The notes below the pieces were generated by a model. It had not been told where the DNA came from, did not search any database, and saw only the letters and a program-made list of their open reading frames with translations. From Gammaproteobacteria bacterium (GTDB lineage: Bacteria; Pseudomonadota; Gammaproteobacteria; Thiohalomonadales; Thiohalomonadaceae): 49,291 nucleotides of DNA. Where the stretch lies: the NCBI GenBank assembly GCA_026196575.1, contig JAPHSX010000042.1, forward strand, positions 1-49,291, in the 5' to 3' direction. Of this stretch, positions 1 to 49,291 are shown one piece after another (position 1 is the first letter of the stretch; the number at the start of each line of letters is the position of its first letter). The position numbers and the translations under genes were made by a program.

Positions 1-49
1 CTGACTTTTAATCAGTTGGTCGCAGGTTCGAATCCCGCACGGCCCACCA
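1..49 (+). tRNA. tRNA-Lys(UUU), 3' part, truncated by the window edge
   Basis: The sequence starts in the anticodon stem. The loop reads CTTTTAA, giving anticodon TTT (Lys). A T-loop TTCGAAT, acceptor strand ACGGCCC, discriminator A and encoded CCA at 47-49 follow. It closely resembles enterobacterial tRNA-Lys. The T stem (GCAGG with CCCGC) contains one A-C mismatch where E. coli has A-T. The 5' half must lie outside the window on the host side. Phage DNA regenerates the 3' end, so the tRNA should stay functional in the lysogen. Confidence 0.85.
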
Positions 50-53
50 TATA
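1..53 (+). repeat. attL: attL core, 53-bp direct repeat with the right end
   Basis: These 53 bases are identical to positions 49239-49291. The repeat covers the 3' half of a tRNA-Lys gene plus the four bases TATA after CCA. Repeats of this kind are produced by site-specific integration of a phage into a tRNA gene. The integrase gene begins 72 bases inside this end, as expected. DNA upstream of the right-hand copy does not look like a tRNA 5' half, so the intact tRNA gene spans the left edge of the window. Confidence 0.95.
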
Positions 54-58
54 AAACA

Positions 59-90
59 GGCGGTTACGCGATGCGCGTGCCGCCTTTTTT
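59..90 (+). terminator. Intrinsic terminator just inside attL
   Basis: GGCGG at 59-63 pairs with CCGCC at 80-84, with additional ACGCG/CGCGT pairing inside, and is followed by six T residues. On the plus strand it would end the tRNA-Lys transcript. Read on the minus strand the same hairpin is followed by GTTTTAT, so it can also end the leftward integrase operon. It lies inside phage DNA, so the phage supplies a terminator to the host tRNA after integration. Confidence 0.7.
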
Positions 91-125
91 CTTGCCTCCG
101 TAAAATGCTCCGTAAAATTAGAGCG

Positions 126-1250
126 TCACTCTTCTGTCGGCCGCACCCGCGGCACTTCCTGATCGTACACATCCAGCATCTGTTCTGAGCGGTGTCCGCC
201 GCCGTCGAGCTTGGCCTGGCGCCCGCCTTTGGTGCGGGTGATGCCGGCACGCTTGAGGTCGTGGAGGCTGAATCGCTGCTCTTCAGTGATCACCGTGCCC
301 ATGGCGCCGTGAATCATTCGCTGCCAGGCGCTGTCCAGGCTGGAGCGGCTGAGTGGCTCACCTCCTCGGGTGGCGAGGAACAGGTGGCGATCTTCGGGCC
401 GCATTGGTGTCGGCATCTTTCGGCGCTGGATGATGCTGTCTCGCAGTTCAACGGCGGCATCCCAGGCGGTGCGCAGGCGCGGGCCCCACTCGGTGAGGTT
501 GCCGCGCGAGCCCTTGCGGCGGCTGACCTCGACACCTTCCTCGGTGGCGTGGGCATCGGTCAGGGTGATCACCTCAATGCCGCGCAGGCGCAGCAGGTAG
601 GCCAGCTCCATCACCATCCACAGGTAGGGGAAGCCGTTTTCCCTGGCATATTCGAGCACGGCGTTGTAGGTCTGCACGTCAGGGCACCGCCGCTGCTTGC
701 GCTCGGTGGCGGCCTCGATACCTTTGGCCGGGTTTTCTGGCGTGGTGTGACCACGGTTCGCGCCCCAGCGCCAGACGCGGCGCAGCCAGCGCAAGGCGTG
801 GTTGGCGGCGCTTGGGCCTCTCTCTTTGGTGAGCTGGTCTACCAGGCGCTGCACCAGCGGCCTGTCCCAGCGGGATAGGGGGGCATCACCCAGAAGCAGG
901 CCGGCCTTCCTGGTAGGTAGATCGGTGACCATGGCGCGGCAGTATTCATAATCGTCGCGGGTACCCTTGGCCAGCTGGCAGAATTGATCGGAGGCGTGGA
1001 ACTGTTCGGCTACCCAGCGCAGACTGTCGCGTTTGGTGCCGACCTGCTCTTCCAGTGCCCGATGCAGATCGGACATCTTCGCATCACGCCCGGCAATGCG
1101 TTTGCGTCGCTGTTTTCCTGTGCTGTCGCGATAGGCGGTGTACCAGTGGCCGTTGCCGCTCGGATCCCAGTACGCACCGCGCGGCAGTTTGTCCGGGTCT
1201 ATCCCTGGCGGATAGGTTTTAGTGCGGTGACGCCTACGCCCTCTGGTCAC
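126..1250 (-). CDS. int: Phage integrase, tyrosine recombinase family
   Basis: Catalyses integration and excision between the tRNA-Lys attachment sites. The protein has 374 residues, a usual size for phage integrases. The N-terminus (about 1-60) contains an arm-type DNA-binding region (GAYWDPSGNGHWY). The C-terminal catalytic domain shows LRLRG with the first Arg, an HDLKR box (H-x-x-K/R), GGGHRSEQ, and the nucleophile Tyr in MLDVYDQEV. It is the last gene of the leftward operon, ends 72 bp from the att core and overlaps the preceding 72-residue gene by four bases (ATGA-type junction). It is unrelated in detail to the IntI-type recombinase at 7702-8700. The family assignment is secure; the specific attachment partner is inferred from position. 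Confidence 0.93.
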   Translation of the reverse strand: MTRGRRRHRTKTYPPGIDPDKLPRGAYWDPSGNGHWYTAYRDSTGKQRRKRIAGRDAKMSDLHRALEEQVGTKRDSLRWVAEQFHASDQFCQLAKGTRDDYEYCRAMVTDLPTRKAGLLLGDAPLSRWDRPLVQRLVDQLTKERGPSAANHALRWLRRVWRWGANRGHTTPENPAKGIEAATERKQRRCPDVQTYNAVLEYARENGFPYLWMVMELAYLLRLRGIEVITLTDAHATEEGVEVSRRKGSRGNLTEWGPRLRTAWDAAVELRDSIIQRRKMPTPMRPEDRHLFLATRGGEPLSRSSLDSAWQRMIHGAMGTVITEEQRFSLHDLKRAGITRTKGGRQAKLDGGGHRSEQMLDVYDQEVPRVRPTEE

Positions 1251-1465
1251 AATAACGGCTCCTCATCCAGTAGTGCTGTTTTGATAATACCCCTGGCGGC
1301 AAGGAACTGCTCACGCAGCACGAACAGGCGCCCGCCTCGCCCGTAGAACGGCTCAATTCCCTGCTCGCGTAGCACCCGCTCGATGTCGGCCGCACGGGTG
1401 TAGCCGGTCAGCCTGATGAGCTGATCCTGTTCGAGGATATCGGGTAGTTGTTCTGCTGCGCTCAC
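1247..1465 (-). CDS. Small integrase-partner protein (DUF4224-like), possible excisionase
   Basis: 72 residues, starting at GTG (1465) behind a strong GGGAGG. It overlaps the upstream gene's stop and the integrase start. The middle part (LIRLTGYTRAADIERVLREQGI) looks like a short helix-turn-helix, followed by RGGRLFVLREQF. Small proteins of this kind (DUF4224) often sit directly before phage integrases. A role in excision control is inferred from position and size only. A separate Gp3-like RDF-family candidate is encoded at 11193-12527, so which protein drives excision is open. Confidence 0.6.
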   Translation of the reverse strand: MSAAEQLPDILEQDQLIRLTGYTRAADIERVLREQGIEPFYGRGGRLFVLREQFLAARGIIKTALLDEEPLL

Positions 1466-1809
1466 GCAGCCTCCCTGAGTCGCTCAGTGTGCGCAGCCAG
1501 CATCATGCCAATACGCGCGGCCAGGCTAGGGCACTCACCACCACCACCCGGGATGAAGTGCCTGCTGCTAGGGCTGTGGATCTCCTGTAGCTCGTCGGCG
1601 ATGGTGTCGAGTTGTTGCCCGGCGCGCAGCAGGCGTGTGATCAGTACGGTGACCAGGGTCACCCACTCGAACAGTTCGGGGTTGTCCATTCGGACGAACA
1701 CCTCGCATGGGTTCCCGCTCTCGTCACTGTTGATGGTGACGAACAGAGGCTGGCCATTGTCCAGGGTGGCGCAGTAGGTGGCGCCTGGCAGTGTGTCCGG
1801 GCGGGTCAT
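1462..1809 (-). CDS. TSCPD-domain protein (ribonucleotide-reductase C-terminal-like)
   Basis: 115 residues starting at ATG 1809, overlapping the DUF4406 gene stop. The pattern TYCATLDNGQPLFVTIN, SGNPCEVFVR and a Leu-rich helix ending in a short Cys-containing tail matches the TSCPD domain. That domain is found at the C-terminus of B12-dependent ribonucleotide reductases and as stand-alone phage proteins. No catalytic reductase domain is present here. It may bind metal or modulate host nucleotide metabolism; the function is not established. The protein ends in REAA, whose codons contain the Shine-Dalgarno sequence of the next gene. Confidence 0.6.
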   Translation of the reverse strand: MTRPDTLPGATYCATLDNGQPLFVTINSDESGNPCEVFVRMDNPELFEWVTLVTVLITRLLRAGQQLDTIADELQEIHSPSSRHFIPGGGGECPSLAARIGMMLAAHTERLREAA

Positions 1810-2126
1810 GCGGCACTCTCCAGCGCATCGACAAACAGCACCTCCATGCCGAGCCTGTGTGCCAGGTGCAGTTCCAGATGTGCGCCGTTGCTTTTCTCCC
1901 AGCCCGGCAGCAGGGCGATAGCATCGCATCGGCACAGGGCCTCAATGTCTTTACGCAGACACTCGAGATATGGGGTCTCGAAGCCGTTGATCTCGGCCGG
2001 GTTTACAACGTCCATGCCATTGCCGCGTAGCGCCGAGGCGGCCGCATGGAATGCCGGGAAGTTGAACTCAGGCAGGCCGGTCATCGGCCCGCTTAGGTAT
2101 ACGCGTTTTTGCTGATCGTTATTCAC
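1806..2126 (-). CDS. DUF4406 protein, nucleoside deoxyribosyltransferase-like
   Basis: 106 residues from GTG 2126 behind GGAGGCAGC, overlapping the methyltransferase stop (GTGA). The N-terminal VYLSGPMTGLPEFNFPAF and the later LLPGWEKSNGAHLELHLA with a conserved acidic residue match DUF4406, a Rossmann-like family related to nucleoside 2-deoxyribosyltransferases. Common in phages of Proteobacteria; a role in nucleotide salvage or modification is suggested by homology but not proven. Neighbours are a TSCPD protein and a DNA methyltransferase, so this end of the operon is rich in nucleotide- and DNA-modifying functions. Confidence 0.72.
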   Translation of the reverse strand: MNNDQQKRVYLSGPMTGLPEFNFPAFHAAASALRGNGMDVVNPAEINGFETPYLECLRKDIEALCRCDAIALLPGWEKSNGAHLELHLAHRLGMEVLFVDALESAA

Positions 2127-2773
2127 GCTGCCTCCTTCTCTGGTACCTGATTCCCCCATGCATTCCATCCTTCACGACGACGACGCGCAAAAAGCTCGAT
2201 CTTGCTGGCCTCCGGGTACATCGCCTCAATGCGGTCGTACTGCTCGTCTGGCTTCTGGCTGTGGTCGCGCACCGGGGCGATGATCACCTGGGAGATATCG
2301 CGGCGCTCAGGTTTCATCTTCCCGCGGATCCCGAGCAGGGCGATCTCCACATTGGAGCGGCTGTAGTAGCCCATGCCGATGTGGGTGGTGTGGATGTCAC
2401 CGCTGCCAGTGATGATGGCGGGCAGGCGTTTGAGTTTCTGCCGCGCCCGTTCCCAGCTCATGGCCGCTGTCTGGTTGTAGGTGATCACCGGGTTGGTGGT
2501 GGTCTTCATCCACACCAGGCCGAATGTTTTGTAGTTGAAGCCCCAGGCGTCCATCACGCGCATGCCATCGGCGAGCAGGGGCGCGGTGACCCACATGAAC
2601 AGGGCGCAGTCCCGTGCCGCCCACTCGTCGACCTGAGGGCGCATAGCGCAGATCTCATCTGTGGTCATGGTGGGGTAGTGGGTGTCCGCCGTGCCGTGGG
2701 CGGTGCGGCTGTTCTTGGACTGCCAGCTGCCGTATGACCAGGGCGGATCGGCGAGAATGATGTTGTGGCTCAT
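2123..2773 (-). CDS. MT-A70-family adenine N6-methyltransferase
   Basis: 216 residues. The catalytic DPPW motif is at residues 9-12 (ILADPPWSYG). Further family blocks are LFMWVTAPLL, FKTFGLVWMK-like residues near 100 and GMGYYSRSNVE, where SAM-binding Asn/Glu residues are expected. The family transfers a methyl group from S-adenosylmethionine to N6 of adenine. In phages this probably modifies phage DNA and could protect it from restriction. No cognate restriction gene is in the window, so it is an orphan enzyme. The target site cannot be read from sequence. It overlaps both neighbours by four bases. Confidence 0.88.
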   Translation of the reverse strand: MSHNIILADPPWSYGSWQSKNSRTAHGTADTHYPTMTTDEICAMRPQVDEWAARDCALFMWVTAPLLADGMRVMDAWGFNYKTFGLVWMKTTTNPVITYNQTAAMSWERARQKLKRLPAIITGSGDIHTTHIGMGYYSRSNVEIALLGIRGKMKPERRDISQVIIAPVRDHSQKPDEQYDRIEAMYPEASKIELFARRRREGWNAWGNQVPEKEAA

Positions 2774-2979
2774 GCGTCACCACCTATTACTAGCGTGCCA
2801 GGTGGCGGCGAACCATTCTCATGCGCCTTGATGATCTGCTGCTGCAGATGAACAATGATCGCTTCTGCATGTTCGCCGTCTATGTCGACGACACAGAAAT
2901 CACCGTGTTGATCTCGACCGGTTATACATATCGATTTCGTTGCAGATAGTTTGAGGATTCTTTGCTCTGTTCGCGTCAT
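2770..2979 (-). CDS. Hypothetical small protein
   Basis: 69 residues with the profile MTRTEQRILKLSATKS, then an alternating hydrophobic segment (CVVDIDGEHAEAIIVHL) and a flexible C-terminus. I do not recognise a family. It overlaps the methyltransferase start by four bases and the gene upstream by four bases, so it is an integral part of the operon. Confidence 0.6.
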   Translation of the reverse strand: MTRTEQRILKLSATKSICITGRDQHGDFCVVDIDGEHAEAIIVHLQQQIIKAHENGSPPPGTLVIGGDA

Positions 2980-3206
2980 GACTTTTGCCCGATCTGTTTC
3001 TGCTTTTCCGGTTGGATAAAGTCGCTACTCGGCATTGACCCCGTGATCTCCATGAACTTGATTTCCGTTTTCGCCAGGTCGATCACCTTGTCGGCAACCA
3101 GGGCAACGGCTTTTGCCCGATCGATATCCATGGGGTCTTCTTTATCCTGTAGCGCCTCAATGGTGGCGAACAGGTGATTACGCAGATCCTCACTTTTGTT
3201 TTTCAT
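2976..3206 (-). CDS. Hypothetical small protein, helical and charged
   Basis: 76 residues from ATG 3206 (MKNKSEDLRNHLF). Predominantly helical with a DIDRAKAVALVADKVIDLAK stretch and a C-terminus rich in Lys and Gln. Proteins of this outline (DRAKA-VA-VA-VI--AK-E) occur in many phage early operons, but no function is known to me. The start is placed at the ATG rather than upstream because that ATG has a purine-rich leader and leaves only a 17-base overlap with the HNH gene. Confidence 0.6.
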   Translation of the reverse strand: MKNKSEDLRNHLFATIEALQDKEDPMDIDRAKAVALVADKVIDLAKTEIKFMEITGSMPSSDFIQPEKQKQIGQKS

Positions 3207-3828
3207 GACGTTCTCTCTTGTTGATTTGCCGCTGCAGCGCACCCTTGAGTTGGATCAGCTGCGGGATGGGTGCCGGGTAGTTGTGCACGGTATTGCGCTG
3301 CATGTTTTCGCGGCGGCTGATGCACTCCAGTCTGTCGAGAGTGATCTCCTCGATGAGGATGGTCTTCATGCCGCGCTTGAATCTGACGATGTGGCCATCA
3401 GGAAGCGGGCCGTTTGCCTCCTCCCACGCCAGGCGATGCACAGCAAGCCACCTGCGCGCCGGCACTGGGTGATCATCGGTAACCTTGCGCTCCAGGTAGC
3501 CGTCCTTGGTGATGCGCAGGCTCCCGATAGGCTTGTAGTTGCGTGCCTGGCTTGGGTGCTTCAGTGGTTTGAAGCGAGTCTCTGCTGAGCGGCCGCCAGG
3601 ATCGAAGTGCTTGCCCTTGTTCCAGGGGGTAGCTCCCTTCTTGAAGCATCCGTCGCGTCGGAACTTCTCGCGCATTTCTGGAGTCTTTTGCAGTCCGAGC
3701 TGATTGACCCGGTTCTTGATGGATGAGCGGCTGCGCCCGAATAACCTGCCAATCTGTCCTGCACTGTGGTCCTGGTACAGTTCTGCCAGGCGGCGGTCTT
3801 CATCAAGGGTCCAGCGCTTGAGTTTCAC
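3190..3828 (-). CDS. HNH endonuclease with N-terminal SANT/Myb-like DNA-binding domain
   Basis: 212 residues from GTG 3828 (GGAGGCAGC leader). Residues about 5-50 (WTLDEDRRLAELY, IGRLFGRSRSSIKNR) resemble a Myb/SANT or GcrA-like helix-turn-helix. The centre holds NUMOD-type basic residues (KGATPWNKGK), and the region around 128-165 (VHRLAWEEANGPLPDGHIV and LDRLECISRRENMQ) is the HNH_3 nuclease fold. This is the domain order of free-standing homing endonucleases. The expected second His is partly altered (HIVRFKRG), so activity is uncertain. It is probably a selfish insertion that has become part of the operon. Confidence 0.8.
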   Translation of the reverse strand: MKLKRWTLDEDRRLAELYQDHSAGQIGRLFGRSRSSIKNRVNQLGLQKTPEMREKFRRDGCFKKGATPWNKGKHFDPGGRSAETRFKPLKHPSQARNYKPIGSLRITKDGYLERKVTDDHPVPARRWLAVHRLAWEEANGPLPDGHIVRFKRGMKTILIEEITLDRLECISRRENMQRNTVHNYPAPIPQLIQLKGALQRQINKRERHEKQK

Positions 3829-4283
3829 GCTGCCTCCTGCTGCGCCGCGACATCGCGCATCTTCCTGAGGGTTCTGGTGCAGAGGTACGTCACTTCGCAG
3901 TACTGCATGACGCCGCTCAGGACGTCATCGGAGGAGTATGTTTTCCTCCCGTCGCGGCCCGTGTTCGGATCGAAGACCGTGTACCCTTCCGTTCGAGCAT
4001 CGACGACGACACGGTGCAGCTTTCCCTCAAGGTTCAGGCTCGGCACAGTGACCAGGTACACGCCTTCTAGTGCGAATGGGTGAGGGCCATATTCCATGTT
4101 CCGGTATGGCCAGAGCTTGTTCTCGACAAGCACTGTCACCTCCTCATCCATGCTGAGGCCGTGATTGCCGAAACGCTCGATCAGGGATTCGACAGGGATA
4201 CCGGTGATCATCGAGAGGCAAGCATGCACACAGCTGTGCGGCGTGGGCTGCTGGACAAAGGTCACTGAGATTGGATCGCTCAT
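3825..4283 (-). CDS. C39/papain-like cysteine peptidase-fold protein
   Basis: 152 residues. [18 protein letters not shown] places a candidate nucleophile Cys at residue 18. LHRVVVDAR supplies His near 90, and [10 protein letters not shown] supplies Asp near 105. This Cys-His-Asp arrangement is that of C39-like peptidases and of bacteriocin-exporter leader peptidases, but no transporter domain is attached. What it cleaves is unknown; a phage regulator or host protein is possible. It overlaps the rdgC-like gene stop (ATGA) and ends in QEAA carrying the Shine-Dalgarno sequence of the HNH gene. Confidence 0.65.
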
Positions 4284-5437
4284 GCTGCCTCCTGTGGTGC
4301 GAGCACCTCACGCGCTCCATTAGGACGGATCGGGCTGACAATCCCTTCTTGCTCCATCCGCTCAACCAACCTTGCCGATCGGTTGTATCCAATCCTGAGG
4401 CGACGCTGAATGCTTGAGATAGATGCTCTGCGAGTCTCAACAACAATTCGAACGGCTTCCTCGTAGAGCCCGTCATCGTCTGCATCTGGCTCCGTGTAAG
4501 ATGCCGCGTTACTAGCTGGCCTTGTTTCAGACACCTCTACCTGTTCCTCACCACCAAACGCCTGCACCAGGGCATCGACCAGCCGCGCCAGTTCACCGGC
4601 CATCAGCGCGAAGTCGGCGTCGAACCTGTCCGCCTCGGTCTCGGTCTCCACGTCGTCGAGTTCCTGCTTGACGATCTCCTTGAACGCCAGCCGGGTGACG
4701 GTGAGGCCGTCATCGACCATGCACTCGATGCGCTCGTCGTATTCGATGGCGAGCTTGGCGACCTGCATGCCGCCATCGAGGTGGGCGCGAATGGTTTCGT
4801 CGCTCAGCTCGTGGTGGGCGAAGGTTGCCTTGGAGCCTTCCTCGTGCGGGTTGTCGAGGGCGGCGCTGTCTCCCAGGGTGAACGGCTGGTCGATGCGGTC
4901 GTAGAGCCAGCGGGTCATCACCGTGCGCGGGGGCACAGCTGTGGTCAGCGGTTTGACGTGCAGCTCGCCGAGGGTGTCGCGCAGCATGCCCAGGATCTCG
5001 GTGGCCTGGTTCTTGCTGCTGGTGTCGATGATCAGCATCTGCCCCAGTGCATCGTAGTAGAGATAGGTGTCACGGGGTTTCTCGGGGACGTTGGGCAGCA
5101 TGTCGATGATGACCGCCTCCTTGATCTGCTTGCGCTCATTGCGGCCGACGGGGCGCTCCTCGCTCTGTTCCAGTTCGTAGGCCTTTGCGTCTACCTTCTC
5201 ATTAACGGCCGGGGTTGGGATCACCTTCTCGTACTTGCGGGCGCACAACATGGTGCGGCCCATGACGGTGTGCTGGTACAGGCTGCCGCGGCGACCGAGC
5301 GGCGGCCACCATCCGAGGGTGCTGGTCTCGCCGTGCATGCAGGGGCGGGCGGTGCGGCGCTGGCCGGCTATGTCCTGCATGGCGTTGAGGTCGAGCGGCT
5401 GCAGTACGCGGTAGATCATCAGGTTTTTGAAGAACAT
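4280..5437 (-). CDS. rdgC: RdgC recombination protein fused to an FtsK gamma domain
   Basis: 385 residues. About 1-305 follow RdgC: start [20 protein letters not shown] near 42-51, [22 protein letters not shown], then the YLYYDA and LIIDTSS strands. RdgC is a ring-shaped DNA-binding protein that restrains RecA-mediated recombination. Residues about 321-385 ([45 protein letters not shown]) are a near-textbook FtsK gamma winged helix. That is the domain with which FtsK reads KOPS sites and activates XerD. An acidic linker (about 300-322) joins them. E. coli RdgC is about 303 residues and lacks the extra domain. It lies directly after the SbcC-like gene, with a stop/start overlap. Confidence 0.88.
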
Positions 5438-7686
5438 CAGTTGGTCTCCCTGTAGTCGTCCAGGTCGATAACGTGGTCAGCCATCTCCCAGGCGCGTGGG
5501 TTGTGTGAGATGAAAAATTTCCTGCGGTACCCGCCGAGGTCGAGCGCGGCGCGGTCCATGCGGTAGAACTGTTCTTTGCGCTCCTCGGTGAGGCCATCCT
5601 CGGCCTCGTCGGCGAACAGGCATTCGTAGTGCACGCCTGCGGCCTCCTGGTGGTAGAGGCCGACGGCATCGCGCATGGCTTTGTCGAGCCAGACGGTCTC
5701 GCCGCCGGACTTGCGCAGGATGCTCGACTCGACACCGGTCTCGGCATCGATGACGCTGATATCGAACGTCTCCTTCAGCACTCCGTTGGCCTGCTGCTTC
5801 TGGGTGACGATGCGGCAGGTGAAGCGCGGCCCGTAGGCCTCGCGCAGCAGGTGGTTGGCGTGGGCGGCGATGGCCGGTCCCGCGTCCTCGATGCTGAGGT
5901 CAATCACCCCGAGCAGGGCGGCGGCGAGCAGGGTCCACTCGGCGATCTCGGCGTTGATGTGCTCGACCTGCTTCTCCAGGGTGGCGGACTGCTCGAGCTG
6001 GCGGGTCAGGGTGTCGCGTTCGGCCTGCAGGGCGGCGATCTGTGCGTTGGTCTGCTCCACGGCCTGGGCGGCGGCGTTGGCCTGCTGCTCGGACTGCTGC
6101 AGGGTGTTGGCGGCGGCCTGTGCGGCATCCTCCGGGGCGAGTGGGGGGAGGTCGTCGATCTCCCTCTGCACGACGGACTCTGCCTCCTGTGCCTCGGCGG
6201 CGGTCTGCTCGGCGCGTTGTTTCAACTCGGCAAGCTGGCGCTCAAGTTCGGGGGCGCGCTCGGCGGTGGTTTTCACCGCGCCGATCTCGGCGGCCTCGCG
6301 CCGGGAGGTTTCCAGCTGGGCGCGGGTGTTGCGGATCTCCTGCTCCAGCGACAGCATCTGCTCACGTGCGGCGGCGTGCTGACTGCGGGTGGCCTTGACG
6401 GTTTCGAGTTTGGCAGTGAGCTCTGTCCAGCGGGCGCGCTGACTGTCGCGGGCGTGCTCCTCATCGGGCAGGCGATCACCCGCGGCGATGGCGTCCTTGA
6501 GAGCTGGGCAGTCCGGGTAATCGCCGTGGCAGGGGACGGTCTGCACATAGCCGTGGCGCTGCTGCAGTTCCTGACAGGTGGTGGCGTGGCGCTTGCCGGC
6601 ATCGACCACGTGGCGGATCTCCGTCTCCAGTCTGGCCACCTCCGCATCGGCCTGGCGGTACTGCTCCACGTCACCGGCGAGGGCGGTGCGGTTATCCTCC
6701 AGCCCCTGCAGGGTGGCGCTCAGGGTGTCGACCTCTCTGGCGGCGACCTCCAGCAGGGGTAGGCGCACGGCGGCGCGGTGGGCGCTGTCCAGCTCAGGGC
6801 GGATGCGCTGCATGTCAGTGGTGAGCTGCTGCTGCTGGCGGGTACCGGCCTCGCGAGCCTGATAAAGGCGCTGTTGCAGGGCATCAGCCTGGCGGCGGAT
6901 CTCGGCATTCTCCCCGGTAGCCTGGCGTGCCTCGTCGTAACGGCGGCGGGCGTCGGCCATGGCATCGTCGGCGGTGCGCCTGGCGGTGATGAGCTCAGGC
7001 AGTACCGCCTGCTGCTGCTCCAGATCAGGGCCTATTTCGCCGTGGCGGTGGCGCAGCTCGCCGATGCGGTCGATGTCGCTGCGGCGGGCCTCCAGGGCGC
7101 GGCGCAGTTCACGGGTGACGGCCTTGGCCTGGTCTGCCAGGTGCTCGGGCTCCTCGAGGGAGAGGAGGTCGCGCATCAACGCCTTCGGATCGGGGTGGCT
7201 GGCCAGCGGCCGCGCGCCCTGGTGGCGAAACGCGCTCATGTAGTACAGGCTGCGCGGCCCGAGCAGGTGCTCGAGGCAGGCATCATAGGTGGTGTTCTTA
7301 CCATCCGAGGTAGTGCCGTCGGGCATCACGTAGGGTTGCCAGCCGGCATCGTCGGTGTGTGCCAGCAGGGTGGCTTTCATGGATTTCGTTTTCGCTGTCT
7401 GCTTGATGCGGATCTCCGAGCGGTAGCGGCGGCCGCCGTGCTCGAACTCCAGCTCACGGGCCCCGGCCTCGCCGAACTGGGCGTAGATGTCGTCGACGTG
7501 ATCGGGCTCGCGCCACGGGGTCAGGCCGAGGTTGAGCAGGGTAGACTTGCCCATGCCGTTGTCACCGCGCAGGGCAACGGTGACGGCGTCATCAGGCACG
7601 GCGCCCAGGTCGATGGTGACCGTGTCGCGCTTGAGGCCGGCGCGGATACCGATGGCGCCGGTTAGGGTGGTTTTAAGTGGGATCAT
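5437..7686 (-). CDS. SbcC/Rad50-like ABC ATPase with long coiled coil
   Basis: 749 residues. The Walker A motif GDNGMGKST is at 41-49. Long heptad-rich arms run from about 185-365 and 400-590 and are rich in Gln, Ala and Arg. An ABC signature (KSGGE near 655) and Walker B (LFADEAEDG near 690) are followed by an ISHN switch. The apex shows only Cys386 and Cys393 separated by six residues (C-HGDYPD-C), not the usual zinc-hook CxxC. By family it should act with the SbcD-like nuclease encoded at 9886-11118 in DNA end processing. The two partners are separated by the integron island. The start is the ATG behind GAGGAG. Confidence 0.82.
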
Positions 7687-7701
7687 GTTTATATGTTCTC
7701 C

Positions 7702-8700
7702 TCAGTGGATCGTATCGAGTGGGCTGATAACGCTGCTGCCACGATTTAGTACATGGGTGTAGATCTGGGTGGTCTTCACGTCCTTGTGCCCGAGCAACTC
7801 CTGCACCGTGCGGATGTCGTAGCCCTGCTCCAGCAGATGTGTGGCGAACGAATGGCGCAGGGTGTGGGGGTGCGCCAGTTTGCTGATTCCGGCAGCACGA
7901 ACAGCCTGCTTCATTGCCCGCTGAATGTTGCGCTCGTTCCAATGGTGGCGACGATAGGCCCCTGTGCGCGGGTCGGTGGAGTAGGTAGGCGCCGCGAACA
8001 GGTACTGCCACGCCCACTCACTACCGGCGCGCGGGTATTTACGCTCGATGGCGTTGGGCAGCTCGACATCGGCATGACCGGCAGCCAGATCCTCATCGTG
8101 CCAGCGGCGACGCTGTGCGATGTGATCGCGCAGGAGATCCACCAGGCTGGACGGCAAAACAGTGACACGATCCTTTCCGCCCTTACCTGCCCGCACGGTG
8201 ATGCTGCGGGAGTCGAGATCGACATCCTTGATGCGCAGCCGCAGGCACTCCATGATGCGCATGCCGGTGCCGTAGAGTAGGTTGATGATCAGCCCGTTCG
8301 TGCCGCTGACGTGGCGCAGTAGCGCCGCCGTCTCAGAGCGGGTCAGAACCTCCGGCAACTTCTTGCGGTCCTTCGCACGGGTTACACCATCGAGCCATGG
8401 CAGTTCGATGCCGAGCACGCGCTGATACAAGAAGAGTAGCGCCGCCAGTGCCTGGTTCTGTGTGCTGGCGGATACGCGCCGCTCCACCGCCAACCAGGAG
8501 AGAAACGCCTCCACCTCCGGCGCGCCCATGTCAGCCGGGTGGCACTTGCCGTGCCACAGGATGAACTGCTTCACCCAGCTGCAATATGTGCGCTCGGTAC
8601 TGAGGCTGTAGTGGCGCGTGCGGATTGCCGCGCGCACCCTATCCATAAGGCGCAGCCCCTGCGGTTGAGGTGTCGCGTTTGATTCCGTTGCGTTTTGCAT
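7702..8700 (-). CDS. intI: Integron integrase (IntI family tyrosine recombinase)
   Basis: 332 residues, the usual IntI length. Catalytic residues: R148 (GTGMRIME), K173/K176 (GKGGKDR), H279 and R282 (HTLRHSF), H305 (LLGHKDV), Y314 (QIYTHV). The integron-specific extra segment that separates IntI from XerC/D is present at about 213-252 (LPNAIERKYPRAGSEWAWQY, then DPRTGAYRRHH). The C-terminus (VLNRG, SPLD) is also typical. IntI recombines attI and attC sites to insert or excise gene cassettes. Everything needed looks intact. It is transcribed leftward like the surrounding phage genes, with RBS CGGAGA, and an attI-like site and attC sites lie directly upstream (8761-9583). I see no LexA box at its promoter. 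Confidence 0.93.
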   Translation of the reverse strand: MQNATESNATPQPQGLRLMDRVRAAIRTRHYSLSTERTYCSWVKQFILWHGKCHPADMGAPEVEAFLSWLAVERRVSASTQNQALAALLFLYQRVLGIELPWLDGVTRAKDRKKLPEVLTRSETAALLRHVSGTNGLIINLLYGTGMRIMECLRLRIKDVDLDSRSITVRAGKGGKDRVTVLPSSLVDLLRDHIAQRRRWHDEDLAAGHADVELPNAIERKYPRAGSEWAWQYLFAAPTYSTDPRTGAYRRHHWNERNIQRAMKQAVRAAGISKLAHPHTLRHSFATHLLEQGYDIRTVQELLGHKDVKTTQIYTHVLNRGSSVISPLDTIH

Positions 8701-8767
8701 TTTCGCGGTCTCCGTGGTTGTTGTGGTGTGTTATGCGACAGTGGGTGTCGTATAAGAGGAGTTAGCT
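8701..8767 (+). other. attI: attI-like region between intI and the first cassette
   Basis: The recombination core is GTTAGCT at 8761-8767, the junction where cassette 1 begins. A near-perfect hairpin, TTATGCGACA at 8731-8740 with TGTCGTATAA at 8746-8755, lies just inside. The placement next to the intI start codon is that of attI. No second R'' box is seen upstream, as expected for attI rather than attC. The site is called from the core and its complementarity with the attC1 R'' box, not from similarity to a known attI. Confidence 0.65.
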
Positions 8768-9025
8768 TGCGCGAGGCGCAGCGTTCCACACATCAATCGC
8801 AAGCTTTCGCGCTTCTTCAGAAATAAGCGCATGTCCTTTTGTTGGGAATTCAATTACCCATTCTCCGCAACATCCAGGTGTTGCCGTCGCGAACATCATT
8901 CCGTGTCCAGAATATTGCAGCTCAAATCCAGGAGGGATCTTCCCGCATGGGCAAGCTAACAAAGCACTGCACTCGGACTCACCTACTACGGCGGCTTGTT
9001 CTGGTTGTGCGGTTTCGTTCGTCAT
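8762..9025 (-). CDS. Cassette 1 protein: small zinc-ribbon (Lar-like), reversed ORF
   Basis: 87 residues. After a short leader the sequence reads LLACPCGKIPPG, then TPGCCGEWVIEF, and ends EARKLAIDVWNAAPR. This is the CxC...CC...ILWN-like plan of phage Lar/restriction-alleviation-type zinc proteins. The first 24 residues are encoded inside attC1. The stop codon TAA is the complement of the first bases of the cassette (8762-8764). The ORF points toward intI, opposite to usual cassette genes but along the phage early transcript. RBS ACGGAGA. Lar-type function is only suggested by motif outline. Confidence 0.7.
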   Translation of the reverse strand: MTNETAQPEQAAVVGESECSALLACPCGKIPPGFELQYSGHGMMFATATPGCCGEWVIEFPTKGHALISEEARKLAIDVWNAAPRAS

Positions 9026-9070
9026 ATCGTTTCTCCGTCTTCGTTCCCGGTGAGCCCGTGAGTTATCTCG
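8762..9070 (+). mobile_element. Integron gene cassette 1
   Basis: 309 bp between the attI core (G at 8761 | TTAGCT) and the attC1 cleavage point (G at 9070 | TTATGC). The first ten bases counted from 8761, GTTAGCTTGC, are exactly complementary to GCAAGCTAAC at 8951-8960, which holds the R'' box of its attC. In a circularised cassette, R' (GTTAGCT) and R'' (AGCTAAC) would match 7 of 7. That is the hallmark of an excisable cassette. Confidence 0.78.
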
Positions 9071-9076
9071 TTATGC
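8954..9076 (+). other. attC: attC site 1, 123 bp
   Basis: R'' is AGCTAAC (8954-8960), followed after a five-base spacer by an L'' of seven bases, ACTGCAC (8966-8972). On the right, L' is GTGAGT (9058-9063) and R' is GTTATGC (9070-9076). L'' pairs with L' perfectly once its fourth base (G) is left out, which is the extrahelical base expected in an attC hairpin. GACTCACC further in pairs with GGTGAGCC. The length equals that of attC2 and is close to that of Vibrio VCR sites. The site also encodes the start of the cassette 1 ORF on the other strand. Confidence 0.75.
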
Positions 9077-9280
9077 GCCGTGATCGCTCAGTGTTTCCGA
9101 CTGAACCGCAGCCAGCGTTTTGCCGTGGATGCAGTTGCAGAAAACGATTGCGTAGCCTTCGGCGAAACGGTCGTCAAAAACAACTTTTTCACCGGTATCC
9201 CGGCATTGGTCGCATAACAAAACGCTAGAGTCGCGACCCGCTAAAGCCGTGCCGGTTTCTGGTGTCGTGGTTTCATTCAT
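9071..9280 (-). CDS. Cassette 2 protein: small Cys-rich protein, reversed ORF
   Basis: 69 residues. The first 23 (MNETTTPETGTAL, then GRDSSVLLC) are encoded by attC2 and resemble the attC1-encoded leader. A CDQC pair and a CNC pair could form a small zinc site; the C-terminus is acidic. The stop codon is the complement of TTA at 9071-9073, the first bases of the cassette. RBS ACGGAGA lies in attC2. No family is recognised. Not essential-looking; could be a phage accessory protein. Confidence 0.62.
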   Translation of the reverse strand: MNETTTPETGTALAGRDSSVLLCDQCRDTGEKVVFDDRFAEGYAIVFCNCIHGKTLAAVQSETLSDHGA

Positions 9281-9328
9281 CTCTCGTGTTCTCCGTGCCT
9301 TCGTTGTCGCGGGCCGCTCAGCTAATCG
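9071..9328 (+). mobile_element. Integron gene cassette 2
   Basis: 258 bp between G9070|TTATGC and G9328|TTATGT. The start GTTATGCG (9070-9077) is complementary to CGCATAAC (9211-9218), the R'' end of its own attC, so R'/R'' again match fully in the circular form. It contains one short ORF on the minus strand. Confidence 0.76.
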
Positions 9329-9334
9329 TTATGT
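9212..9334 (+). other. attC: attC site 2, 123 bp
   Basis: R'' GCATAAC (9212-9218), spacer AAAAC, L'' GCTAGAG (9224-9230); L' CTCAGC (9317-9322), spacer TAATC, R' GTTATGT (9328-9334). Leaving out the fourth base (A) of L'' gives exact pairing with L', the same extrahelical position as in attC1. The two sites are equal in length and share internal blocks such as TAACAAA, GGTTTC and TTCTCCGT, so they belong to one attC family. Confidence 0.78.
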
Positions 9335-9540
9335 GTATTAGGTCTGCACCCTCGCCTGCCGGATGGATAGTCCGGCGACCCACAGTACGCGCTTTTCAGC
9401 GTCCATCGTCCTCGGGGTGCAAGTAATGGAATCTCGCTCAGGCTCCCGCCCCACGGAGGATGCAGACCTAATACACATAACCCGTCACTCCAGTCGACCA
9501 GCCGCCGCGTGGCGGCTTCTTGTTCATCGGTTTCGCTCAT
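9322..9540 (-). CDS. Cassette 3 ORF, uncertain
   Basis: 72 residues. The first 22 (MSETDEQEAATRR, VDWSDGLC) are encoded by attC3 and are alignable with the leaders of the two other cassette proteins. The remainder lies across a perfect 21-bp inverted repeat and reads Pro/Gly-rich sequence with little protein character. It runs seven bases past the cassette edge into attC2 before stopping. RBS GGAGATCGAGAAG. It may be a degraded gene or the DNA may act through its structure; low confidence that it makes a functional protein. Confidence 0.4.
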   Translation of the reverse strand: MSETDEQEAATRRLVDWSDGLCVLGLHPPWGGSLSEIPLLAPRGRWTLKSAYCGSPDYPSGRRGCRPNTHND

Positions 9541-9577
9541 CTTCTCGATCTCCTATACTGCGTCTGTCTATACACTG
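9329..9577 (+). mobile_element. Integron gene cassette 3, with 21-bp inverted ends
   Basis: 249 bp between G9328|TTATGT and G9577|TTACAT. The ends of its body, 9328-9348 and 9461-9481, are perfect 21-base inverted repeats (starting GTTATGTGTATTAGG). In circular form this would lengthen the attC3 stem well beyond R'/R''. Inside are further short hairpins, for instance GCCGGA/TCCGGC around 9360-9375. Confidence 0.68.
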
Positions 9578-9583
9578 TTACAT
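9475..9583 (+). other. attC: attC site 3, 109 bp, right arm diverged
   Basis: R'' ACATAAC (9475-9481) is perfect against the cassette's own R' GTTATGT. The array-side R' is GTTACAT (9577-9583). The internal block GGTTTCGCTCATC aligns with the same block in attC1 and attC2. The L boxes pair poorly (ACTCCAG with CTGTCT), so this terminal site is probably decayed or was built on phage sequence. Confidence 0.5.
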
Positions 9584-9886
9584 CAATGCCGCCAGCGCAT
9601 GCTGATAGGCTGGCCGGTCAATCCCAAGCGGCTGCGGCTCATTCACCAACTCTTCCAGTGCCAGGCGCAGTTGCTCCAACTCACGCTCCATGCTGCGCAC
9701 CATTACGCAGGCGGCGTCGAACGGTGCGGCACTCTCTTCCAGGAGTTCACTTGCCTTTTTCTCAGTGGTGTCACCATTGCTTAATAGCTCACGCCCGAGC
9801 ATTCCCAATATTTCCGCTTTGGTGAGTCCTTCATCCTCATCGATGTCGCCATCTGCCGGGATTAATAAAAACCGTTCCTGTTGCAT
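9578..9886 (-). CDS. Hypothetical acidic coiled-coil protein
   Basis: 102 residues from ATG 9886. Overlaps the stop of the SbcD-like gene (TGATG), so it belongs to the phage operon. Acidic N-terminus (DGDIDEDEGLTKAEI), then helical sequence ending SMERELEQLRLALEEL. No family recognised. Its stop codon is the complement of TTA at 9578-9580, immediately at the right edge of cassette 3, the same arrangement as in cassettes 1 and 2. No further R'' box matching GTTACAT was found to its right, so I do not call it a cassette. Confidence 0.6.
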   Translation of the reverse strand: MQQERFLLIPADGDIDEDEGLTKAEILGMLGRELLSNGDTTEKKASELLEESAAPFDAACVMVRSMERELEQLRLALEELVNEPQPLGIDRPAYQHALAALM

Positions 9887-11118
9887 CACGCGGCCTCCCT
9901 CTTCTCTTCCTCATCACGCCCCAGCAGGTGATCAATGATCTGCTCAGGCTCCATCGTCTGTAGCATTTCAAGCCGACTCTCAAGACCATCAAGCCGGTGT
10001 TCGTCGCCGGTGGTGGCTGCCCAGTATCCGAGCTTCTCGTGCAGGGTCATGGCGCGCCCGATGCCGCTGGCACGGATGGACTGCACGGGGTAGACGGTGG
10101 CCTCGATGCGCACGTCACCGGCGGCGGTGAACATCTCGCGGATGGCGTCCTTGTCGATGGTGTGGGCGTGGTCCTGGTCGATCTCGTAGCGGATACGCAC
10201 GTGGTGCATGTCGCTGGTGTACTGACCTGCCAGGCGACGCAGTTCGTCAATGTCGGGCGGGCCGTCGAAGGTGATGTCGATGAGCTCACGCGCCGGGGTG
10301 GGATGGAACTTGAACGCGGCTGAGTTGGCGTCCACCTCCCACAGCAGGAAGCCGACCGGGTCGTGGTGGCCGTGCACCAGGCGGGCGACGCTTCCGGAGT
10401 AGGCGATCAAGCGCCCGTTGTCCTGCCAGGACTGGTGTTTGTGGATGTGATTCAACATAGTGGCCTGCGCCTGTGCCTGGTACAGGGTGCCGACACTGAA
10501 CTCGTGATCGGGCGAGACCATGGCGTAGTTGCTCTCGGTGACGCAGCCGCTCACGGTGCCGTGGGAGACCAGCACGGTGGGGATGCCTGCTGCGCGTGCC
10601 TGGTCGTTGGTCTGACCCCATGAAGAGAGCAGGTCAGCGACATAACCAGCGGCGCCGTGTGCGTGCTCGCGGATCTCGGTGGATGCCTTGTTGAGGGATG
10701 GGAGGCATGAGAAGACGGCTCGATCAGTGCGCAGCGGTACGGTGTCGGCACCAACCCTGTCCCACGTCATCACACCGTCTTCATGCAGAATCCACTGCCC
10801 AGGCTCATCAGCCACCAGAATCGGGTATCTGGCACGCAGGCGCTTCAGCGGCTCCAGGCTACCCAGGCGATCATGGCTGAATGTACCCTGCAGGATGAGC
10901 AGGGGCATGGCGTCGGCCAGCTGCAGCATCAGTTCCAGATACCTGGCGAACGCAGGCTCATGTACGTGCATGGCTGAGTCGAATGAGTCGCCGGCGATAA
11001 CGGCTACTTCCGCGCCATCGGCGATGGCTTGCTCGACCGCGTAGGTCATGCAGCGATCTACCTGCTCCAGATGTTTCTGGCAAAAATGTAAATCGCCGGT
11101 GTGGAAAATCTTAATCAT
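9886..11118 (-). CDS. SbcD/Mre11-like metallophosphoesterase
   Basis: 410 residues. Calcineurin-type motifs in order: HTGDLHF (8-13), VIAGDSFDS near 43, GTFSHDR near 82, LVSHG near 185, and HIHKH near 227. The third motif normally reads GNHD; here the Asn is replaced and only SHD remains, so metal coordination may differ. In the SbcCD complex this subunit cuts DNA ends and hairpins. The predicted partner SbcC-like ATPase is encoded about 2.2 kb further on, beyond the integron. RBS CGGAGGCAAT precedes ATG. Confidence 0.82.
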   Translation of the reverse strand: MIKIFHTGDLHFCQKHLEQVDRCMTYAVEQAIADGAEVAVIAGDSFDSAMHVHEPAFARYLELMLQLADAMPLLILQGTFSHDRLGSLEPLKRLRARYPILVADEPGQWILHEDGVMTWDRVGADTVPLRTDRAVFSCLPSLNKASTEIREHAHGAAGYVADLLSSWGQTNDQARAAGIPTVLVSHGTVSGCVTESNYAMVSPDHEFSVGTLYQAQAQATMLNHIHKHQSWQDNGRLIAYSGSVARLVHGHHDPVGFLLWEVDANSAAFKFHPTPARELIDITFDGPPDIDELRRLAGQYTSDMHHVRIRYEIDQDHAHTIDKDAIREMFTAAGDVRIEATVYPVQSIRASGIGRAMTLHEKLGYWAATTGDEHRLDGLESRLEMLQTMEPEQIIDHLLGRDEEEKREAA

Positions 11119-11138
11119 ATTGCCTCCGTTAAAAATAA

Positions 11139-11183
11139 CCTTGCCTCGCCTCGCCTTGCCTTGCCTTGCCTAGCCGCGCCAGG
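11139..11183. repeat. Pentanucleotide tandem repeat (CCTTG/CCTCG)n
   Basis: Six clean units of CCTTG or CCTCG run from 11139 to 11168, followed by three decayed units (CCTAG, CCGCG, CCAGG). They lie in the leader between the RDF-like gene and the SbcD-like gene, about 20 bp upstream of the latter. A five-base repeat outside a reading frame could vary by slippage. It would then alter the leader length rather than a protein. Confidence 0.8.
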
Positions 11184-11192
11184 CGTTAAAAC

Positions 11193-12527
11193 CTAGAACG
11201 GCGCTCCCTTGCCGCTTGCCGCTGCGGCCTGTTGCTCCTGCACCGGCGGCAGGATGTGGGTGGTGTCGCCGCTCTGGGTGGCCTCGGTCAGTCGGGTGAT
11301 CGCCTCGTCGAGGGCCTCCATGTTGGTGGACCACTCGTCCCCGAGGTCGGCGCTCATGCGCTCACCAAACAGCTTGGCGTCGATGCCGAGTTTCTTGACC
11401 AGTGCGAAGGCCTCGGCGCGCAGGGCTTTTACGATGTCCTTGGTGTTGTCGGCGGTGGGTGCTGCGGAGGCTGCCGGCGTGGGCTCGGCGGCCTGCTCCT
11501 GCTCGATCTCTACCTCACCCTGCAGCTCGCCGTGGGTCTCCTCCATAAGCTCGCCGGTACCGGGTGCCTCGCGCTCTTCGTTGGAGAGATCGGGCAGGGC
11601 GCCGCTGCTCTTCGCCGGGGCGGCCAGCTGCGGTGCGGTGCCCATTTCCTGCTGCGCGAACACCTGCGCCATGTCCAGGCCGCGGGCCTCGATGCTGATG
11701 ATGTACTGGTCGGTGCGCTCGGCCTTGCCCTTCTCCCAGTCGATGCGGCTGACCTCCTGGCGGCGCTTGCTGATCCAGAAGATCGGCTCGCCGTTGTGGG
11801 TGCCCTTGATGTGGCCGAGGCCGTGGTGCACCAGCTCCAGCACCTCGCCGATGCCGAGGCTGGCGTAGATGGAGGTGAACTGCAGCTCGATGAGGCCAAC
11901 ACCGGGGCAGCCTGGCACGTAGAAGTAGAGGCTGCCGTGGTGCATGCAGTTGCCGTTGCCGAAGACGTCGCAGCCGTTCGGGTCACAGGGGCCGACGGTC
12001 TCCACGGGGCGACCACCCCAGCGCTTGCGGCGAGTCTTGTCGGCGGTGATCTCCTGGCGCTTCTTGCACAGCAGCTCGCCGGTCTGCGGGTCGGGCTCTG
12101 ACCAGAACGACAGCTCGCTGGCCTTCCATGCCTCGAATCCTTCACGGAAGATGAGGTTCAGGTCATCGGCTGGGAAGATCACCGGGAAGGTGTAGAGCAG
12201 GCCGTCCTTCGGATCGGCGTAGCGCTGGAGGATCGCCTCGGCAGCGCCGGGTGTGGTGAAGTCATCCGGCACCACGCGGAAGTAGGGGGCGTTGCGCGGA
12301 GTGAGCGGGTAGGCGGGCATGCCGCTGATCTGTTTCAGGCGCTTCTCGATGTCGTCGAAGCTGACCCCGGCGGCGAGGCCGTCGTTGTAGGCTTGCTGTG
12401 CTCCATGGATGGCGCGGGCCTTGGCGGTCAGCACCTTGATGCCGGGGCGGATCTTTCCGGCAACCGGCAGACGCTGCGCCTGGGCGGCGCGGGCACCGTG
12501 GAGGGTTGAGTGGACGTGTGCGGACAT
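11193..12527 (-). CDS. Gp3-like / recombination-directionality-factor family protein
   Basis: 444 residues. The core (about 60-290) has RVVPDDFTTP, YTFPVIFPADDLN, KRWGGRPVETVGPCDPNGC, a later Cys with His pair (NGNCMHHG), LYFYVPGCPGVGLIEL and FTSIYASLG. This plan, with a small Cys/His zinc site, fits the Gp3-like family (phiC31 Gp3 type). Gp3 turns serine integrases toward excision. This phage has a tyrosine integrase, so a direct RDF role is doubtful. Homologues in recombination operons may act as DNA-binding or annealing factors. The C-terminus (about 300-444) is acidic and Ala-rich, probably flexible. It stands in line with SbcD- and SbcC-like genes. Family call moderate, function open. 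Confidence 0.6.
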   Translation of the reverse strand: MSAHVHSTLHGARAAQAQRLPVAGKIRPGIKVLTAKARAIHGAQQAYNDGLAAGVSFDDIEKRLKQISGMPAYPLTPRNAPYFRVVPDDFTTPGAAEAILQRYADPKDGLLYTFPVIFPADDLNLIFREGFEAWKASELSFWSEPDPQTGELLCKKRQEITADKTRRKRWGGRPVETVGPCDPNGCDVFGNGNCMHHGSLYFYVPGCPGVGLIELQFTSIYASLGIGEVLELVHHGLGHIKGTHNGEPIFWISKRRQEVSRIDWEKGKAERTDQYIISIEARGLDMAQVFAQQEMGTAPQLAAPAKSSGALPDLSNEEREAPGTGELMEETHGELQGEVEIEQEQAAEPTPAASAAPTADNTKDIVKALRAEAFALVKKLGIDAKLFGERMSADLGDEWSTNMEALDEAITRLTEATQSGDTTHILPPVQEQQAAAASGKGAPF

Positions 12528-12557
12528 GGTGTCTCCTATATCTAGTTGGTGAGGGGC

Positions 12558-13034
12558 TCAGGCGGCCCGTCGGGTGATTTCTGCGGCGATCTCGCTGAGC
12601 TTCTCTGCCACCTCGGGGTGCATCGCGGGCCAGTTGGCCAGCTCCTGCAGGATGGCGGCGCTGCGCGTGGCGTCGGGAAACGGTTCCGGTACCGGCAGGC
12701 TGCGCACAGCGGCAATGAGCGGGTCTTCGCTGGTCGCCTTGGCCGGCGCGCCGCTGCCAAGGCGCGGGATCTCTCTGATGGCAGCCCTGATGGTGGTCGG
12801 ACGCGGCGCGGCGGCGGGCTCTTTTTCCGGTACACCGTCGGGGACAAAGGCCCACAGCCCCAGCGTCATCTTCTCCACCAGTCCGCGCTTTAGCAGGCGG
12901 TTCAACGCGGTGGAGATCTGACCGACATCCCCGGCAAGCGCACACTCGGCAAATATATCTGCCCTGCCCATCGGCTTGTCCGCCCCTTCCAGCGCGACGA
13001 GAACCTCGTCTTCAATCTCTTGCGTGAGACTCAT
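12558..13034 (-). CDS. Winged-helix-like small protein
   Basis: 158 residues. The N-terminal 65 residues (LTQEIEDEVLVALEGADK, FAECALAGDVGQISTALNR, LLKRGLVEKMTLGLWAF) have the helix pattern of a winged helix. That is followed by a Pro/Ala linker and a second helical part. A DNA-binding or regulatory role is likely but the target is unknown. It lies second to third from the promoter end of the left operon. Confidence 0.55.
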   Translation of the reverse strand: MSLTQEIEDEVLVALEGADKPMGRADIFAECALAGDVGQISTALNRLLKRGLVEKMTLGLWAFVPDGVPEKEPAAAPRPTTIRAAIREIPRLGSGAPAKATSEDPLIAAVRSLPVPEPFPDATRSAAILQELANWPAMHPEVAEKLSEIAAEITRRAA

Positions 13035-13036
13035 GA

Positions 13037-13273
13037 TCAGGCCGCTGCCGGGGGTTCTGGGTTGTAGTCGTCGTGCTGCGGCGTTGGCCAGGTGCTCACC
13101 ACCTTTCCGCCCTGCCCAAAGCGGGCGGCGTTGCGCAGCGCCTGCAGGCGTTCGTGGTGCGGCGTCAGCAACACGGTGCGGCCGTTGACGGTGGCGGGCT
13201 TGAGGCCCATACGCCGTGCCAGGCTGTCGATGTCGATGACCTTGCAGGTCGGTAATACATGGATCTCACACAT
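13037..13273 (-). CDS. Hypothetical small early protein
   Basis: 78 residues (MCEIHVLPTCKVIDIDSLAR). Contains a SLARRMGLKPATVNGRTVLLTP segment that could be a short helix-turn-helix or substrate-recognition helix. C-terminus Pro-rich. Separated by two bases from the winged-helix gene. No known family. Confidence 0.55.
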   Translation of the reverse strand: MCEIHVLPTCKVIDIDSLARRMGLKPATVNGRTVLLTPHHERLQALRNAARFGQGGKVVSTWPTPQHDDYNPEPPAAA

Positions 13274-13288
13274 GGTTATCTCTCCCGG

Positions 13289-13519
13289 TTACGCCCCTAC
13301 AACGAGGCCTTTCGGATACACCGTGGCGATCAGGATTGGATCATCACTGGCAGGATTGGCGCCCACGCCCAGCGAGATAGACTCGCCGTAGCAGCGCCAG
13401 TTATCGGTATCGACGAACCCGGCACTGCTCACCTCGCGACCCATGGCGGCATCGCTGTGGGCCATCCAGTCAGGGAACAGGATGATGGTCGGCTCGCCTT
13501 TGAAGCGGATGTATTTCAT
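13289..13519 (-). CDS. Hypothetical small early protein
   Basis: 76 residues from ATG 13519 (MKYIRFKGEPTIILFPDWM). Predicted beta-rich, with hydrophobic strands TIILF and ILIATVYP. Starts within the stop codon of the gene upstream (ATGA), which argues for translation as part of the operon. No family recognised. Confidence 0.6.
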   Translation of the reverse strand: MKYIRFKGEPTIILFPDWMAHSDAAMGREVSSAGFVDTDNWRCYGESISLGVGANPASDDPILIATVYPKGLVVGA

Positions 13520-13764
13520 GCGGCCACCTCCGCCACAGGCTGCCAACTGATAGCACCAGCCGACTCATTGCCGCCAGTCGCACGATAGGCGCCGCCGCTG
13601 CGCGTGATGGCGATGCAGCCAGGACACCAGCTCTCCGGGTTGCACAGTTCGTTGACCCATCCCTGAGGCGCGCCGTCGTGGAAGACGATCAAGCCGTAGT
13701 TGGGCAGGTTCCATGACTCGCGGTACTCCTCGGCGAGTTCCATGAGCTGTGTCAGGTTTTTCAT
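13516..13764 (-). CDS. Hypothetical early protein, first gene of the left operon
   Basis: 82 residues from ATG 13764 (MKNLTQLMELAEEY). Carries the Cys-containing stretch NELCNPESWCPGC, a possible metal site or disulfide. A TTG further upstream would add nine residues but has no better ribosome site. About 110 bases separate it from the promoter at 13873-13901. Ends AEVAA, with GGAGG for the next gene inside these codons. Confidence 0.55.
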   Translation of the reverse strand: MKNLTQLMELAEEYRESWNLPNYGLIVFHDGAPQGWVNELCNPESWCPGCIAITRSGGAYRATGGNESAGAISWQPVAEVAA

Positions 13765-13872
13765 TGGTTGTTCTACCTGTTGTTTCGCCAACCACCCAGA
13801 GGACTACGCCAAAGGCCAGTTGCTGTTGTCACCGGTACCGGCCGTGGCGCGGTTGTGTTTGGTGATGGGGAG

Positions 13873-13915
13873 AATATACGCCAGCGTATACACGCAGTCA
13901 ATACGCTGGCGTATA
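13873..13915 (-). promoter_or_regulatory. Early-left promoter PL with two repressor operators
   Basis: On the minus strand TTGACT (13896-13901) and TATATT (13873-13878) are separated by exactly 17 bases, a near-consensus sigma-70 promoter firing into the left operon. Two 16-bp palindromic operators overlap it: 13875-13890 (TATACGCCAGCGTATA) over the -10 box and 13900-13915 (AATACGCTGGCGTATA) over the -35 box, 25 bp apart. The same motif occurs three times between repressor and Cro (17226-17293). This is an OL/OR arrangement like that of lambda. Confidence 0.85.
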
Positions 13916-13972
13916 TATTTTTTTAGCGGTCTACTTGTGAGAGCATTGGTGTCAGGACAAGGGGTGAGACAT

Positions 13973-14569
13973 ATGGAGAGAAATGGATCTGGTGATGGTG
14001 CAACAGTGTCGCCGCAGGCGCAGTGGGCTGGGTATGAGTGCCCAAAGTGTGGGTATCGACGTACGCCAACCGAAACGGCCTCTGTGCAGATGTGCCCAAG
14101 TTGCGGGGCATACTACGCCAAGGTAGGAAAAAGGGTTGCAACAGGGCATGAAGGGGTGGGGCCGCGCAAGGGGCCGACTGTTAAACCACAGCAGCTGTGG
14201 TTTGGGCAGAAGCCGCGCGAACTCATTGTCGGCATGGTCTCACTGATATTTTTACTGTTCCTTGCTTCGCGCTTTGGTGGTGATAGTGTCAGCGCCGAAC
14301 AGAAGGCGGCAAGTCAGGCACAAAGGGATCGCGAAAAGGCAGCCAAACACCTCTGTGCCGCGCAGGCCAAGGCATCAGCGGCTTACCCTGGCACGGTCGA
14401 TGTTCATTGGTTCCAGGGGGTGTTTGCTGAGCCCTATAATGACGGCATCACTCTTGTGAAGATGGACTTTACTGCTAAGAACGCCTTCGGTGCCGAGCTA
14501 CCGTTTCTCATCACCTGCCTGGTAAACCATGCTGGTGAGGTTGTGTCATCAAGGGTGAGTAAGCGTTAA
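13973..14569 (+). CDS. Zinc-ribbon membrane protein, probable lysogenic-conversion gene
   Basis: 198 residues from ATG 13973. Residues about 20-45 (YECPKCGYRR and MCPSCGAYY) form a CxxC...CxxC zinc ribbon. A transmembrane segment lies near 95-110 (IVGMVSLIFLLFLASRF). A domain after it is rich in Lys/Ala and ends with YNDGITLVKMDFTAKNAFG and a Cys. Zinc-ribbon plus one membrane helix is frequent in host proteins of unknown role. It is read opposite to the adjacent left operon, just beyond the PL operators. No function known. Confidence 0.65.
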   Translation: MERNGSGDGATVSPQAQWAGYECPKCGYRRTPTETASVQMCPSCGAYYAKVGKRVATGHEGVGPRKGPTVKPQQLWFGQKPRELIVGMVSLIFLLFLASRFGGDSVSAEQKAASQAQRDREKAAKHLCAAQAKASAAYPGTVDVHWFQGVFAEPYNDGITLVKMDFTAKNAFGAELPFLITCLVNHAGEVVSSRVSKR

Positions 14570-14584
14570 ATTGGAGCTATCTTC

Positions 14585-14740
14585 ATGGAAGAGTCTCAAG
14601 AGATCAGGGAGCTGAAGGCGTTGCTCTACAGGGCGGAACAGCAGAAAGAGGATCCGGAGTCACGCATTGCGGCGGGATACTTCCGGCAGCTACTGGATAG
14701 ACGAAAGGAACAGGACGCACAGAAGGAGAAGGCGCAGTGA
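14585..14740 (+). CDS. Very small charged protein
   Basis: 51 residues (MEESQEIRELKALLYRAEQQ), almost wholly helical and charged, ending KEKAQ. It is placed between two plus-strand genes with a 15-base gap upstream and overlaps the next start by GTGA, which indicates translational coupling. No family recognised. Confidence 0.55.
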   Translation: MEESQEIRELKALLYRAEQQKEDPESRIAAGYFRQLLDRRKEQDAQKEKAQ

Positions 14741-15225
14741 AAAGAGTAACCCTATTTATCGCACTCTGCACAACGGCCGGCATGGCAAGTGGCGCAGTCT
14801 ACCGCTGCGAGGTGGAGGGGCAGATAACGTTCTCGCAAACACCCTGTGCCGCCAATGCCCAGGAGTACCAGGTTGACTACATCAAGCCCAACGCCGACCA
14901 TGCCGCAAGGATGAGTGAGCAGACACAGAGCTCGGCGGCGGCGGTGGCGGCCTCACAGACTGAGCGGGAGATCCGTAGTCAGGGGCTGGCGATTAAGGAC
15001 GAGGAGGCGAATATCAGGGTGCTACAGTCGCGCCGCGATAAAGAGCTGGCCGCGTTGCGCAGCAAGAAAAACCTCGCCAACAACAATCTGGCCGGGGCCA
15101 CGTGGGAGCAGAGTATCTCTGACGAGATGAACGCGGTGAATGGCCGGTATGATGCCCAGATCAGTGAGAAGCAGACGAATATCCAGCGAATGAGTGAGCA
15201 GATCGACCGGCTGCGTAGTCAGTGA
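14737..15225 (+). CDS. DUF4124-type periplasmic protein with signal peptide
   Basis: 162 residues from GTG 14737 behind AAGGAGAAGG. Signal peptide MKRVTLFIALCTTAGMASGA with cleavage near 20. Then VYRCEVEGQITFSQTPC, the signature of DUF4124 (two Cys likely disulfide-bonded), and a long charged helix to the end (KDEEANIRVLQSRRDKELAAL). An exported, envelope-located product is expected. Together with the zinc-ribbon membrane gene upstream it may alter the cell surface of the lysogen. Confidence 0.72.
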   Translation: MKRVTLFIALCTTAGMASGAVYRCEVEGQITFSQTPCAANAQEYQVDYIKPNADHAARMSEQTQSSAAAVAASQTEREIRSQGLAIKDEEANIRVLQSRRDKELAALRSKKNLANNNLAGATWEQSISDEMNAVNGRYDAQISEKQTNIQRMSEQIDRLRSQ

Positions 15226-15238
15226 TAGCTGCCGTTTC

Positions 15239-16063
15239 TCAGTCGACGTATTCTAAGACTCGCTCGGCCGCCTGCTCAACGGTGTTAACCGGCGCGAAAT
15301 CCATTTTATAGCTATTCGCTTCAAGCTCAATCTCCATAATGTTGTCTTTTGCGGCACCGAGCAATTTCGGGGACAGGGTGGGGTCATCTTGGCGTGGTAT
15401 TGCAAAAATAAGTGCGGCTGAATCCAGTCCAACAAATTCGCGTGCTCGGTGCAACTCCCACAGGCGCGCGCGGGCATCTTTGACGCTACTGGATTGGCGT
15501 ACTGGTGAGAGTACGCCAAAGTGAATAATGACTCGCTCATTGCAGAAACCGAACTTTGTTTTCTTTCCGTCCTGCAGCAATGGGACGCTTCTGCCGAAAT
15601 ACTTCTCCAATACGGGCTGTTTCGTGACAACAAGCTCTCGTACAGCGGTGCCGAATCGCTGATTCGACTCATCTTGCGATGGCGCGTCAGCATCGTCCAT
15701 GTCATCAAAATCGCTGATATTAGCTAGGCTGGAGTACATCATGGCGCAGATGCGTAAAGCGTCATTCAGTGTTGTGGCGTGAGTATGACGTGTCTTGCCG
15801 AGTGTCAGGCCTAGTATGGCAGGGAAGTCCCCCGAGATCCCAATGACCTTGACCATTTCTATGATTGTGGTGAACCCAGTTTCAAGCATAGTCACCACAC
15901 CTTTAGCCGCCTTGCCGTACATGCACTGCAGCACGTCGTCACGGATGATGCGCTTGGCGACAATGCCATCCTCGCGCTCTATGATGGCGCCGACAGCTAT
16001 ACGCTCTCCTGTTCCAGCTACCGGCTCCCAGTAAACGGGGAGCAACGTGGTGTTTGGTGTCAT
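15239..16063 (-). CDS. Partner protein of the HipA-like kinase (DUF3037-like N-terminus)
   Basis: 274 residues. The N-terminal part (LLPVYWEPVAGTGERIAVGA, then VAKRIIRDDVLQCMYG) recalls DUF3037-type proteins that commonly sit next to small HipA-like kinases. The C-terminal part (ARARLWELHRAREFVG, YKMDFAPVNT) is unassigned. It starts two bases after the kinase stop, so both are made from one transcript. It could be the kinase's antitoxin or its target-recognition subunit. That is inference from pairing alone. Confidence 0.5.
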   Translation of the reverse strand: MTPNTTLLPVYWEPVAGTGERIAVGAIIEREDGIVAKRIIRDDVLQCMYGKAAKGVVTMLETGFTTIIEMVKVIGISGDFPAILGLTLGKTRHTHATTLNDALRICAMMYSSLANISDFDDMDDADAPSQDESNQRFGTAVRELVVTKQPVLEKYFGRSVPLLQDGKKTKFGFCNERVIIHFGVLSPVRQSSSVKDARARLWELHRAREFVGLDSAALIFAIPRQDDPTLSPKLLGAAKDNIMEIELEANSYKMDFAPVNTVEQAAERVLEYVD

Positions 16064-16065
16064 AT

Positions 16066-16782
16066 TCAGATCCTGGCCAATAGGTCATCCGGCTTAGGGA
16101 ACCGCGCTAGTATACGGTCTGCCAATCCAGACATTCTAGCCTGAGCAAATGCGGCTTGCTTGGCTAAACTCAACATCTTCGGTAAATCAATCGATTCTGT
16201 TGCTGGCGGAGTGAAGTAGAGGGCATTGGCCATGGCGCTACGAATACAGTCATCTTGCTTTCCAGCTATGATGGCGTAGTTTGCCATAAGATTTTTAGTG
16301 TGTGGGACACGCCCGAGAGTGCGCTCATGGTCGATATAGGCGTGACGTTCGCCATCCCAAAGAAAGTTGCCAACATTCCGATCATCGTTCGCCAGCAGCT
16401 CATCCGCTGCCATGGCAATTGGTGCATCGTGCCATTGACAGACAATCGTAATCGCAACCTGCTTGAGCACGTGCCTGACTTCGCTGGGGTGATTATCGTC
16501 CCAATGCAGACGTTGCTTGAGGTTCGGGTAGGCCTCCTCTAGGCTGGCAAATATCCAGTTTTCACCATCACGCACAAGCAACGGCTCTGGCACTGGCAAG
16601 TTCCACGCACGCATCACCACGGCGCAATAACATTCCGCCAACACCCCATCAAGGGGAATTCGTTTAATGATAGCCCCCCTGATCTCGCCATCGATCATCA
16701 CCATGCCGCGGGTCGCCTTATTAATGCCTTCGCCGATCTCGGTTTCGGTATTTGGTAGTAGCTCAGCTTCTCTTACCTGCAA
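16066..16782 (-). CDS. HipA-like small kinase
   Basis: 238 residues from TTG 16782, chosen because AGGAGG lies seven bases upstream. Kinase landmarks: K40 in GAIIKRIP, E50 in LAECYCAV, the catalytic loop LLANDDRNVGNFLW (133-141) and metal-binding D151 in YIDHERTLG. These match the HipA_2-type fold related to HipA and phosphatidylinositol-kinase-like proteins; all key residues are kept. HipA kinases phosphorylate tRNA synthetases and stop growth. It follows the repressor with a 24-base gap and so should be expressed in the lysogen. Possible roles are toxin, persistence or exclusion of other phages. Confidence 0.72.
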   Translation of the reverse strand: MQVREAELLPNTETEIGEGINKATRGMVMIDGEIRGAIIKRIPLDGVLAECYCAVVMRAWNLPVPEPLLVRDGENWIFASLEEAYPNLKQRLHWDDNHPSEVRHVLKQVAITIVCQWHDAPIAMAADELLANDDRNVGNFLWDGERHAYIDHERTLGRVPHTKNLMANYAIIAGKQDDCIRSAMANALYFTPPATESIDLPKMLSLAKQAAFAQARMSGLADRILARFPKPDDLLARI

Positions 16783-16806
16783 GACAACCTCCTGTGATAC
16801 AAAATC

Positions 16807-17217
16807 CTAACGATTTTTTTTTGATAAAGTCTCGACGGTGCTCGTGACAAAGGCCAGATCATCTTCTGTGAGATCTCCGCTTGCACTTTTTTTGCTGATA
16901 ACCGAGATCAGCGCCTTGGCAGCGGCAGGCATAACCCGCCAGGCATCTTCTGATATGCCAAGAGGGCGTTCTGACCACGTGGAGATGTCTGGCGGGGGGA
17001 GGTGGGCGTGCACTTTGGCCTCTGCAACACTTCCATAGCTCTCGCCAACCGCTATAGCAAGTTGCGCCAACGTATCCGACTTAGGGTTCTTCGTCTCACC
17101 CCTGGTGATTCGGTTTATAGTTGGTTGTGGCACGCCAGAGCGCTGCGCAAGCACATACTCCGTGATTCCATGGCGTTTTAGTAAGTCTTTCAGCCACTTC
17201 GCATAGTTTGTTTCCAT
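16807..17217 (-). CDS. CI-like prophage repressor, short form
   Basis: 136 residues from ATG 17217. Helix-turn-helix at about 10-55 (LLKRHGITEYVLAQRSGVPQ and INRITRGETKNP). There is no Ser/Lys autopeptidase domain, so RecA-driven self-cleavage is not expected; induction must work another way, perhaps an antirepressor. The ATG lies just six bases after a perfect -10 (TATAAT on the minus strand, 17224-17229), so the mRNA is probably leaderless, as for lambda cI from PRM. Three operators lie in the 85-base gap to the Cro-like gene. Confidence 0.85.
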   Translation of the reverse strand: METNYAKWLKDLLKRHGITEYVLAQRSGVPQPTINRITRGETKNPKSDTLAQLAIAVGESYGSVAEAKVHAHLPPPDISTWSERPLGISEDAWRVMPAAAKALISVISKKSASGDLTEDDLAFVTSTVETLSKKNR

Positions 17218-17302
17218 CAGGGCATTATACGGGCGCGTATATTCATAATGTAATAACGCCAGCGTATTGCTTTGGTGTATGCGTTGGCGTATATTCTTTG
17301 GC
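17218..17302. promoter_or_regulatory. OR region: three operators and divergent promoters PRM and PR
   Basis: Three 16-bp operators lie at 17226-17241 (TATACGGGCGCGTATA), 17253-17268 (ATAACGCCAGCGTATT) and 17278-17293 (TATGCGTTGGCGTATA), spaced 27 and 25 bp. The consensus with the two left sites is roughly TATACGYYRGCGTATA. PRM (leftward) has TATAAT at 17224-17229 and a weak -35, typical of a promoter needing activation. PR (rightward) has TTGCTT at 17267-17272 and TATATT at 17290-17295, 17 bp apart. Both transcripts would start at or next to the ATG. Confidence 0.82.
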
Positions 17303-17542
17303 ATGAACATTTCAACTCGCGAGAAATTGCTACGGCTGAAAGCCGGTGGCATGAGGATTACAGAGGTTGCTGAGCGCTCTGGCATACCTCAACCAACCCT
17401 CAGCCGCATTATTAACGGTAAACACTCCAGTCCGCTTGAGCGCACCGTTCAGGCCGTTGATGCGATTTACCAAGAAGTAATTAAAGCCACCTCGGGCCAC
17501 GCCGCCCCGTGCGGCTCTGGCGAGACCAAGGAGGCGGCGTAG
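17303..17542 (+). CDS. Cro-like regulator
   Basis: 79 residues from ATG 17303. Helix-turn-helix at about 8-50 (LLRLKAGGMRITEVAERSGI, PQPTLSRIINGKHSSPLERT). Its recognition helix (PQPTLSRI) is nearly the same as that of the repressor (PQPTINRI), so both should read the same five operators. It is transcribed divergently from the repressor from PR, with little or no leader. No ribosome site is visible, in line with leaderless translation. Ends KEAA. Confidence 0.82.
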   Translation: MNISTREKLLRLKAGGMRITEVAERSGIPQPTLSRIINGKHSSPLERTVQAVDAIYQEVIKATSGHAAPCGSGETKEAA

Positions 17543-17616
17543 GGTGTTGACAGTCCTTTTGGTCGATTCATCGGTAATCAGCGCCAGGGAATACAGCGCC
17601 AAGCGCGTAATGCGTC

Positions 17617-17901
17617 TCAGGTCTCGTCGACAAGCAGCACAGAGTAACCGTGGGTCTGAGCAGTTAAGTAGTTGGCTTTGTCTACTGGATCTTCTTCGCA
17701 CTGTTCCAGGCTTGTTGCGAATTGAAGTAATTCCTCTACCGGATTGAGGTTCTTTTGTGACAGTGCGTGTAGAGCAACCTTTTTTGCCGCAGCCATGTCG
17801 TGTGACACAGACCACACGTGTGCATAGCCATCTGGATTGCCGCTCGGCATGGTGAACGGCGAGATTGGGGAGACGCGAAACTCGAAAAACCAGGTTTTCA
17901 C
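17617..17901 (-). CDS. Hypothetical small protein
   Basis: 94 residues from GTG 17901, preceded by AAGGAG. Sequence features: KTWFFEFRVSP, YAHVWSVSHDMAAAKKVALH, LNPVEELLQFATSLEQ. Compact alpha/beta character; similar small proteins are found near phage immunity regions but I know no function. It runs against the PR transcript, so expression probably belongs to the lysogen or depends on its own promoter. Confidence 0.55.
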   Translation of the reverse strand: MKTWFFEFRVSPISPFTMPSGNPDGYAHVWSVSHDMAAAKKVALHALSQKNLNPVEELLQFATSLEQCEEDPVDKANYLTAQTHGYSVLLVDET

Positions 17902-17933
17902 CGGAGACTCCTTCCGTGCTGTGTGTGTGAGAG

Positions 17934-18221
17934 CTACAGATTAACACGGTCGGGGCCTCCACCTAACTGAAGCAACTGCCCCCATCCGGGCAGCAGGGGG
18001 ACGTCGAACAAGGAGGCGTCCCAGGCAGGATGGCCGCTGCGGTGTTCCACCGCCGCGGTGCAGGCGGCGCGAGGAGTGGGGTGGTTACCCAAGCGCTCTT
18101 CGCCAAGCCAGAGGGAGACCCCGGTCTCTGCAGGCACCACCCAGAAGGTGCCGTAAGGACTGAGGGTGTAATACGAACGAATAACAACGAGTTTTTGTTG
18201 CTGTGAAGTGTGTGGTTGCAT
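17934..18221 (-). CDS. Hypothetical small phage protein
   Basis: 95 residues from ATG 18221 with GGAGA nine bases ahead. YYTLSPYGTFWVVP, VSLWLGEERLGNHPTPRAA and HPAWDASLF follow a recurrent phage pattern (a short beta domain with a variable Trp-rich tail). The function is unknown. It is read leftward, convergent with the Cro-like gene and divergent from the CII-like gene. Confidence 0.58.
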   Translation of the reverse strand: MQPHTSQQQKLVVIRSYYTLSPYGTFWVVPAETGVSLWLGEERLGNHPTPRAACTAAVEHRSGHPAWDASLFDVPLLPGWGQLLQLGGGPDRVNL

Positions 18222-18240
18222 TGTGGTTGTTCTCCATATT

Positions 18241-18297
18241 GGGGCTGGTGGGCTGGTCTTACTCCTGCCAGTTGTTGTCGCCAGCCCGCTTTTTTTA
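18241..18297 (+). terminator. tR1-like terminator upstream of the CII-like gene
   Basis: GGGCTGG at 18250-18256 (or 18242-18248) can pair with CCAGCCC at 18281-18287; GCTTTTTTT follows. It lies between the Cro-like and CII-like genes on the strand read from PR, the position of tR1 in lambda. It should limit rightward early transcription until readthrough or antitermination occurs. No N-like gene was recognised. Confidence 0.65.
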
Positions 18298-18354
18298 GAG
18301 ATTAAACCTCATGTGCTGCATGGTTTCTCGGTGAATGAATCAGGAGATCTACCG

Positions 18355-18882
18355 ATGGATAATAATCACGAATACGGTATCGACCCGCTGGACATGGCAG
18401 CCTATGAGACGGTGCATGAGTACCGCAATGCGAAGACGGGCAAGCGCGGCCCTGGTGCGCTGGCACCGCTGGTGGGCATGGCTCCGTCAACTCTCTCGAA
18501 CAAGTGCAACCCCAATGAGATTTACGCCAACCTTACCCTGAAGGAGGCGCGCCAGGTGGTGTTGGCCTCGGGGGATTCGCGGATTGTTAAGCAGTTTGCC
18601 CTCGATGCTGGGTTTACGATCCTGCCTATGCCTGAGGTCGACTGCCCGGCTGATATGGACATTCTTAATGCATGGGCCGATTGGCAGGCTGATATTGCAG
18701 AGACTATCGAGGCGGTAAAGGCGGCGATAGCTGGCAGCCCCACCAAAGAGAAGGTGGAGACGATTCGACGCGAGTTGCATGAAGATCTGGCTCAGGGAAT
18801 GAAGCTGTTCAACATTATCGATGACATGCTGGAGCCGGATGACAAGCTCCCCACGGCCGTTCGGCAGTTGCACAAGGCCTAG
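18355..18882 (+). CDS. CII-like phage regulator (Phage_CP76/YmfL-like)
   Basis: 175 residues from ATG 18355 behind AGGAGATCT. Begins with a poorly structured stretch, then DPLDMAAYETVHEYRN, APLVGMAPSTLSNKCNP and LTLKEARQVVLASGDSRI. This is the arrangement of the CII family of P2/Mu-like regulators (helix-turn-helix plus oligomerisation helices). The C-terminus is helical. In this family CII activates or tunes the lysis-lysogeny choice. Its binding site was not identified. Confidence 0.72.
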   Translation: MDNNHEYGIDPLDMAAYETVHEYRNAKTGKRGPGALAPLVGMAPSTLSNKCNPNEIYANLTLKEARQVVLASGDSRIVKQFALDAGFTILPMPEVDCPADMDILNAWADWQADIAETIEAVKAAIAGSPTKEKVETIRRELHEDLAQGMKLFNIIDDMLEPDDKLPTAVRQLHKA

Positions 18883-18885
18883 GCT

Positions 18886-20328
18886 ATGGAATTGCGCGGA
18901 TACCAGCAGGCTGGAGTCGATGCATTGCGCAAGCACTACGCATCGGGCCTTGAGAAACTGCTCTATGTGCTGCCAACCGGCGGGGGCAAAACCTTCGTGT
19001 TCTGCTACATCGCAAACCAGGCGGTGGCCCGTGGCAATAATGTCCTGATCCTGGTGCACCGCAAGGAGCTGCTGCTGCAGGCCTCGCGCTCGCTCTCCGA
19101 GCTGGGGGTGAAACACGGACTCATCGCCCCTGGGCACACGCCAACGAAACACCCGGTACAGGTGGCCAGCGTGCAGACCATTGTGCGGCGCATGCACCAC
19201 ATGAAATGGCCCCCTGGACTCATCGTTGTCGACGAGGCGCACCACCTGACCGCGGGCAGCCTGTGGGGCAAGGTGATCGAATACTACGACGGGGTGCCGG
19301 TGCTGGGTGTGACCGCCACCCCGGAGCGCCTCGATGGGCAGGGGCTAGGCGATCATGCTGGCGGCTTCTTTCAGGAGATGGTGCTGGGACCGACGATCGG
19401 CGAACTTATCGAGATGGGTAACCTGGTGCGACCGGTTGTCTATTCATCACCCATCGAGGTGGACCTGACCGGGGTTCGCAAAACCGCTGGCGGCGATTAC
19501 AACGCCAAGCAACTCGGCGGCGCAGTAGACAAGCCACGCATCACCGGCAGTGCGGTAGACCATTATCGTAAGTACCTGGGCGGCGCCCCGGCCATCGCCT
19601 TCTGTGCCTCGGTGGCGCATGCCGAGCATGTGGCGGCCCAGTTCCGCGCCGCCGGGTACCAGGCGGTGAGCCTGGACGGCAATGTACCGGACGGCGAGCG
19701 CAAGCGCCGCATCGCCGATCTGGGGACTGGGCGCCTCAACCTCATCACCTCCTGCGACATTATCTCCGAGGGCACCGATATACCGATCGTGGCCGGGGCG
19801 ATCCTGCTGCGGCCGACGGCGTCGCTCTCTCTCTATCTGCAGCAGGTGGGGCGTGCACTTCGGCCATATAACGGCAAGAAAGAGGCGATCATTCTCGACC
19901 ACGTTGGAAACAGTGGCAGCATGGAGAACGGGGTCTTCGTACCAAAACACGGACTCCCCGATGAGGATCGCGACTGGTCCATCGATGGCCGCGCCAAGGG
20001 TAAGCGCGCCAAGGACGATGATCAACAGATCAACGTGCGCCAGTGCGAGCAGTGCTACCGCGTCCACAAGCCGGCACCGTGCTGCCCACACTGCGGCTAC
20101 AGCTACCCTGTGCAGGCGCGGGAGATAGAGGAGGTCGATGGCCAGCTGGAGCAGATCACCCCGGAGATGGTGAAGCGCGAGCGCAAGAAGGAACAGGGCA
20201 AGGCGAAGTCCTACGATGACCTATTGAAGATCGCCCGTGAGCGTGGCTATAAACCGGGCTGGGCTCGCTATGTGGCCAAGTCGCGCGGCATTCCGGTACC
20301 GGTAAAATCTGAGGTGGAGGCGGCATAA
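18886..20328 (+). CDS. SF2 DEAH-type helicase, phage replication
   Basis: 480 residues. Motif I LPTGGGKTF near 27-35, motif II VVDEAHHL near 113-120, motif III VTATPERLDG near 143, motif VI QQVGRALRPYNG near 325. The C-terminus contains a CxxC...CPHC zinc ribbon (CEQCYRVHKP, CCPHCGYSY near 385-407). Unwinds DNA using ATP. It heads a chain of four genes with little or no spacing (helicase, 47-residue gene, VRR-NUC, DUF927), so these probably form the replication module. Ends EVEAA. Confidence 0.9.
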   Translation: MELRGYQQAGVDALRKHYASGLEKLLYVLPTGGGKTFVFCYIANQAVARGNNVLILVHRKELLLQASRSLSELGVKHGLIAPGHTPTKHPVQVASVQTIVRRMHHMKWPPGLIVVDEAHHLTAGSLWGKVIEYYDGVPVLGVTATPERLDGQGLGDHAGGFFQEMVLGPTIGELIEMGNLVRPVVYSSPIEVDLTGVRKTAGGDYNAKQLGGAVDKPRITGSAVDHYRKYLGGAPAIAFCASVAHAEHVAAQFRAAGYQAVSLDGNVPDGERKRRIADLGTGRLNLITSCDIISEGTDIPIVAGAILLRPTASLSLYLQQVGRALRPYNGKKEAIILDHVGNSGSMENGVFVPKHGLPDEDRDWSIDGRAKGKRAKDDDQQINVRQCEQCYRVHKPAPCCPHCGYSYPVQAREIEEVDGQLEQITPEMVKRERKKEQGKAKSYDDLLKIARERGYKPGWARYVAKSRGIPVPVKSEVEAA

Positions 20329-20330
20329 CT

Positions 20331-20474
20331 ATGGACATCAGCCAGAACAACGACGAGACGCTCGATCTGTGGCTGTGTGCCAATAAGCAGGCCTCAAGCG
20401 ATGATCGCACAGACGAAGAGAGTGCCGCTGGCATTGCGACGGCATGCACATGCGCCGAGGAGGATGAGCGATGA
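20331..20474 (+). CDS. Tiny hypothetical protein between helicase and nuclease
   Basis: 47 residues (MDISQNNDETLDLWLC), acidic, with three Cys near the end (TACTCAEEDER). Its stop overlaps the start of the VRR-NUC gene (ATGA at 20471-20474). No family recognised. Coupled translation makes it likely to be expressed. Confidence 0.5.
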   Translation: MDISQNNDETLDLWLCANKQASSDDRTDEESAAGIATACTCAEEDER

Positions 20475-20869
20475 AAGAGTCTGACATTCAGAATCTCATC
20501 CGCCTCACTCTCTCTGAGCGATCTGAGGTCACCCACTGGCGCAACAACACCGGCAGTGGCTGGCAGTCGAACGAGCTGCTGCGCGGGCCGCGCCGCTGCG
20601 TTGACATGAACCCAGGTGACGTCCTGCTGCGTAACGCCCGCCCCCTGCATGCCGGTCTGTGCAAGGGGAGCTCGGATCTCATCGGAATGAAGAGCGTCGA
20701 GATCACGCAGGAAATGGTCGGCCAGCGCGTGGCGGTCTTTGTGGCCGTCGAGGTAAAAAACAAAGGCGGGCGCGTAACCAAAGAGCAGCAGCACTTCGGT
20801 GATACCGTACTGAACGCTGGTGGGATCTTTGCCATTGCCCGTTCCCCTGCAGACGTGGAGGGCCTATGA
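20471..20869 (+). CDS. VRR-NUC domain nuclease
   Basis: 132 residues. VRR-NUC (PD-(D/E)xK-like) landmarks: acidic start ESDIQNLIRL, GLCKGSSDLIGM with the catalytic Asp, VAVEVKNKGGRVTKEQQHF with the E-x-K pair, and GGIFAIARSPADV. The family includes phage and host structure-specific nucleases that process replication intermediates. Placed between two replication ATPases with overlapping ends. Confidence 0.88.
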   Translation: MKESDIQNLIRLTLSERSEVTHWRNNTGSGWQSNELLRGPRRCVDMNPGDVLLRNARPLHAGLCKGSSDLIGMKSVEITQEMVGQRVAVFVAVEVKNKGGRVTKEQQHFGDTVLNAGGIFAIARSPADVEGL

Positions 20870-23622
20870 GCGTACCGGCCCTGATGTTCAATGTGATAGA
20901 TGATTTCAAGCAGGCGATGGCCGATGAGAAACTCGCCTATGACGACAAGGATCCCATCGTCGACGATGGCAAGATTCACCGCTACCACGTCGATGGCGAC
21001 AAGGGCGGTAAGCAGAACGGCTGGTATGTGCTCTACACCGACGGCGTTCCGGCTGGTTCGTTCGGCTCATGGAAGGACGGCGGTACCTTCACCTGGTGCG
21101 CCAAGCGTGAGCAGGAGCTGACACAGCAGGAGCGGGAAGAGAATCGCCGCCGTATCGAGGCTGCCCGCAAGCAGCGCGAGGCGGAGCGCAAGCAGCGCAT
21201 CGAGTCGGCCCGCAAGCTGGCCTTGCAGGTGTGGAACGAGTCGACCGACGCGGTGGGGCATGCCTACCTGCAGCGCAAGGGCGTTCGCGCCCACGGGATC
21301 CGCGTCACGGTGCAGGACTACGAGTTCAAGACGCAGAGCGACAAGACGCTGCGCATTCCTACCGGCTCGCTGGTGATCCCGATGCGGGATAGCGAGGCGA
21401 CGATCTGGAGTCTGCAGTTCATCACGGCAGATGGCGATAAGTGGTTCCTCCCTGGGGGCGATGTCGATGCCCACTATCATGCGATGGGCACACCTGGCGG
21501 CCGCATCCTCATCATTGAGGGCTATGCCACGGGTGGTACCTGTCTGGAGGCGGCAGGGGGAGGCGTGGCCACGGCTTTTAATGCTGGCAACCTCATCAAG
21601 GTGGCGCGCGTGATCCGAGACGCCAACCCGGATGCGGAGATCGCCATCGGCGCGGACAACGATCAGTGGACCACACTCAATGACGGCACCCCCAACCCGG
21701 GTGTGGTGCAGGCGAAGGCCGCGGCCAATGCCATCGGCGCGACGGTGATCATCCCCGTATTCACCGAGGAGCAGATCTTTGAGTTCGAGGAGCAGCACGG
21801 CAAAAAGCCAACCGACTGGAACGACCTGCAGCAGATCGCTGGAATCGAGGAGGTGGCGCGACAACTCGGCGTGCCTGCTGAGTCACCTGAACTACCTGAG
21901 CAGACAACAACCGACGAGCCACCGCTCACCGACGACTACGACGTACCGCACGACGGCGATGGTGATGAGGTTTATGCCGCTCCTGATGGCGGCACCGATC
22001 AGAATTCCTATTTCCGCCCCCTGGGACACGACCGGGGAACGTTCTTCTTCCTCACCTCTCGCGGCAAACAGGTGCTGGGCTTCCAGATGGGGAGGCTCGC
22101 ACAGAAGACCACGCTGTTCTCACTCGCCCCGATGCACTGGTGGGAGCGTGAATTTCCGCACGAGAAAGGCTTCACCGGCAAGGCCATCGACCAGGCGGTC
22201 AACGCGCTGATCGGTGCCTGCTATGCGCACGGCGTGTTTCGCGTCGATCGCATCCGTGGCCGTGGCGCCTGGTGGGACGATGGCCGCGTGGTGTTTCATG
22301 CTGGCGACCGCCTCTATGTGGATGGCGGCGAGAGACGCATTCAGGAGCACGAGAGCCGCTTTGTCTACGAGGCACTACCTGAGATCCGTGTGGTGATGGA
22401 TTCACAGATCACAGGCAAGGAGGCGGTGCAGCTGCATGAGCTGTGCACCTCACTCGCCTGGGAGCGTGGTGCCTACGGCGCGATGCTGGCCGGGTGGATC
22501 GTGGTGGCCCCGGTGTGCGGTGCGCTGGAGTGGCGGCCTCACATCTGGGTGACCGGCCCTAGCGGCTCAGGTAAGTCCTGGGTGGTATCCAATATAGTGC
22601 GCTCTGCCCTTGGGGAGAATGCACTGCAGGCCCAGGGCGACTCCACCGCGGCGGGCATTCGCCAGGCGCTCGGTCACGATGCACTGCCGGTGGTGTTTGA
22701 TGAGGCGGAGGGAGAAGACCAGAGGGCCGCGCAGAACATGCAGGGGGTGTTATCCCTGATGCGCCAGGCATCGAGCGAGACCGGTGGCCAGATCCTGAAG
22801 GGCGGCAGTGACGGCGGTGCCGCACGCTACACGGTGCGCTCGGCGTTCTGTCTCTCCTCCATCGTGCCGCAGCTCAAGCAGACGGCCGATGAGGCCCGCG
22901 TGACAGTGCTCACTCTACGAAAAGCCGACCAGGACGATGCTGGCCGTGCCCGCTTCCGTGAACACATCGCGCCTCTGTCACTGATGTTGACCGAGGAGTT
23001 CACCCTGCGGCTGCAGGCGCGCACCCTGCGCCACCTGCCGACACTCAGACACAACGCAAAGGTGTTCGCCACGGCGATTGCCGACCACCTCGGCTCGCAG
23101 CGCCTCGGCGATCAGTACGGGCCGCTCATTGCAGGCGACTACCTGCTGCACTCGATAAAGGAAATCGCACCGGAGGCGGCGCGTGAGTGGGTGCAGCAGC
23201 AGGACTGGGCCGAGACACAGAGCACGGTCGAGCAGAGTGATGAGCTCAAGCTGCTCTCACACATTATGGAGTCGATGATTGAGGTTGACCCCGATAAGGG
23301 CGGCGTCATTCGCTGGTCGATCGCCGAGCTGGTGGCCACAGCGAGTGGCAGGCCTGTGATTAAGGATGCCCGCGTACCAGACAACGTAGCCGCCGAGGCG
23401 CTCGCCCGTGTCGGTGTGCGCTTTGAGGATGGAACAATCTATATCAGCAACACGCACCGAGGGTTGAAAACGATCTTGCGAGACACGCCATGGTCGAGTG
23501 GATGGGGCAGGGTGTTGGGACGAATAGATAATGCGCTGACAAACAGGTTAAAACGATTCGGTGCTGTCGCATCGAAATCAGTCGGCATACCCATCACAAC
23601 AGCCATCGACACGGAGACGTGA
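20866..23622 (+). CDS. TOPRIM-DUF927 primase-helicase
   Basis: 918 residues. The N-terminal 340 residues contain a charged helix (about 85-125) and a TOPRIM domain: ILIIEGYATGG with Glu near 216 and AIGADND near 263. The C-terminal half is DUF927: GTFFFLTSRG near 384, Walker A VTGPSGSGKSW near 563, Walker B PVVFDEAEGED near 612, sensor region near 660 (FCLSSIVPQL). The combination makes a single-polypeptide primase and replicative helicase, much as in P4 alpha or similar proteins. It is followed directly by the iteron region at 23654-23891, its likely origin. Confidence 0.88.
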   Translation: MSVPALMFNVIDDFKQAMADEKLAYDDKDPIVDDGKIHRYHVDGDKGGKQNGWYVLYTDGVPAGSFGSWKDGGTFTWCAKREQELTQQEREENRRRIEAARKQREAERKQRIESARKLALQVWNESTDAVGHAYLQRKGVRAHGIRVTVQDYEFKTQSDKTLRIPTGSLVIPMRDSEATIWSLQFITADGDKWFLPGGDVDAHYHAMGTPGGRILIIEGYATGGTCLEAAGGGVATAFNAGNLIKVARVIRDANPDAEIAIGADNDQWTTLNDGTPNPGVVQAKAAANAIGATVIIPVFTEEQIFEFEEQHGKKPTDWNDLQQIAGIEEVARQLGVPAESPELPEQTTTDEPPLTDDYDVPHDGDGDEVYAAPDGGTDQNSYFRPLGHDRGTFFFLTSRGKQVLGFQMGRLAQKTTLFSLAPMHWWEREFPHEKGFTGKAIDQAVNALIGACYAHGVFRVDRIRGRGAWWDDGRVVFHAGDRLYVDGGERRIQEHESRFVYEALPEIRVVMDSQITGKEAVQLHELCTSLAWERGAYGAMLAGWIVVAPVCGALEWRPHIWVTGPSGSGKSWVVSNIVRSALGENALQAQGDSTAAGIRQALGHDALPVVFDEAEGEDQRAAQNMQGVLSLMRQASSETGGQILKGGSDGGAARYTVRSAFCLSSIVPQLKQTADEARVTVLTLRKADQDDAGRARFREHIAPLSLMLTEEFTLRLQARTLRHLPTLRHNAKVFATAIADHLGSQRLGDQYGPLIAGDYLLHSIKEIAPEAAREWVQQQDWAETQSTVEQSDELKLLSHIMESMIEVDPDKGGVIRWSIAELVATASGRPVIKDARVPDNVAAEALARVGVRFEDGTIYISNTHRGLKTILRDTPWSSGWGRVLGRIDNALTNRLKRFGAVASKSVGIPITTAIDTET

Positions 23623-23653
23623 TGATGATTCGTTCCATGTGAAACCACAAAAA

Positions 23654-23891
23654 GGTTACAAGGTTACAAAAGGGTTACGGGTTTCGCCCTGTAAAATCAA
23701 TCGTGTAACTTTTGTAACCATTGTAACCCGTTTCAAGACACACATATGTGCGAGACACACACATACATATAGATAAATATTTCTCTATATATATCTATTT
23801 TAGGGTTACAAGGGTTACAAGGTTACAAACCAAGCGCAGCAAGGGCTAGAGGTGTAACCTTTTTGTAACCCTGAATAAAAAAAGGTTACAA
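23654..23891. other. ori: Phage replication origin candidate: GGTTACAA iterons and AT-rich core
   Basis: Twelve copies or near-copies of GGTTACAA lie in both orientations. Forward: 23654, 23662, 23673, 23804, 23813, 23821, 23884. Reverse (TTGTAACC): 23704, 23712, 23721, 23852, 23863. They surround an AT-rich block at about 23758-23803 (TATATAGATAAATATTTC-like). Iterons flanking an unwinding element next to a primase-helicase gene are the standard picture of an origin. No ORF covers the region. The repeats are not a CRISPR: spacing varies and orientation alternates. Confidence 0.82.
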
Positions 23892-23910
23892 ACAATAAGA
23901 GGGGGCAGAC

Positions 23911-24126
23911 ATGACGTTTGAGACGTACCGATACCGAGATCCGGCAGAGATTGTGGAACGTGACGAGCTGAATGCCCTGCGCAACCGCGCAGGCTGCTCC
24001 TGCTGCGCTCTACGCGGCGATCAGGCGTTTGATCGGTACCTGTGCAGCGTGAACGGCAGAACGCCAGGCAAACGCGGCTTCTGCCGCGCCTGGGTGCCAG
24101 TGGATAGACTGGAGGAGGCGGCATGA
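23911..24126 (+). CDS. Small Cys-containing phage protein
   Basis: 71 residues (MTFETYRYRDPAEIVERDEL). Cys pattern CSCC...C...C with GKRGFCRAWVP gives a probable small zinc site. Proteins of this outline sit before Q-like regulators in many phages. Overlaps the next start by four bases (ATGA); its last codons read EEAA and include GGAGGAGG. Confidence 0.6.
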   Translation: MTFETYRYRDPAEIVERDELNALRNRAGCSCCALRGDQAFDRYLCSVNGRTPGKRGFCRAWVPVDRLEEAA

Positions 24127-24518
24127 AGAGACGGCAGCAACGTGATCGCTTCGCGTGGGTCGAGGTGAGGTTGAGCTACTGGGGGATCTGGATGGCAAAG
24201 CAGGTGGACGGCCTTGGCTATGCAGGCCGTACCCAGGAGGGGCGACTGATGGATGAAGGCCCGGTAGGCTCCACAACGAACTACCGCGATCACTCCCCTG
24301 ATATCGAGTTTGCCCACAAGGAGCATGAGACCGACAGGGCGATACTACTCTTGCCACCTGAATGGCGCAGGCTGGTGGTGAGACTGCATGTCAACGGGAA
24401 GAGCCAACAGCAGGTGTCTGCTGAGATTGGGAAATCACAGGCATGGGTGCGACAAACCTACGCGCAGATCATCGCGTTTCTGGCGGCAGCCATAGCAACT
24501 GAAAAAAGTGCGGCCTAG
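24123..24518 (+). CDS. Q-like late-gene regulator (antiterminator candidate)
   Basis: 131 residues. The first part reads RQQRDRFAWVEVRLSYWGIW. The C-terminal part has PPEWRRLVVRLHVNGKSQQQ, then VSAEIGKSQAWVRQTYAQII, a sigma-factor-like helix-turn-helix as in phage Q/late regulators. The DNA right after it shows what a Q protein needs: a promoter (24521-24548) followed by two terminators (24583-24650) ahead of the lysis genes. Antitermination activity is inferred from this arrangement. Confidence 0.62.
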   Translation: MKRRQQRDRFAWVEVRLSYWGIWMAKQVDGLGYAGRTQEGRLMDEGPVGSTTNYRDHSPDIEFAHKEHETDRAILLLPPEWRRLVVRLHVNGKSQQQVSAEIGKSQAWVRQTYAQIIAFLAAAIATEKSAA

Positions 24519-24520
24519 AG

Positions 24521-24548
24521 TTGACAGACTCAAGCGCTAGCGCATAAA
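24521..24548 (+). promoter_or_regulatory. Late promoter PR'
   Basis: TTGACA (24521-24526), perfect -35, 16-base spacer, CATAAA (24543-24548). It starts three bases after the Q-like gene stop and points to the lysis genes through two terminators. This is the PR'/tR' layout of lambdoid phages. Confidence 0.65.
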
Positions 24549-24582
24549 GTGAAATTCCATATAGCGTGGTACACGCAACCCT

Positions 24583-24614
24583 GAAGCCCGGCCAAGCGCC
24601 GGGCTTCTTCGTTT
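24583..24614 (+). terminator. tR' terminator 1
   Basis: GAAGCCCGGC at 24583-24592 pairs with GCCGGGCTTC at 24598-24607 over a five-base loop; TTCGTTT follows. First of two terminators between the late promoter and the lysis genes, so late transcription should require antitermination. Confidence 0.75.
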
Positions 24615-24615
24615 C

Positions 24616-24650
24616 AAACCCGCACCGGGTAACCGGCGGCGGGTTTTTTA
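24616..24650 (+). terminator. tR' terminator 2
   Basis: AACCCGC (24617-24623) pairs with GCGGGTT (24639-24645), with inner CCGG/CCGG pairing, followed by TTTTTATT. Immediately behind terminator 1. Confidence 0.72.
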
Positions 24651-24662
24651 TTGGAGCCAGGA

Positions 24663-24971
24663 ATGCCCCCTGAAGAAGCCGTGTTAGGTCGACTCCAGCG
24701 AATGGAGGATAAGCTCGACAAGGTCACCGATGCTATTACCACGCTGGCGCGGGTTGAGGAGAGACAGGCTCATCAACGTGAGGCGATCGGCAGGGTTTGG
24801 ACTGAGCTCGAGAAAATGGACCGGCGCGTAAAGGCTACCGAAGAGTCAAACCGAACGAACACTACAGTGCTAGGCCTCAGCGGCAAGTTTTGGTGGCCAA
24901 TCTACGCCGCCGTTGTGATGTCGGCGTTTGGCATAGCCGGGTGGTTTCTGCGTGGCCCACTAGGAGGGTAA
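24663..24971 (+). CDS. Holin-like or lysis accessory protein, coiled coil plus C-terminal membrane segment
   Basis: 102 residues from ATG 24663 behind GGAGCCAGGA. Residues 5-75 are helical coiled coil (LGRLQRMEDKLDKVTDA, WTELEKMDRRVKATEES). A single transmembrane segment at about 78-97 (WWPIYAAVVMSAFGIAGWFL) ends the chain. XhlA-type and related lysis-cassette proteins have this shape. It sits first in the lysis group and is followed two bases later by a second membrane protein. Confidence 0.68.
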   Translation: MPPEEAVLGRLQRMEDKLDKVTDAITTLARVEERQAHQREAIGRVWTELEKMDRRVKATEESNRTNTTVLGLSGKFWWPIYAAVVMSAFGIAGWFLRGPLGG

Positions 24972-24973
24972 TT

Positions 24974-25192
24974 GTGACCGAAGTGATCGTAACCTCAACC
25001 AGCCTGACGCTCTTCATGGCGTTCATCGCCCTGTTCCTCGTCTGGATGCTGCTGCGTCTGCTGGACATCAGCCAGGGCCGGGACATTCACCTCACTCTCA
25101 ACAGGATCCACGATGACCCGCGCTCTGCTGCTCTGTATCTCGGCCTGCGCTTTATGGGCGCCTGTCTGCTCGTCGGCCTCGTCATTTCCTGA
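24974..25192 (+). CDS. Small two-helix membrane protein, holin candidate
   Basis: 72 residues from GTG 24974, selected for its perfect AGGAGGG leader. Two hydrophobic segments: about 9-30 (LTLFMAFIALFLVWMLLRLL) and about 52-71 (ALYLGLRFMGACLLVGLVIS). It overlaps the endolysin start by 80 bases. Size, topology and position fit a holin; whether it or the neighbouring coiled-coil protein makes the pore is open. Confidence 0.65.
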   Translation: MTEVIVTSTSLTLFMAFIALFLVWMLLRLLDISQGRDIHLTLNRIHDDPRSAALYLGLRFMGACLLVGLVIS

Positions 25193-25679
25193 CCGGTACG
25201 ACACGCTCATCGAGCGTGCGGCAGAACGTTACCTGCCGGGTGTTGATTGGCGCCTGTGGAAGGCTCAGCTCTACCAGGAGTCACTGCTCAACCCGGATGC
25301 GGTGTCCCCCGCAGGGGCAGCAGGCATAGCCCAGTTCATGCCAGGCACCTGGTCACAGATAAGCCGCGAGCTGGGCCACGATGGAGTTAGCCCACACATG
25401 GCTGGGCCGGCCATCGACGCAGGTGCGTATTACATGGCCAAGCTACGCAATGGGTGGTCGTCACCCAGGCCTGAGGCAGACCGTCACTCACTGGCAGCAG
25501 CCAGCTATAACGCAGGCATGGGCAATCTCATCAAGGCCCAACGTCAATGTGGCGGGGCTGTCGGCTATCCCGACATCATCACGTGCCTGCCTGATGTGAC
25601 TGGACATCACAGCACAGAGACGATCGTATACGTCCAGCGTATATGGCAGTGGTGGACGCAGATGGTGCTAGGACTATGA
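25113..25679 (+). CDS. Endolysin, SLT-type lytic transglycosylase with signal peptide
   Basis: 188 residues. A signal-like N-terminus (MTRALLLCISACALWAPVCS) is followed by an SLT domain: KAQLYQESLLNPDAVSPAG with catalytic Glu56, GIAQFMPGTW, ASYNAGMGN and YVQRIW. Lytic transglycosylases cleave peptidoglycan between MurNAc and GlcNAc. The N-terminal signal suggests export by the Sec route or a signal-anchor-release mode. A near-operator 17-mer lies inside the gene at 25627-25643. Confidence 0.88.
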   Translation: MTRALLLCISACALWAPVCSSASSFPDRYDTLIERAAERYLPGVDWRLWKAQLYQESLLNPDAVSPAGAAGIAQFMPGTWSQISRELGHDGVSPHMAGPAIDAGAYYMAKLRNGWSSPRPEADRHSLAAASYNAGMGNLIKAQRQCGGAVGYPDIITCLPDVTGHHSTETIVYVQRIWQWWTQMVLGL

Positions 25680-26074
25680 CACTGCTACTGCGACTGCTTC
25701 CATATCTGCTTGTTATCGGTGGTGTGCTGGCAGCGTACACATGGGCCTACCAGCGCGGGTGGGATGCGCGTGATGCAGAGGCAAAGCGCGAGCGCATCGC
25801 TGCTGTGCAGAGGACTATTGAGCAGCAGGAGCAGCTCGATGCCGAGACGCTGGAGCTGGAGTTCGATGTTGCCGAGCAGCGTGAGGTGGTGCGGGTTGTC
25901 TATCGGGACAGGATTAAGCGGGTGGTGGAGTATGCACAGGGTCGTCCTGCTGTTGAGTGCCTCGGTGCTGATGGCGTGCAGTTATACAACGCCATCCGTG
26001 CCGGTGTTCAAGGCAAGCGCCTCGATGCTGATGCCGTGTCAACAGGTACTGCCACCCCTGTCCAAGGGGACTGA
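25676..26074 (+). CDS. Rz-like inner-membrane spanin subunit
   Basis: 132 residues from ATG 25676, overlapping the endolysin stop (ATGA). One N-terminal transmembrane segment (LLLRLLPYLLVIGGVLAAY), then a long helix with coiled-coil character (ERIAAVQRTIEQQEQLDAET, VVRVVYRDRIKRVVEYAQ). This is the i-spanin plan. The Rz1 gene starts inside it in another frame. Confidence 0.82.
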   Translation: MTLLLRLLPYLLVIGGVLAAYTWAYQRGWDARDAEAKRERIAAVQRTIEQQEQLDAETLELEFDVAEQREVVRVVYRDRIKRVVEYAQGRPAVECLGADGVQLYNAIRAGVQGKRLDADAVSTGTATPVQGD

Positions 26075-26240
26075 TGTCGCCATTCTCACCAACCAGGTGG
26101 ACACATGGGAGGTGTACGAGCAGTGTGCCGGCAAGGTGGGCCACTGGCATGAGGCGTATCAGTTGTATCGCAAGCGCGCCAATGCGGCGTGCCGTGATGA
26201 CGACGCGCCATGCACCGGGGACCCTGGCTCTACCCACTAA
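25932..26240 (+). CDS. Rz1-like outer-membrane spanin lipoprotein, embedded start
   Basis: 102 residues from ATG 25932. A lipoprotein signal MHRVVLLLSASVLMAC places the lipidated Cys at residue 16. The mature part is Pro- and Cys-containing and longer than classical Rz1. It starts inside the Rz-like gene in the +1 frame and runs 166 bases past its end. With the Rz-like subunit it should form the spanin that fuses inner and outer membranes at lysis, which implies a Gram-negative host. Confidence 0.8.
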   Translation: MHRVVLLLSASVLMACSYTTPSVPVFKASASMLMPCQQVLPPLSKGTDVAILTNQVDTWEVYEQCAGKVGHWHEAYQLYRKRANAACRDDDAPCTGDPGSTH

Positions 26241-26375
26241 ACCACGAGGGCGCAGAGGCGCGGTTCTTGAGAAAATTTTAGGCGCTCATAAGTTGTTGTT
26301 TAGTAAGGGGTGGTTTTGCTGAGCCTGAGCGAGTCACCGGGTAGGCGGGATGGAAACGCGAAAAAAACAACGACT
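26241..26375. other. Intergenic gap before the terminase genes; possible cos region
   Basis: No protein-coding sequence is supported for most of this gap. It lies between lysis and packaging genes, where lambda-type phages carry cos. No cohesive-end sequence or terminase-binding repeats could be identified by eye. A ten-base-pair region at 26352-26368 includes CGAAAAAAAC ahead of the terminase small-subunit start. Confidence 0.35.
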
Positions 26376-26894
26376 ATGAGCATCAAGGCGGCACCGCAAA
26401 TCCCGGCGAGCCGCCGGGCCAATAAGGCTGAGACCGCTGAGTTCTGCGGTGTATCACTACCAACCATTAATGCCTGGATTGCCAAGGGCGCCCCAGTGTT
26501 GCAGAAGGGAAGCAGGGGGATCCCTTGGGTGCTGGATCTCTGGGCACTTGCAGAGTGGCGGTTCACCGGTGGAGCAGGAGGGGCTGTCGATGAGGATGTC
26601 CCGCAGACACCCCGTGAGCGCAATGACTGGTACGCCGCCGAGCTCAAACGCCTGCAGTTCGAGAAAGAGACCGGCCTCCTGATAGCGGCCGATGACATGC
26701 GCACCACGGTGGCCGAGGCACTGCAGCCGGTGATGCTGGGGATGGAGACCCTGACCGATGTGGTAGAGCGCGATGCCGGCCTGACACCAGAGCAGGCGGC
26801 GATCATCCGCCGTGAGATTGACCGCTTGCGTGAGGCCCTCTACCTGGATCTGGTGAACATGGGCGCGGATGTTGATGAGGCCGACGATGAGTGA
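26376..26894 (+). CDS. Terminase small subunit (Nu1-like)
   Basis: 172 residues from ATG 26376. Winged-helix DNA-binding part near 10-60 (RRANKAETAEFCGVSLPTIN, AWIAKGAPVLQKG, GIPWVLDLWALAEW). An assembly helix (RNDWYAAELKRLQFEKETGL) and a C-terminal coiled coil follow. Binds the packaging start site and recruits the large subunit. A nine-codon ORF starting at 26350 overlaps its start (ATGA) and contains a run of seven A; a -1 slip there would extend the N-terminus. Confidence 0.85.
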   Translation: MSIKAAPQIPASRRANKAETAEFCGVSLPTINAWIAKGAPVLQKGSRGIPWVLDLWALAEWRFTGGAGGAVDEDVPQTPRERNDWYAAELKRLQFEKETGLLIAADDMRTTVAEALQPVMLGMETLTDVVERDAGLTPEQAAIIRREIDRLREALYLDLVNMGADVDEADDE

Positions 26895-28896
26895 TCTCGC
26901 CCGCGCCGCCGACATCATCCGCGACGTGGCCGAACTGGTCAGGCCGCCCCAGCGCATGACGGTGCCCGAGGCGGCCGAGCAGTATGTCTTCCTGGACATC
27001 CCCGGCGGATACAAGGGCCCATGGCGCAATGAGCTGCCCCACTACATGGTGGAGCCAGCTGGGTGCCTGACCAGCCGGGAGTATGAGGCGGTGATCTTCG
27101 CCGGCCCCGCCCAGTCCGGCAAAACCCAGATGCTGGTCGACAACTGGTGGTCGCACACGGTCATCTGCGACCCGGGCGACCTGATGGTGGTGCAAACCTC
27201 GCAGGACACGGCGCGGGACTACAGCCGCCGCCGGGTAGATCGCCAGATCGCCGCATCGCCGGAACTGCGCCGCAGGCTCAGGGCGGGCCATGGCGACAAC
27301 ACCCACGACAAGACGTTCTCCAGCGGGATGATCCTCTCTCTGGGCTGGCCGACGAAAAACCAACTGGCAGGCAAGAGCATCGGCCGCATGGCCCTGACCG
27401 ACTACGACCGCATGCCGGATGACGTGGACGGGGAGGGGAGTGCGTTTGGCCTGGCCAAGGAGCGCACCAAGACATTCCTCAGTCGCGGCATGACCATGGC
27501 CGAGTCGAGCCCATCGAAACCGGTACTGGATCCGAAGTGGCGACCGAAGACGCCCCACGAGGCCCCACCCACCAAGGGGATCCTCGGACTCTACAACACC
27601 GGCGATCGTCGCAGACTCTACAGCCAGTGCCCGGAGTGTGGCGAGTGGTTCATGCCGTCGGCCAGCATCGAGGCGGCGCAGATCCCGGAGGAGGGGAGCA
27701 TCGATCACCGTGCCGAGAACACGGCGCTGATCTGTACCGCCAACGGCTGCCTGATCTTCCAGGACGCGGAGCGCCGCTTCAAACGCTCCGGGCGCTGGCT
27801 TCGCGAGGGGCAGACCATTCACGGCAGCGGCGAGATTCGCGGCGAGGGCCTGCGCAGTCGTCGGGCCACCTTCTGGATGCCTGGCTGGTACGCCGCCTTC
27901 CAGAGCTGGCAGAGCATGGTGGCGACCTATCTCCACGCCCACGGCAACTACCAGCGCACTGGCGACGAGGAGCCGCTCAAGCAGGTGGTGAACACCACCT
28001 TCAGCGCGCCGTACCTCTACCGCGCGCAGCAGAGCGACACCCGTGACGGCGAATACCTGCTGCAGCGCGCTGAGCCTGCAGAGCGTTACTACATCCCCGA
28101 TGGGGTGCGCACCCTGCTGGCGGCGGTGGATGTGCAGAAGAACCGCTTCGAGGTGATGGTGATCGGTATCGGCATTGCCGGTGAGCAGTGGCTGATTGAC
28201 CGCTACGCGATCCGCGAGGTCACCCCGCATGCCCGCATCGAGGACTGGGAACAGATTACCGACAGGGTGGTCAACGCCACCTACCGCCTGGGTGGCAACC
28301 GCGAACTGCGCGTGCACATGACCGCGGTGGACTCGGGCGGCGCGGCAGGCGTTGCCGAGCGCGCCAACGAATGGTGGCGCGGACTCAAGCGCACCGGGCA
28401 GGGGCGGCGCGCCAGGATTGTGAAGGGCGGGCTCAAAGGCAAGGACCGGATCCGCGAGACCTTCCCGGACAGCACCAGCCGCAAGGATCGCCAGAGCGGT
28501 GGCCGCGGCGATGTGCCACTGCTGACGCTCAACTCCGATGCGCTCAAGGATGCGATCTACGCCGACCTGCAGCGGGATGAGCCAGGCCCTGGGTACATCC
28601 ATTTCCCCGAGTGGCTGGGTGAGCAGTATTACGACGAGCTCACGGCCGAGGTGCGCACCGACAAGGGGTGGGAACAAGTTCCTGGACGGCGAAACGAAAC
28701 CTTCGACCTGGCCTACTACATCCGAGGCCTGTGGTTGTTTCTCAAAGGCGACATGATCCGCTGGCAATCGCCGCCACCCTGGGCGGCGGCGATGGACGGG
28801 AACAGCAACGTCATCAGCACCGATGAGCGGCGCGAGATGAAGAAGGCAGCGACCGAGCCGAAACGCGGCAGGCGCACACGATTCAGGTTCAACTGA
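26887..28896 (+). CDS. Terminase large subunit (lambda gpA family)
   Basis: 669 residues from ATG 26887 overlapping the small subunit's end. Walker A-like FAGPAQSGKT at 71-80, LALTDYDRMPDD near 177 carrying the acidic Walker B, then the nuclease domain with AAVDVQKNRFEVMVIG near 417 and TAVDSGGAAGV near 480, and FDLAYYIRGLW near the end. Cleaves and translocates phage DNA into proheads; lambda-type enzymes use cos ends. Length is close to lambda gpA (641). Confidence 0.92.
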   Translation: MSDLARAADIIRDVAELVRPPQRMTVPEAAEQYVFLDIPGGYKGPWRNELPHYMVEPAGCLTSREYEAVIFAGPAQSGKTQMLVDNWWSHTVICDPGDLMVVQTSQDTARDYSRRRVDRQIAASPELRRRLRAGHGDNTHDKTFSSGMILSLGWPTKNQLAGKSIGRMALTDYDRMPDDVDGEGSAFGLAKERTKTFLSRGMTMAESSPSKPVLDPKWRPKTPHEAPPTKGILGLYNTGDRRRLYSQCPECGEWFMPSASIEAAQIPEEGSIDHRAENTALICTANGCLIFQDAERRFKRSGRWLREGQTIHGSGEIRGEGLRSRRATFWMPGWYAAFQSWQSMVATYLHAHGNYQRTGDEEPLKQVVNTTFSAPYLYRAQQSDTRDGEYLLQRAEPAERYYIPDGVRTLLAAVDVQKNRFEVMVIGIGIAGEQWLIDRYAIREVTPHARIEDWEQITDRVVNATYRLGGNRELRVHMTAVDSGGAAGVAERANEWWRGLKRTGQGRRARIVKGGLKGKDRIRETFPDSTSRKDRQSGGRGDVPLLTLNSDALKDAIYADLQRDEPGPGYIHFPEWLGEQYYDELTAEVRTDKGWEQVPGRRNETFDLAYYIRGLWLFLKGDMIRWQSPPPWAAAMDGNSNVISTDERREMKKAATEPKRGRRTRFRFN

Positions 28897-28897
28897 T

Positions 28898-29107
28898 ATG
28901 GCATTCACGCAGGCAGATCTCGACATCATCAACCAGGCGATCGCACTCGGCGAGCAGGAAGTGCAGTTCGCCGATGGTAGTCGCGTTCGCTACCGCAGCG
29001 TCGCCGCTCTCAAGGAGGCCAAGGCGCACATTGCCGAGCAGTTGGCTGGCGATGCCGGGAACCGCCGCCCGCGCATGACCCGGCTCAGTGTCGGCAAGGG
29101 GATTTAA
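28898..29107 (+). CDS. Head-tail joining protein, gpW-like
   Basis: 69 residues (MAFTQADLDIINQAIALGEQ). The pattern I-x-x-AI-x-G-x-x-V-x-F-x-DGS, followed by YRS, is that of lambda gpW-like proteins. It closes the packaged head before the tail is joined. Placed between terminase and portal exactly as in lambda; its stop overlaps the portal start. Confidence 0.82.
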   Translation: MAFTQADLDIINQAIALGEQEVQFADGSRVRYRSVAALKEAKAHIAEQLAGDAGNRRPRMTRLSVGKGI

Positions 29108-30600
29108 TGGACAAGCGCATCTACATCCTGGATCGCTACGGTAAGCCGATGATGTCGGCGAGCAATACCCCCTACGAGAGCGCCGGCACCGGGCGGCGTG
29201 CCGTCAACTGGTACGCCCCAGGTAGCGGGCCCAACGCCACCCTGGGGGCGTCACTCACCACGCTGCGCAACCGCAGCCGGGCGGCGTTCCGCAATAACCC
29301 GTGGATCAAGCGCGGACTGAACAGCCTCACGGCGAACGAGATCGGTACCGGGATCACGCCGCGCAGTCGCGTCGATGATGATGCCGTTCGTCGCGCCGCC
29401 AACGCGCTGTGGGAGATCTCCGCTGATGAGTTCGACGCCGACGGCGTGCTCGATGCCTACGGCCTGCAGACCATGGCGAGCCAGAACCGCAACCAGGCTG
29501 GCGAGGTGTTCATCCGTCGCCGCCCGCGACTCCCCATCGACGGACTCGCCGTACCGCTACAGGTGCAGATTCTGGAGGCGGAGTTCGTGCCGGAGGAGAT
29601 GAACCAGGTGGCGCCGAACGGCAACGTGATCCGCAACGGCATCGAGTTCGATCGCCTGGGTCGTCGCGCGGCGTACTGGATGTACCGCCAGCACCCTGCA
29701 GATAACCAGGTGGTGCCCGATACCGCCACCACGTTCCGCATCCCGGCCAGCGAGGTGATCCATCACTTCCTGCCGATCCGCCCCGGACAGATCCGCGGCG
29801 AGCCGGTGACCGCGCAGGCACTGCTCAAGGCGCACACGTTCGACAGCTACGACGATGCCGAGCTGGTGCGCAAGCAGACCCGCGCCCCCTTCACCGGCTT
29901 CCTGAAGAAGAGCTACGAGGGCCAGGATGACTGGCAGTTCGACCCGATGACCGGCGAGCCCATCGACGAAGATCACGACGGCATGCCGATGGCCAATGTC
30001 GAGGCGGGCACCTGGTTGTCAGGCCTGCCCGGCGAGGAGCCCGTACTGTTCAACGGCGACGACACCGGCGATGGGTATGCCGACTTCATGCGCCAGCAGC
30101 TGCTCGGGATCGCCGCCGGCATTGGCCCCATCCCCTACGAGCTGCTCTCGGGTGACTGGAAGGGGGTCAACGACCGCCTGGTGCGCGCCATCATGCAGGA
30201 GTTCCGTCGTCAGATTGAGGCATGGCAGGACCAGCTCATGATCTACCAGGTGTGCCGCACCTGGTGGCACTGGTGGATGGACGCCGCCGTCTACTCCGGC
30301 GCCCTGCAGGCCACGGGGTATGCAGCGAAAAAAACAGAATACCGTCGCCACGAGTGGCGCCCGCAGGGCTGGCAATACCTCCACCCGGAGCAGGACGTGA
30401 ACGCCAAGTCCAAGGCCATCGACAAGAACCTCACCTCCACCGAGGCCGAGGTGGCCAAGGCGGGTTATGACGTCGAGGACATCATCGATCAGAACATCCG
30501 CACCGAGCTGCTGATGGTCGAGAAGCGCCGCAAGGCCGGACTGCCGGACTACCCGCAAAGCAGCGCGAAGCCGCAAGCCACCGAACCCACACAGGGGTAA
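29107..30600 (+). CDS. Portal protein (lambda gpB family)
   Basis: 497 residues. Typical blocks: NTPYESAGTGRRAVNWY, LRNRSRAAFRNNPWIKRG, EIGTGITPRS, then QMASQNRNQAGEVFIRRR-like sequence, YELLSGDWKGVNDR. Forms the ring at the capsid vertex through which DNA enters. Length is near lambda gpB (533). Confidence 0.92.
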   Translation: MDKRIYILDRYGKPMMSASNTPYESAGTGRRAVNWYAPGSGPNATLGASLTTLRNRSRAAFRNNPWIKRGLNSLTANEIGTGITPRSRVDDDAVRRAANALWEISADEFDADGVLDAYGLQTMASQNRNQAGEVFIRRRPRLPIDGLAVPLQVQILEAEFVPEEMNQVAPNGNVIRNGIEFDRLGRRAAYWMYRQHPADNQVVPDTATTFRIPASEVIHHFLPIRPGQIRGEPVTAQALLKAHTFDSYDDAELVRKQTRAPFTGFLKKSYEGQDDWQFDPMTGEPIDEDHDGMPMANVEAGTWLSGLPGEEPVLFNGDDTGDGYADFMRQQLLGIAAGIGPIPYELLSGDWKGVNDRLVRAIMQEFRRQIEAWQDQLMIYQVCRTWWHWWMDAAVYSGALQATGYAAKKTEYRRHEWRPQGWQYLHPEQDVNAKSKAIDKNLTSTEAEVAKAGYDVEDIIDQNIRTELLMVEKRRKAGLPDYPQSSAKPQATEPTQG

Positions 30601-30602
30601 CT

Positions 30603-31991
30603 ATGTACGGCACACCCACGGACAATCTGCTGACCGATCTGGTCAACCGCCCGGCACTGGTCGCCCCGCGCGCCATGCCGTCGCTGCTGGCCAGCATCAG
30701 GTCTGCTACAGCGAATGAGGAGCAGGAGGGGCGCTTCAGTGCCGCCCTGCTCTCCGAGCAGGCCGAGCGCCGTGGTGGTTATTACCTCGATGAGGGGGTG
30801 GCCGTGATCCCGGTGATGGGGCCTACCGCGCACCGCAGCTGGTGGCGCACCAGTTACGAGGGACTCTCCCGCACTCACGAGGCCGCGCAGAACGATCCGC
30901 AGGTGAAGGCGATCGCCTGGCTGTTTGATACCCCCGGCGGCATGGTCTCTGGCGTGTTCGATTTCGCCGATGAGCTCTATCAGGCCCGCGGCAACAAGCC
31001 TGCCGTCGCCGTGGTCTCCGAGATGGCAGCATCGGCCGGTTATCTCCTGGCCTCCGCCGTGGGGGAGATCATCGTCCCCCGCACCGGCGAGGTCGGCTCG
31101 GTCGGGGTGGTGATGCAGCACTGGGACTTCAGTGCCGCCCTCGAGGAGATGGGGGTGAGCCAAACCTACATCTATGCCGGTGACCACAAGGTCGACGGCA
31201 ACCCCTACCAGCCGCTGCCAAAGGATGTGAAGGCGCGATACCAGGATGAGATCGTCCACGTCTACGGCATGTTTGTCGATGCCGTCACCCGCTACCGCGG
31301 GATGCAGCGCGAGGCGGTGATCGGCACCCAGGCGCTCACCTATATCGGCGAGAAGGCCGTTGAGGTCGGGTTTGCCGATCGCGTCGAACCGACACGCGAC
31401 ACCCTGGCACGACTAAAGAAAGATCACGGCACAGGTTCCGGCCTGTGGAGCATGACCCACCAACCCACTGGAGGAACTATGGGCAAGCAAACTGATGAAG
31501 CGCCGGACACCGGCACCACAACCACGGCTGCCAGCGGCAGCGAAACCGAAACCGTACAGGCTGAGGCACAGGCCACCGAGGTGGTGGCGCAGGCGGCTGC
31601 AGGAGCTGATACCGATACCAACATCGGCGGTGGTTCTGGTGGCGCGCCTGCCGCCGCCGACCCGGCGCAGGTCGTCTCCATGGCGCAGGCCGCAGGCCTC
31701 GGTCAGTACGCCGCCGACTGGGTATCCCAGGGCCTCACCCTGGAGCAGGTGCAGGGCAATATCGCGTTTGCCACTGACGTGCGGGACAAGTGCGCCGCGG
31801 CCAACATCGACCCCGCGCCCATCCTCGCCACCGGCGGTGATGTATCGCAGCTCGCGAGCATGGTGATCACCTATGCCGCGGCAGCGGCGGGAGGGGAGCA
31901 CATCGACAACGGCGTCGCCGCGCAGTCGGGTGCCGACCAGGACAAGGGGTGGGGCAAGGCGTTTGGCGCGACGAAAAAGGCCAAATTCTGA
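30603..31991 (+). CDS. Head maturation protease (S49 family) with C-terminal scaffold
   Basis: 462 residues. The protease domain (about 60-265) shows TPGGMVSG, S144 in MAASAGYLLASA, and K196 in GDHKVDGNPY, the Ser/Lys pair of S49/SppA-like phage proteases (lambda gpC). From about 292 on it is a Thr/Ala/Gln-rich scaffold-like tail. That tail can also be made alone from an internal start (31479). Confidence 0.9.
   Translation: MYGTPTDNLLTDLVNRPALVAPRAMPSLLASIRSATANEEQEGRFSAALLSEQAERRGGYYLDEGVAVIPVMGPTAHRSWWRTSYEGLSRTHEAAQNDPQVKAIAWLFDTPGGMVSGVFDFADELYQARGNKPAVAVVSEMAASAGYLLASAVGEIIVPRTGEVGSVGVVMQHWDFSAALEEMGVSQTYIYAGDHKVDGNPYQPLPKDVKARYQDEIVHVYGMFVDAVTRYRGMQREAVIGTQALTYIGEKAVEVGFADRVEPTRDTLARLKKDHGTGSGLWSMTHQPTGGTMGKQTDEAPDTGTTTTAASGSETETVQAEAQATEVVAQAAAGADTDTNIGGGSGGAPAAADPAQVVSMAQAAGLGQYAADWVSQGLTLEQVQGNIAFATDVRDKCAAANIDPAPILATGGDVSQLASMVITYAAAAAGGEHIDNGVAAQSGADQDKGWGKAFGATKKAKF
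31479..31991 (+). CDS. Internal scaffold protein (Nu3-like), in-frame start within the protease gene
   Basis: An ATG at 31479 in the protease frame is preceded by GGAGGAACT, a better ribosome site than most in the window. The product would be 170 residues (MGKQTDEAPDTGTTTT), Ala/Thr/Gln-rich then helical. Lambda makes scaffold Nu3 from within gene C in the same way. The internal start is inferred from the ribosome site. Confidence 0.68.
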   Translation: MGKQTDEAPDTGTTTTAASGSETETVQAEAQATEVVAQAAAGADTDTNIGGGSGGAPAAADPAQVVSMAQAAGLGQYAADWVSQGLTLEQVQGNIAFATDVRDKCAAANIDPAPILATGGDVSQLASMVITYAAAAAGGEHIDNGVAAQSGADQDKGWGKAFGATKKAKF

Positions 31992-32035
31992 GTTTTACCG
32001 GGCAGCGATCACTAACGTAATGAGAGGATTTTGAA

Positions 32036-32680
32036 ATGGGCGTATTAACTGAAGGCCAGCACGCTGGCGAATTTCTGGTATCCGAGGCGGCCGGTAGCCG
32101 CTCACGCGAGGCCATCATCGTGCTCTCTGGCCAGAGCCTGCAGGCCGGTCACGTAGTCGGTATCGCATCAATTGGCGCTGTCACCTCTGCCGCTGATGTC
32201 GGTAACACTGGTGATGGCGCCATGGGTGTCGTGACGGCCGGTGCTGCCGCGCAGGTCGGCGACTACCTGCTGACTATCACTGCGGCCGCTGCCAATGGCG
32301 GCGCGTTCCAGGTTGTCGACCCTGCCGGTGACGTTGTCGGCATCGGCGCAGTGGGCGTGGCGTTCTCCGGTGGCGGGCTGTCGTTCACCCTGGCAGACGG
32401 CGCAGTCGATTTCGCTGTCGGTGATGCCACCACCATCACCGTTGCCGCCGGCTCGGGCAAGCATGTCGAGTGGGATGTGGCGAACACCGACGGTTCACAG
32501 GTCGCCGCCGGCGTGCTGTTCGATGCCGTTGACGCCTCCACGGCCGATGCCAAAGGTGTGCTGGTGGCGCGCGATGCCGAGGTGAACGGTGGCGAGCTGA
32601 TCTACTTCACCGGCGCTACAGCCGACAACAAGGCCGCTGCCGCCGTGCAGCTGGCCGCCCTGGGTATCATCGTCCGCTAA
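32036..32680 (+). CDS. Head decoration protein (lambda gpD-like)
   Basis: 214 residues. Begins LTEGQHAGEFLVSEAAG and contains beta-rich Ala/Gly/Val sequence with GTVEFDVANTDGSQVAAGVL-like strand blocks near 145-170. The family trimerises on the capsid surface to resist internal pressure. Longer than lambda gpD (110) because of an extra Gly/Ala-rich beta domain (about 40-140). Located between protease/scaffold and major capsid genes. Confidence 0.85.
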   Translation: MGVLTEGQHAGEFLVSEAAGSRSREAIIVLSGQSLQAGHVVGIASIGAVTSAADVGNTGDGAMGVVTAGAAAQVGDYLLTITAAAANGGAFQVVDPAGDVVGIGAVGVAFSGGGLSFTLADGAVDFAVGDATTITVAAGSGKHVEWDVANTDGSQVAAGVLFDAVDASTADAKGVLVARDAEVNGGELIYFTGATADNKAAAAVQLAALGIIVR

Positions 32681-32700
32681 CCGCAACCAAACCCGTAAAG

Positions 32701-32724
32701 AGCCCGCCCCGTGCGGGCTTTTTT
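32701..32724 (+). terminator. Intrinsic terminator between decoration and major capsid genes
   Basis: AGCCCGC (32701-32707) pairs with GCGGGCT (32713-32719) over a five-base loop; six T residues follow. It lies 28 bases upstream of the major capsid start. Unless late polymerase is antiterminated it would cut off capsid and tail expression, so it should set the ratio of early-head to capsid/tail transcript. Confidence 0.8.
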
Positions 32725-32751
32725 ATTGCCAAATTTAGAGAGGATTTAATC

Positions 32752-33795
32752 ATGGCCACAATGGATATTTTCAAACAGGACGCCTTCGGCATGATCTCGC
32801 TGACCGATGCCCTGAACAAGCAGGAGTTCCAGCCGAGCTATTTCCGCAACAAGGGTCTTTTTGTGCCGAAGCCGGTGCGCACCGAGACCGTTGCCATCGA
32901 AGAGAAGAACGGCGTCCTGAGCGTCATTCAGACCTCCGAGCGTGGCGCGCCGCTTGACCAGAAAACCGGGCAGAAGCGCAAGATCCGCGACTTCCGTACT
33001 GTGCGCATTGCCAAGGGTGATCGTATCAACGCCAGTGAGATCTCCGGTATCCGCGCCTTCGGTTCCGAGACCGAACTGATGCAGGTGCAGGCCGAGGTGG
33101 CCGATCGCTTCAACGGCCCGTCCGGTCTGATGCGTGATGTCGAGCTGACCTGGGAATTCCAGATGCTCGGCGCCATTCAGGGCATCGTATACGACGCCGA
33201 CGGCAGCAGCGTGATCTACAACTGGTTTAATGAGTTCGGCGTCAACCAGGCCGCCGAGATCGACTTTGATCTCGACAACGCCAACCCCGCCTCCGGCGCG
33301 GTGCGCAAGGTATGCAACCAGGTCATTCGCCAGATGCAGAAGGCCGCTGCCGGAGCATGGGTTCCCGGTCGCACCTACGTTGAGGCGATCTGCGGCGACG
33401 CCTTCTGGGACGATCTAACCGCCCACAAGGAGGTGCGCGAGACCTACCTCAATACCCAGGAGGCGGCTGATCTGCGCAACGATGTTGGCATGGCCTACGA
33501 GTCGTTCCGCTACGGCGGCATCCTCTGGACCAACTACCGCGGCACCGACGACGGCAGCAAGGTCGCGCTGAACACCAACCAGGCGAAGTTCTACCCGGTA
33601 GGAGCCAACGGTGCCTTCCAGATGGCATTCGCCCCTGGCGAGTTCTTCGACACCATCAACCTGCCCGGTCAGCCGGTCTACGCACTGACCGTGCCTGACC
33701 GCGACCGCAACGCCTTCGTTGATGTGGAGGTCTACAGCTACCCGCTGCCGATCTGCACCCGTCCGGCGATGCTGCAGCGGGCCAAGCGTACCTAA
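32752..33795 (+). CDS. Major capsid protein (lambda gpE family, HK97 fold)
   Basis: 347 residues, close to lambda gpE (341). Characteristic stretches: MDIFKQDAFGMISLTDALNK, FQPSYFRNKGLF, RIAKGDRINASEISGIRAFG, NNDVGMAYESFRYGGIL-like blocks, RPAMLQRAKRT at the end. Builds the icosahedral shell. Strong RBS AGAGAGGA. Confidence 0.94.
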   Translation: MATMDIFKQDAFGMISLTDALNKQEFQPSYFRNKGLFVPKPVRTETVAIEEKNGVLSVIQTSERGAPLDQKTGQKRKIRDFRTVRIAKGDRINASEISGIRAFGSETELMQVQAEVADRFNGPSGLMRDVELTWEFQMLGAIQGIVYDADGSSVIYNWFNEFGVNQAAEIDFDLDNANPASGAVRKVCNQVIRQMQKAAAGAWVPGRTYVEAICGDAFWDDLTAHKEVRETYLNTQEAADLRNDVGMAYESFRYGGILWTNYRGTDDGSKVALNTNQAKFYPVGANGAFQMAFAPGEFFDTINLPGQPVYALTVPDRDRNAFVDVEVYSYPLPICTRPAMLQRAKRT

Positions 33796-33797
33796 CC

Positions 33798-34103
33798 ATG
33801 ACGGATCCGTTCTCTCGCGCCTCGGCGGCGATGTTTCGTCACGGTGAAACGGCCACCTACCTCCCTGCAGCTGGTGGTGTGTCGTACGCGTGCCGGGTTA
33901 TCCCCAGCCGCGGCGCGGAAGAGAGCGGTGAGTATGGTGCAGTAATGGAGCAACTGACACGGATGTCCCTACAACACGATGAGGTCGGCGAGCCCAGGCG
34001 CGGCGATCTCATCACCATCAGCACCGGCCGCTGGGCCGGCAGCTGGAAGGTAGACCGCCTCGAATCGAGCGACGGCTACCAGGCGACGGTGATCGTCACA
34101 TGA
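33798..34103 (+). CDS. Head-tail connector/stopper-like small protein
   Basis: 101 residues (MTDPFSRASAAMFRHGETAT). Beta-rich, with ISTGRWAGSWKVDRLESSDG typical of head-completion or stopper proteins in lambda-like gene orders (FII position). Overlaps the next gene by four bases. Confidence 0.7.
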   Translation: MTDPFSRASAAMFRHGETATYLPAAGGVSYACRVIPSRGAEESGEYGAVMEQLTRMSLQHDEVGEPRRGDLITISTGRWAGSWKVDRLESSDGYQATVIVT

Positions 34104-34675
34104 GGATGGAGGTCTCACTCAAGGGCATTGAGCGTGCCATTGACCGCATGAAGGCCACACCGCAGCAGCTCAGTCGTGCCGAGGTTCGCGCGATCAAGAA
34201 GACGATCCGTGGCGGCAAGGCCACGACGGCAAAGCTGATCCGTGAGCACTATGTGTTAAAGGCCGCAGAGATCAAGTCGCGGATCAGCTCAAAGGATCCG
34301 GAGGCCGGGCAAAAACTGGCCCGTGGCTACCTCTACTTCAGTGACTACGCCATCCCCCTTGAGCTCTACGGCAACCCGCACCCGGGGAAGAAGGGCGTCT
34401 CGGTGACGGTGGAGAAGGGCAAGGGCAGGCAGCTGTTCAGGGGCGCCTTCTTTCGCAAGGACGGCAAGCCCGGGATCTGGAAGCGTGTGTCAGCAGGAGC
34501 TGGTACCGGAGAGCTGGTTGCCCGCACCCCCATCCGCCGCCTGTGGGGCCCGTCGCTCGCCTCCATCATCCGCCGCGACCTCATCGACCAGATCAGCGCC
34601 GATACCGGCGAGACGCTGCGCAAGCGTTACAGCGAAGAGCTCAACTATGAGCTGAGGGAGCTGAGGGCAAAATGA
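34100..34675 (+). CDS. Tail completion protein, lambda gpZ-like (minor tail protein Z)
   Basis: 191 residues. A basic N-terminal helix (MRMEVSLKGIERAIDRMK), then IKKTIRGGKATTAKLIREHY, RISSKDPEAGQ, followed by YLYFSDYAIPLELYG and a strand-rich region with GIWKRVSAG. Matches the Prophage minor tail protein Z family. Joins the finished tail to the head. Coupled at both ends by four-base overlaps. Confidence 0.82.
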   Translation: MRMEVSLKGIERAIDRMKATPQQLSRAEVRAIKKTIRGGKATTAKLIREHYVLKAAEIKSRISSKDPEAGQKLARGYLYFSDYAIPLELYGNPHPGKKGVSVTVEKGKGRQLFRGAFFRKDGKPGIWKRVSAGAGTGELVARTPIRRLWGPSLASIIRRDLIDQISADTGETLRKRYSEELNYELRELRAK

Positions 34676-35112
34676 AAGAGCAGCAGATAATCGACTGGAT
34701 CGTCACACGACTCCAGGGGGTGACCGTGGCCAACGGGTACCAGACCGATGCGGGTCTCGACGTTGGCCTGGGTCGCGCCACCCGCGACGATGGTTATCAC
34801 TATGTCATCGCCGCTGATGACGTCGAGCCTGAGTCCCAGCAGGGGAACAGGGTTAAGGCCACCATGGAGGTCGTCATCGAGGGCTATGCCCCTGCTGATC
34901 TCGGCAACCCCAGCATCGAGGGTCGCAAGGTGCTGGCTGATGCCGAACGGGCGATCTTCACCGGCCTGGATAACCGCCTGCCGCTCAAAGACATCGGCGC
35001 CTCTCTGGCGTGGGGCGGCAACTCGCTGGACTACCGCAAGGACGGCAGCGATATCGAGATCTGCACGGTCACGGTTCGCGCCACATTCACCAAAGATCTC
35101 ACCAACCCGTAG
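34672..35112 (+). CDS. Tail terminator protein (gpU-like)
   Basis: 146 residues. Begins KEQQIIDWIVTRLQGV, later EVVIEGYAPADLGNPS and VTVRATFTKDLTNP. This alpha/beta outline and its place after gpZ fit the tail-terminator role: it stops tube growth at the right length. Confidence 0.75.
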   Translation: MKEQQIIDWIVTRLQGVTVANGYQTDAGLDVGLGRATRDDGYHYVIAADDVEPESQQGNRVKATMEVVIEGYAPADLGNPSIEGRKVLADAERAIFTGLDNRLPLKDIGASLAWGGNSLDYRKDGSDIEICTVTVRATFTKDLTNP

Positions 35113-35121
35113 GAGCTGAAT

Positions 35122-35289
35122 ATGCAACAGGAAAAACCCCAGGCAAAGATGGTCAAGGTCAAGCTCAAGAAGACCCACACCCACGGCCGTAAAACCCATG
35201 CACCCGAAACCGAGGACGGCAAGCCCGTCTTCATCGATGTGCGTGAAGACCAGGCGGCGCGCCTTCGGGCGGACGGCGTGGCCGAGTAA
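35122..35289 (+). CDS. Small basic protein, DUF7210-like
   Basis: 55 residues (MQQEKPQAKMVKVKLKKTH), Lys/His-rich start, then PVFIDVREDQAARLRADGVA. Short proteins of this layout occur between tail terminator and tail tube in many lambda-like phages. RBS AGGAGCTGA. The function is unknown. Confidence 0.6.
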   Translation: MQQEKPQAKMVKVKLKKTHTHGRKTHAPETEDGKPVFIDVREDQAARLRADGVAE

Positions 35290-35326
35290 CCGGCAATCAA
35301 CCAGTCCATAGCAAGAGGAATACACC

Positions 35327-36064
35327 ATGTATCAGGAACGTAGTTTTATCGGCCGTGGCGTGCCGTATCTCGGCCCCTACGCCGGTGGTAAAAAACGCGA
35401 TGTCGGCAACTGCTCGGCGCTGAAGATCGGCTTCAGTGAGGACAAGAAGACCCTGCCCAACTACCGCACCGGCGGTGGTGGCGTGGCCAACTCCCAGAGC
35501 ATCGTCAGCGCCATGACCTGCTCGATGACTCTGAGCGACTTTGACGAGGAGAATCTCGCGCTCGCCACCTTCGGCGCATCATCCGCCGTCGCAGCGGGCT
35601 CGGTGACCGACGAGAGCCATACCGCCTATGTTGGCGGTCTGGTGCGCTTCGACAACCTGCCGGACACCTCCACCATCGTGGTCACTGACGCTACCGGCGT
35701 CACGACCTATGTGCTGGACACCGACTACAGTGTCAATGCGGCGGGCATCGTCCCCATCAGCGGCGGCGCGATCAGTGACGCCGCCACCATCCTGGTGGAT
35801 TACACCAAGGTGGCTGGGAATGTCGTGCAGGCGCTCACCCAGTCCTCCCAGGAGTGGAGTCTCACCCTGGTTGGACTGAATGACGCGCAGAGCGGCAAGT
35901 CCGTGGTGGTGGATCTGCATCGGGTCAAGTTCAGCCCGGCTGGGGAGCTTGGGTTCATCACCGATGATTTCGGCAACATCGAGATCACCGGCGAGGTATT
36001 GGCCGACAGCAATATCACCGGCACCGGCCTCTCCCAGTTCATGAAGATCGAACAGGCGGCATAA
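35327..36064 (+). CDS. Tail tube protein
   Basis: 245 residues. IGRGVPYLGPYAGGKKRDVG-like start, beta-rich centre with a possible Ig-like insert at about 100-165 (TVVTDATGVTTYVLDTDYS-like segment), then VDLHRVKFSPAGELGFI near the end. Location after the terminator and before the assembly chaperone is that of the major tail protein. Monomers stack as rings to form the tube. Confidence 0.8.
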   Translation: MYQERSFIGRGVPYLGPYAGGKKRDVGNCSALKIGFSEDKKTLPNYRTGGGGVANSQSIVSAMTCSMTLSDFDEENLALATFGASSAVAAGSVTDESHTAYVGGLVRFDNLPDTSTIVVTDATGVTTYVLDTDYSVNAAGIVPISGGAISDAATILVDYTKVAGNVVQALTQSSQEWSLTLVGLNDAQSGKSVVVDLHRVKFSPAGELGFITDDFGNIEITGEVLADSNITGTGLSQFMKIEQAA

Positions 36065-36083
36065 CGGAATAGCCACAACCAAA

Positions 36084-36105
36084 GCCCCCGGCATGAGGCC
36101 GGGGC
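36084..36105 (+). other. Strong hairpin after the tail tube gene
   Basis: GCCCC(C)GGC at 36084-36092 pairs with GCCGGGGC at 36098-36105 over a short loop. No T run follows, so it is not a standard terminator. It may protect the 3' end of abundant tail-tube mRNA or slow the polymerase before the chaperone gene. Confidence 0.55.
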
Positions 36106-36123
36106 ACTAATTCTGGAGCGAAC

Positions 36124-36483
36124 ATGATCACGATAAACGGTAAAGAACACAGCGTACGGCAGATGACCGCCGGAGACCTTGCTGTACTGGCCCCGCTGGC
36201 AAAGCGCCTGGAGCCTGCGCTGCAGCAGGATGCCGCGTCATTCGACATGGGCGCCCTGCTGATCGAGTTTCCCGAGGTATTGTCCGTGGCGGAGCAGCTG
36301 CTCGATGGGGCGAACCTGCGCGAACTACCCCTGCACGATGCGGTGCGTGTGCTGCACGAGTTGCTGATTGAGTGGCTGAAAGTGAACGGGCCTTACATGG
36401 CCGAAGAGGTGGCACCAGCGGTAACGTCCATTGCCACCGAGATCAAGGCTATCGCCGCGCAGCTGGGGCAAGCAGCGCAATAA
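36124..36483 (+). CDS. Tail assembly chaperone (gpG-like)
   Basis: 119 residues (MITINGKEHSVRQMTAGDLA). Helical, with GALLIEFPEVLSVAEQLLDG. Sits between tail tube and tape measure as G does in lambda. I found no slippery sequence and no -1 or +1 extension, so the GT frameshift product seems absent; the space where gene T would lie carries a reversed gene. Confidence 0.72.
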   Translation: MITINGKEHSVRQMTAGDLAVLAPLAKRLEPALQQDAASFDMGALLIEFPEVLSVAEQLLDGANLRELPLHDAVRVLHELLIEWLKVNGPYMAEEVAPAVTSIATEIKAIAAQLGQAAQ

Positions 36484-36661
36484 ATATCATCACCGCTGCG
36501 AACGCGGCGCCGCCGAACAGAACCACGGCGTAAACGGCGCCCGGCAGACCGAACAGAAGAGACCAGGCCCAGGTGCCCTCTTCGATCAAACCCGTTCCAT
36601 GGGCAATTAGCCCGATGCCCAACCAGGCGGTCAACATTGTAACAAAGCGCGTTGCGGTCAT
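36449..36661 (-). CDS. Reverse-strand small membrane protein, moron candidate
   Basis: 70 residues (MTATRFVTMLTAWLGIGLIA). Two hydrophobic segments (about 5-25 and 30-65: SLLFGLPGAVYAVVLFGGAA). It is the only minus-strand gene in 22 kb of late genes and overlaps the end of the chaperone gene by 35 bases. A TATACT -10 (36693-36698 on the minus strand) with TTGGCG 19 bases upstream lies before it. Prophage genes placed like this are often expressed in the lysogen and can block superinfection or change the membrane. Confidence 0.6.
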   Translation of the reverse strand: MTATRFVTMLTAWLGIGLIAHGTGLIEEGTWAWSLLFGLPGAVYAVVLFGGAAFAAVMIFIALLAPAARR

Positions 36662-36692
36662 TACCTGACTCCAGCCTTTACAACCTCATCCG

Positions 36693-36723
36693 AGTATAGC
36701 CCCGTTTGATGCGTCAGCGCCAA
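36693..36723 (-). promoter_or_regulatory. Candidate promoter of the reversed membrane gene
   Basis: TATACT at 36693-36698 and TTGGCG at 36718-36723, separated by 19 bases (17 is optimal). Transcription would begin about 25 bases ahead of the 36661 start codon, whose leader contains GGAGTCAGG. Weak but appropriately placed. Confidence 0.45.
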
Positions 36724-36745
36724 GTGCGCTGCTGCAGGAGTACCT

Positions 36746-39700
36746 ATGGCCGATCAAGAAGTATCGCTAGAACTCAAGGTCACCAAGAGCGGCCTCGACA
36801 ATATCGAGGCGCTGATCAAGGAGCTGGGCGGCGCCGGTGTCGAAACCGAAAAGTTCCAGGCCCAGGCGACCGAACTTGGCAGCGCACTCGATAAGCTGAC
36901 CGAGCAGCAGAGGCTCGTCGATGCTTTTGTCAAACTCAAGCAGGAGACCGGTGCCGCCGAGAAAGCCATGCAGGCGGCGAAAGCCGAGGCGGCGGATCTG
37001 GCCAAGGAGCTCAAGGCCACTGAGAAGCCGACCAAGGCGCAGGAGGTCGCATTTGAAAAGGCCCGCAAGGCAGCAAAGGGCGCTGAGGAGGCCTACACCG
37101 AGCAGCGCGCATCACTGCAGCAGCTGCGGGGCAAGCTGACCGATGTCGGGGTGTCGACCACCGACCTGGCCACCACTCAGGTAAAGCTCAACAATTCCCA
37201 GAAAGGGCTTACCAGCGAGGGTGCCGCGCTGGTCAAATCGCTAACCGCGACAAAAACAGCCCAGGACACGCTCGCCGACTCCGCCAAGCAGACCGGCTAC
37301 AGCGTCGAGCAGGCGATGGCCAAGGTGGGTATTCGTCGCCACGCGGAGATCGAGGCGGAGATCAATGAGGTCAGGAAGGCCTACAAGGCGTTGGCCGACT
37401 CCGGCGAACTGACCGAGCGCGAACTGGCCCAGGCCAACCTCAAGACGCAAGAGAGCATCCGCAGCCTAAAGGCGGAGACCAACGGCTGGATGCAGTCGCT
37501 TGGTAAGATGAAATTGGAACTGGCCGCCGCTGGCGCAGCGGTCTATGGGATTGGCAGATTTTTTTCTAGCGCGGCTAAAGAGTCGGCCACCTTCGGTGCC
37601 AAGATGGCCGAGGTCTCCACCCTGCTGGATGACACCAGCGGCGTAGACGGGATGAAGGACGCCGTGCGCCAGCTCTCGCTTGAGTATGGCGGCGACGTAA
37701 ACGCCAACGCCCAGGCGCTCTACGACATCATCTCCGCAGGGGCCTCCGACAGCGCCACCGCCACCGAGCAACTGCGCGTGGCCAATCAGTTGGCCATGGG
37801 TGGGATGACCGATGTCAACATCGCCGCCGATGGCCTGACCTCCGCCCTCAACGCCTATGGCGCTGCCGCCGGTGGCGCGGCCAATGTCTCCGACGCCTTC
37901 TTTACCGCCGTCAAGGCCGGCAAGACTACGGTGGGCGAGCTCTCCGACAGCATCGGCACAGTGGCGCCGATGGCCAAAACCGCCGGGGTTTCGCTGGATG
38001 AGCTGCTCGCCTCGGTCGCCGCCCTGACTGCGGGCGGCGTCTCGACCCGCGAGTCGATGACCCAGATGAAGGCCGCACTCACCAGCATCATCAAGCCCTC
38101 GAAAGAGGCGCTGGATCTGGCCACTGAGCTCGGTATCGAGTTCAACGTGGCGGCGCTGCAGACCAAGGGATGGGCCGGTTTCCTCGATGAGGTGAAGACC
38201 GCCACCGGCGGCAACGTCGAGAGCATGGGCAAGCTGTTCGGCTCGGTTGAGGGCCTGAACGCCGTGCTGACGCTGACCGGTGAAGGCTCGCAGAAGTTCG
38301 CCGAGACCATGGAGGAGATGGGCAAAAAGACCGGCGCCACGGCCGAGGCGGTCGAGAAGATGATGGACACCCCGGCGGTTCGCGGGGCGCGCTTCAATGC
38401 GGCGATGGTCGATATCCGCAATTCCATCGGTGACGCCGTGACCGCCTTCAGCCCGCTTCTTGAGGGGCTGACCGAGTTAATCAACAAGTTCAACACGCTT
38501 GATGGCGACACCAAGATGGTGGCTGCCGGCCTTGGCGCGGTAGCGGTGGCACTGCCGCCCATCATCATCGCCATGAAAAGCCTGGCGCAGGCCTACGAGA
38601 TCCTGAAAGTGGCGACCGTGTCCTCCACAGCCGCCACTGCAGCCAGTGCCGCAGCGACGACTGGAGCCACCGTCGCCACCCGCGCTCTCTCCGTGGCCAT
38701 GCGCTCCCTGCCGCTGGTGGGTATCGCCGCTGCCCTCACCGCCGTGGTGCCTATGCTGTTCGACTGGGCCACCGCCAGCCGCGAGGCTGCCGACGCCACC
38801 GCCCTGGCCGACAAAGCCACCGCCGATCTGCAAGAGCGCCTCGCGCAGATCAGCGACGAGACGGGCGTCACCGTCACCAGCATGGAGCAGTTCAACCAGG
38901 CGGTCAGCGATGGCCGTCTGGTGGCCGATGAGGCCAGCGGTAAATGGCTCTCCGCCGCGCAGGTGCAGGCACAGCTGGCACGCGAAACCCGCAACGCCGC
39001 CGACGAACAAGCCCGCCTCGCCGCCGAACTGTCCAACCGCGCCCCGGTCAGCGAGCAAGCCATCGCCATCGTCGCCCTGGGGCAGGCCACCCGCGACTGG
39101 TCAGACGCCATCACCGCCGTGGACGCCTCCGCCAAGGATGCCGACAAGCAGATCGCCACCCTGCTGGCCACCGCCGACATGGGCGACAGTATCCAGATGG
39201 CCGGACTGCTGCGCGCCCTCGATGAGATCAAAACGCAGACCCCCGAGCTGGCCGAGCTGGTCGAAAAAGAGCTGATCGGCGCCATCCAAAAGCTCGACGC
39301 GCAGAGCCTGGCCACCCTCAGTGCCTCGCTCAAAAAGGCCTTTGATACCGGTGCTATCAGTGCCGAGCAGTTTGCCAAACAGTCCGAGACGGTTATCGGC
39401 GCCGCCGCCAAGCGCATGGGTATCGACATCGAGGAGTCGCTGGGCAAAACCACCCAGGCTACCCGTGACGCGCTGGCCGATCTGGAGACCCTCAAGCAGG
39501 GGCTCGCCGCCGCCGGCTACAGCGCGAAAGAGCAAGGGATCGTGATCGCCGATGCGCTGGGAAAGGCATTCAGCAGCGCGAAGACAAAAGAGGATCTCGA
39601 TGCCATCAAGTCCGAACTGCTGGCCCTCGGTCAGCAAGGCATCCTCACCGGGACGCAGCTCACCGAGATGGGGGCGCAGTATGAAACCGCGATGCAGCGC

Positions 39701-40570
39701 ATGGGCGTCTCGACCACTATCAGCGCCGAAGAGAGTCTGGCGGCGATGCAGCGCATCACCCAGGAGATCCGCGCCCTTAACGGGGTGACCGACAGCACCA
39801 CGGGCAGCACCGAGGCGCTCGGCGAAAGCACCGAAGCGGCGGGAGAGGCCATCGACGAAGCAGGGGAGTCGGCCAGATCCTGCGCCATCAACTTTGACAT
39901 GGGCGCCCACGCCGCCCACCGCCTCGGACGTGGCATGGACGATGCCGCCCGCTACAGCAAGGTCTACGCCGACGCCAACTTGCGCGCCCTCAAGAGCATG
40001 GAGCACCAGGTCAATACCACCGAGTCCTATCTCATGGTGCTCAAACAGGCCGATCGCGAGGCCCGCAACACCGCCGATGCGATGATGAATCTGGATCGAC
40101 AGATGCGCCGCCTCGACGAATCGCAGAGCGACGCCGCCCGCGGCACCGCCGATCTGGAGCTGCGCCTGCTGGAGATCAACGGGACCGAGGAGGAGATCGC
40201 CGCCGCCCGCCTGCAGCGCGACAAAAACGAGATCCAGCTGCAGATCGAGAAGAACAAGATCGACGCCCAGCGCGCTGCCCTGGCAGGCAATACCGATCAG
40301 GCCGAGGCCCTCAAAAAAGAGAGTGCCGAGCTGCAGAAGCAGATCAAGCTGCTGGATCAGATCGCCACCGCCGAGGCGCGGCAAAATGCCGAGCGCGAAA
40401 AAGAGCGCGCCGAACAGGACAACTCACGCGACACCACCCGCACCGTCCCATCAACCGAAACGGTAAAGGTTGTCGAGGTCAACATCAGCGGCAGAACGGT
40501 GAAGGTCGTGGAGGGGTACGAGGATGACCTGATTGACATCCTGGAGAAACAGCAGGCCACCGCATCATGA
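36746..40570 (+). CDS. Tape measure protein (TP901-like)
   Basis: 1274 residues. Coiled N-terminus (EVSLELKVTKSGLDNIEAL, repeated Ala/Lys/Glu heptads to about 240). TP901 domain at about 280-500 (SAAKESATFGAKMAEVSTLL, YGGDVNANAQALYDIISAG). Hydrophobic segments near 590-680, with Ala/Thr-rich and later basic coiled coil (about 1130-1240). Sets tail length and may form part of the DNA channel through the cell envelope. At roughly 0.15 nm per residue the tail would be about 190 nm. RBS GCAGGAGTACC. Confidence 0.93.
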   Translation: MADQEVSLELKVTKSGLDNIEALIKELGGAGVETEKFQAQATELGSALDKLTEQQRLVDAFVKLKQETGAAEKAMQAAKAEAADLAKELKATEKPTKAQEVAFEKARKAAKGAEEAYTEQRASLQQLRGKLTDVGVSTTDLATTQVKLNNSQKGLTSEGAALVKSLTATKTAQDTLADSAKQTGYSVEQAMAKVGIRRHAEIEAEINEVRKAYKALADSGELTERELAQANLKTQESIRSLKAETNGWMQSLGKMKLELAAAGAAVYGIGRFFSSAAKESATFGAKMAEVSTLLDDTSGVDGMKDAVRQLSLEYGGDVNANAQALYDIISAGASDSATATEQLRVANQLAMGGMTDVNIAADGLTSALNAYGAAAGGAANVSDAFFTAVKAGKTTVGELSDSIGTVAPMAKTAGVSLDELLASVAALTAGGVSTRESMTQMKAALTSIIKPSKEALDLATELGIEFNVAALQTKGWAGFLDEVKTATGGNVESMGKLFGSVEGLNAVLTLTGEGSQKFAETMEEMGKKTGATAEAVEKMMDTPAVRGARFNAAMVDIRNSIGDAVTAFSPLLEGLTELINKFNTLDGDTKMVAAGLGAVAVALPPIIIAMKSLAQAYEILKVATVSSTAATAASAAATTGATVATRALSVAMRSLPLVGIAAALTAVVPMLFDWATASREAADATALADKATADLQERLAQISDETGVTVTSMEQFNQAVSDGRLVADEASGKWLSAAQVQAQLARETRNAADEQARLAAELSNRAPVSEQAIAIVALGQATRDWSDAITAVDASAKDADKQIATLLATADMGDSIQMAGLLRALDEIKTQTPELAELVEKELIGAIQKLDAQSLATLSASLKKAFDTGAISAEQFAKQSETVIGAAAKRMGIDIEESLGKTTQATRDALADLETLKQGLAAAGYSAKEQGIVIADALGKAFSSAKTKEDLDAIKSELLALGQQGILTGTQLTEMGAQYETAMQRMGVSTTISAEESLAAMQRITQEIRALNGVTDSTTGSTEALGESTEAAGEAIDEAGESARSCAINFDMGAHAAHRLGRGMDDAARYSKVYADANLRALKSMEHQVNTTESYLMVLKQADREARNTADAMMNLDRQMRRLDESQSDAARGTADLELRLLEINGTEEEIAAARLQRDKNEIQLQIEKNKIDAQRAALAGNTDQAEALKKESAELQKQIKLLDQIATAEARQNAEREKERAEQDNSRDTTRTVPSTETVKVVEVNISGRTVKVVEGYEDDLIDILEKQQATAS

Positions 40571-40935
40571 ATATGACCATTGACGGAATCGACTTCGGCG
40601 AGTTGTGGATCTGGCCTGACGAGTACGACTGGTCGCCCGTGGTGCAGGCCACTGAGCACACTGTCACCGGCGCCCTGGTGGTGGAAGAGGACACCCGCAC
40701 CGCCGGCCGTCCAATCACCCTGCGCGGAAACTGGCTGACGCGCAGCCAGGTGGAGTCACTAAAGACGCTGCGCGATGCAGGCGGCGCTCACACGCTCAAC
40801 TACAGGGGTGCATCAACGACGGTCTACTGGCGCCACGCCGATACCGCCGTGGAGGCGCGTGAGCTTTTCTCCGGCTCCTCGGTGCCGAGCACGCAAACGC
40901 TTTACGAATGCACATTACGTTTTATTGAGGGCTGA
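40567..40935 (+). CDS. Small tail protein (distal tail/tail completion-like)
   Basis: 122 residues (MNMTIDGIDFGELWIWPDEY). Beta-rich: GALVVEEDTRTAGRPITLRG, LKTLRDAGGAHTLNY, YECTLRFIEG. Sits directly after the tape measure, where distal tail proteins belong. Overlaps tape measure stop by four bases. Confidence 0.65.
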   Translation: MNMTIDGIDFGELWIWPDEYDWSPVVQATEHTVTGALVVEEDTRTAGRPITLRGNWLTRSQVESLKTLRDAGGAHTLNYRGASTTVYWRHADTAVEARELFSGSSVPSTQTLYECTLRFIEG

Positions 40936-40937
40936 CC

Positions 40938-43900
40938 ATGATCCAAGAAGACAACATCCGCTACCTCGAAAGCCAGGTCATGGACGATGTGCCAGAGGGT
41001 GGCGGCGCCGCCACCGGGCGCGAAATCGTCGACGGGCAGATGAATAACATCTTCGACGATATCTCCGATCTCGATCGCGCTTACGGTCGCTTCAATTTGC
41101 GCAAGATATTCCTCGCCGTGCGCACCCTCACCACCGAGCTATTCGGCGGGGCCAAGACGGTGGTCACTGCGCTGCCCACCGATGACGCCATCGGTTACAC
41201 ACTGTTTACGACCAACGACCCATTCGATCAGCGCACCGCCGCTGCCGACGCGGTCGAGTCGTATCTCTTCAAGGGGCCGATGTGGCACGGTTGCATTTAC
41301 GAAAACCACATCGCCGGGATGCGCGCCATTACCGTGCTGCAAGATCTCAACACCGAGTTGCCGCCCCTGGGTAAAACCCTCTGTCTGGTGCAGGATGAAG
41401 GCGAGGCCGGCGAGTATGCGCAGTACATCCGCATCACCGACTACTCGGTAGCGGTGGGCAACTTCGTCGACATCGACGGGCCGTACCAGCTTTGGGTCAT
41501 CACCGCCAACCTCTCCGATGCCCTGCGCTATGATTTTGTCGGCCACCAGCCGCAGCGCGCCGCCTTCGCCACCTATGGCACAGGCGCCCGTCTGCGCAAT
41601 ACCAACGTGGCCGACGCTACCCGCTACCATGGCACCCTGCCGCTCACGCAGCCTGCCGCCATTGGCGATCTGAGTGTGCGCGCTTCGTCCATCTTCACCC
41701 AGCTGGTGCCCAGCGCCCAGGCTGAGACGCCGCTGGTCAATCAGATCATCAACCCCGAGCTGACTATCACCCAGAGCGGTGGCACCCGCAGTGTCGAGAT
41801 CCCACAGCAGGCGCACACCCTCTCGCGCCTGGTCACCGCCGAGAATCGCCGCTACAACTGGATCGAGACCCTGCGCCCCATCCCTGCCGCCGGGGCCTTC
41901 GCCCTCAGTTACATGGCCCAGGGCAACTGGTACACCCTCGTCGATGACGGGGCAGGCGTGATCGCCGGTAACGACCCCGCGCTGGGTGCCGGTACGCTCG
42001 ACTACACCACGGGCAGCATGGCCGTCACCCTCGGCGCGCTGCCCGACGTCGACAGCATCATCCTTATCACCTACGGTAGCCCCGTGCACTACACCCTGCG
42101 CAGCGGCACCGCCACCATCGCCGACACCGTGGTCAGGATGGCCTTCACCCTCGACCACACCCCGCTCGACCCCGCCACCCTCACCCTCGCGTGGACACAG
42201 GGCGGCGTGGCCAAGAGCGCCACCGCCAGCCTCAACGGGGCGATCACTGGAGACGCCACCGGCACCGTCGACGATGCCACCGGCGAGGTCGCGCTCGCCT
42301 TCGCCGCGCTGCCAGACCGCGCCACCTACATCACCGCCAGCTACAGCCAGGACGTGCCCACCGACCCGCTGCAGGTCAATGCCTACCTCACCGAGATGGT
42401 CACCGTCGGCACCTCGATGATGATCCCGGCAGGGATCAATCCTGACTCCATCCGCGCCTACTTCCAGTACCAGCCAGACCCCTCGCTGGGGTTCGCCGCC
42501 CAAACCTTCGCCATCCACGGGGCCGCCGACGGGTCGATCAATCTCTACTCGCAAGTCAAGGGGGGTATCCACTCGATCCCCGATCAGGTTATCGGCAGCT
42601 ACAACGCCACCACGGGCGAGATCACCCTCTCCACCACCGCCCTGGCCGTGCGACTGCATCAGTGGATCCCATCCGGCGATGCCTTTGTCAACTCCGGCAC
42701 ATGGCAGACCACCGACACCACCGCCGCCCTCATCACCGGGGGCACCGCCTCCATCGGCTACCGCTACGGGGCCACCACCCCCACCGCCACCAGCAGCCTG
42801 CACGCCGTCGATGCGCTCACCTTCGCGCTGCTGCCCACCGTCACCGATGGCGCCGTGGCCGGGTCGGTCGAGTTCGCCCTCGGCGGCAAAACCTATCAGG
42901 ACAGGGCCGATGGCACCCTCTACGATGGCACCACCCCCGCCGGGCAGATGGACTACACCAGCGGCACCGCCACCCTCACCTGGTGGGCCGATGGCGTCGC
43001 CGTCAACCGCACCGTCGGCAGCCTGCTCTCGGTCTACGGATCGTGGACATCGGTAGACGCCTGTCTGCGAGCCATTCAGTCTCCCATCAAGCCCGAGTCG
43101 ATGCAGATCACCGTCACCACCGCCGATGGCGAGCTGCTGATCGCTACCTCCGATCTCGACGGGCTCTTTACCCACGCCTACATCCAGGGCACCGTCGACT
43201 ACACCACCGCCGTGGCCCAGGTCACCTTCGGTCAGTGGGTGCTCGACAGCGGCCTCACCGCCGAGGAGAAGCTCGAATGGTGGTACGACCCGCTCAATAT
43301 CGTCGGCGGGTACATCTACAAGCCCCGCCCGGTCGTCCCCGCCACCCTGCGCTACAACGCCGTCGCCTACAGCTACATCCCGCTCAGTGTCGACATCCTC
43401 GGTATCGACCCGGTGCGCCTGCCAAGCGATGGCCGCGTGCCCATCTTCCGCCCCGGTGACGTGGCGCTGGTCATGCACGCCGCCGACACCGCCCCCATTA
43501 CCGTTGCCACCAACGACACCGTCTCATGTGGCCGCACCCGGCTGGCCTGGGTGCGCCTCATCGACGCCCTGGGTGCCACTATCAGCGGTGGCTACACCCT
43601 CGACCGCGCCACCGGGGTGGTCACCATCACCGACGCCACGGGCATGACCAACCCCATCACCATCCGCCACACCGTGGCCGACCTGCGACTGGTCACCGAT
43701 GCCCAGATCACCGGTCAGCTCACCCTGGCCCGCCCGCTTAGTCACGACTTCCCCCTCGGCAGCCTGGTCGCCTCCTGCCTCATCCATGGCGACCGCCGCG
43801 CCCGCGTCTCGGCCGTCTGGGATCAGGCCAGCTGGAACGGTACCTGGGAGGATAGCTACAGCGGCACCGAGGCCATCGCCACCCTCGACACCATCACCTA

Positions 43901-44267
43901 TCCCATCACCGTCACAAATGAGGGCGCCGAGACCGAGCGCTGGGTGCTGCGCTGGCTCTCCACCACCACCGTGGAGCTCATCGGCCAGACCCGTGGCCTT
44001 GTATTTACGGGTGCCTATAGTGCCGACATCGCGCCGATCAACCCCCGCACCAAGGCGCTCGATGGCACCGGCGGCGTCCCTTACCTCACCATTCCCCTGG
44101 CCGCCAACGGGGGAGGGTGGAGTGCGGGCAACGTCGTGCGGATCAACACCGTCGGCGCGGTGGCCGATATGTGGATGGCCCGCGCCATCCAGCAGAGCGA
44201 TGAGCCACTCGACGACGGGGCCGACGGGTGCGAGATCTACGCCCTCGGCAACATCGACAGGCCATAA
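40938..44267 (+). CDS. Large tail-tip/baseplate-like structural protein
   Basis: 1109 residues. N-terminal about 100 residues (IRYLESQVMDDVPEGGGAA) are common to a family of phage virion structural proteins. The rest is beta-rich, with many Thr/Ala/Asp repeats of the type DYTTG...VTLGALPD (near 360-380, 450-470, 640-660, 680-695). These look like tandem Ig-like or similar modules. Expected at the tail tip or as tail-fibre base. Codon use is strongly biased to C/G in third position. Confidence 0.72.
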   Translation: MIQEDNIRYLESQVMDDVPEGGGAATGREIVDGQMNNIFDDISDLDRAYGRFNLRKIFLAVRTLTTELFGGAKTVVTALPTDDAIGYTLFTTNDPFDQRTAAADAVESYLFKGPMWHGCIYENHIAGMRAITVLQDLNTELPPLGKTLCLVQDEGEAGEYAQYIRITDYSVAVGNFVDIDGPYQLWVITANLSDALRYDFVGHQPQRAAFATYGTGARLRNTNVADATRYHGTLPLTQPAAIGDLSVRASSIFTQLVPSAQAETPLVNQIINPELTITQSGGTRSVEIPQQAHTLSRLVTAENRRYNWIETLRPIPAAGAFALSYMAQGNWYTLVDDGAGVIAGNDPALGAGTLDYTTGSMAVTLGALPDVDSIILITYGSPVHYTLRSGTATIADTVVRMAFTLDHTPLDPATLTLAWTQGGVAKSATASLNGAITGDATGTVDDATGEVALAFAALPDRATYITASYSQDVPTDPLQVNAYLTEMVTVGTSMMIPAGINPDSIRAYFQYQPDPSLGFAAQTFAIHGAADGSINLYSQVKGGIHSIPDQVIGSYNATTGEITLSTTALAVRLHQWIPSGDAFVNSGTWQTTDTTAALITGGTASIGYRYGATTPTATSSLHAVDALTFALLPTVTDGAVAGSVEFALGGKTYQDRADGTLYDGTTPAGQMDYTSGTATLTWWADGVAVNRTVGSLLSVYGSWTSVDACLRAIQSPIKPESMQITVTTADGELLIATSDLDGLFTHAYIQGTVDYTTAVAQVTFGQWVLDSGLTAEEKLEWWYDPLNIVGGYIYKPRPVVPATLRYNAVAYSYIPLSVDILGIDPVRLPSDGRVPIFRPGDVALVMHAADTAPITVATNDTVSCGRTRLAWVRLIDALGATISGGYTLDRATGVVTITDATGMTNPITIRHTVADLRLVTDAQITGQLTLARPLSHDFPLGSLVASCLIHGDRRARVSAVWDQASWNGTWEDSYSGTEAIATLDTITYPITVTNEGAETERWVLRWLSTTTVELIGQTRGLVFTGAYSADIAPINPRTKALDGTGGVPYLTIPLAANGGGWSAGNVVRINTVGAVADMWMARAIQQSDEPLDDGADGCEIYALGNIDRP

Positions 44268-44282
44268 GGGGAGGGCAGCGCC

Positions 44283-45458
44283 ATGGCCGTACCAAACAGC
44301 TCCACCGTGCGCTGGTTTCACAGCGAGATGGCCGGTGCCCCGGTGGCCAACAACGCCGCGGGCAGCCTGCTCGCCGTGCTCGATGCCTGCCTTATCACCG
44401 GCTTCGGCCCCAAGGCCGCCGACAGCCTCACCGTCACGAGCGGCGTAGCCACACTCACCATCAGCAGCGGGCACGACTACGAACCCCACGCCGTCATCGA
44501 CATCAGCGGCGCCACCCCCACCGAGCTCAACGGCCCCTGGCGCGTCTACAGCGCCACCCCCGCCGAGCTCACCTTCCTCTGCCCCGGCGTGGCCGACACC
44601 ACCGCCACCGGTGCCATCGCCATCAAACGCGCCACCCCCGGCCACTGGGAGAAGACCTTCAGCGCCCTCAACAAAGGCGCCTACCGCAGCACCCACCCCG
44701 ACGCCACCGGGCTTTTTCTGCGGGTGGATGACTCCACCATCGACACCATGCAGGTCAACGTGCGCGGCTATGAGTCAATGACTGATGTCGATACCGGGAT
44801 CAACCCGTTCCCCACCGAGGCGCAGGTAGCGGCATGTTGTTGGCGGCGGCAGTTTTACGTGTGGGACACCAACCCCGTGTCGTGGACGGTGATCGCCGAT
44901 GGGCGCACCGTCTACCTGCTATACGCCTGGAATGATTATTACGCCCCCGGCGAGGCGGTGATCTGGATTTTCGGCGACTATGATGGGTGGGCGGCGCAGA
45001 CCGATTTTGACTGTTTGCTGAACGCGCACACATCAAACCCCGGCGGCACGACAACGGGTCTCACCTACGGCCCAAACATCGCCGGAGTAGGCTCCTACAT
45101 CGCCCGTCTGCCAGGCGCCGTAGATCCCGCGCCTACGGTGGTCGGCTTCGGCTCCATCCCCGGTGTCACAGCCTTCGGCACGGGTGAGCCCTTTCCTTCG
45201 CAGTACGCCAACGGCTATCTCTTCCACTCGCCCATCACCGTAGCGGTCAGTAATGCCGCTGCGGCGACAAATCCACGCCTGGGGACTATGCCCGGAATCC
45301 TGCAATCGTGTACCCACGCCACCAATACCATGGAGGGGCTACGGGTCAAGGTCGTGCCGCCCATCGACGCCAGCGACCGCGCCGTGCTGCTTACCAAAAC
45401 CAACAGCAACGGGGCGATCACCCACGTCGCCCATGACATCACAGGCCCCTGGCGATGA
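44283..45458 (+). CDS. Tail fibre/tip structural protein
   Basis: 391 residues (MAVPNSSTVRWFHSEMAGAP). Contains blocks KGAYRSTHPDATGLFLRVDD, VYLLYAWNDYYAPGEAVIWI. Predicted beta-rich; no enzymatic motif seen. Related phages carry a protein of this kind between the large tail-tip protein and receptor-binding modules. Overlaps the next gene by four bases. Confidence 0.6.
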   Translation: MAVPNSSTVRWFHSEMAGAPVANNAAGSLLAVLDACLITGFGPKAADSLTVTSGVATLTISSGHDYEPHAVIDISGATPTELNGPWRVYSATPAELTFLCPGVADTTATGAIAIKRATPGHWEKTFSALNKGAYRSTHPDATGLFLRVDDSTIDTMQVNVRGYESMTDVDTGINPFPTEAQVAACCWRRQFYVWDTNPVSWTVIADGRTVYLLYAWNDYYAPGEAVIWIFGDYDGWAAQTDFDCLLNAHTSNPGGTTTGLTYGPNIAGVGSYIARLPGAVDPAPTVVGFGSIPGVTAFGTGEPFPSQYANGYLFHSPITVAVSNAAAATNPRLGTMPGILQSCTHATNTMEGLRVKVVPPIDASDRAVLLTKTNSNGAITHVAHDITGPWR

Positions 45459-45802
45459 GCGTCTGGGTGACCCTCGCCCTCGACCGCCGCCGCAGCGTTG
45501 CCGCGGGCAGCGCCTGCCTGGAGGGCACCACCGCCATCGCAGGCGACCCCGACACCCCGGTCAGCCGCGACGTCTACCTCAGCGTAGAGCAAGACGCCGC
45601 CAGCGCCCGCACCCGGCGCGGCGCGAGCAAGCTGCTGGAGCGCATCGTTAGCGCTGCCGATGGCACCTGGCGCGTCAACAACCTCGACCCCACGCGCCAT
45701 TACAGCGCCGTTGCCTACGACCACACCGGGCAGTATGACCCCGCTACCAAAGGCGGACTGGTGCCCACCCCCTACACCCTCGACACCGACCCCACGATAT
45801 AG
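45455..45802 (+). CDS. Small tail protein with carboxypeptidase-like regulatory fold
   Basis: 115 residues. SVWVTLALDRRRSVAAGSA start, then DVYLSVEQDAASARTRRGAS and a C-terminal beta region (GTWRVNNLDPTRHYSAVAYD) like the small beta-sandwich that ends several tail proteins here. Same kind of ending occurs in the protein at 46292-46906 (GDWTADVMVGQYDISY). Probably a linker or module of the receptor-binding tip. Confidence 0.5.
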   Translation: MSVWVTLALDRRRSVAAGSACLEGTTAIAGDPDTPVSRDVYLSVEQDAASARTRRGASKLLERIVSAADGTWRVNNLDPTRHYSAVAYDHTGQYDPATKGGLVPTPYTLDTDPTI

Positions 45803-45811
45803 GCCGCCAAC

Positions 45812-46288
45812 ATGGACATCGCCCCCGACCACACCGCCGCCCGCACCGAAGCCGCCCGCGTGCCCGCGCTGGACGCCAGCCTCGCCCTGCTCGCCGCCGC
45901 CGCGCCCGAGGGGCCATACGCCGCCATCTCGCTCTATGGCACCACCCGACCCGTCGCAGGAGACCCCCCAGGCGCCGCCCCCGTCGTCACCCTGCCTCTT
46001 ACCGCCGCCGCCGGTGTCGTCGATGCGGGGCTCTACCAGCTCCAGCTCGCCACCCCCATCGAGGCCGCCGTCACCGGGGCCGATCCCACCCTTGGCACCA
46101 TCCCTCTCTGGGCCAGAATCACCACCCCTGCAGGCGCCTGGTGGGCCGACGCCAGCGTCACCGTCATCGACGCAGGCGGCGAGATCCAGCTCGACGCCAC
46201 CGGCACCGAAGGCGATCCCGCCGTCCCCGTTGCCCGCCTCTTTAATGGCGCCTACGCCCGGCTCACCAGCGCCGTTTTTCAGGGGTAA
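45812..46288 (+). CDS. Hypothetical tail-associated protein
   Basis: 158 residues (MDIAPDHTAARTEAARVPAL). Ala-rich helix start, then beta-rich with GLYQLQLATPIEAAVTGADP, TPAGAWWADASVTVID. It resembles proteins described as fibre-associated in this part of related phages. No function certain. Confidence 0.5.
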   Translation: MDIAPDHTAARTEAARVPALDASLALLAAAAPEGPYAAISLYGTTRPVAGDPPGAAPVVTLPLTAAAGVVDAGLYQLQLATPIEAAVTGADPTLGTIPLWARITTPAGAWWADASVTVIDAGGEIQLDATGTEGDPAVPVARLFNGAYARLTSAVFQG

Positions 46289-46291
46289 AAA

Positions 46292-46906
46292 ATGAGATAC
46301 TGGCGCCTCAATTTCACTGCGGGCAACAGCGTCGCCATCCTGCTCGCGGAGTTCCGCCTGATCGCCGGTGGCACCAACGTGGCCATCGGCTGCCCCGCCA
46401 CCGCAGATGGCCAATACTCATCGACCTACGCCCCCGGCATGGCCGTCGACAACAACGTCGCCACCCACTGGCAGTACAACGCCGCCTACCCCCACTGGCT
46501 CAAGGTCGACCTCGGTGCCGCCACCTCCATCGGCATCTATGAGGTCGTCGCCGAAGACGCCGCTGGGGCCACCTACTCCCCCACAGCCTGGACGCTCGAA
46601 TCCTCGGAGGATGGCGTCATCTGGACCGAGCGCGACGCCCAGTCGGGGCTCACCTGGACCAATGGCGAGGTAAAAACATTCGTCATCGCCCTGCCCGTGA
46701 CCATCACGGGCAACGCCACCATCGCCACCGGTGCCGCCGTCGACAGCGTCGTGATCCGAGAGGCCACCACCCGCGCCCACGTCGAGACCATCATCCCCGC
46801 CGTCAACGGAGACTGGACCGCAGACGTCATGGTCGGGCAGTACGACATCAGCTATTTTGCCAGCGGATGCCAACCCATTTGTCACGGCCCCTATACCATC
46901 GAGTAA
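46292..46906 (+). CDS. Discoidin (F5/8 type C)-like tail protein
   Basis: 204 residues. The N-terminal about 140 residues (MRYWRLNFTAGNSVAILLAE, VAIGCPATADGQYSSTYAPG, NNVATHWQYNAAYPHWLKVD, WTLESSEDGVIWTERD) form a discoidin-type galactose/sugar-binding beta-sandwich. The rest is a small beta domain. Such domains in phage tips bind cell-surface glycans, so this is a candidate receptor-binding component. Confidence 0.78.
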   Translation: MRYWRLNFTAGNSVAILLAEFRLIAGGTNVAIGCPATADGQYSSTYAPGMAVDNNVATHWQYNAAYPHWLKVDLGAATSIGIYEVVAEDAAGATYSPTAWTLESSEDGVIWTERDAQSGLTWTNGEVKTFVIALPVTITGNATIATGAAVDSVVIREATTRAHVETIIPAVNGDWTADVMVGQYDISYFASGCQPICHGPYTIE

Positions 46907-46912
46907 CGGGCC

Positions 46913-49135
46913 ATGGCCGACTACCTCGCCCCCGCGCTAACCACACCCGTCGTACTCGCCACCGGGTACGTCCCGCCACTGCTCACCACCCCCGTGGTGC
47001 TGTGTCAGGACGCCGTCACCACCGTCAACGCAACCCTCACCGCCACCCTGCCAGCGCCCGCGCTCGCGCTCACCCTGCAGGCCACAGGCGGGATCAGCCG
47101 CTCCTTCCTGCAGGCCACCCTCCCAGCCGTCGCCCTGCCAGCGCTCACCCTCACCGCCGTCGGCCTGCGCCTGCACGCCGCCTACATCGCCGCCCCCCTG
47201 CCAGCGCCCGCCCTCAACCTCGCCCTGGCCGCGCAGGGCAGTCAGGATATCGACCTCCCCGATGCCGATGGCACCCGCGCAACCGCCCCCCATCGCCACC
47301 GGGAGCACACCGCCAACCCCGCCGCACTCCCCTGGACCGAGGCACGTCGCACCGCGCTAAAGCAGGCCGCTCCCCATACCGCAGCCCTGCCGCTGCGCCG
47401 TGGCTGGACGATCGCCGCCCAACAGATGCTATCCCTGCACCGCGCCGCCAGCGCCCCGCACGGCCACGCCCTGGGCGTCACTGCCCGCAGCAGCGCAGAG
47501 CACCACGAAACACAGCGCACCACCCGCATCCTTGGTGCAGGGCACCACCACGCCCTCCCGCTCGGCTATGGCACCACCACCCCCCATGCCGAATACATCC
47601 GTCGCCGCCAGCACCTCACCACCGCCCAGGCGCAGATGCTCCCCACCGCCAGCGCCCTCAGTGCTGGCCACCACCACGGGATCGCTCTCGCCAAACGCAC
47701 CACCCAACGCCACGCCCAGGCCATCCCGCTACCCGTCGGCTACTGGCAGGCCACCTATCAGCCGCCAGAACAACCCGTCACCCAGTACAGCAGCCCGGTG
47801 GCTATCCGCTTCTGCTACAACGCCGCCACCGCCGCCATGCTCTTCGGCTGCCCACCCGCCACCGCGCGGCCAGACATCATCGTACCCGTCAGGAGGGTCT
47901 ACTACATGGTCCACGATATTTATGTCACCCGCTTGTCAGACAGCCAGCAGGTGCCCGCGCGTCAGCTGGAGATCGCGCTCGATGCCGACAGTCATACCTG
48001 GAGCTGCAATACCACGCTGGTGGGGCGCGATGCACTCGACCTGGTGCAGCCTGATATACCGGGTCAGCCGGTAATCCTGGTGGCGCACATCAACGGATAT
48101 GATTGGCACATCATCGTTGACCAGTGGCGAGAGTCCAGGCAGTTTGGCTCGACCGGCATCAGTGCCACCGGCCACGGCCTCACGGCAGAGATCAACGCGC
48201 CGTGGGTGCTGCCAGAGAGCGGTACAGTCGGCAGTCAGATGACGTTGCAGCAGGTATTCGCCGCGCTACTGCCCTTCGGATCCGGCTGGAGCATCAGCTG
48301 GGATACCAGGGCCCCTGACTGGATCGTCCCTGCAGGCGCCTGGAGCTGGACCAGCAAAACGCCCATATCCGCGATCCACAGCGCGGCTGCCGAGCTGGGT
48401 CTTGTCATCGTGCCAGATCGCGCCACACGCACTCTTACCGTGATGCCGCGCTATCCAGTAGCACCATGGGCCTACGACACGGCCATCCCGGATATCGTCA
48501 TCCCAGAGCAGGCGATCACTCGCTACGAACGGCAACAGCCGGCCCCGGCGCAGGCCAACGCGATCTATATCCACGGCAGCGACGTGGGCGGTGTCATCGG
48601 ACAGGTGACACGCAGCGGCACAGCCGGTGATCGCATGGCCGCCACCGTCAGCCACCCGCTCGTCACCCACAGCGACGCTGCCCGCCTGCTCGGCACCCGT
48701 CGCCTGGCAGCAGAGCACCAGCAACCATCCTGGCGCAGCATAACCATGCCGCTCGGTGGAGAGCTGCCCCTGGCCGAGATAGGCCAGCTGCTCGAGATAG
48801 ACGCAGGGGTCAGAACGGAGAGGGCAGTGATAGCAGGAGTCCGTATCAGCGCCACGGCAGATGAGCGCAGCACCACCGTCCGCCAGCAGCTCAGCCTTGG
48901 CGAGAACACCGACAACCGCTGGGCGCGATTCCGCAGCCTCATTCCTGGTAGCCCGACCATGCTAGGAGAAATCACCGTCACCGACGCCAGCACAGGAACC
49001 GTTACTGCCAGCCTACTTGGCGGCGGCACTATCCGCGCAAGGGGTGCAGGCAACGTAGGAGATAAAATCTACATTCGCGATGGCGTAGTGCAGGGGCAGG
49101 CGCCATCGCTACCGAGCTATGCAATCGAGGTCTGA
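46913..49135 (+). CDS. Central tail hub/host-specificity-like protein with His-rich N-terminal modules
   Basis: 740 residues. Residues 1-115 hold three similar Ala/Leu/Pro-rich repeats (TLPAPALALTLQATG type, near 43, 63 and 95). Residues about 120-275 are His-rich, with GHHHALPLG and GHHHGIALA about 40 residues apart in a repeating frame. From about 320 on comes a beta-rich part (VYYMVHDIYVTRLS, IPEQAITRYERQQPAPAQAN, LLGTRRLAAEHQQPSWRSI) like phage tail-hub proteins. His-rich iron-binding tips are known in other phages; this is a possible parallel. Last phage gene before attR. Confidence 0.65.
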   Translation: MADYLAPALTTPVVLATGYVPPLLTTPVVLCQDAVTTVNATLTATLPAPALALTLQATGGISRSFLQATLPAVALPALTLTAVGLRLHAAYIAAPLPAPALNLALAAQGSQDIDLPDADGTRATAPHRHREHTANPAALPWTEARRTALKQAAPHTAALPLRRGWTIAAQQMLSLHRAASAPHGHALGVTARSSAEHHETQRTTRILGAGHHHALPLGYGTTTPHAEYIRRRQHLTTAQAQMLPTASALSAGHHHGIALAKRTTQRHAQAIPLPVGYWQATYQPPEQPVTQYSSPVAIRFCYNAATAAMLFGCPPATARPDIIVPVRRVYYMVHDIYVTRLSDSQQVPARQLEIALDADSHTWSCNTTLVGRDALDLVQPDIPGQPVILVAHINGYDWHIIVDQWRESRQFGSTGISATGHGLTAEINAPWVLPESGTVGSQMTLQQVFAALLPFGSGWSISWDTRAPDWIVPAGAWSWTSKTPISAIHSAAAELGLVIVPDRATRTLTVMPRYPVAPWAYDTAIPDIVIPEQAITRYERQQPAPAQANAIYIHGSDVGGVIGQVTRSGTAGDRMAATVSHPLVTHSDAARLLGTRRLAAEHQQPSWRSITMPLGGELPLAEIGQLLEIDAGVRTERAVIAGVRISATADERSTTVRQQLSLGENTDNRWARFRSLIPGSPTMLGEITVTDASTGTVTASLLGGGTIRARGAGNVGDKIYIRDGVVQGQAPSLPSYAIEV

Positions 49136-49238
49136 TCTCCGTAAAATATCGCTATAACTTGTTGGTTGTGTGTTGCTTGATTCTGGTTTATGCGTAATAA
49201 TGCGAACCATAAATCATTGATTTTAATTGTCTGTGAGC
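49136..49238. other. Right attachment arm, with IHF-like site
   Basis: No coding sequence. AT-rich DNA between the last gene and the attR core. On the minus strand AATCAATGATTTA (49210-49222) fits the IHF consensus WATCAANNNNTTR exactly and lies 16 bases from the core. IHF bending is required by many tyrosine-integrase systems. No terminator was seen after the tail hub gene. Confidence 0.5.
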
Positions 49239-49291
49239 CTGACTTTTAATCAGTTGGTCGCAGGTTCGAATCCCGCACGGCCCACCATATA
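49239..49291 (+). repeat. attR: attR core, 53-bp direct repeat
   Basis: Identical to 1-53. The preceding DNA (49136-49238) is not a tRNA 5' half, so this is the incomplete, duplicated copy of the tRNA-Lys end, and the phage/host boundary is here. The identity over 53 of 53 bases argues for a recent or still functional insertion. Confidence 0.95.

Follow-up and report, generated by a model that had tools for sequence, protein, structure and literature searches.

The window, as we term the whole 49,291-nucleotide stretch of DNA that was analysed, carries an integron integrase gene (intI), an attI-like site and an array of three short cassettes (Table 1). The array lies within a stretch of prophage genes, as an earlier note had claimed: it is embedded in a run of minus-strand genes, between SbcC-like and SbcD-like genes, and a separate phage integrase adjoins the end of a tRNA, which is the likely attachment site of the prophage.

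Table 1. Features of the window in and around the cassette array.
Feature	Position	Strand	Evidence
3′ part of tRNA, at contig end	1..46	+	RF00005, 32.2 bits; sequence
Tyrosine integrase of the prophage	126..1250	-	phrog_1, E 5.2e-28
SbcC/Rad50-like gene, left neighbour, on the strand of intI	5437..7686	-	phrog_77, E 1.5e-32
intI, integron integrase, 332 aa	7702..8700	-	TIGR02249; 70-73% identity to IntI of viral contigs L010-L016
attI-like site, inverted CGACA..TGTCG then ..AGTT	8731..8763	+	Alignment of 12 intI-upstream regions; blast
Cassette 1, ends GTTAGCT/AGCTAAC	8762..9070	+	Sequence, cassette rule
Cassette 1 ORF, 87 aa, reversed; start codon and ribosome site within attC1	8762..9025	-	
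attC1, 123 bp	8954..9076	+	R2 25.7 bits, E 1.2e-4; R1 17.1 bits, E 0.022
Cassette 2, ends GTTATGC/GCATAAC	9071..9328	+	Sequence, cassette rule
Cassette 2 ORF, 69 aa, reversed; start within attC2	9071..9280	-	
attC2, 123 bp	9212..9334	+	R2 25.6 bits, E 1.3e-4; missed by R1
Cassette 3 ORF, 72 aa, doubtful gene	9322..9540	-	
Cassette 3 body; 26-nt terminal inverted repeat, 9328-9353 / 9456-9481	9329..9481	+	
Half attC3, R''-L'' side only	9475..9553	+	R2 9.6 bits, E 1.9 window-wide
ORF of 103 aa, right border of the array	9578..9889	-	No family match
SbcD-like gene, right neighbour, on the strand of intI	9886..11118	-	TIGR00619, E 4.5e-10 (under cut-off); phrog_100, E 1.3e-9

IntI is encoded by an uninterrupted reading frame with no internal stop and scores 458 bits against TIGR02249, for which the cut-off is 265. 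Residues R148, K173, H279, R282, H305 and Y314, which we take to be the catalytic residues of the family, are each invariant in an alignment of 11 rows, and the translation contains the segment ELPNAIERKYPRAG, presumably the integron-specific one. The claim of an intact integrase with its catalytic residues therefore holds, and the protein belongs within the integron-integrase family, in a mainly viral clade. Trees were built with FastTree, leaving out 8 rows of identical proteins, and with a quick IQ-TREE run. FastTree places the window IntI in a 35-row clade of 32 viral rows (the window counted) and three bacterial contigs (L024, L025 and L027), with a support of 89, or 95 when two bacterial sisters are included; in the quick IQ-TREE it belongs to a 10-row clade with a support of 99. 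The viral contigs are predictions, of which some were examined for phage genes, and L024 is uncertain as a prophage. Elsewhere in the tree are 21 of the 53 viral rows, and 12 viral IntI-like rows form a clade with almost no attC matches; 78 of 80 bacterial loci are at 65% identity or below. Judged by these sequence placements, the prophage integron is a member of a family found mainly in phages and not a one-off.

The attI-like core that had been proposed beside intI was recovered by aligning intI-upstream regions, in which a comparable site is present at 12 loci (the L027 row being incomplete), and blast matches the attI region of the window to the equivalent regions of L130 and L025; crossover would be expected at G|TT, 8761/8762. 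The pairs GTTAGCT/AGCTAAC (8761/8954), GTTATGC/GCATAAC (9070/9212) and GTTATGT/ACATAAC (9328/9475) are, as described previously, exact reverse complements at 7 of 7 positions each. Two models were used for the attC sites: R1, built from bacterial attCs, and R2, a covariance model for which 31 related loci, the window not among them, supplied 122 attC matches. Across the whole 49-kb window attC1 and attC2 occupy ranks 1 and 2 under R2, which returns precisely the borders of the two 123-bp sites, the length given for them in the earlier note, and R1 finds attC1 alone, at rank 1. Two of the three proposed sites consequently score in a covariance search and the third does not, being a half site at best. 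Nor could it be established that attC1 and attC2 share one unpaired base at an equal L-box position, since it is only in attC2 that R2 inserts an additional base in the L box. The attCs in R2 have covarying stems (314 double-change cells, as opposed to 125 for shuffles), in an alignment that was fitted to the model and so favours pairing. On the minus strand, the folding energies of the three window sites are no better than those of shuffles (z 0.27, 0.35 and -0.56), and support for these sites therefore comes from the models and not from stability.

All three cassette ORFs of the window (the third being doubtful) are on the minus strand, reversed with respect to the attCs, which match on the plus strand; their starts lie within attC sites, with ribosome site and start codon inside attC1 and attC2. 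They face intI and are co-directional with it and with the phage operon. This reversed direction passed unremarked in the earlier note. A weak consensus scan of 4000-15000 returned no plus-strand sigma-70-like site as a candidate Pc, and the usual arrangement of a Pc driving cassettes away from intI was not found in the window; the locus is still classed as an integron variant because reversed genes occur in bacterial integrons too (16 of 194 cassettes). The cassette 1 ORF appears Lar-like by eye only and has no Pfam or PHROG match; that of cassette 2 has no PHROG match at 0.1 and a single weak Pfam row under its cut-off, and neither has a match in phages at E 0.01. The cassette 3 ORF matches no family.

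Cassette orientation was then compared across related loci. Cassette borders were widened, because reversed ORFs can end inside attI or the preceding attC, and a ribosome site was demanded. With the window not counted, and with L018, L154, L156 and L172 taken as viral though they lie outside the clade or on its long branches, 132 cassettes at 36 viral-type loci comprised 95 reversed, 1 canonical, 32 with no ORF called and 4 ambiguous, against 16 reversed, 74 canonical, 102 none and 2 ambiguous among 194 cassettes at 36 bacterial-type loci (Fisher p 1.2e-34 for reversed versus canonical, cassettes of one array not being independent). When the ribosome-site rule is removed the contrast at viral-type loci is weaker (70 reversed, 18 canonical, 37 ambiguous, 7 none), and in a first, cruder count with tight borders and no such rule, the reversed ORF was the longer in only 16 of 35 cassettes. 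An intermediate count under the ribosome-site rule covered 35 of 41 rows and part of 187; input to the final count was 41 of 41 rows (L008 and L015 giving none), 185 of 187 (two L106 rows out) and 114 of 118 (four plus-strand rows out). From the final count L149 was dropped, its array being the same as that of L147, and four viral and three bacterial rows were skipped by position or length; following the trees, L166 (16 used rows, canonical genes) was counted as bacterial and L027 as viral.

Among relatives, contigs without mismatch over intI and attI carry unlike first cassettes, and in all three such groups the sequences part immediately after the attI GTT. First cassettes thus differ exactly at the attI crossover, and we conclude that the relatives recombine in nature. 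Family scans used 89 of the 96 reversed or ambiguous ORFs from other loci; together with the three of the window, these 92 cassette ORFs gave matches to 67 PHROG families at E 0.001. Of the longest ORFs in the canonical direction of those 89 cassettes, 74 reached 40 aa, and none of these had a PHROG match. The cassettes of relatives include methyltransferases, Lar and Mom, suggesting counter-defence. For the window phage itself, SbcC, primase and megablast scans disclosed no near relative in which cassette variation might be followed: SbcD and SbcC scans of viral contigs returned no relative, the primase scan gave 23 loci with best-segment identities of 40% or less, and positions 1-25000 had no megablast match in phages. 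SbcC occurred in 1 of 20 family genomes and IntI at E<=1e-130 in one of the 369 genomes of a class scan, in each case the window's own genome; an order scan around the L025 genome was positive in 3 of 399, one of these being the L025 genome.

We consider it highly probable that the prophage carries an inverted-cassette integron of a mainly phage lineage, serving as an exchangeable store of accessory genes. IntI would recombine attC sites with attI at the intI 5′ end, as in bacterial integrons, a step supported in relatives by the exact attI breakpoints and presumed for the window phage. The cassettes would be built in reverse, with an attC of canonical polarity at the 5′ end of each gene, such that the ORFs point to attI and intI; from that direction it follows that cassettes and intI could be read by the phage operon as one unit without a Pc. 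Judging from relatives, since the window ORFs match no family, many of the stored genes would probably be for counter-defence. The array in the window may be partly decayed.

Such decay may have gone further, and it is possible, if rather doubtful, that the locus belongs to a lineage member whose function is lost, with an intact IntI beside a frozen array of decaying attCs and with cassettes kept as ordinary phage genes. The half site at attC3, the low or absent R1 scores, folding no better than in shuffles, and the doubtful ORF and odd long inverted repeat of cassette 3 would all be in keeping with this. Against it are an IntI free of internal stops with its invariant residues kept, the recognition of attC1 and attC2 by R2 as complete sites, and the 7 of 7 agreement of cassette start with R'' in each of the three cassettes. 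The 2 top-ranking sites of 49 kb also match the predicted borders and strand, and both the attI region and attC arrays recur in relatives, which makes it scarcely credible that the repeats are coincidental and IntI a stray recombinase, short as the R boxes are and near to zero as the fold z-scores lie; we rejected a chance pattern on the R2 E-values of attC1 and attC2.

It is improbable that the prophage captured a host chromosomal integron by recombination, as was proposed for Vibrio anguillarum phage p16 (PMC9892861). There are precedents in print, and the host genome has an intI of its own on contig C29 and attC matches on C4 and C31. The phage and host IntI are, however, 50% identical and located in separate parts of the trees, and the host's own integron was rejected as the source; phage-type genes on the same strand flank the array on both sides, and the window cassettes are reversed, unlike those of the Shewanella and Vibrio phage integrons, in which the annotated upstream genes all or mostly diverge from intI. 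Very improbable, too, is a role for IntI as the integration enzyme of the phage with the repeats as its attachment sites, to which the 12-row viral clade almost devoid of attC matches might lend some weight. The prophage has its own integrase beside the tRNA end, a phage integrase gene likewise follows intI on its strand in L012, L013, L016, L017, L025, L142 and L147, and arrays with attCs and turnover exist; this role was rejected.

Beyond an inverted-cassette store in this prophage, we regard as evenly balanced the wider proposition that temperate phages possess inverted integrons of a dedicated lineage. These would be swappable libraries of phage genes, many for counter-defence, with an attC at the gene's 5′ end that at times supplies start codon and leader peptide, and translation of a captured gene would thus proceed from the phage's own transcript; the recombining attC strand would be the displaced non-template strand, and cassettes would be traded between co-infecting phages, a mirror image of the chromosomal integrons that serve as libraries against phages. 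In bacteria, integrons are known to store genes; through a phage-centred lineage that has an attI of its own, cassettes in reverse and turnover, the integron would become a device of phage adaptation. The lineage provides a direct test, on genomic data, of the gain and exchange of accessory and counter-defence genes by phages, and illustrates a route by which cassettes may be read without a Pc.

The novelty of such a locus as a vehicle for cassettes, as the earlier note framed it, does not hold. Phages have already been published as integron carriers and possible movers of cassettes (Qi et al. 2023, PMC9892861); it is the lineage that differs here, and a phage-centred IntI lineage with inverted cassettes was not found in the literature searched. 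The published phage integrons, from Vibrio p16 and p42, an E. coli P1 transconjugant and Shewanella M16-3, were interpreted as fragments derived from class 1 integrons or from those of the host, the M16-3 IntI being 95.3% identical to that of a Shewanella chromosome (PMC9892861). In appearance the published cases are either host or class 1 integrons that a phage has captured, or clusters of attC lacking an integrase. The phage integrons resemble the window in that an integron is carried by a temperate phage genome and methyltransferase genes occur in cassettes, for which a counter-defence role was already named (PMC9892861); unlike it, their IntI are 46-55% identical to that of the window and all or most of the annotated neighbours of their intI run divergently from it. 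The CALINs of virulent phages (PMC9892861) are also attC-borne cassettes in phages but lack an IntI of their own. Among Pseudomonadota, sedentary chromosomal integrons (for example L058 Nitrococcus and L087 Rhodanobacter, and the sister rows L063 and L069) share the IntI family, an attI at the intI 5′ end, attC polarity and R and L boxes, whereas most of their called genes point away from attI (74 canonical, 16 reversed) and none is known from a phage operon. A parallel in direction is seen in Treponema integrons, whose intI, according to the published account (PMC3607928), runs in the direction of the cassette genes; transcription there passes through intI to attI and on into the cassettes, whereas in the window it passes through the cassettes to attI and then into intI.

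The integron in this prophage belongs to an IntI lineage found mainly in phages, with attI, attCs and reversed genes, and in its relatives cassettes turn over at attI. The prophage lies on a 49,291-bp contig (C17) of a 2.74 Mb genome; besides the features tabulated below it has genes for helicase, primase, terminase, portal, head protease, major head and tape-measure proteins. All reading frames taken for genes between 13791 and 126 are on the minus strand, and intI, the attI-like site and three cassettes sit inside this stretch, which supports the earlier note's placement of an integron within a prophage. One sigma-70-like site lies on that strand, at 13901-13873; the number of such sites found is not above chance. 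An RdgC-like protein (4280-5437) additionally has a C-terminal FtsK gamma domain.

Features of the prophage and its integron (window coordinates)
Feature	Position	Strand	Setting
tRNA end	1-46
Phage integrase	126-1250
SbcC-like gene	5437-7686	minus	one flank of integron
intI	7702-8700	minus	between SbcC-like and SbcD-like genes
attI-like site	8731-8763		beside intI, with three cassettes
SbcD-like gene	9886-11118	minus	other flank of integron
Repressor-like gene	16807-17385

IntI is an integron integrase, as previously claimed, scoring 458 bits against TIGR02249 (cut-off 265), compared with 193 for XerA, 167 for XerC and 160 for XerD. Identity to it is 50% for the host's own IntI (contig C29), at most 61% for the 19 further genomes of the family and 70-73% for the IntIs from a first viral scan (L010-L016). 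Of 166 bacterial loci 80 were kept, and identity is 65% or less in 78 of these, the exceptions being L024 (70%) and L025 (71%). Querying with the alignment brought the viral loci to 58, earlier ones included. In a FastTree phylogeny of 140 rows (53 viral, including the window, and 87 bacterial), the window falls in a clade of 35 rows, 32 of them viral and the remainder the bacterial contigs L024, L025 and L027, with support of 89, rising to 95 when two Nevskiaceae chromosomal integrons join; in a quick IQ-TREE analysis of 99 rows the window forms a clade with nine relatives (support 99). The three bacterial contigs may be prophages or remnants: each has a second tyrosine recombinase near intI, and a tRNA synthetase gene adjoins L025, while a structural phage gene was identified in none. 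The genome of L025 (G385) has a second, apparently frameshifted IntI on contig C27, outside the prophage region. Twenty-one viral rows lie outside the window's clade, 12 of which (L157-L165, L167-L169; 49-56% identical to the window IntI) form a second, all-viral clade with support of 99; no convincing attC array was found there, R1, the covariance model trained on 29 attCs from bacterial loci, matching in L167 only and on the other strand. L166, an IMG/VR contig filed as viral, has many uniform attCs and canonical genes and resembles a chromosomal integron. In L121 (Virus Rctr41k) small same-strand genes precede an IntI-like gene, and neither R1 nor a separate attC finder located an attC.

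At E values up to 0.1, R1 gave 41 rows, all on the canonical-polarity strand; the 13 sources of these rows are ten viral loci, L024, L025 and one host stretch. It gave a further 187 rows in 40 bacterial loci, L027 among them, and 118 in 53 further, mostly viral sources, 114 of these on the canonical-polarity strand. Within the window its best match is attC1 (17.1 bits, E 0.022), and it missed attC2 and the third site. A second model, R2, was trained on 122 attC matches from 31 phage-type sources, the window excluded; their stems covary, the paired share of cells being 87.3% (shuffles 71.8%) and the number of double-change cells 314 (shuffles 125), although fitting the alignment to the structure biases it towards pairing. 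Its top two matches in the window are attC1 and attC2, with the borders drawn in the earlier note, and the third attC proposed there scores only 9.6 bits. At 24 of its first 25 positions attC1 agrees with an attC from a Halothiobacillus contig (L029). Free folding of the window sites is no better than that of shuffles, and the sites may be weak. The terminal inverted repeat of cassette 3 (9328-9481) spans 26 nt with 96% complementarity, exceeding the length that the cassette rule requires. In L017 four attC matches (11592-13020) lie beyond the 3' end of intI, in addition to the usual upstream site.

With attC polarity taken from the models, all three cassette ORFs of the window are reversed, pointing to attI and intI. 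The start codon of each lies within its own site (attC1, attC2 or the half site), and the three N-termini are alike (MTNET, MNETT, MSETD). Reversed direction prevails in the relatives too. Where a ribosome site was required, viral-type loci (viral contigs plus L024, L025 and L027; 132 cassettes, 36 loci) gave 95 reversed, 1 canonical, 32 none and 4 ambiguous, whereas bacterial-type loci (35 bacterial plus L166; 194 cassettes, 36 loci) gave 16, 74, 102 and 2 (Fisher p 1.2e-34, cassettes within one array not being independent). By locus, at least one reversed cassette occurs in 31/36 viral-type and 13/36 bacterial-type loci, and a canonical cassette in 1/36 and 30/36. Without the ribosome-site rule the counts are 70 reversed, 18 canonical, 37 ambiguous and 7 none for viral-type, against 9, 150, 19 and 16 for bacterial-type. 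The median distance from reversed start to R'' is 24 nt, and 12 of the 95 reversed ORFs start inside attC as in the window. As a control, 92 cassette ORFs (3 from the window, 89 from elsewhere) were compared with PHROG, giving matches to 67 families at E 0.001; the longest canonical-direction ORFs of the same 89 cassettes include 74 of at least 40 aa, and not one of these has a PHROG match. Two cassette ORFs of L138 (1690-1941 and 1931-2188) begin with nearly the same 20 residues (KDHKAAAEPPLDCRVG), which suggests that attC encodes a leader peptide.

Methyltransferases, Lar and Mom shield phage DNA from restriction. Pfam recognised 15 families among the 92 ORFs at E 0.001, most commonly a PAPS reductase domain (4) and Lar restriction alleviation (3), followed by N6/N4 methylase, Dam, C5 methylase and DHH (2 each), Mom (1), an exonuclease-like protein and further families, with one weak match to the Acb2/Tad1 hairpin (E 5e-4). 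Curated cut-offs are passed by Mom and by one of three Lar matches rechecked. The window's own ORFs have no credible family match, ORF1 appearing Lar-like by eye only.

Three contig groups show zero mismatches across intI and attI, over 1070, 1124 and 1130 bases. Among L133, L134, L135, L136 and L141 there are three distinct first cassettes, divergence beginning directly after ..GAATTTAAGTT, and L147 (= L149) diverges from L148, and L144 from L145, at the same attI point. Beyond arrays of about 2.75 kb (L133) and 0.36 kb (L136), identity of about 100% resumes over 7,171 bp, as it does over 8,562 bp between L144 and L145. Like cassette stretches also occur in different phages (L011/L147, 89% over 467 bp; L133/L147, 86% over 923 bp). 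We take this turnover, from the sequence comparisons, as natural attI x attC exchange. A search for a near relative of the window's own phage found none, so for that phage we infer turnover.

The window IntI would insert incoming cassettes at attI, beside intI and most distant from the operon promoter, so the newest cassette would be read last. The operon transcript would match the attC bottom strand in sequence, and IntI would recombine the non-template strand; where the start codon lies within attC, the site may provide a short leader along with signals for translation. A phage integrase gene lies downstream of intI, on the same strand, in L012, L013, L016, L025 and L142, which places the array of these loci in the integration region.

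Literature searches on phage integrons and reversed cassettes yielded no other description that we recognised; as they did not reach preprints or the majority of subscription journals, priority for a phage-centred lineage with reversed cassettes cannot safely be claimed. The main text of Qi et al. 2023 (PMC9892861), cited in an editorial (PMC10556736), describes neither a phage-centred IntI lineage nor reversed arrays. It does report three complete integrons and one In0 in temperate phages, together with 17 CALINs, and interprets these as fragments from host or class 1 integrons. Five methyltransferase cassettes are also named there, with the proposal that they aid phages against restriction, and the counter-defence idea is therefore theirs.
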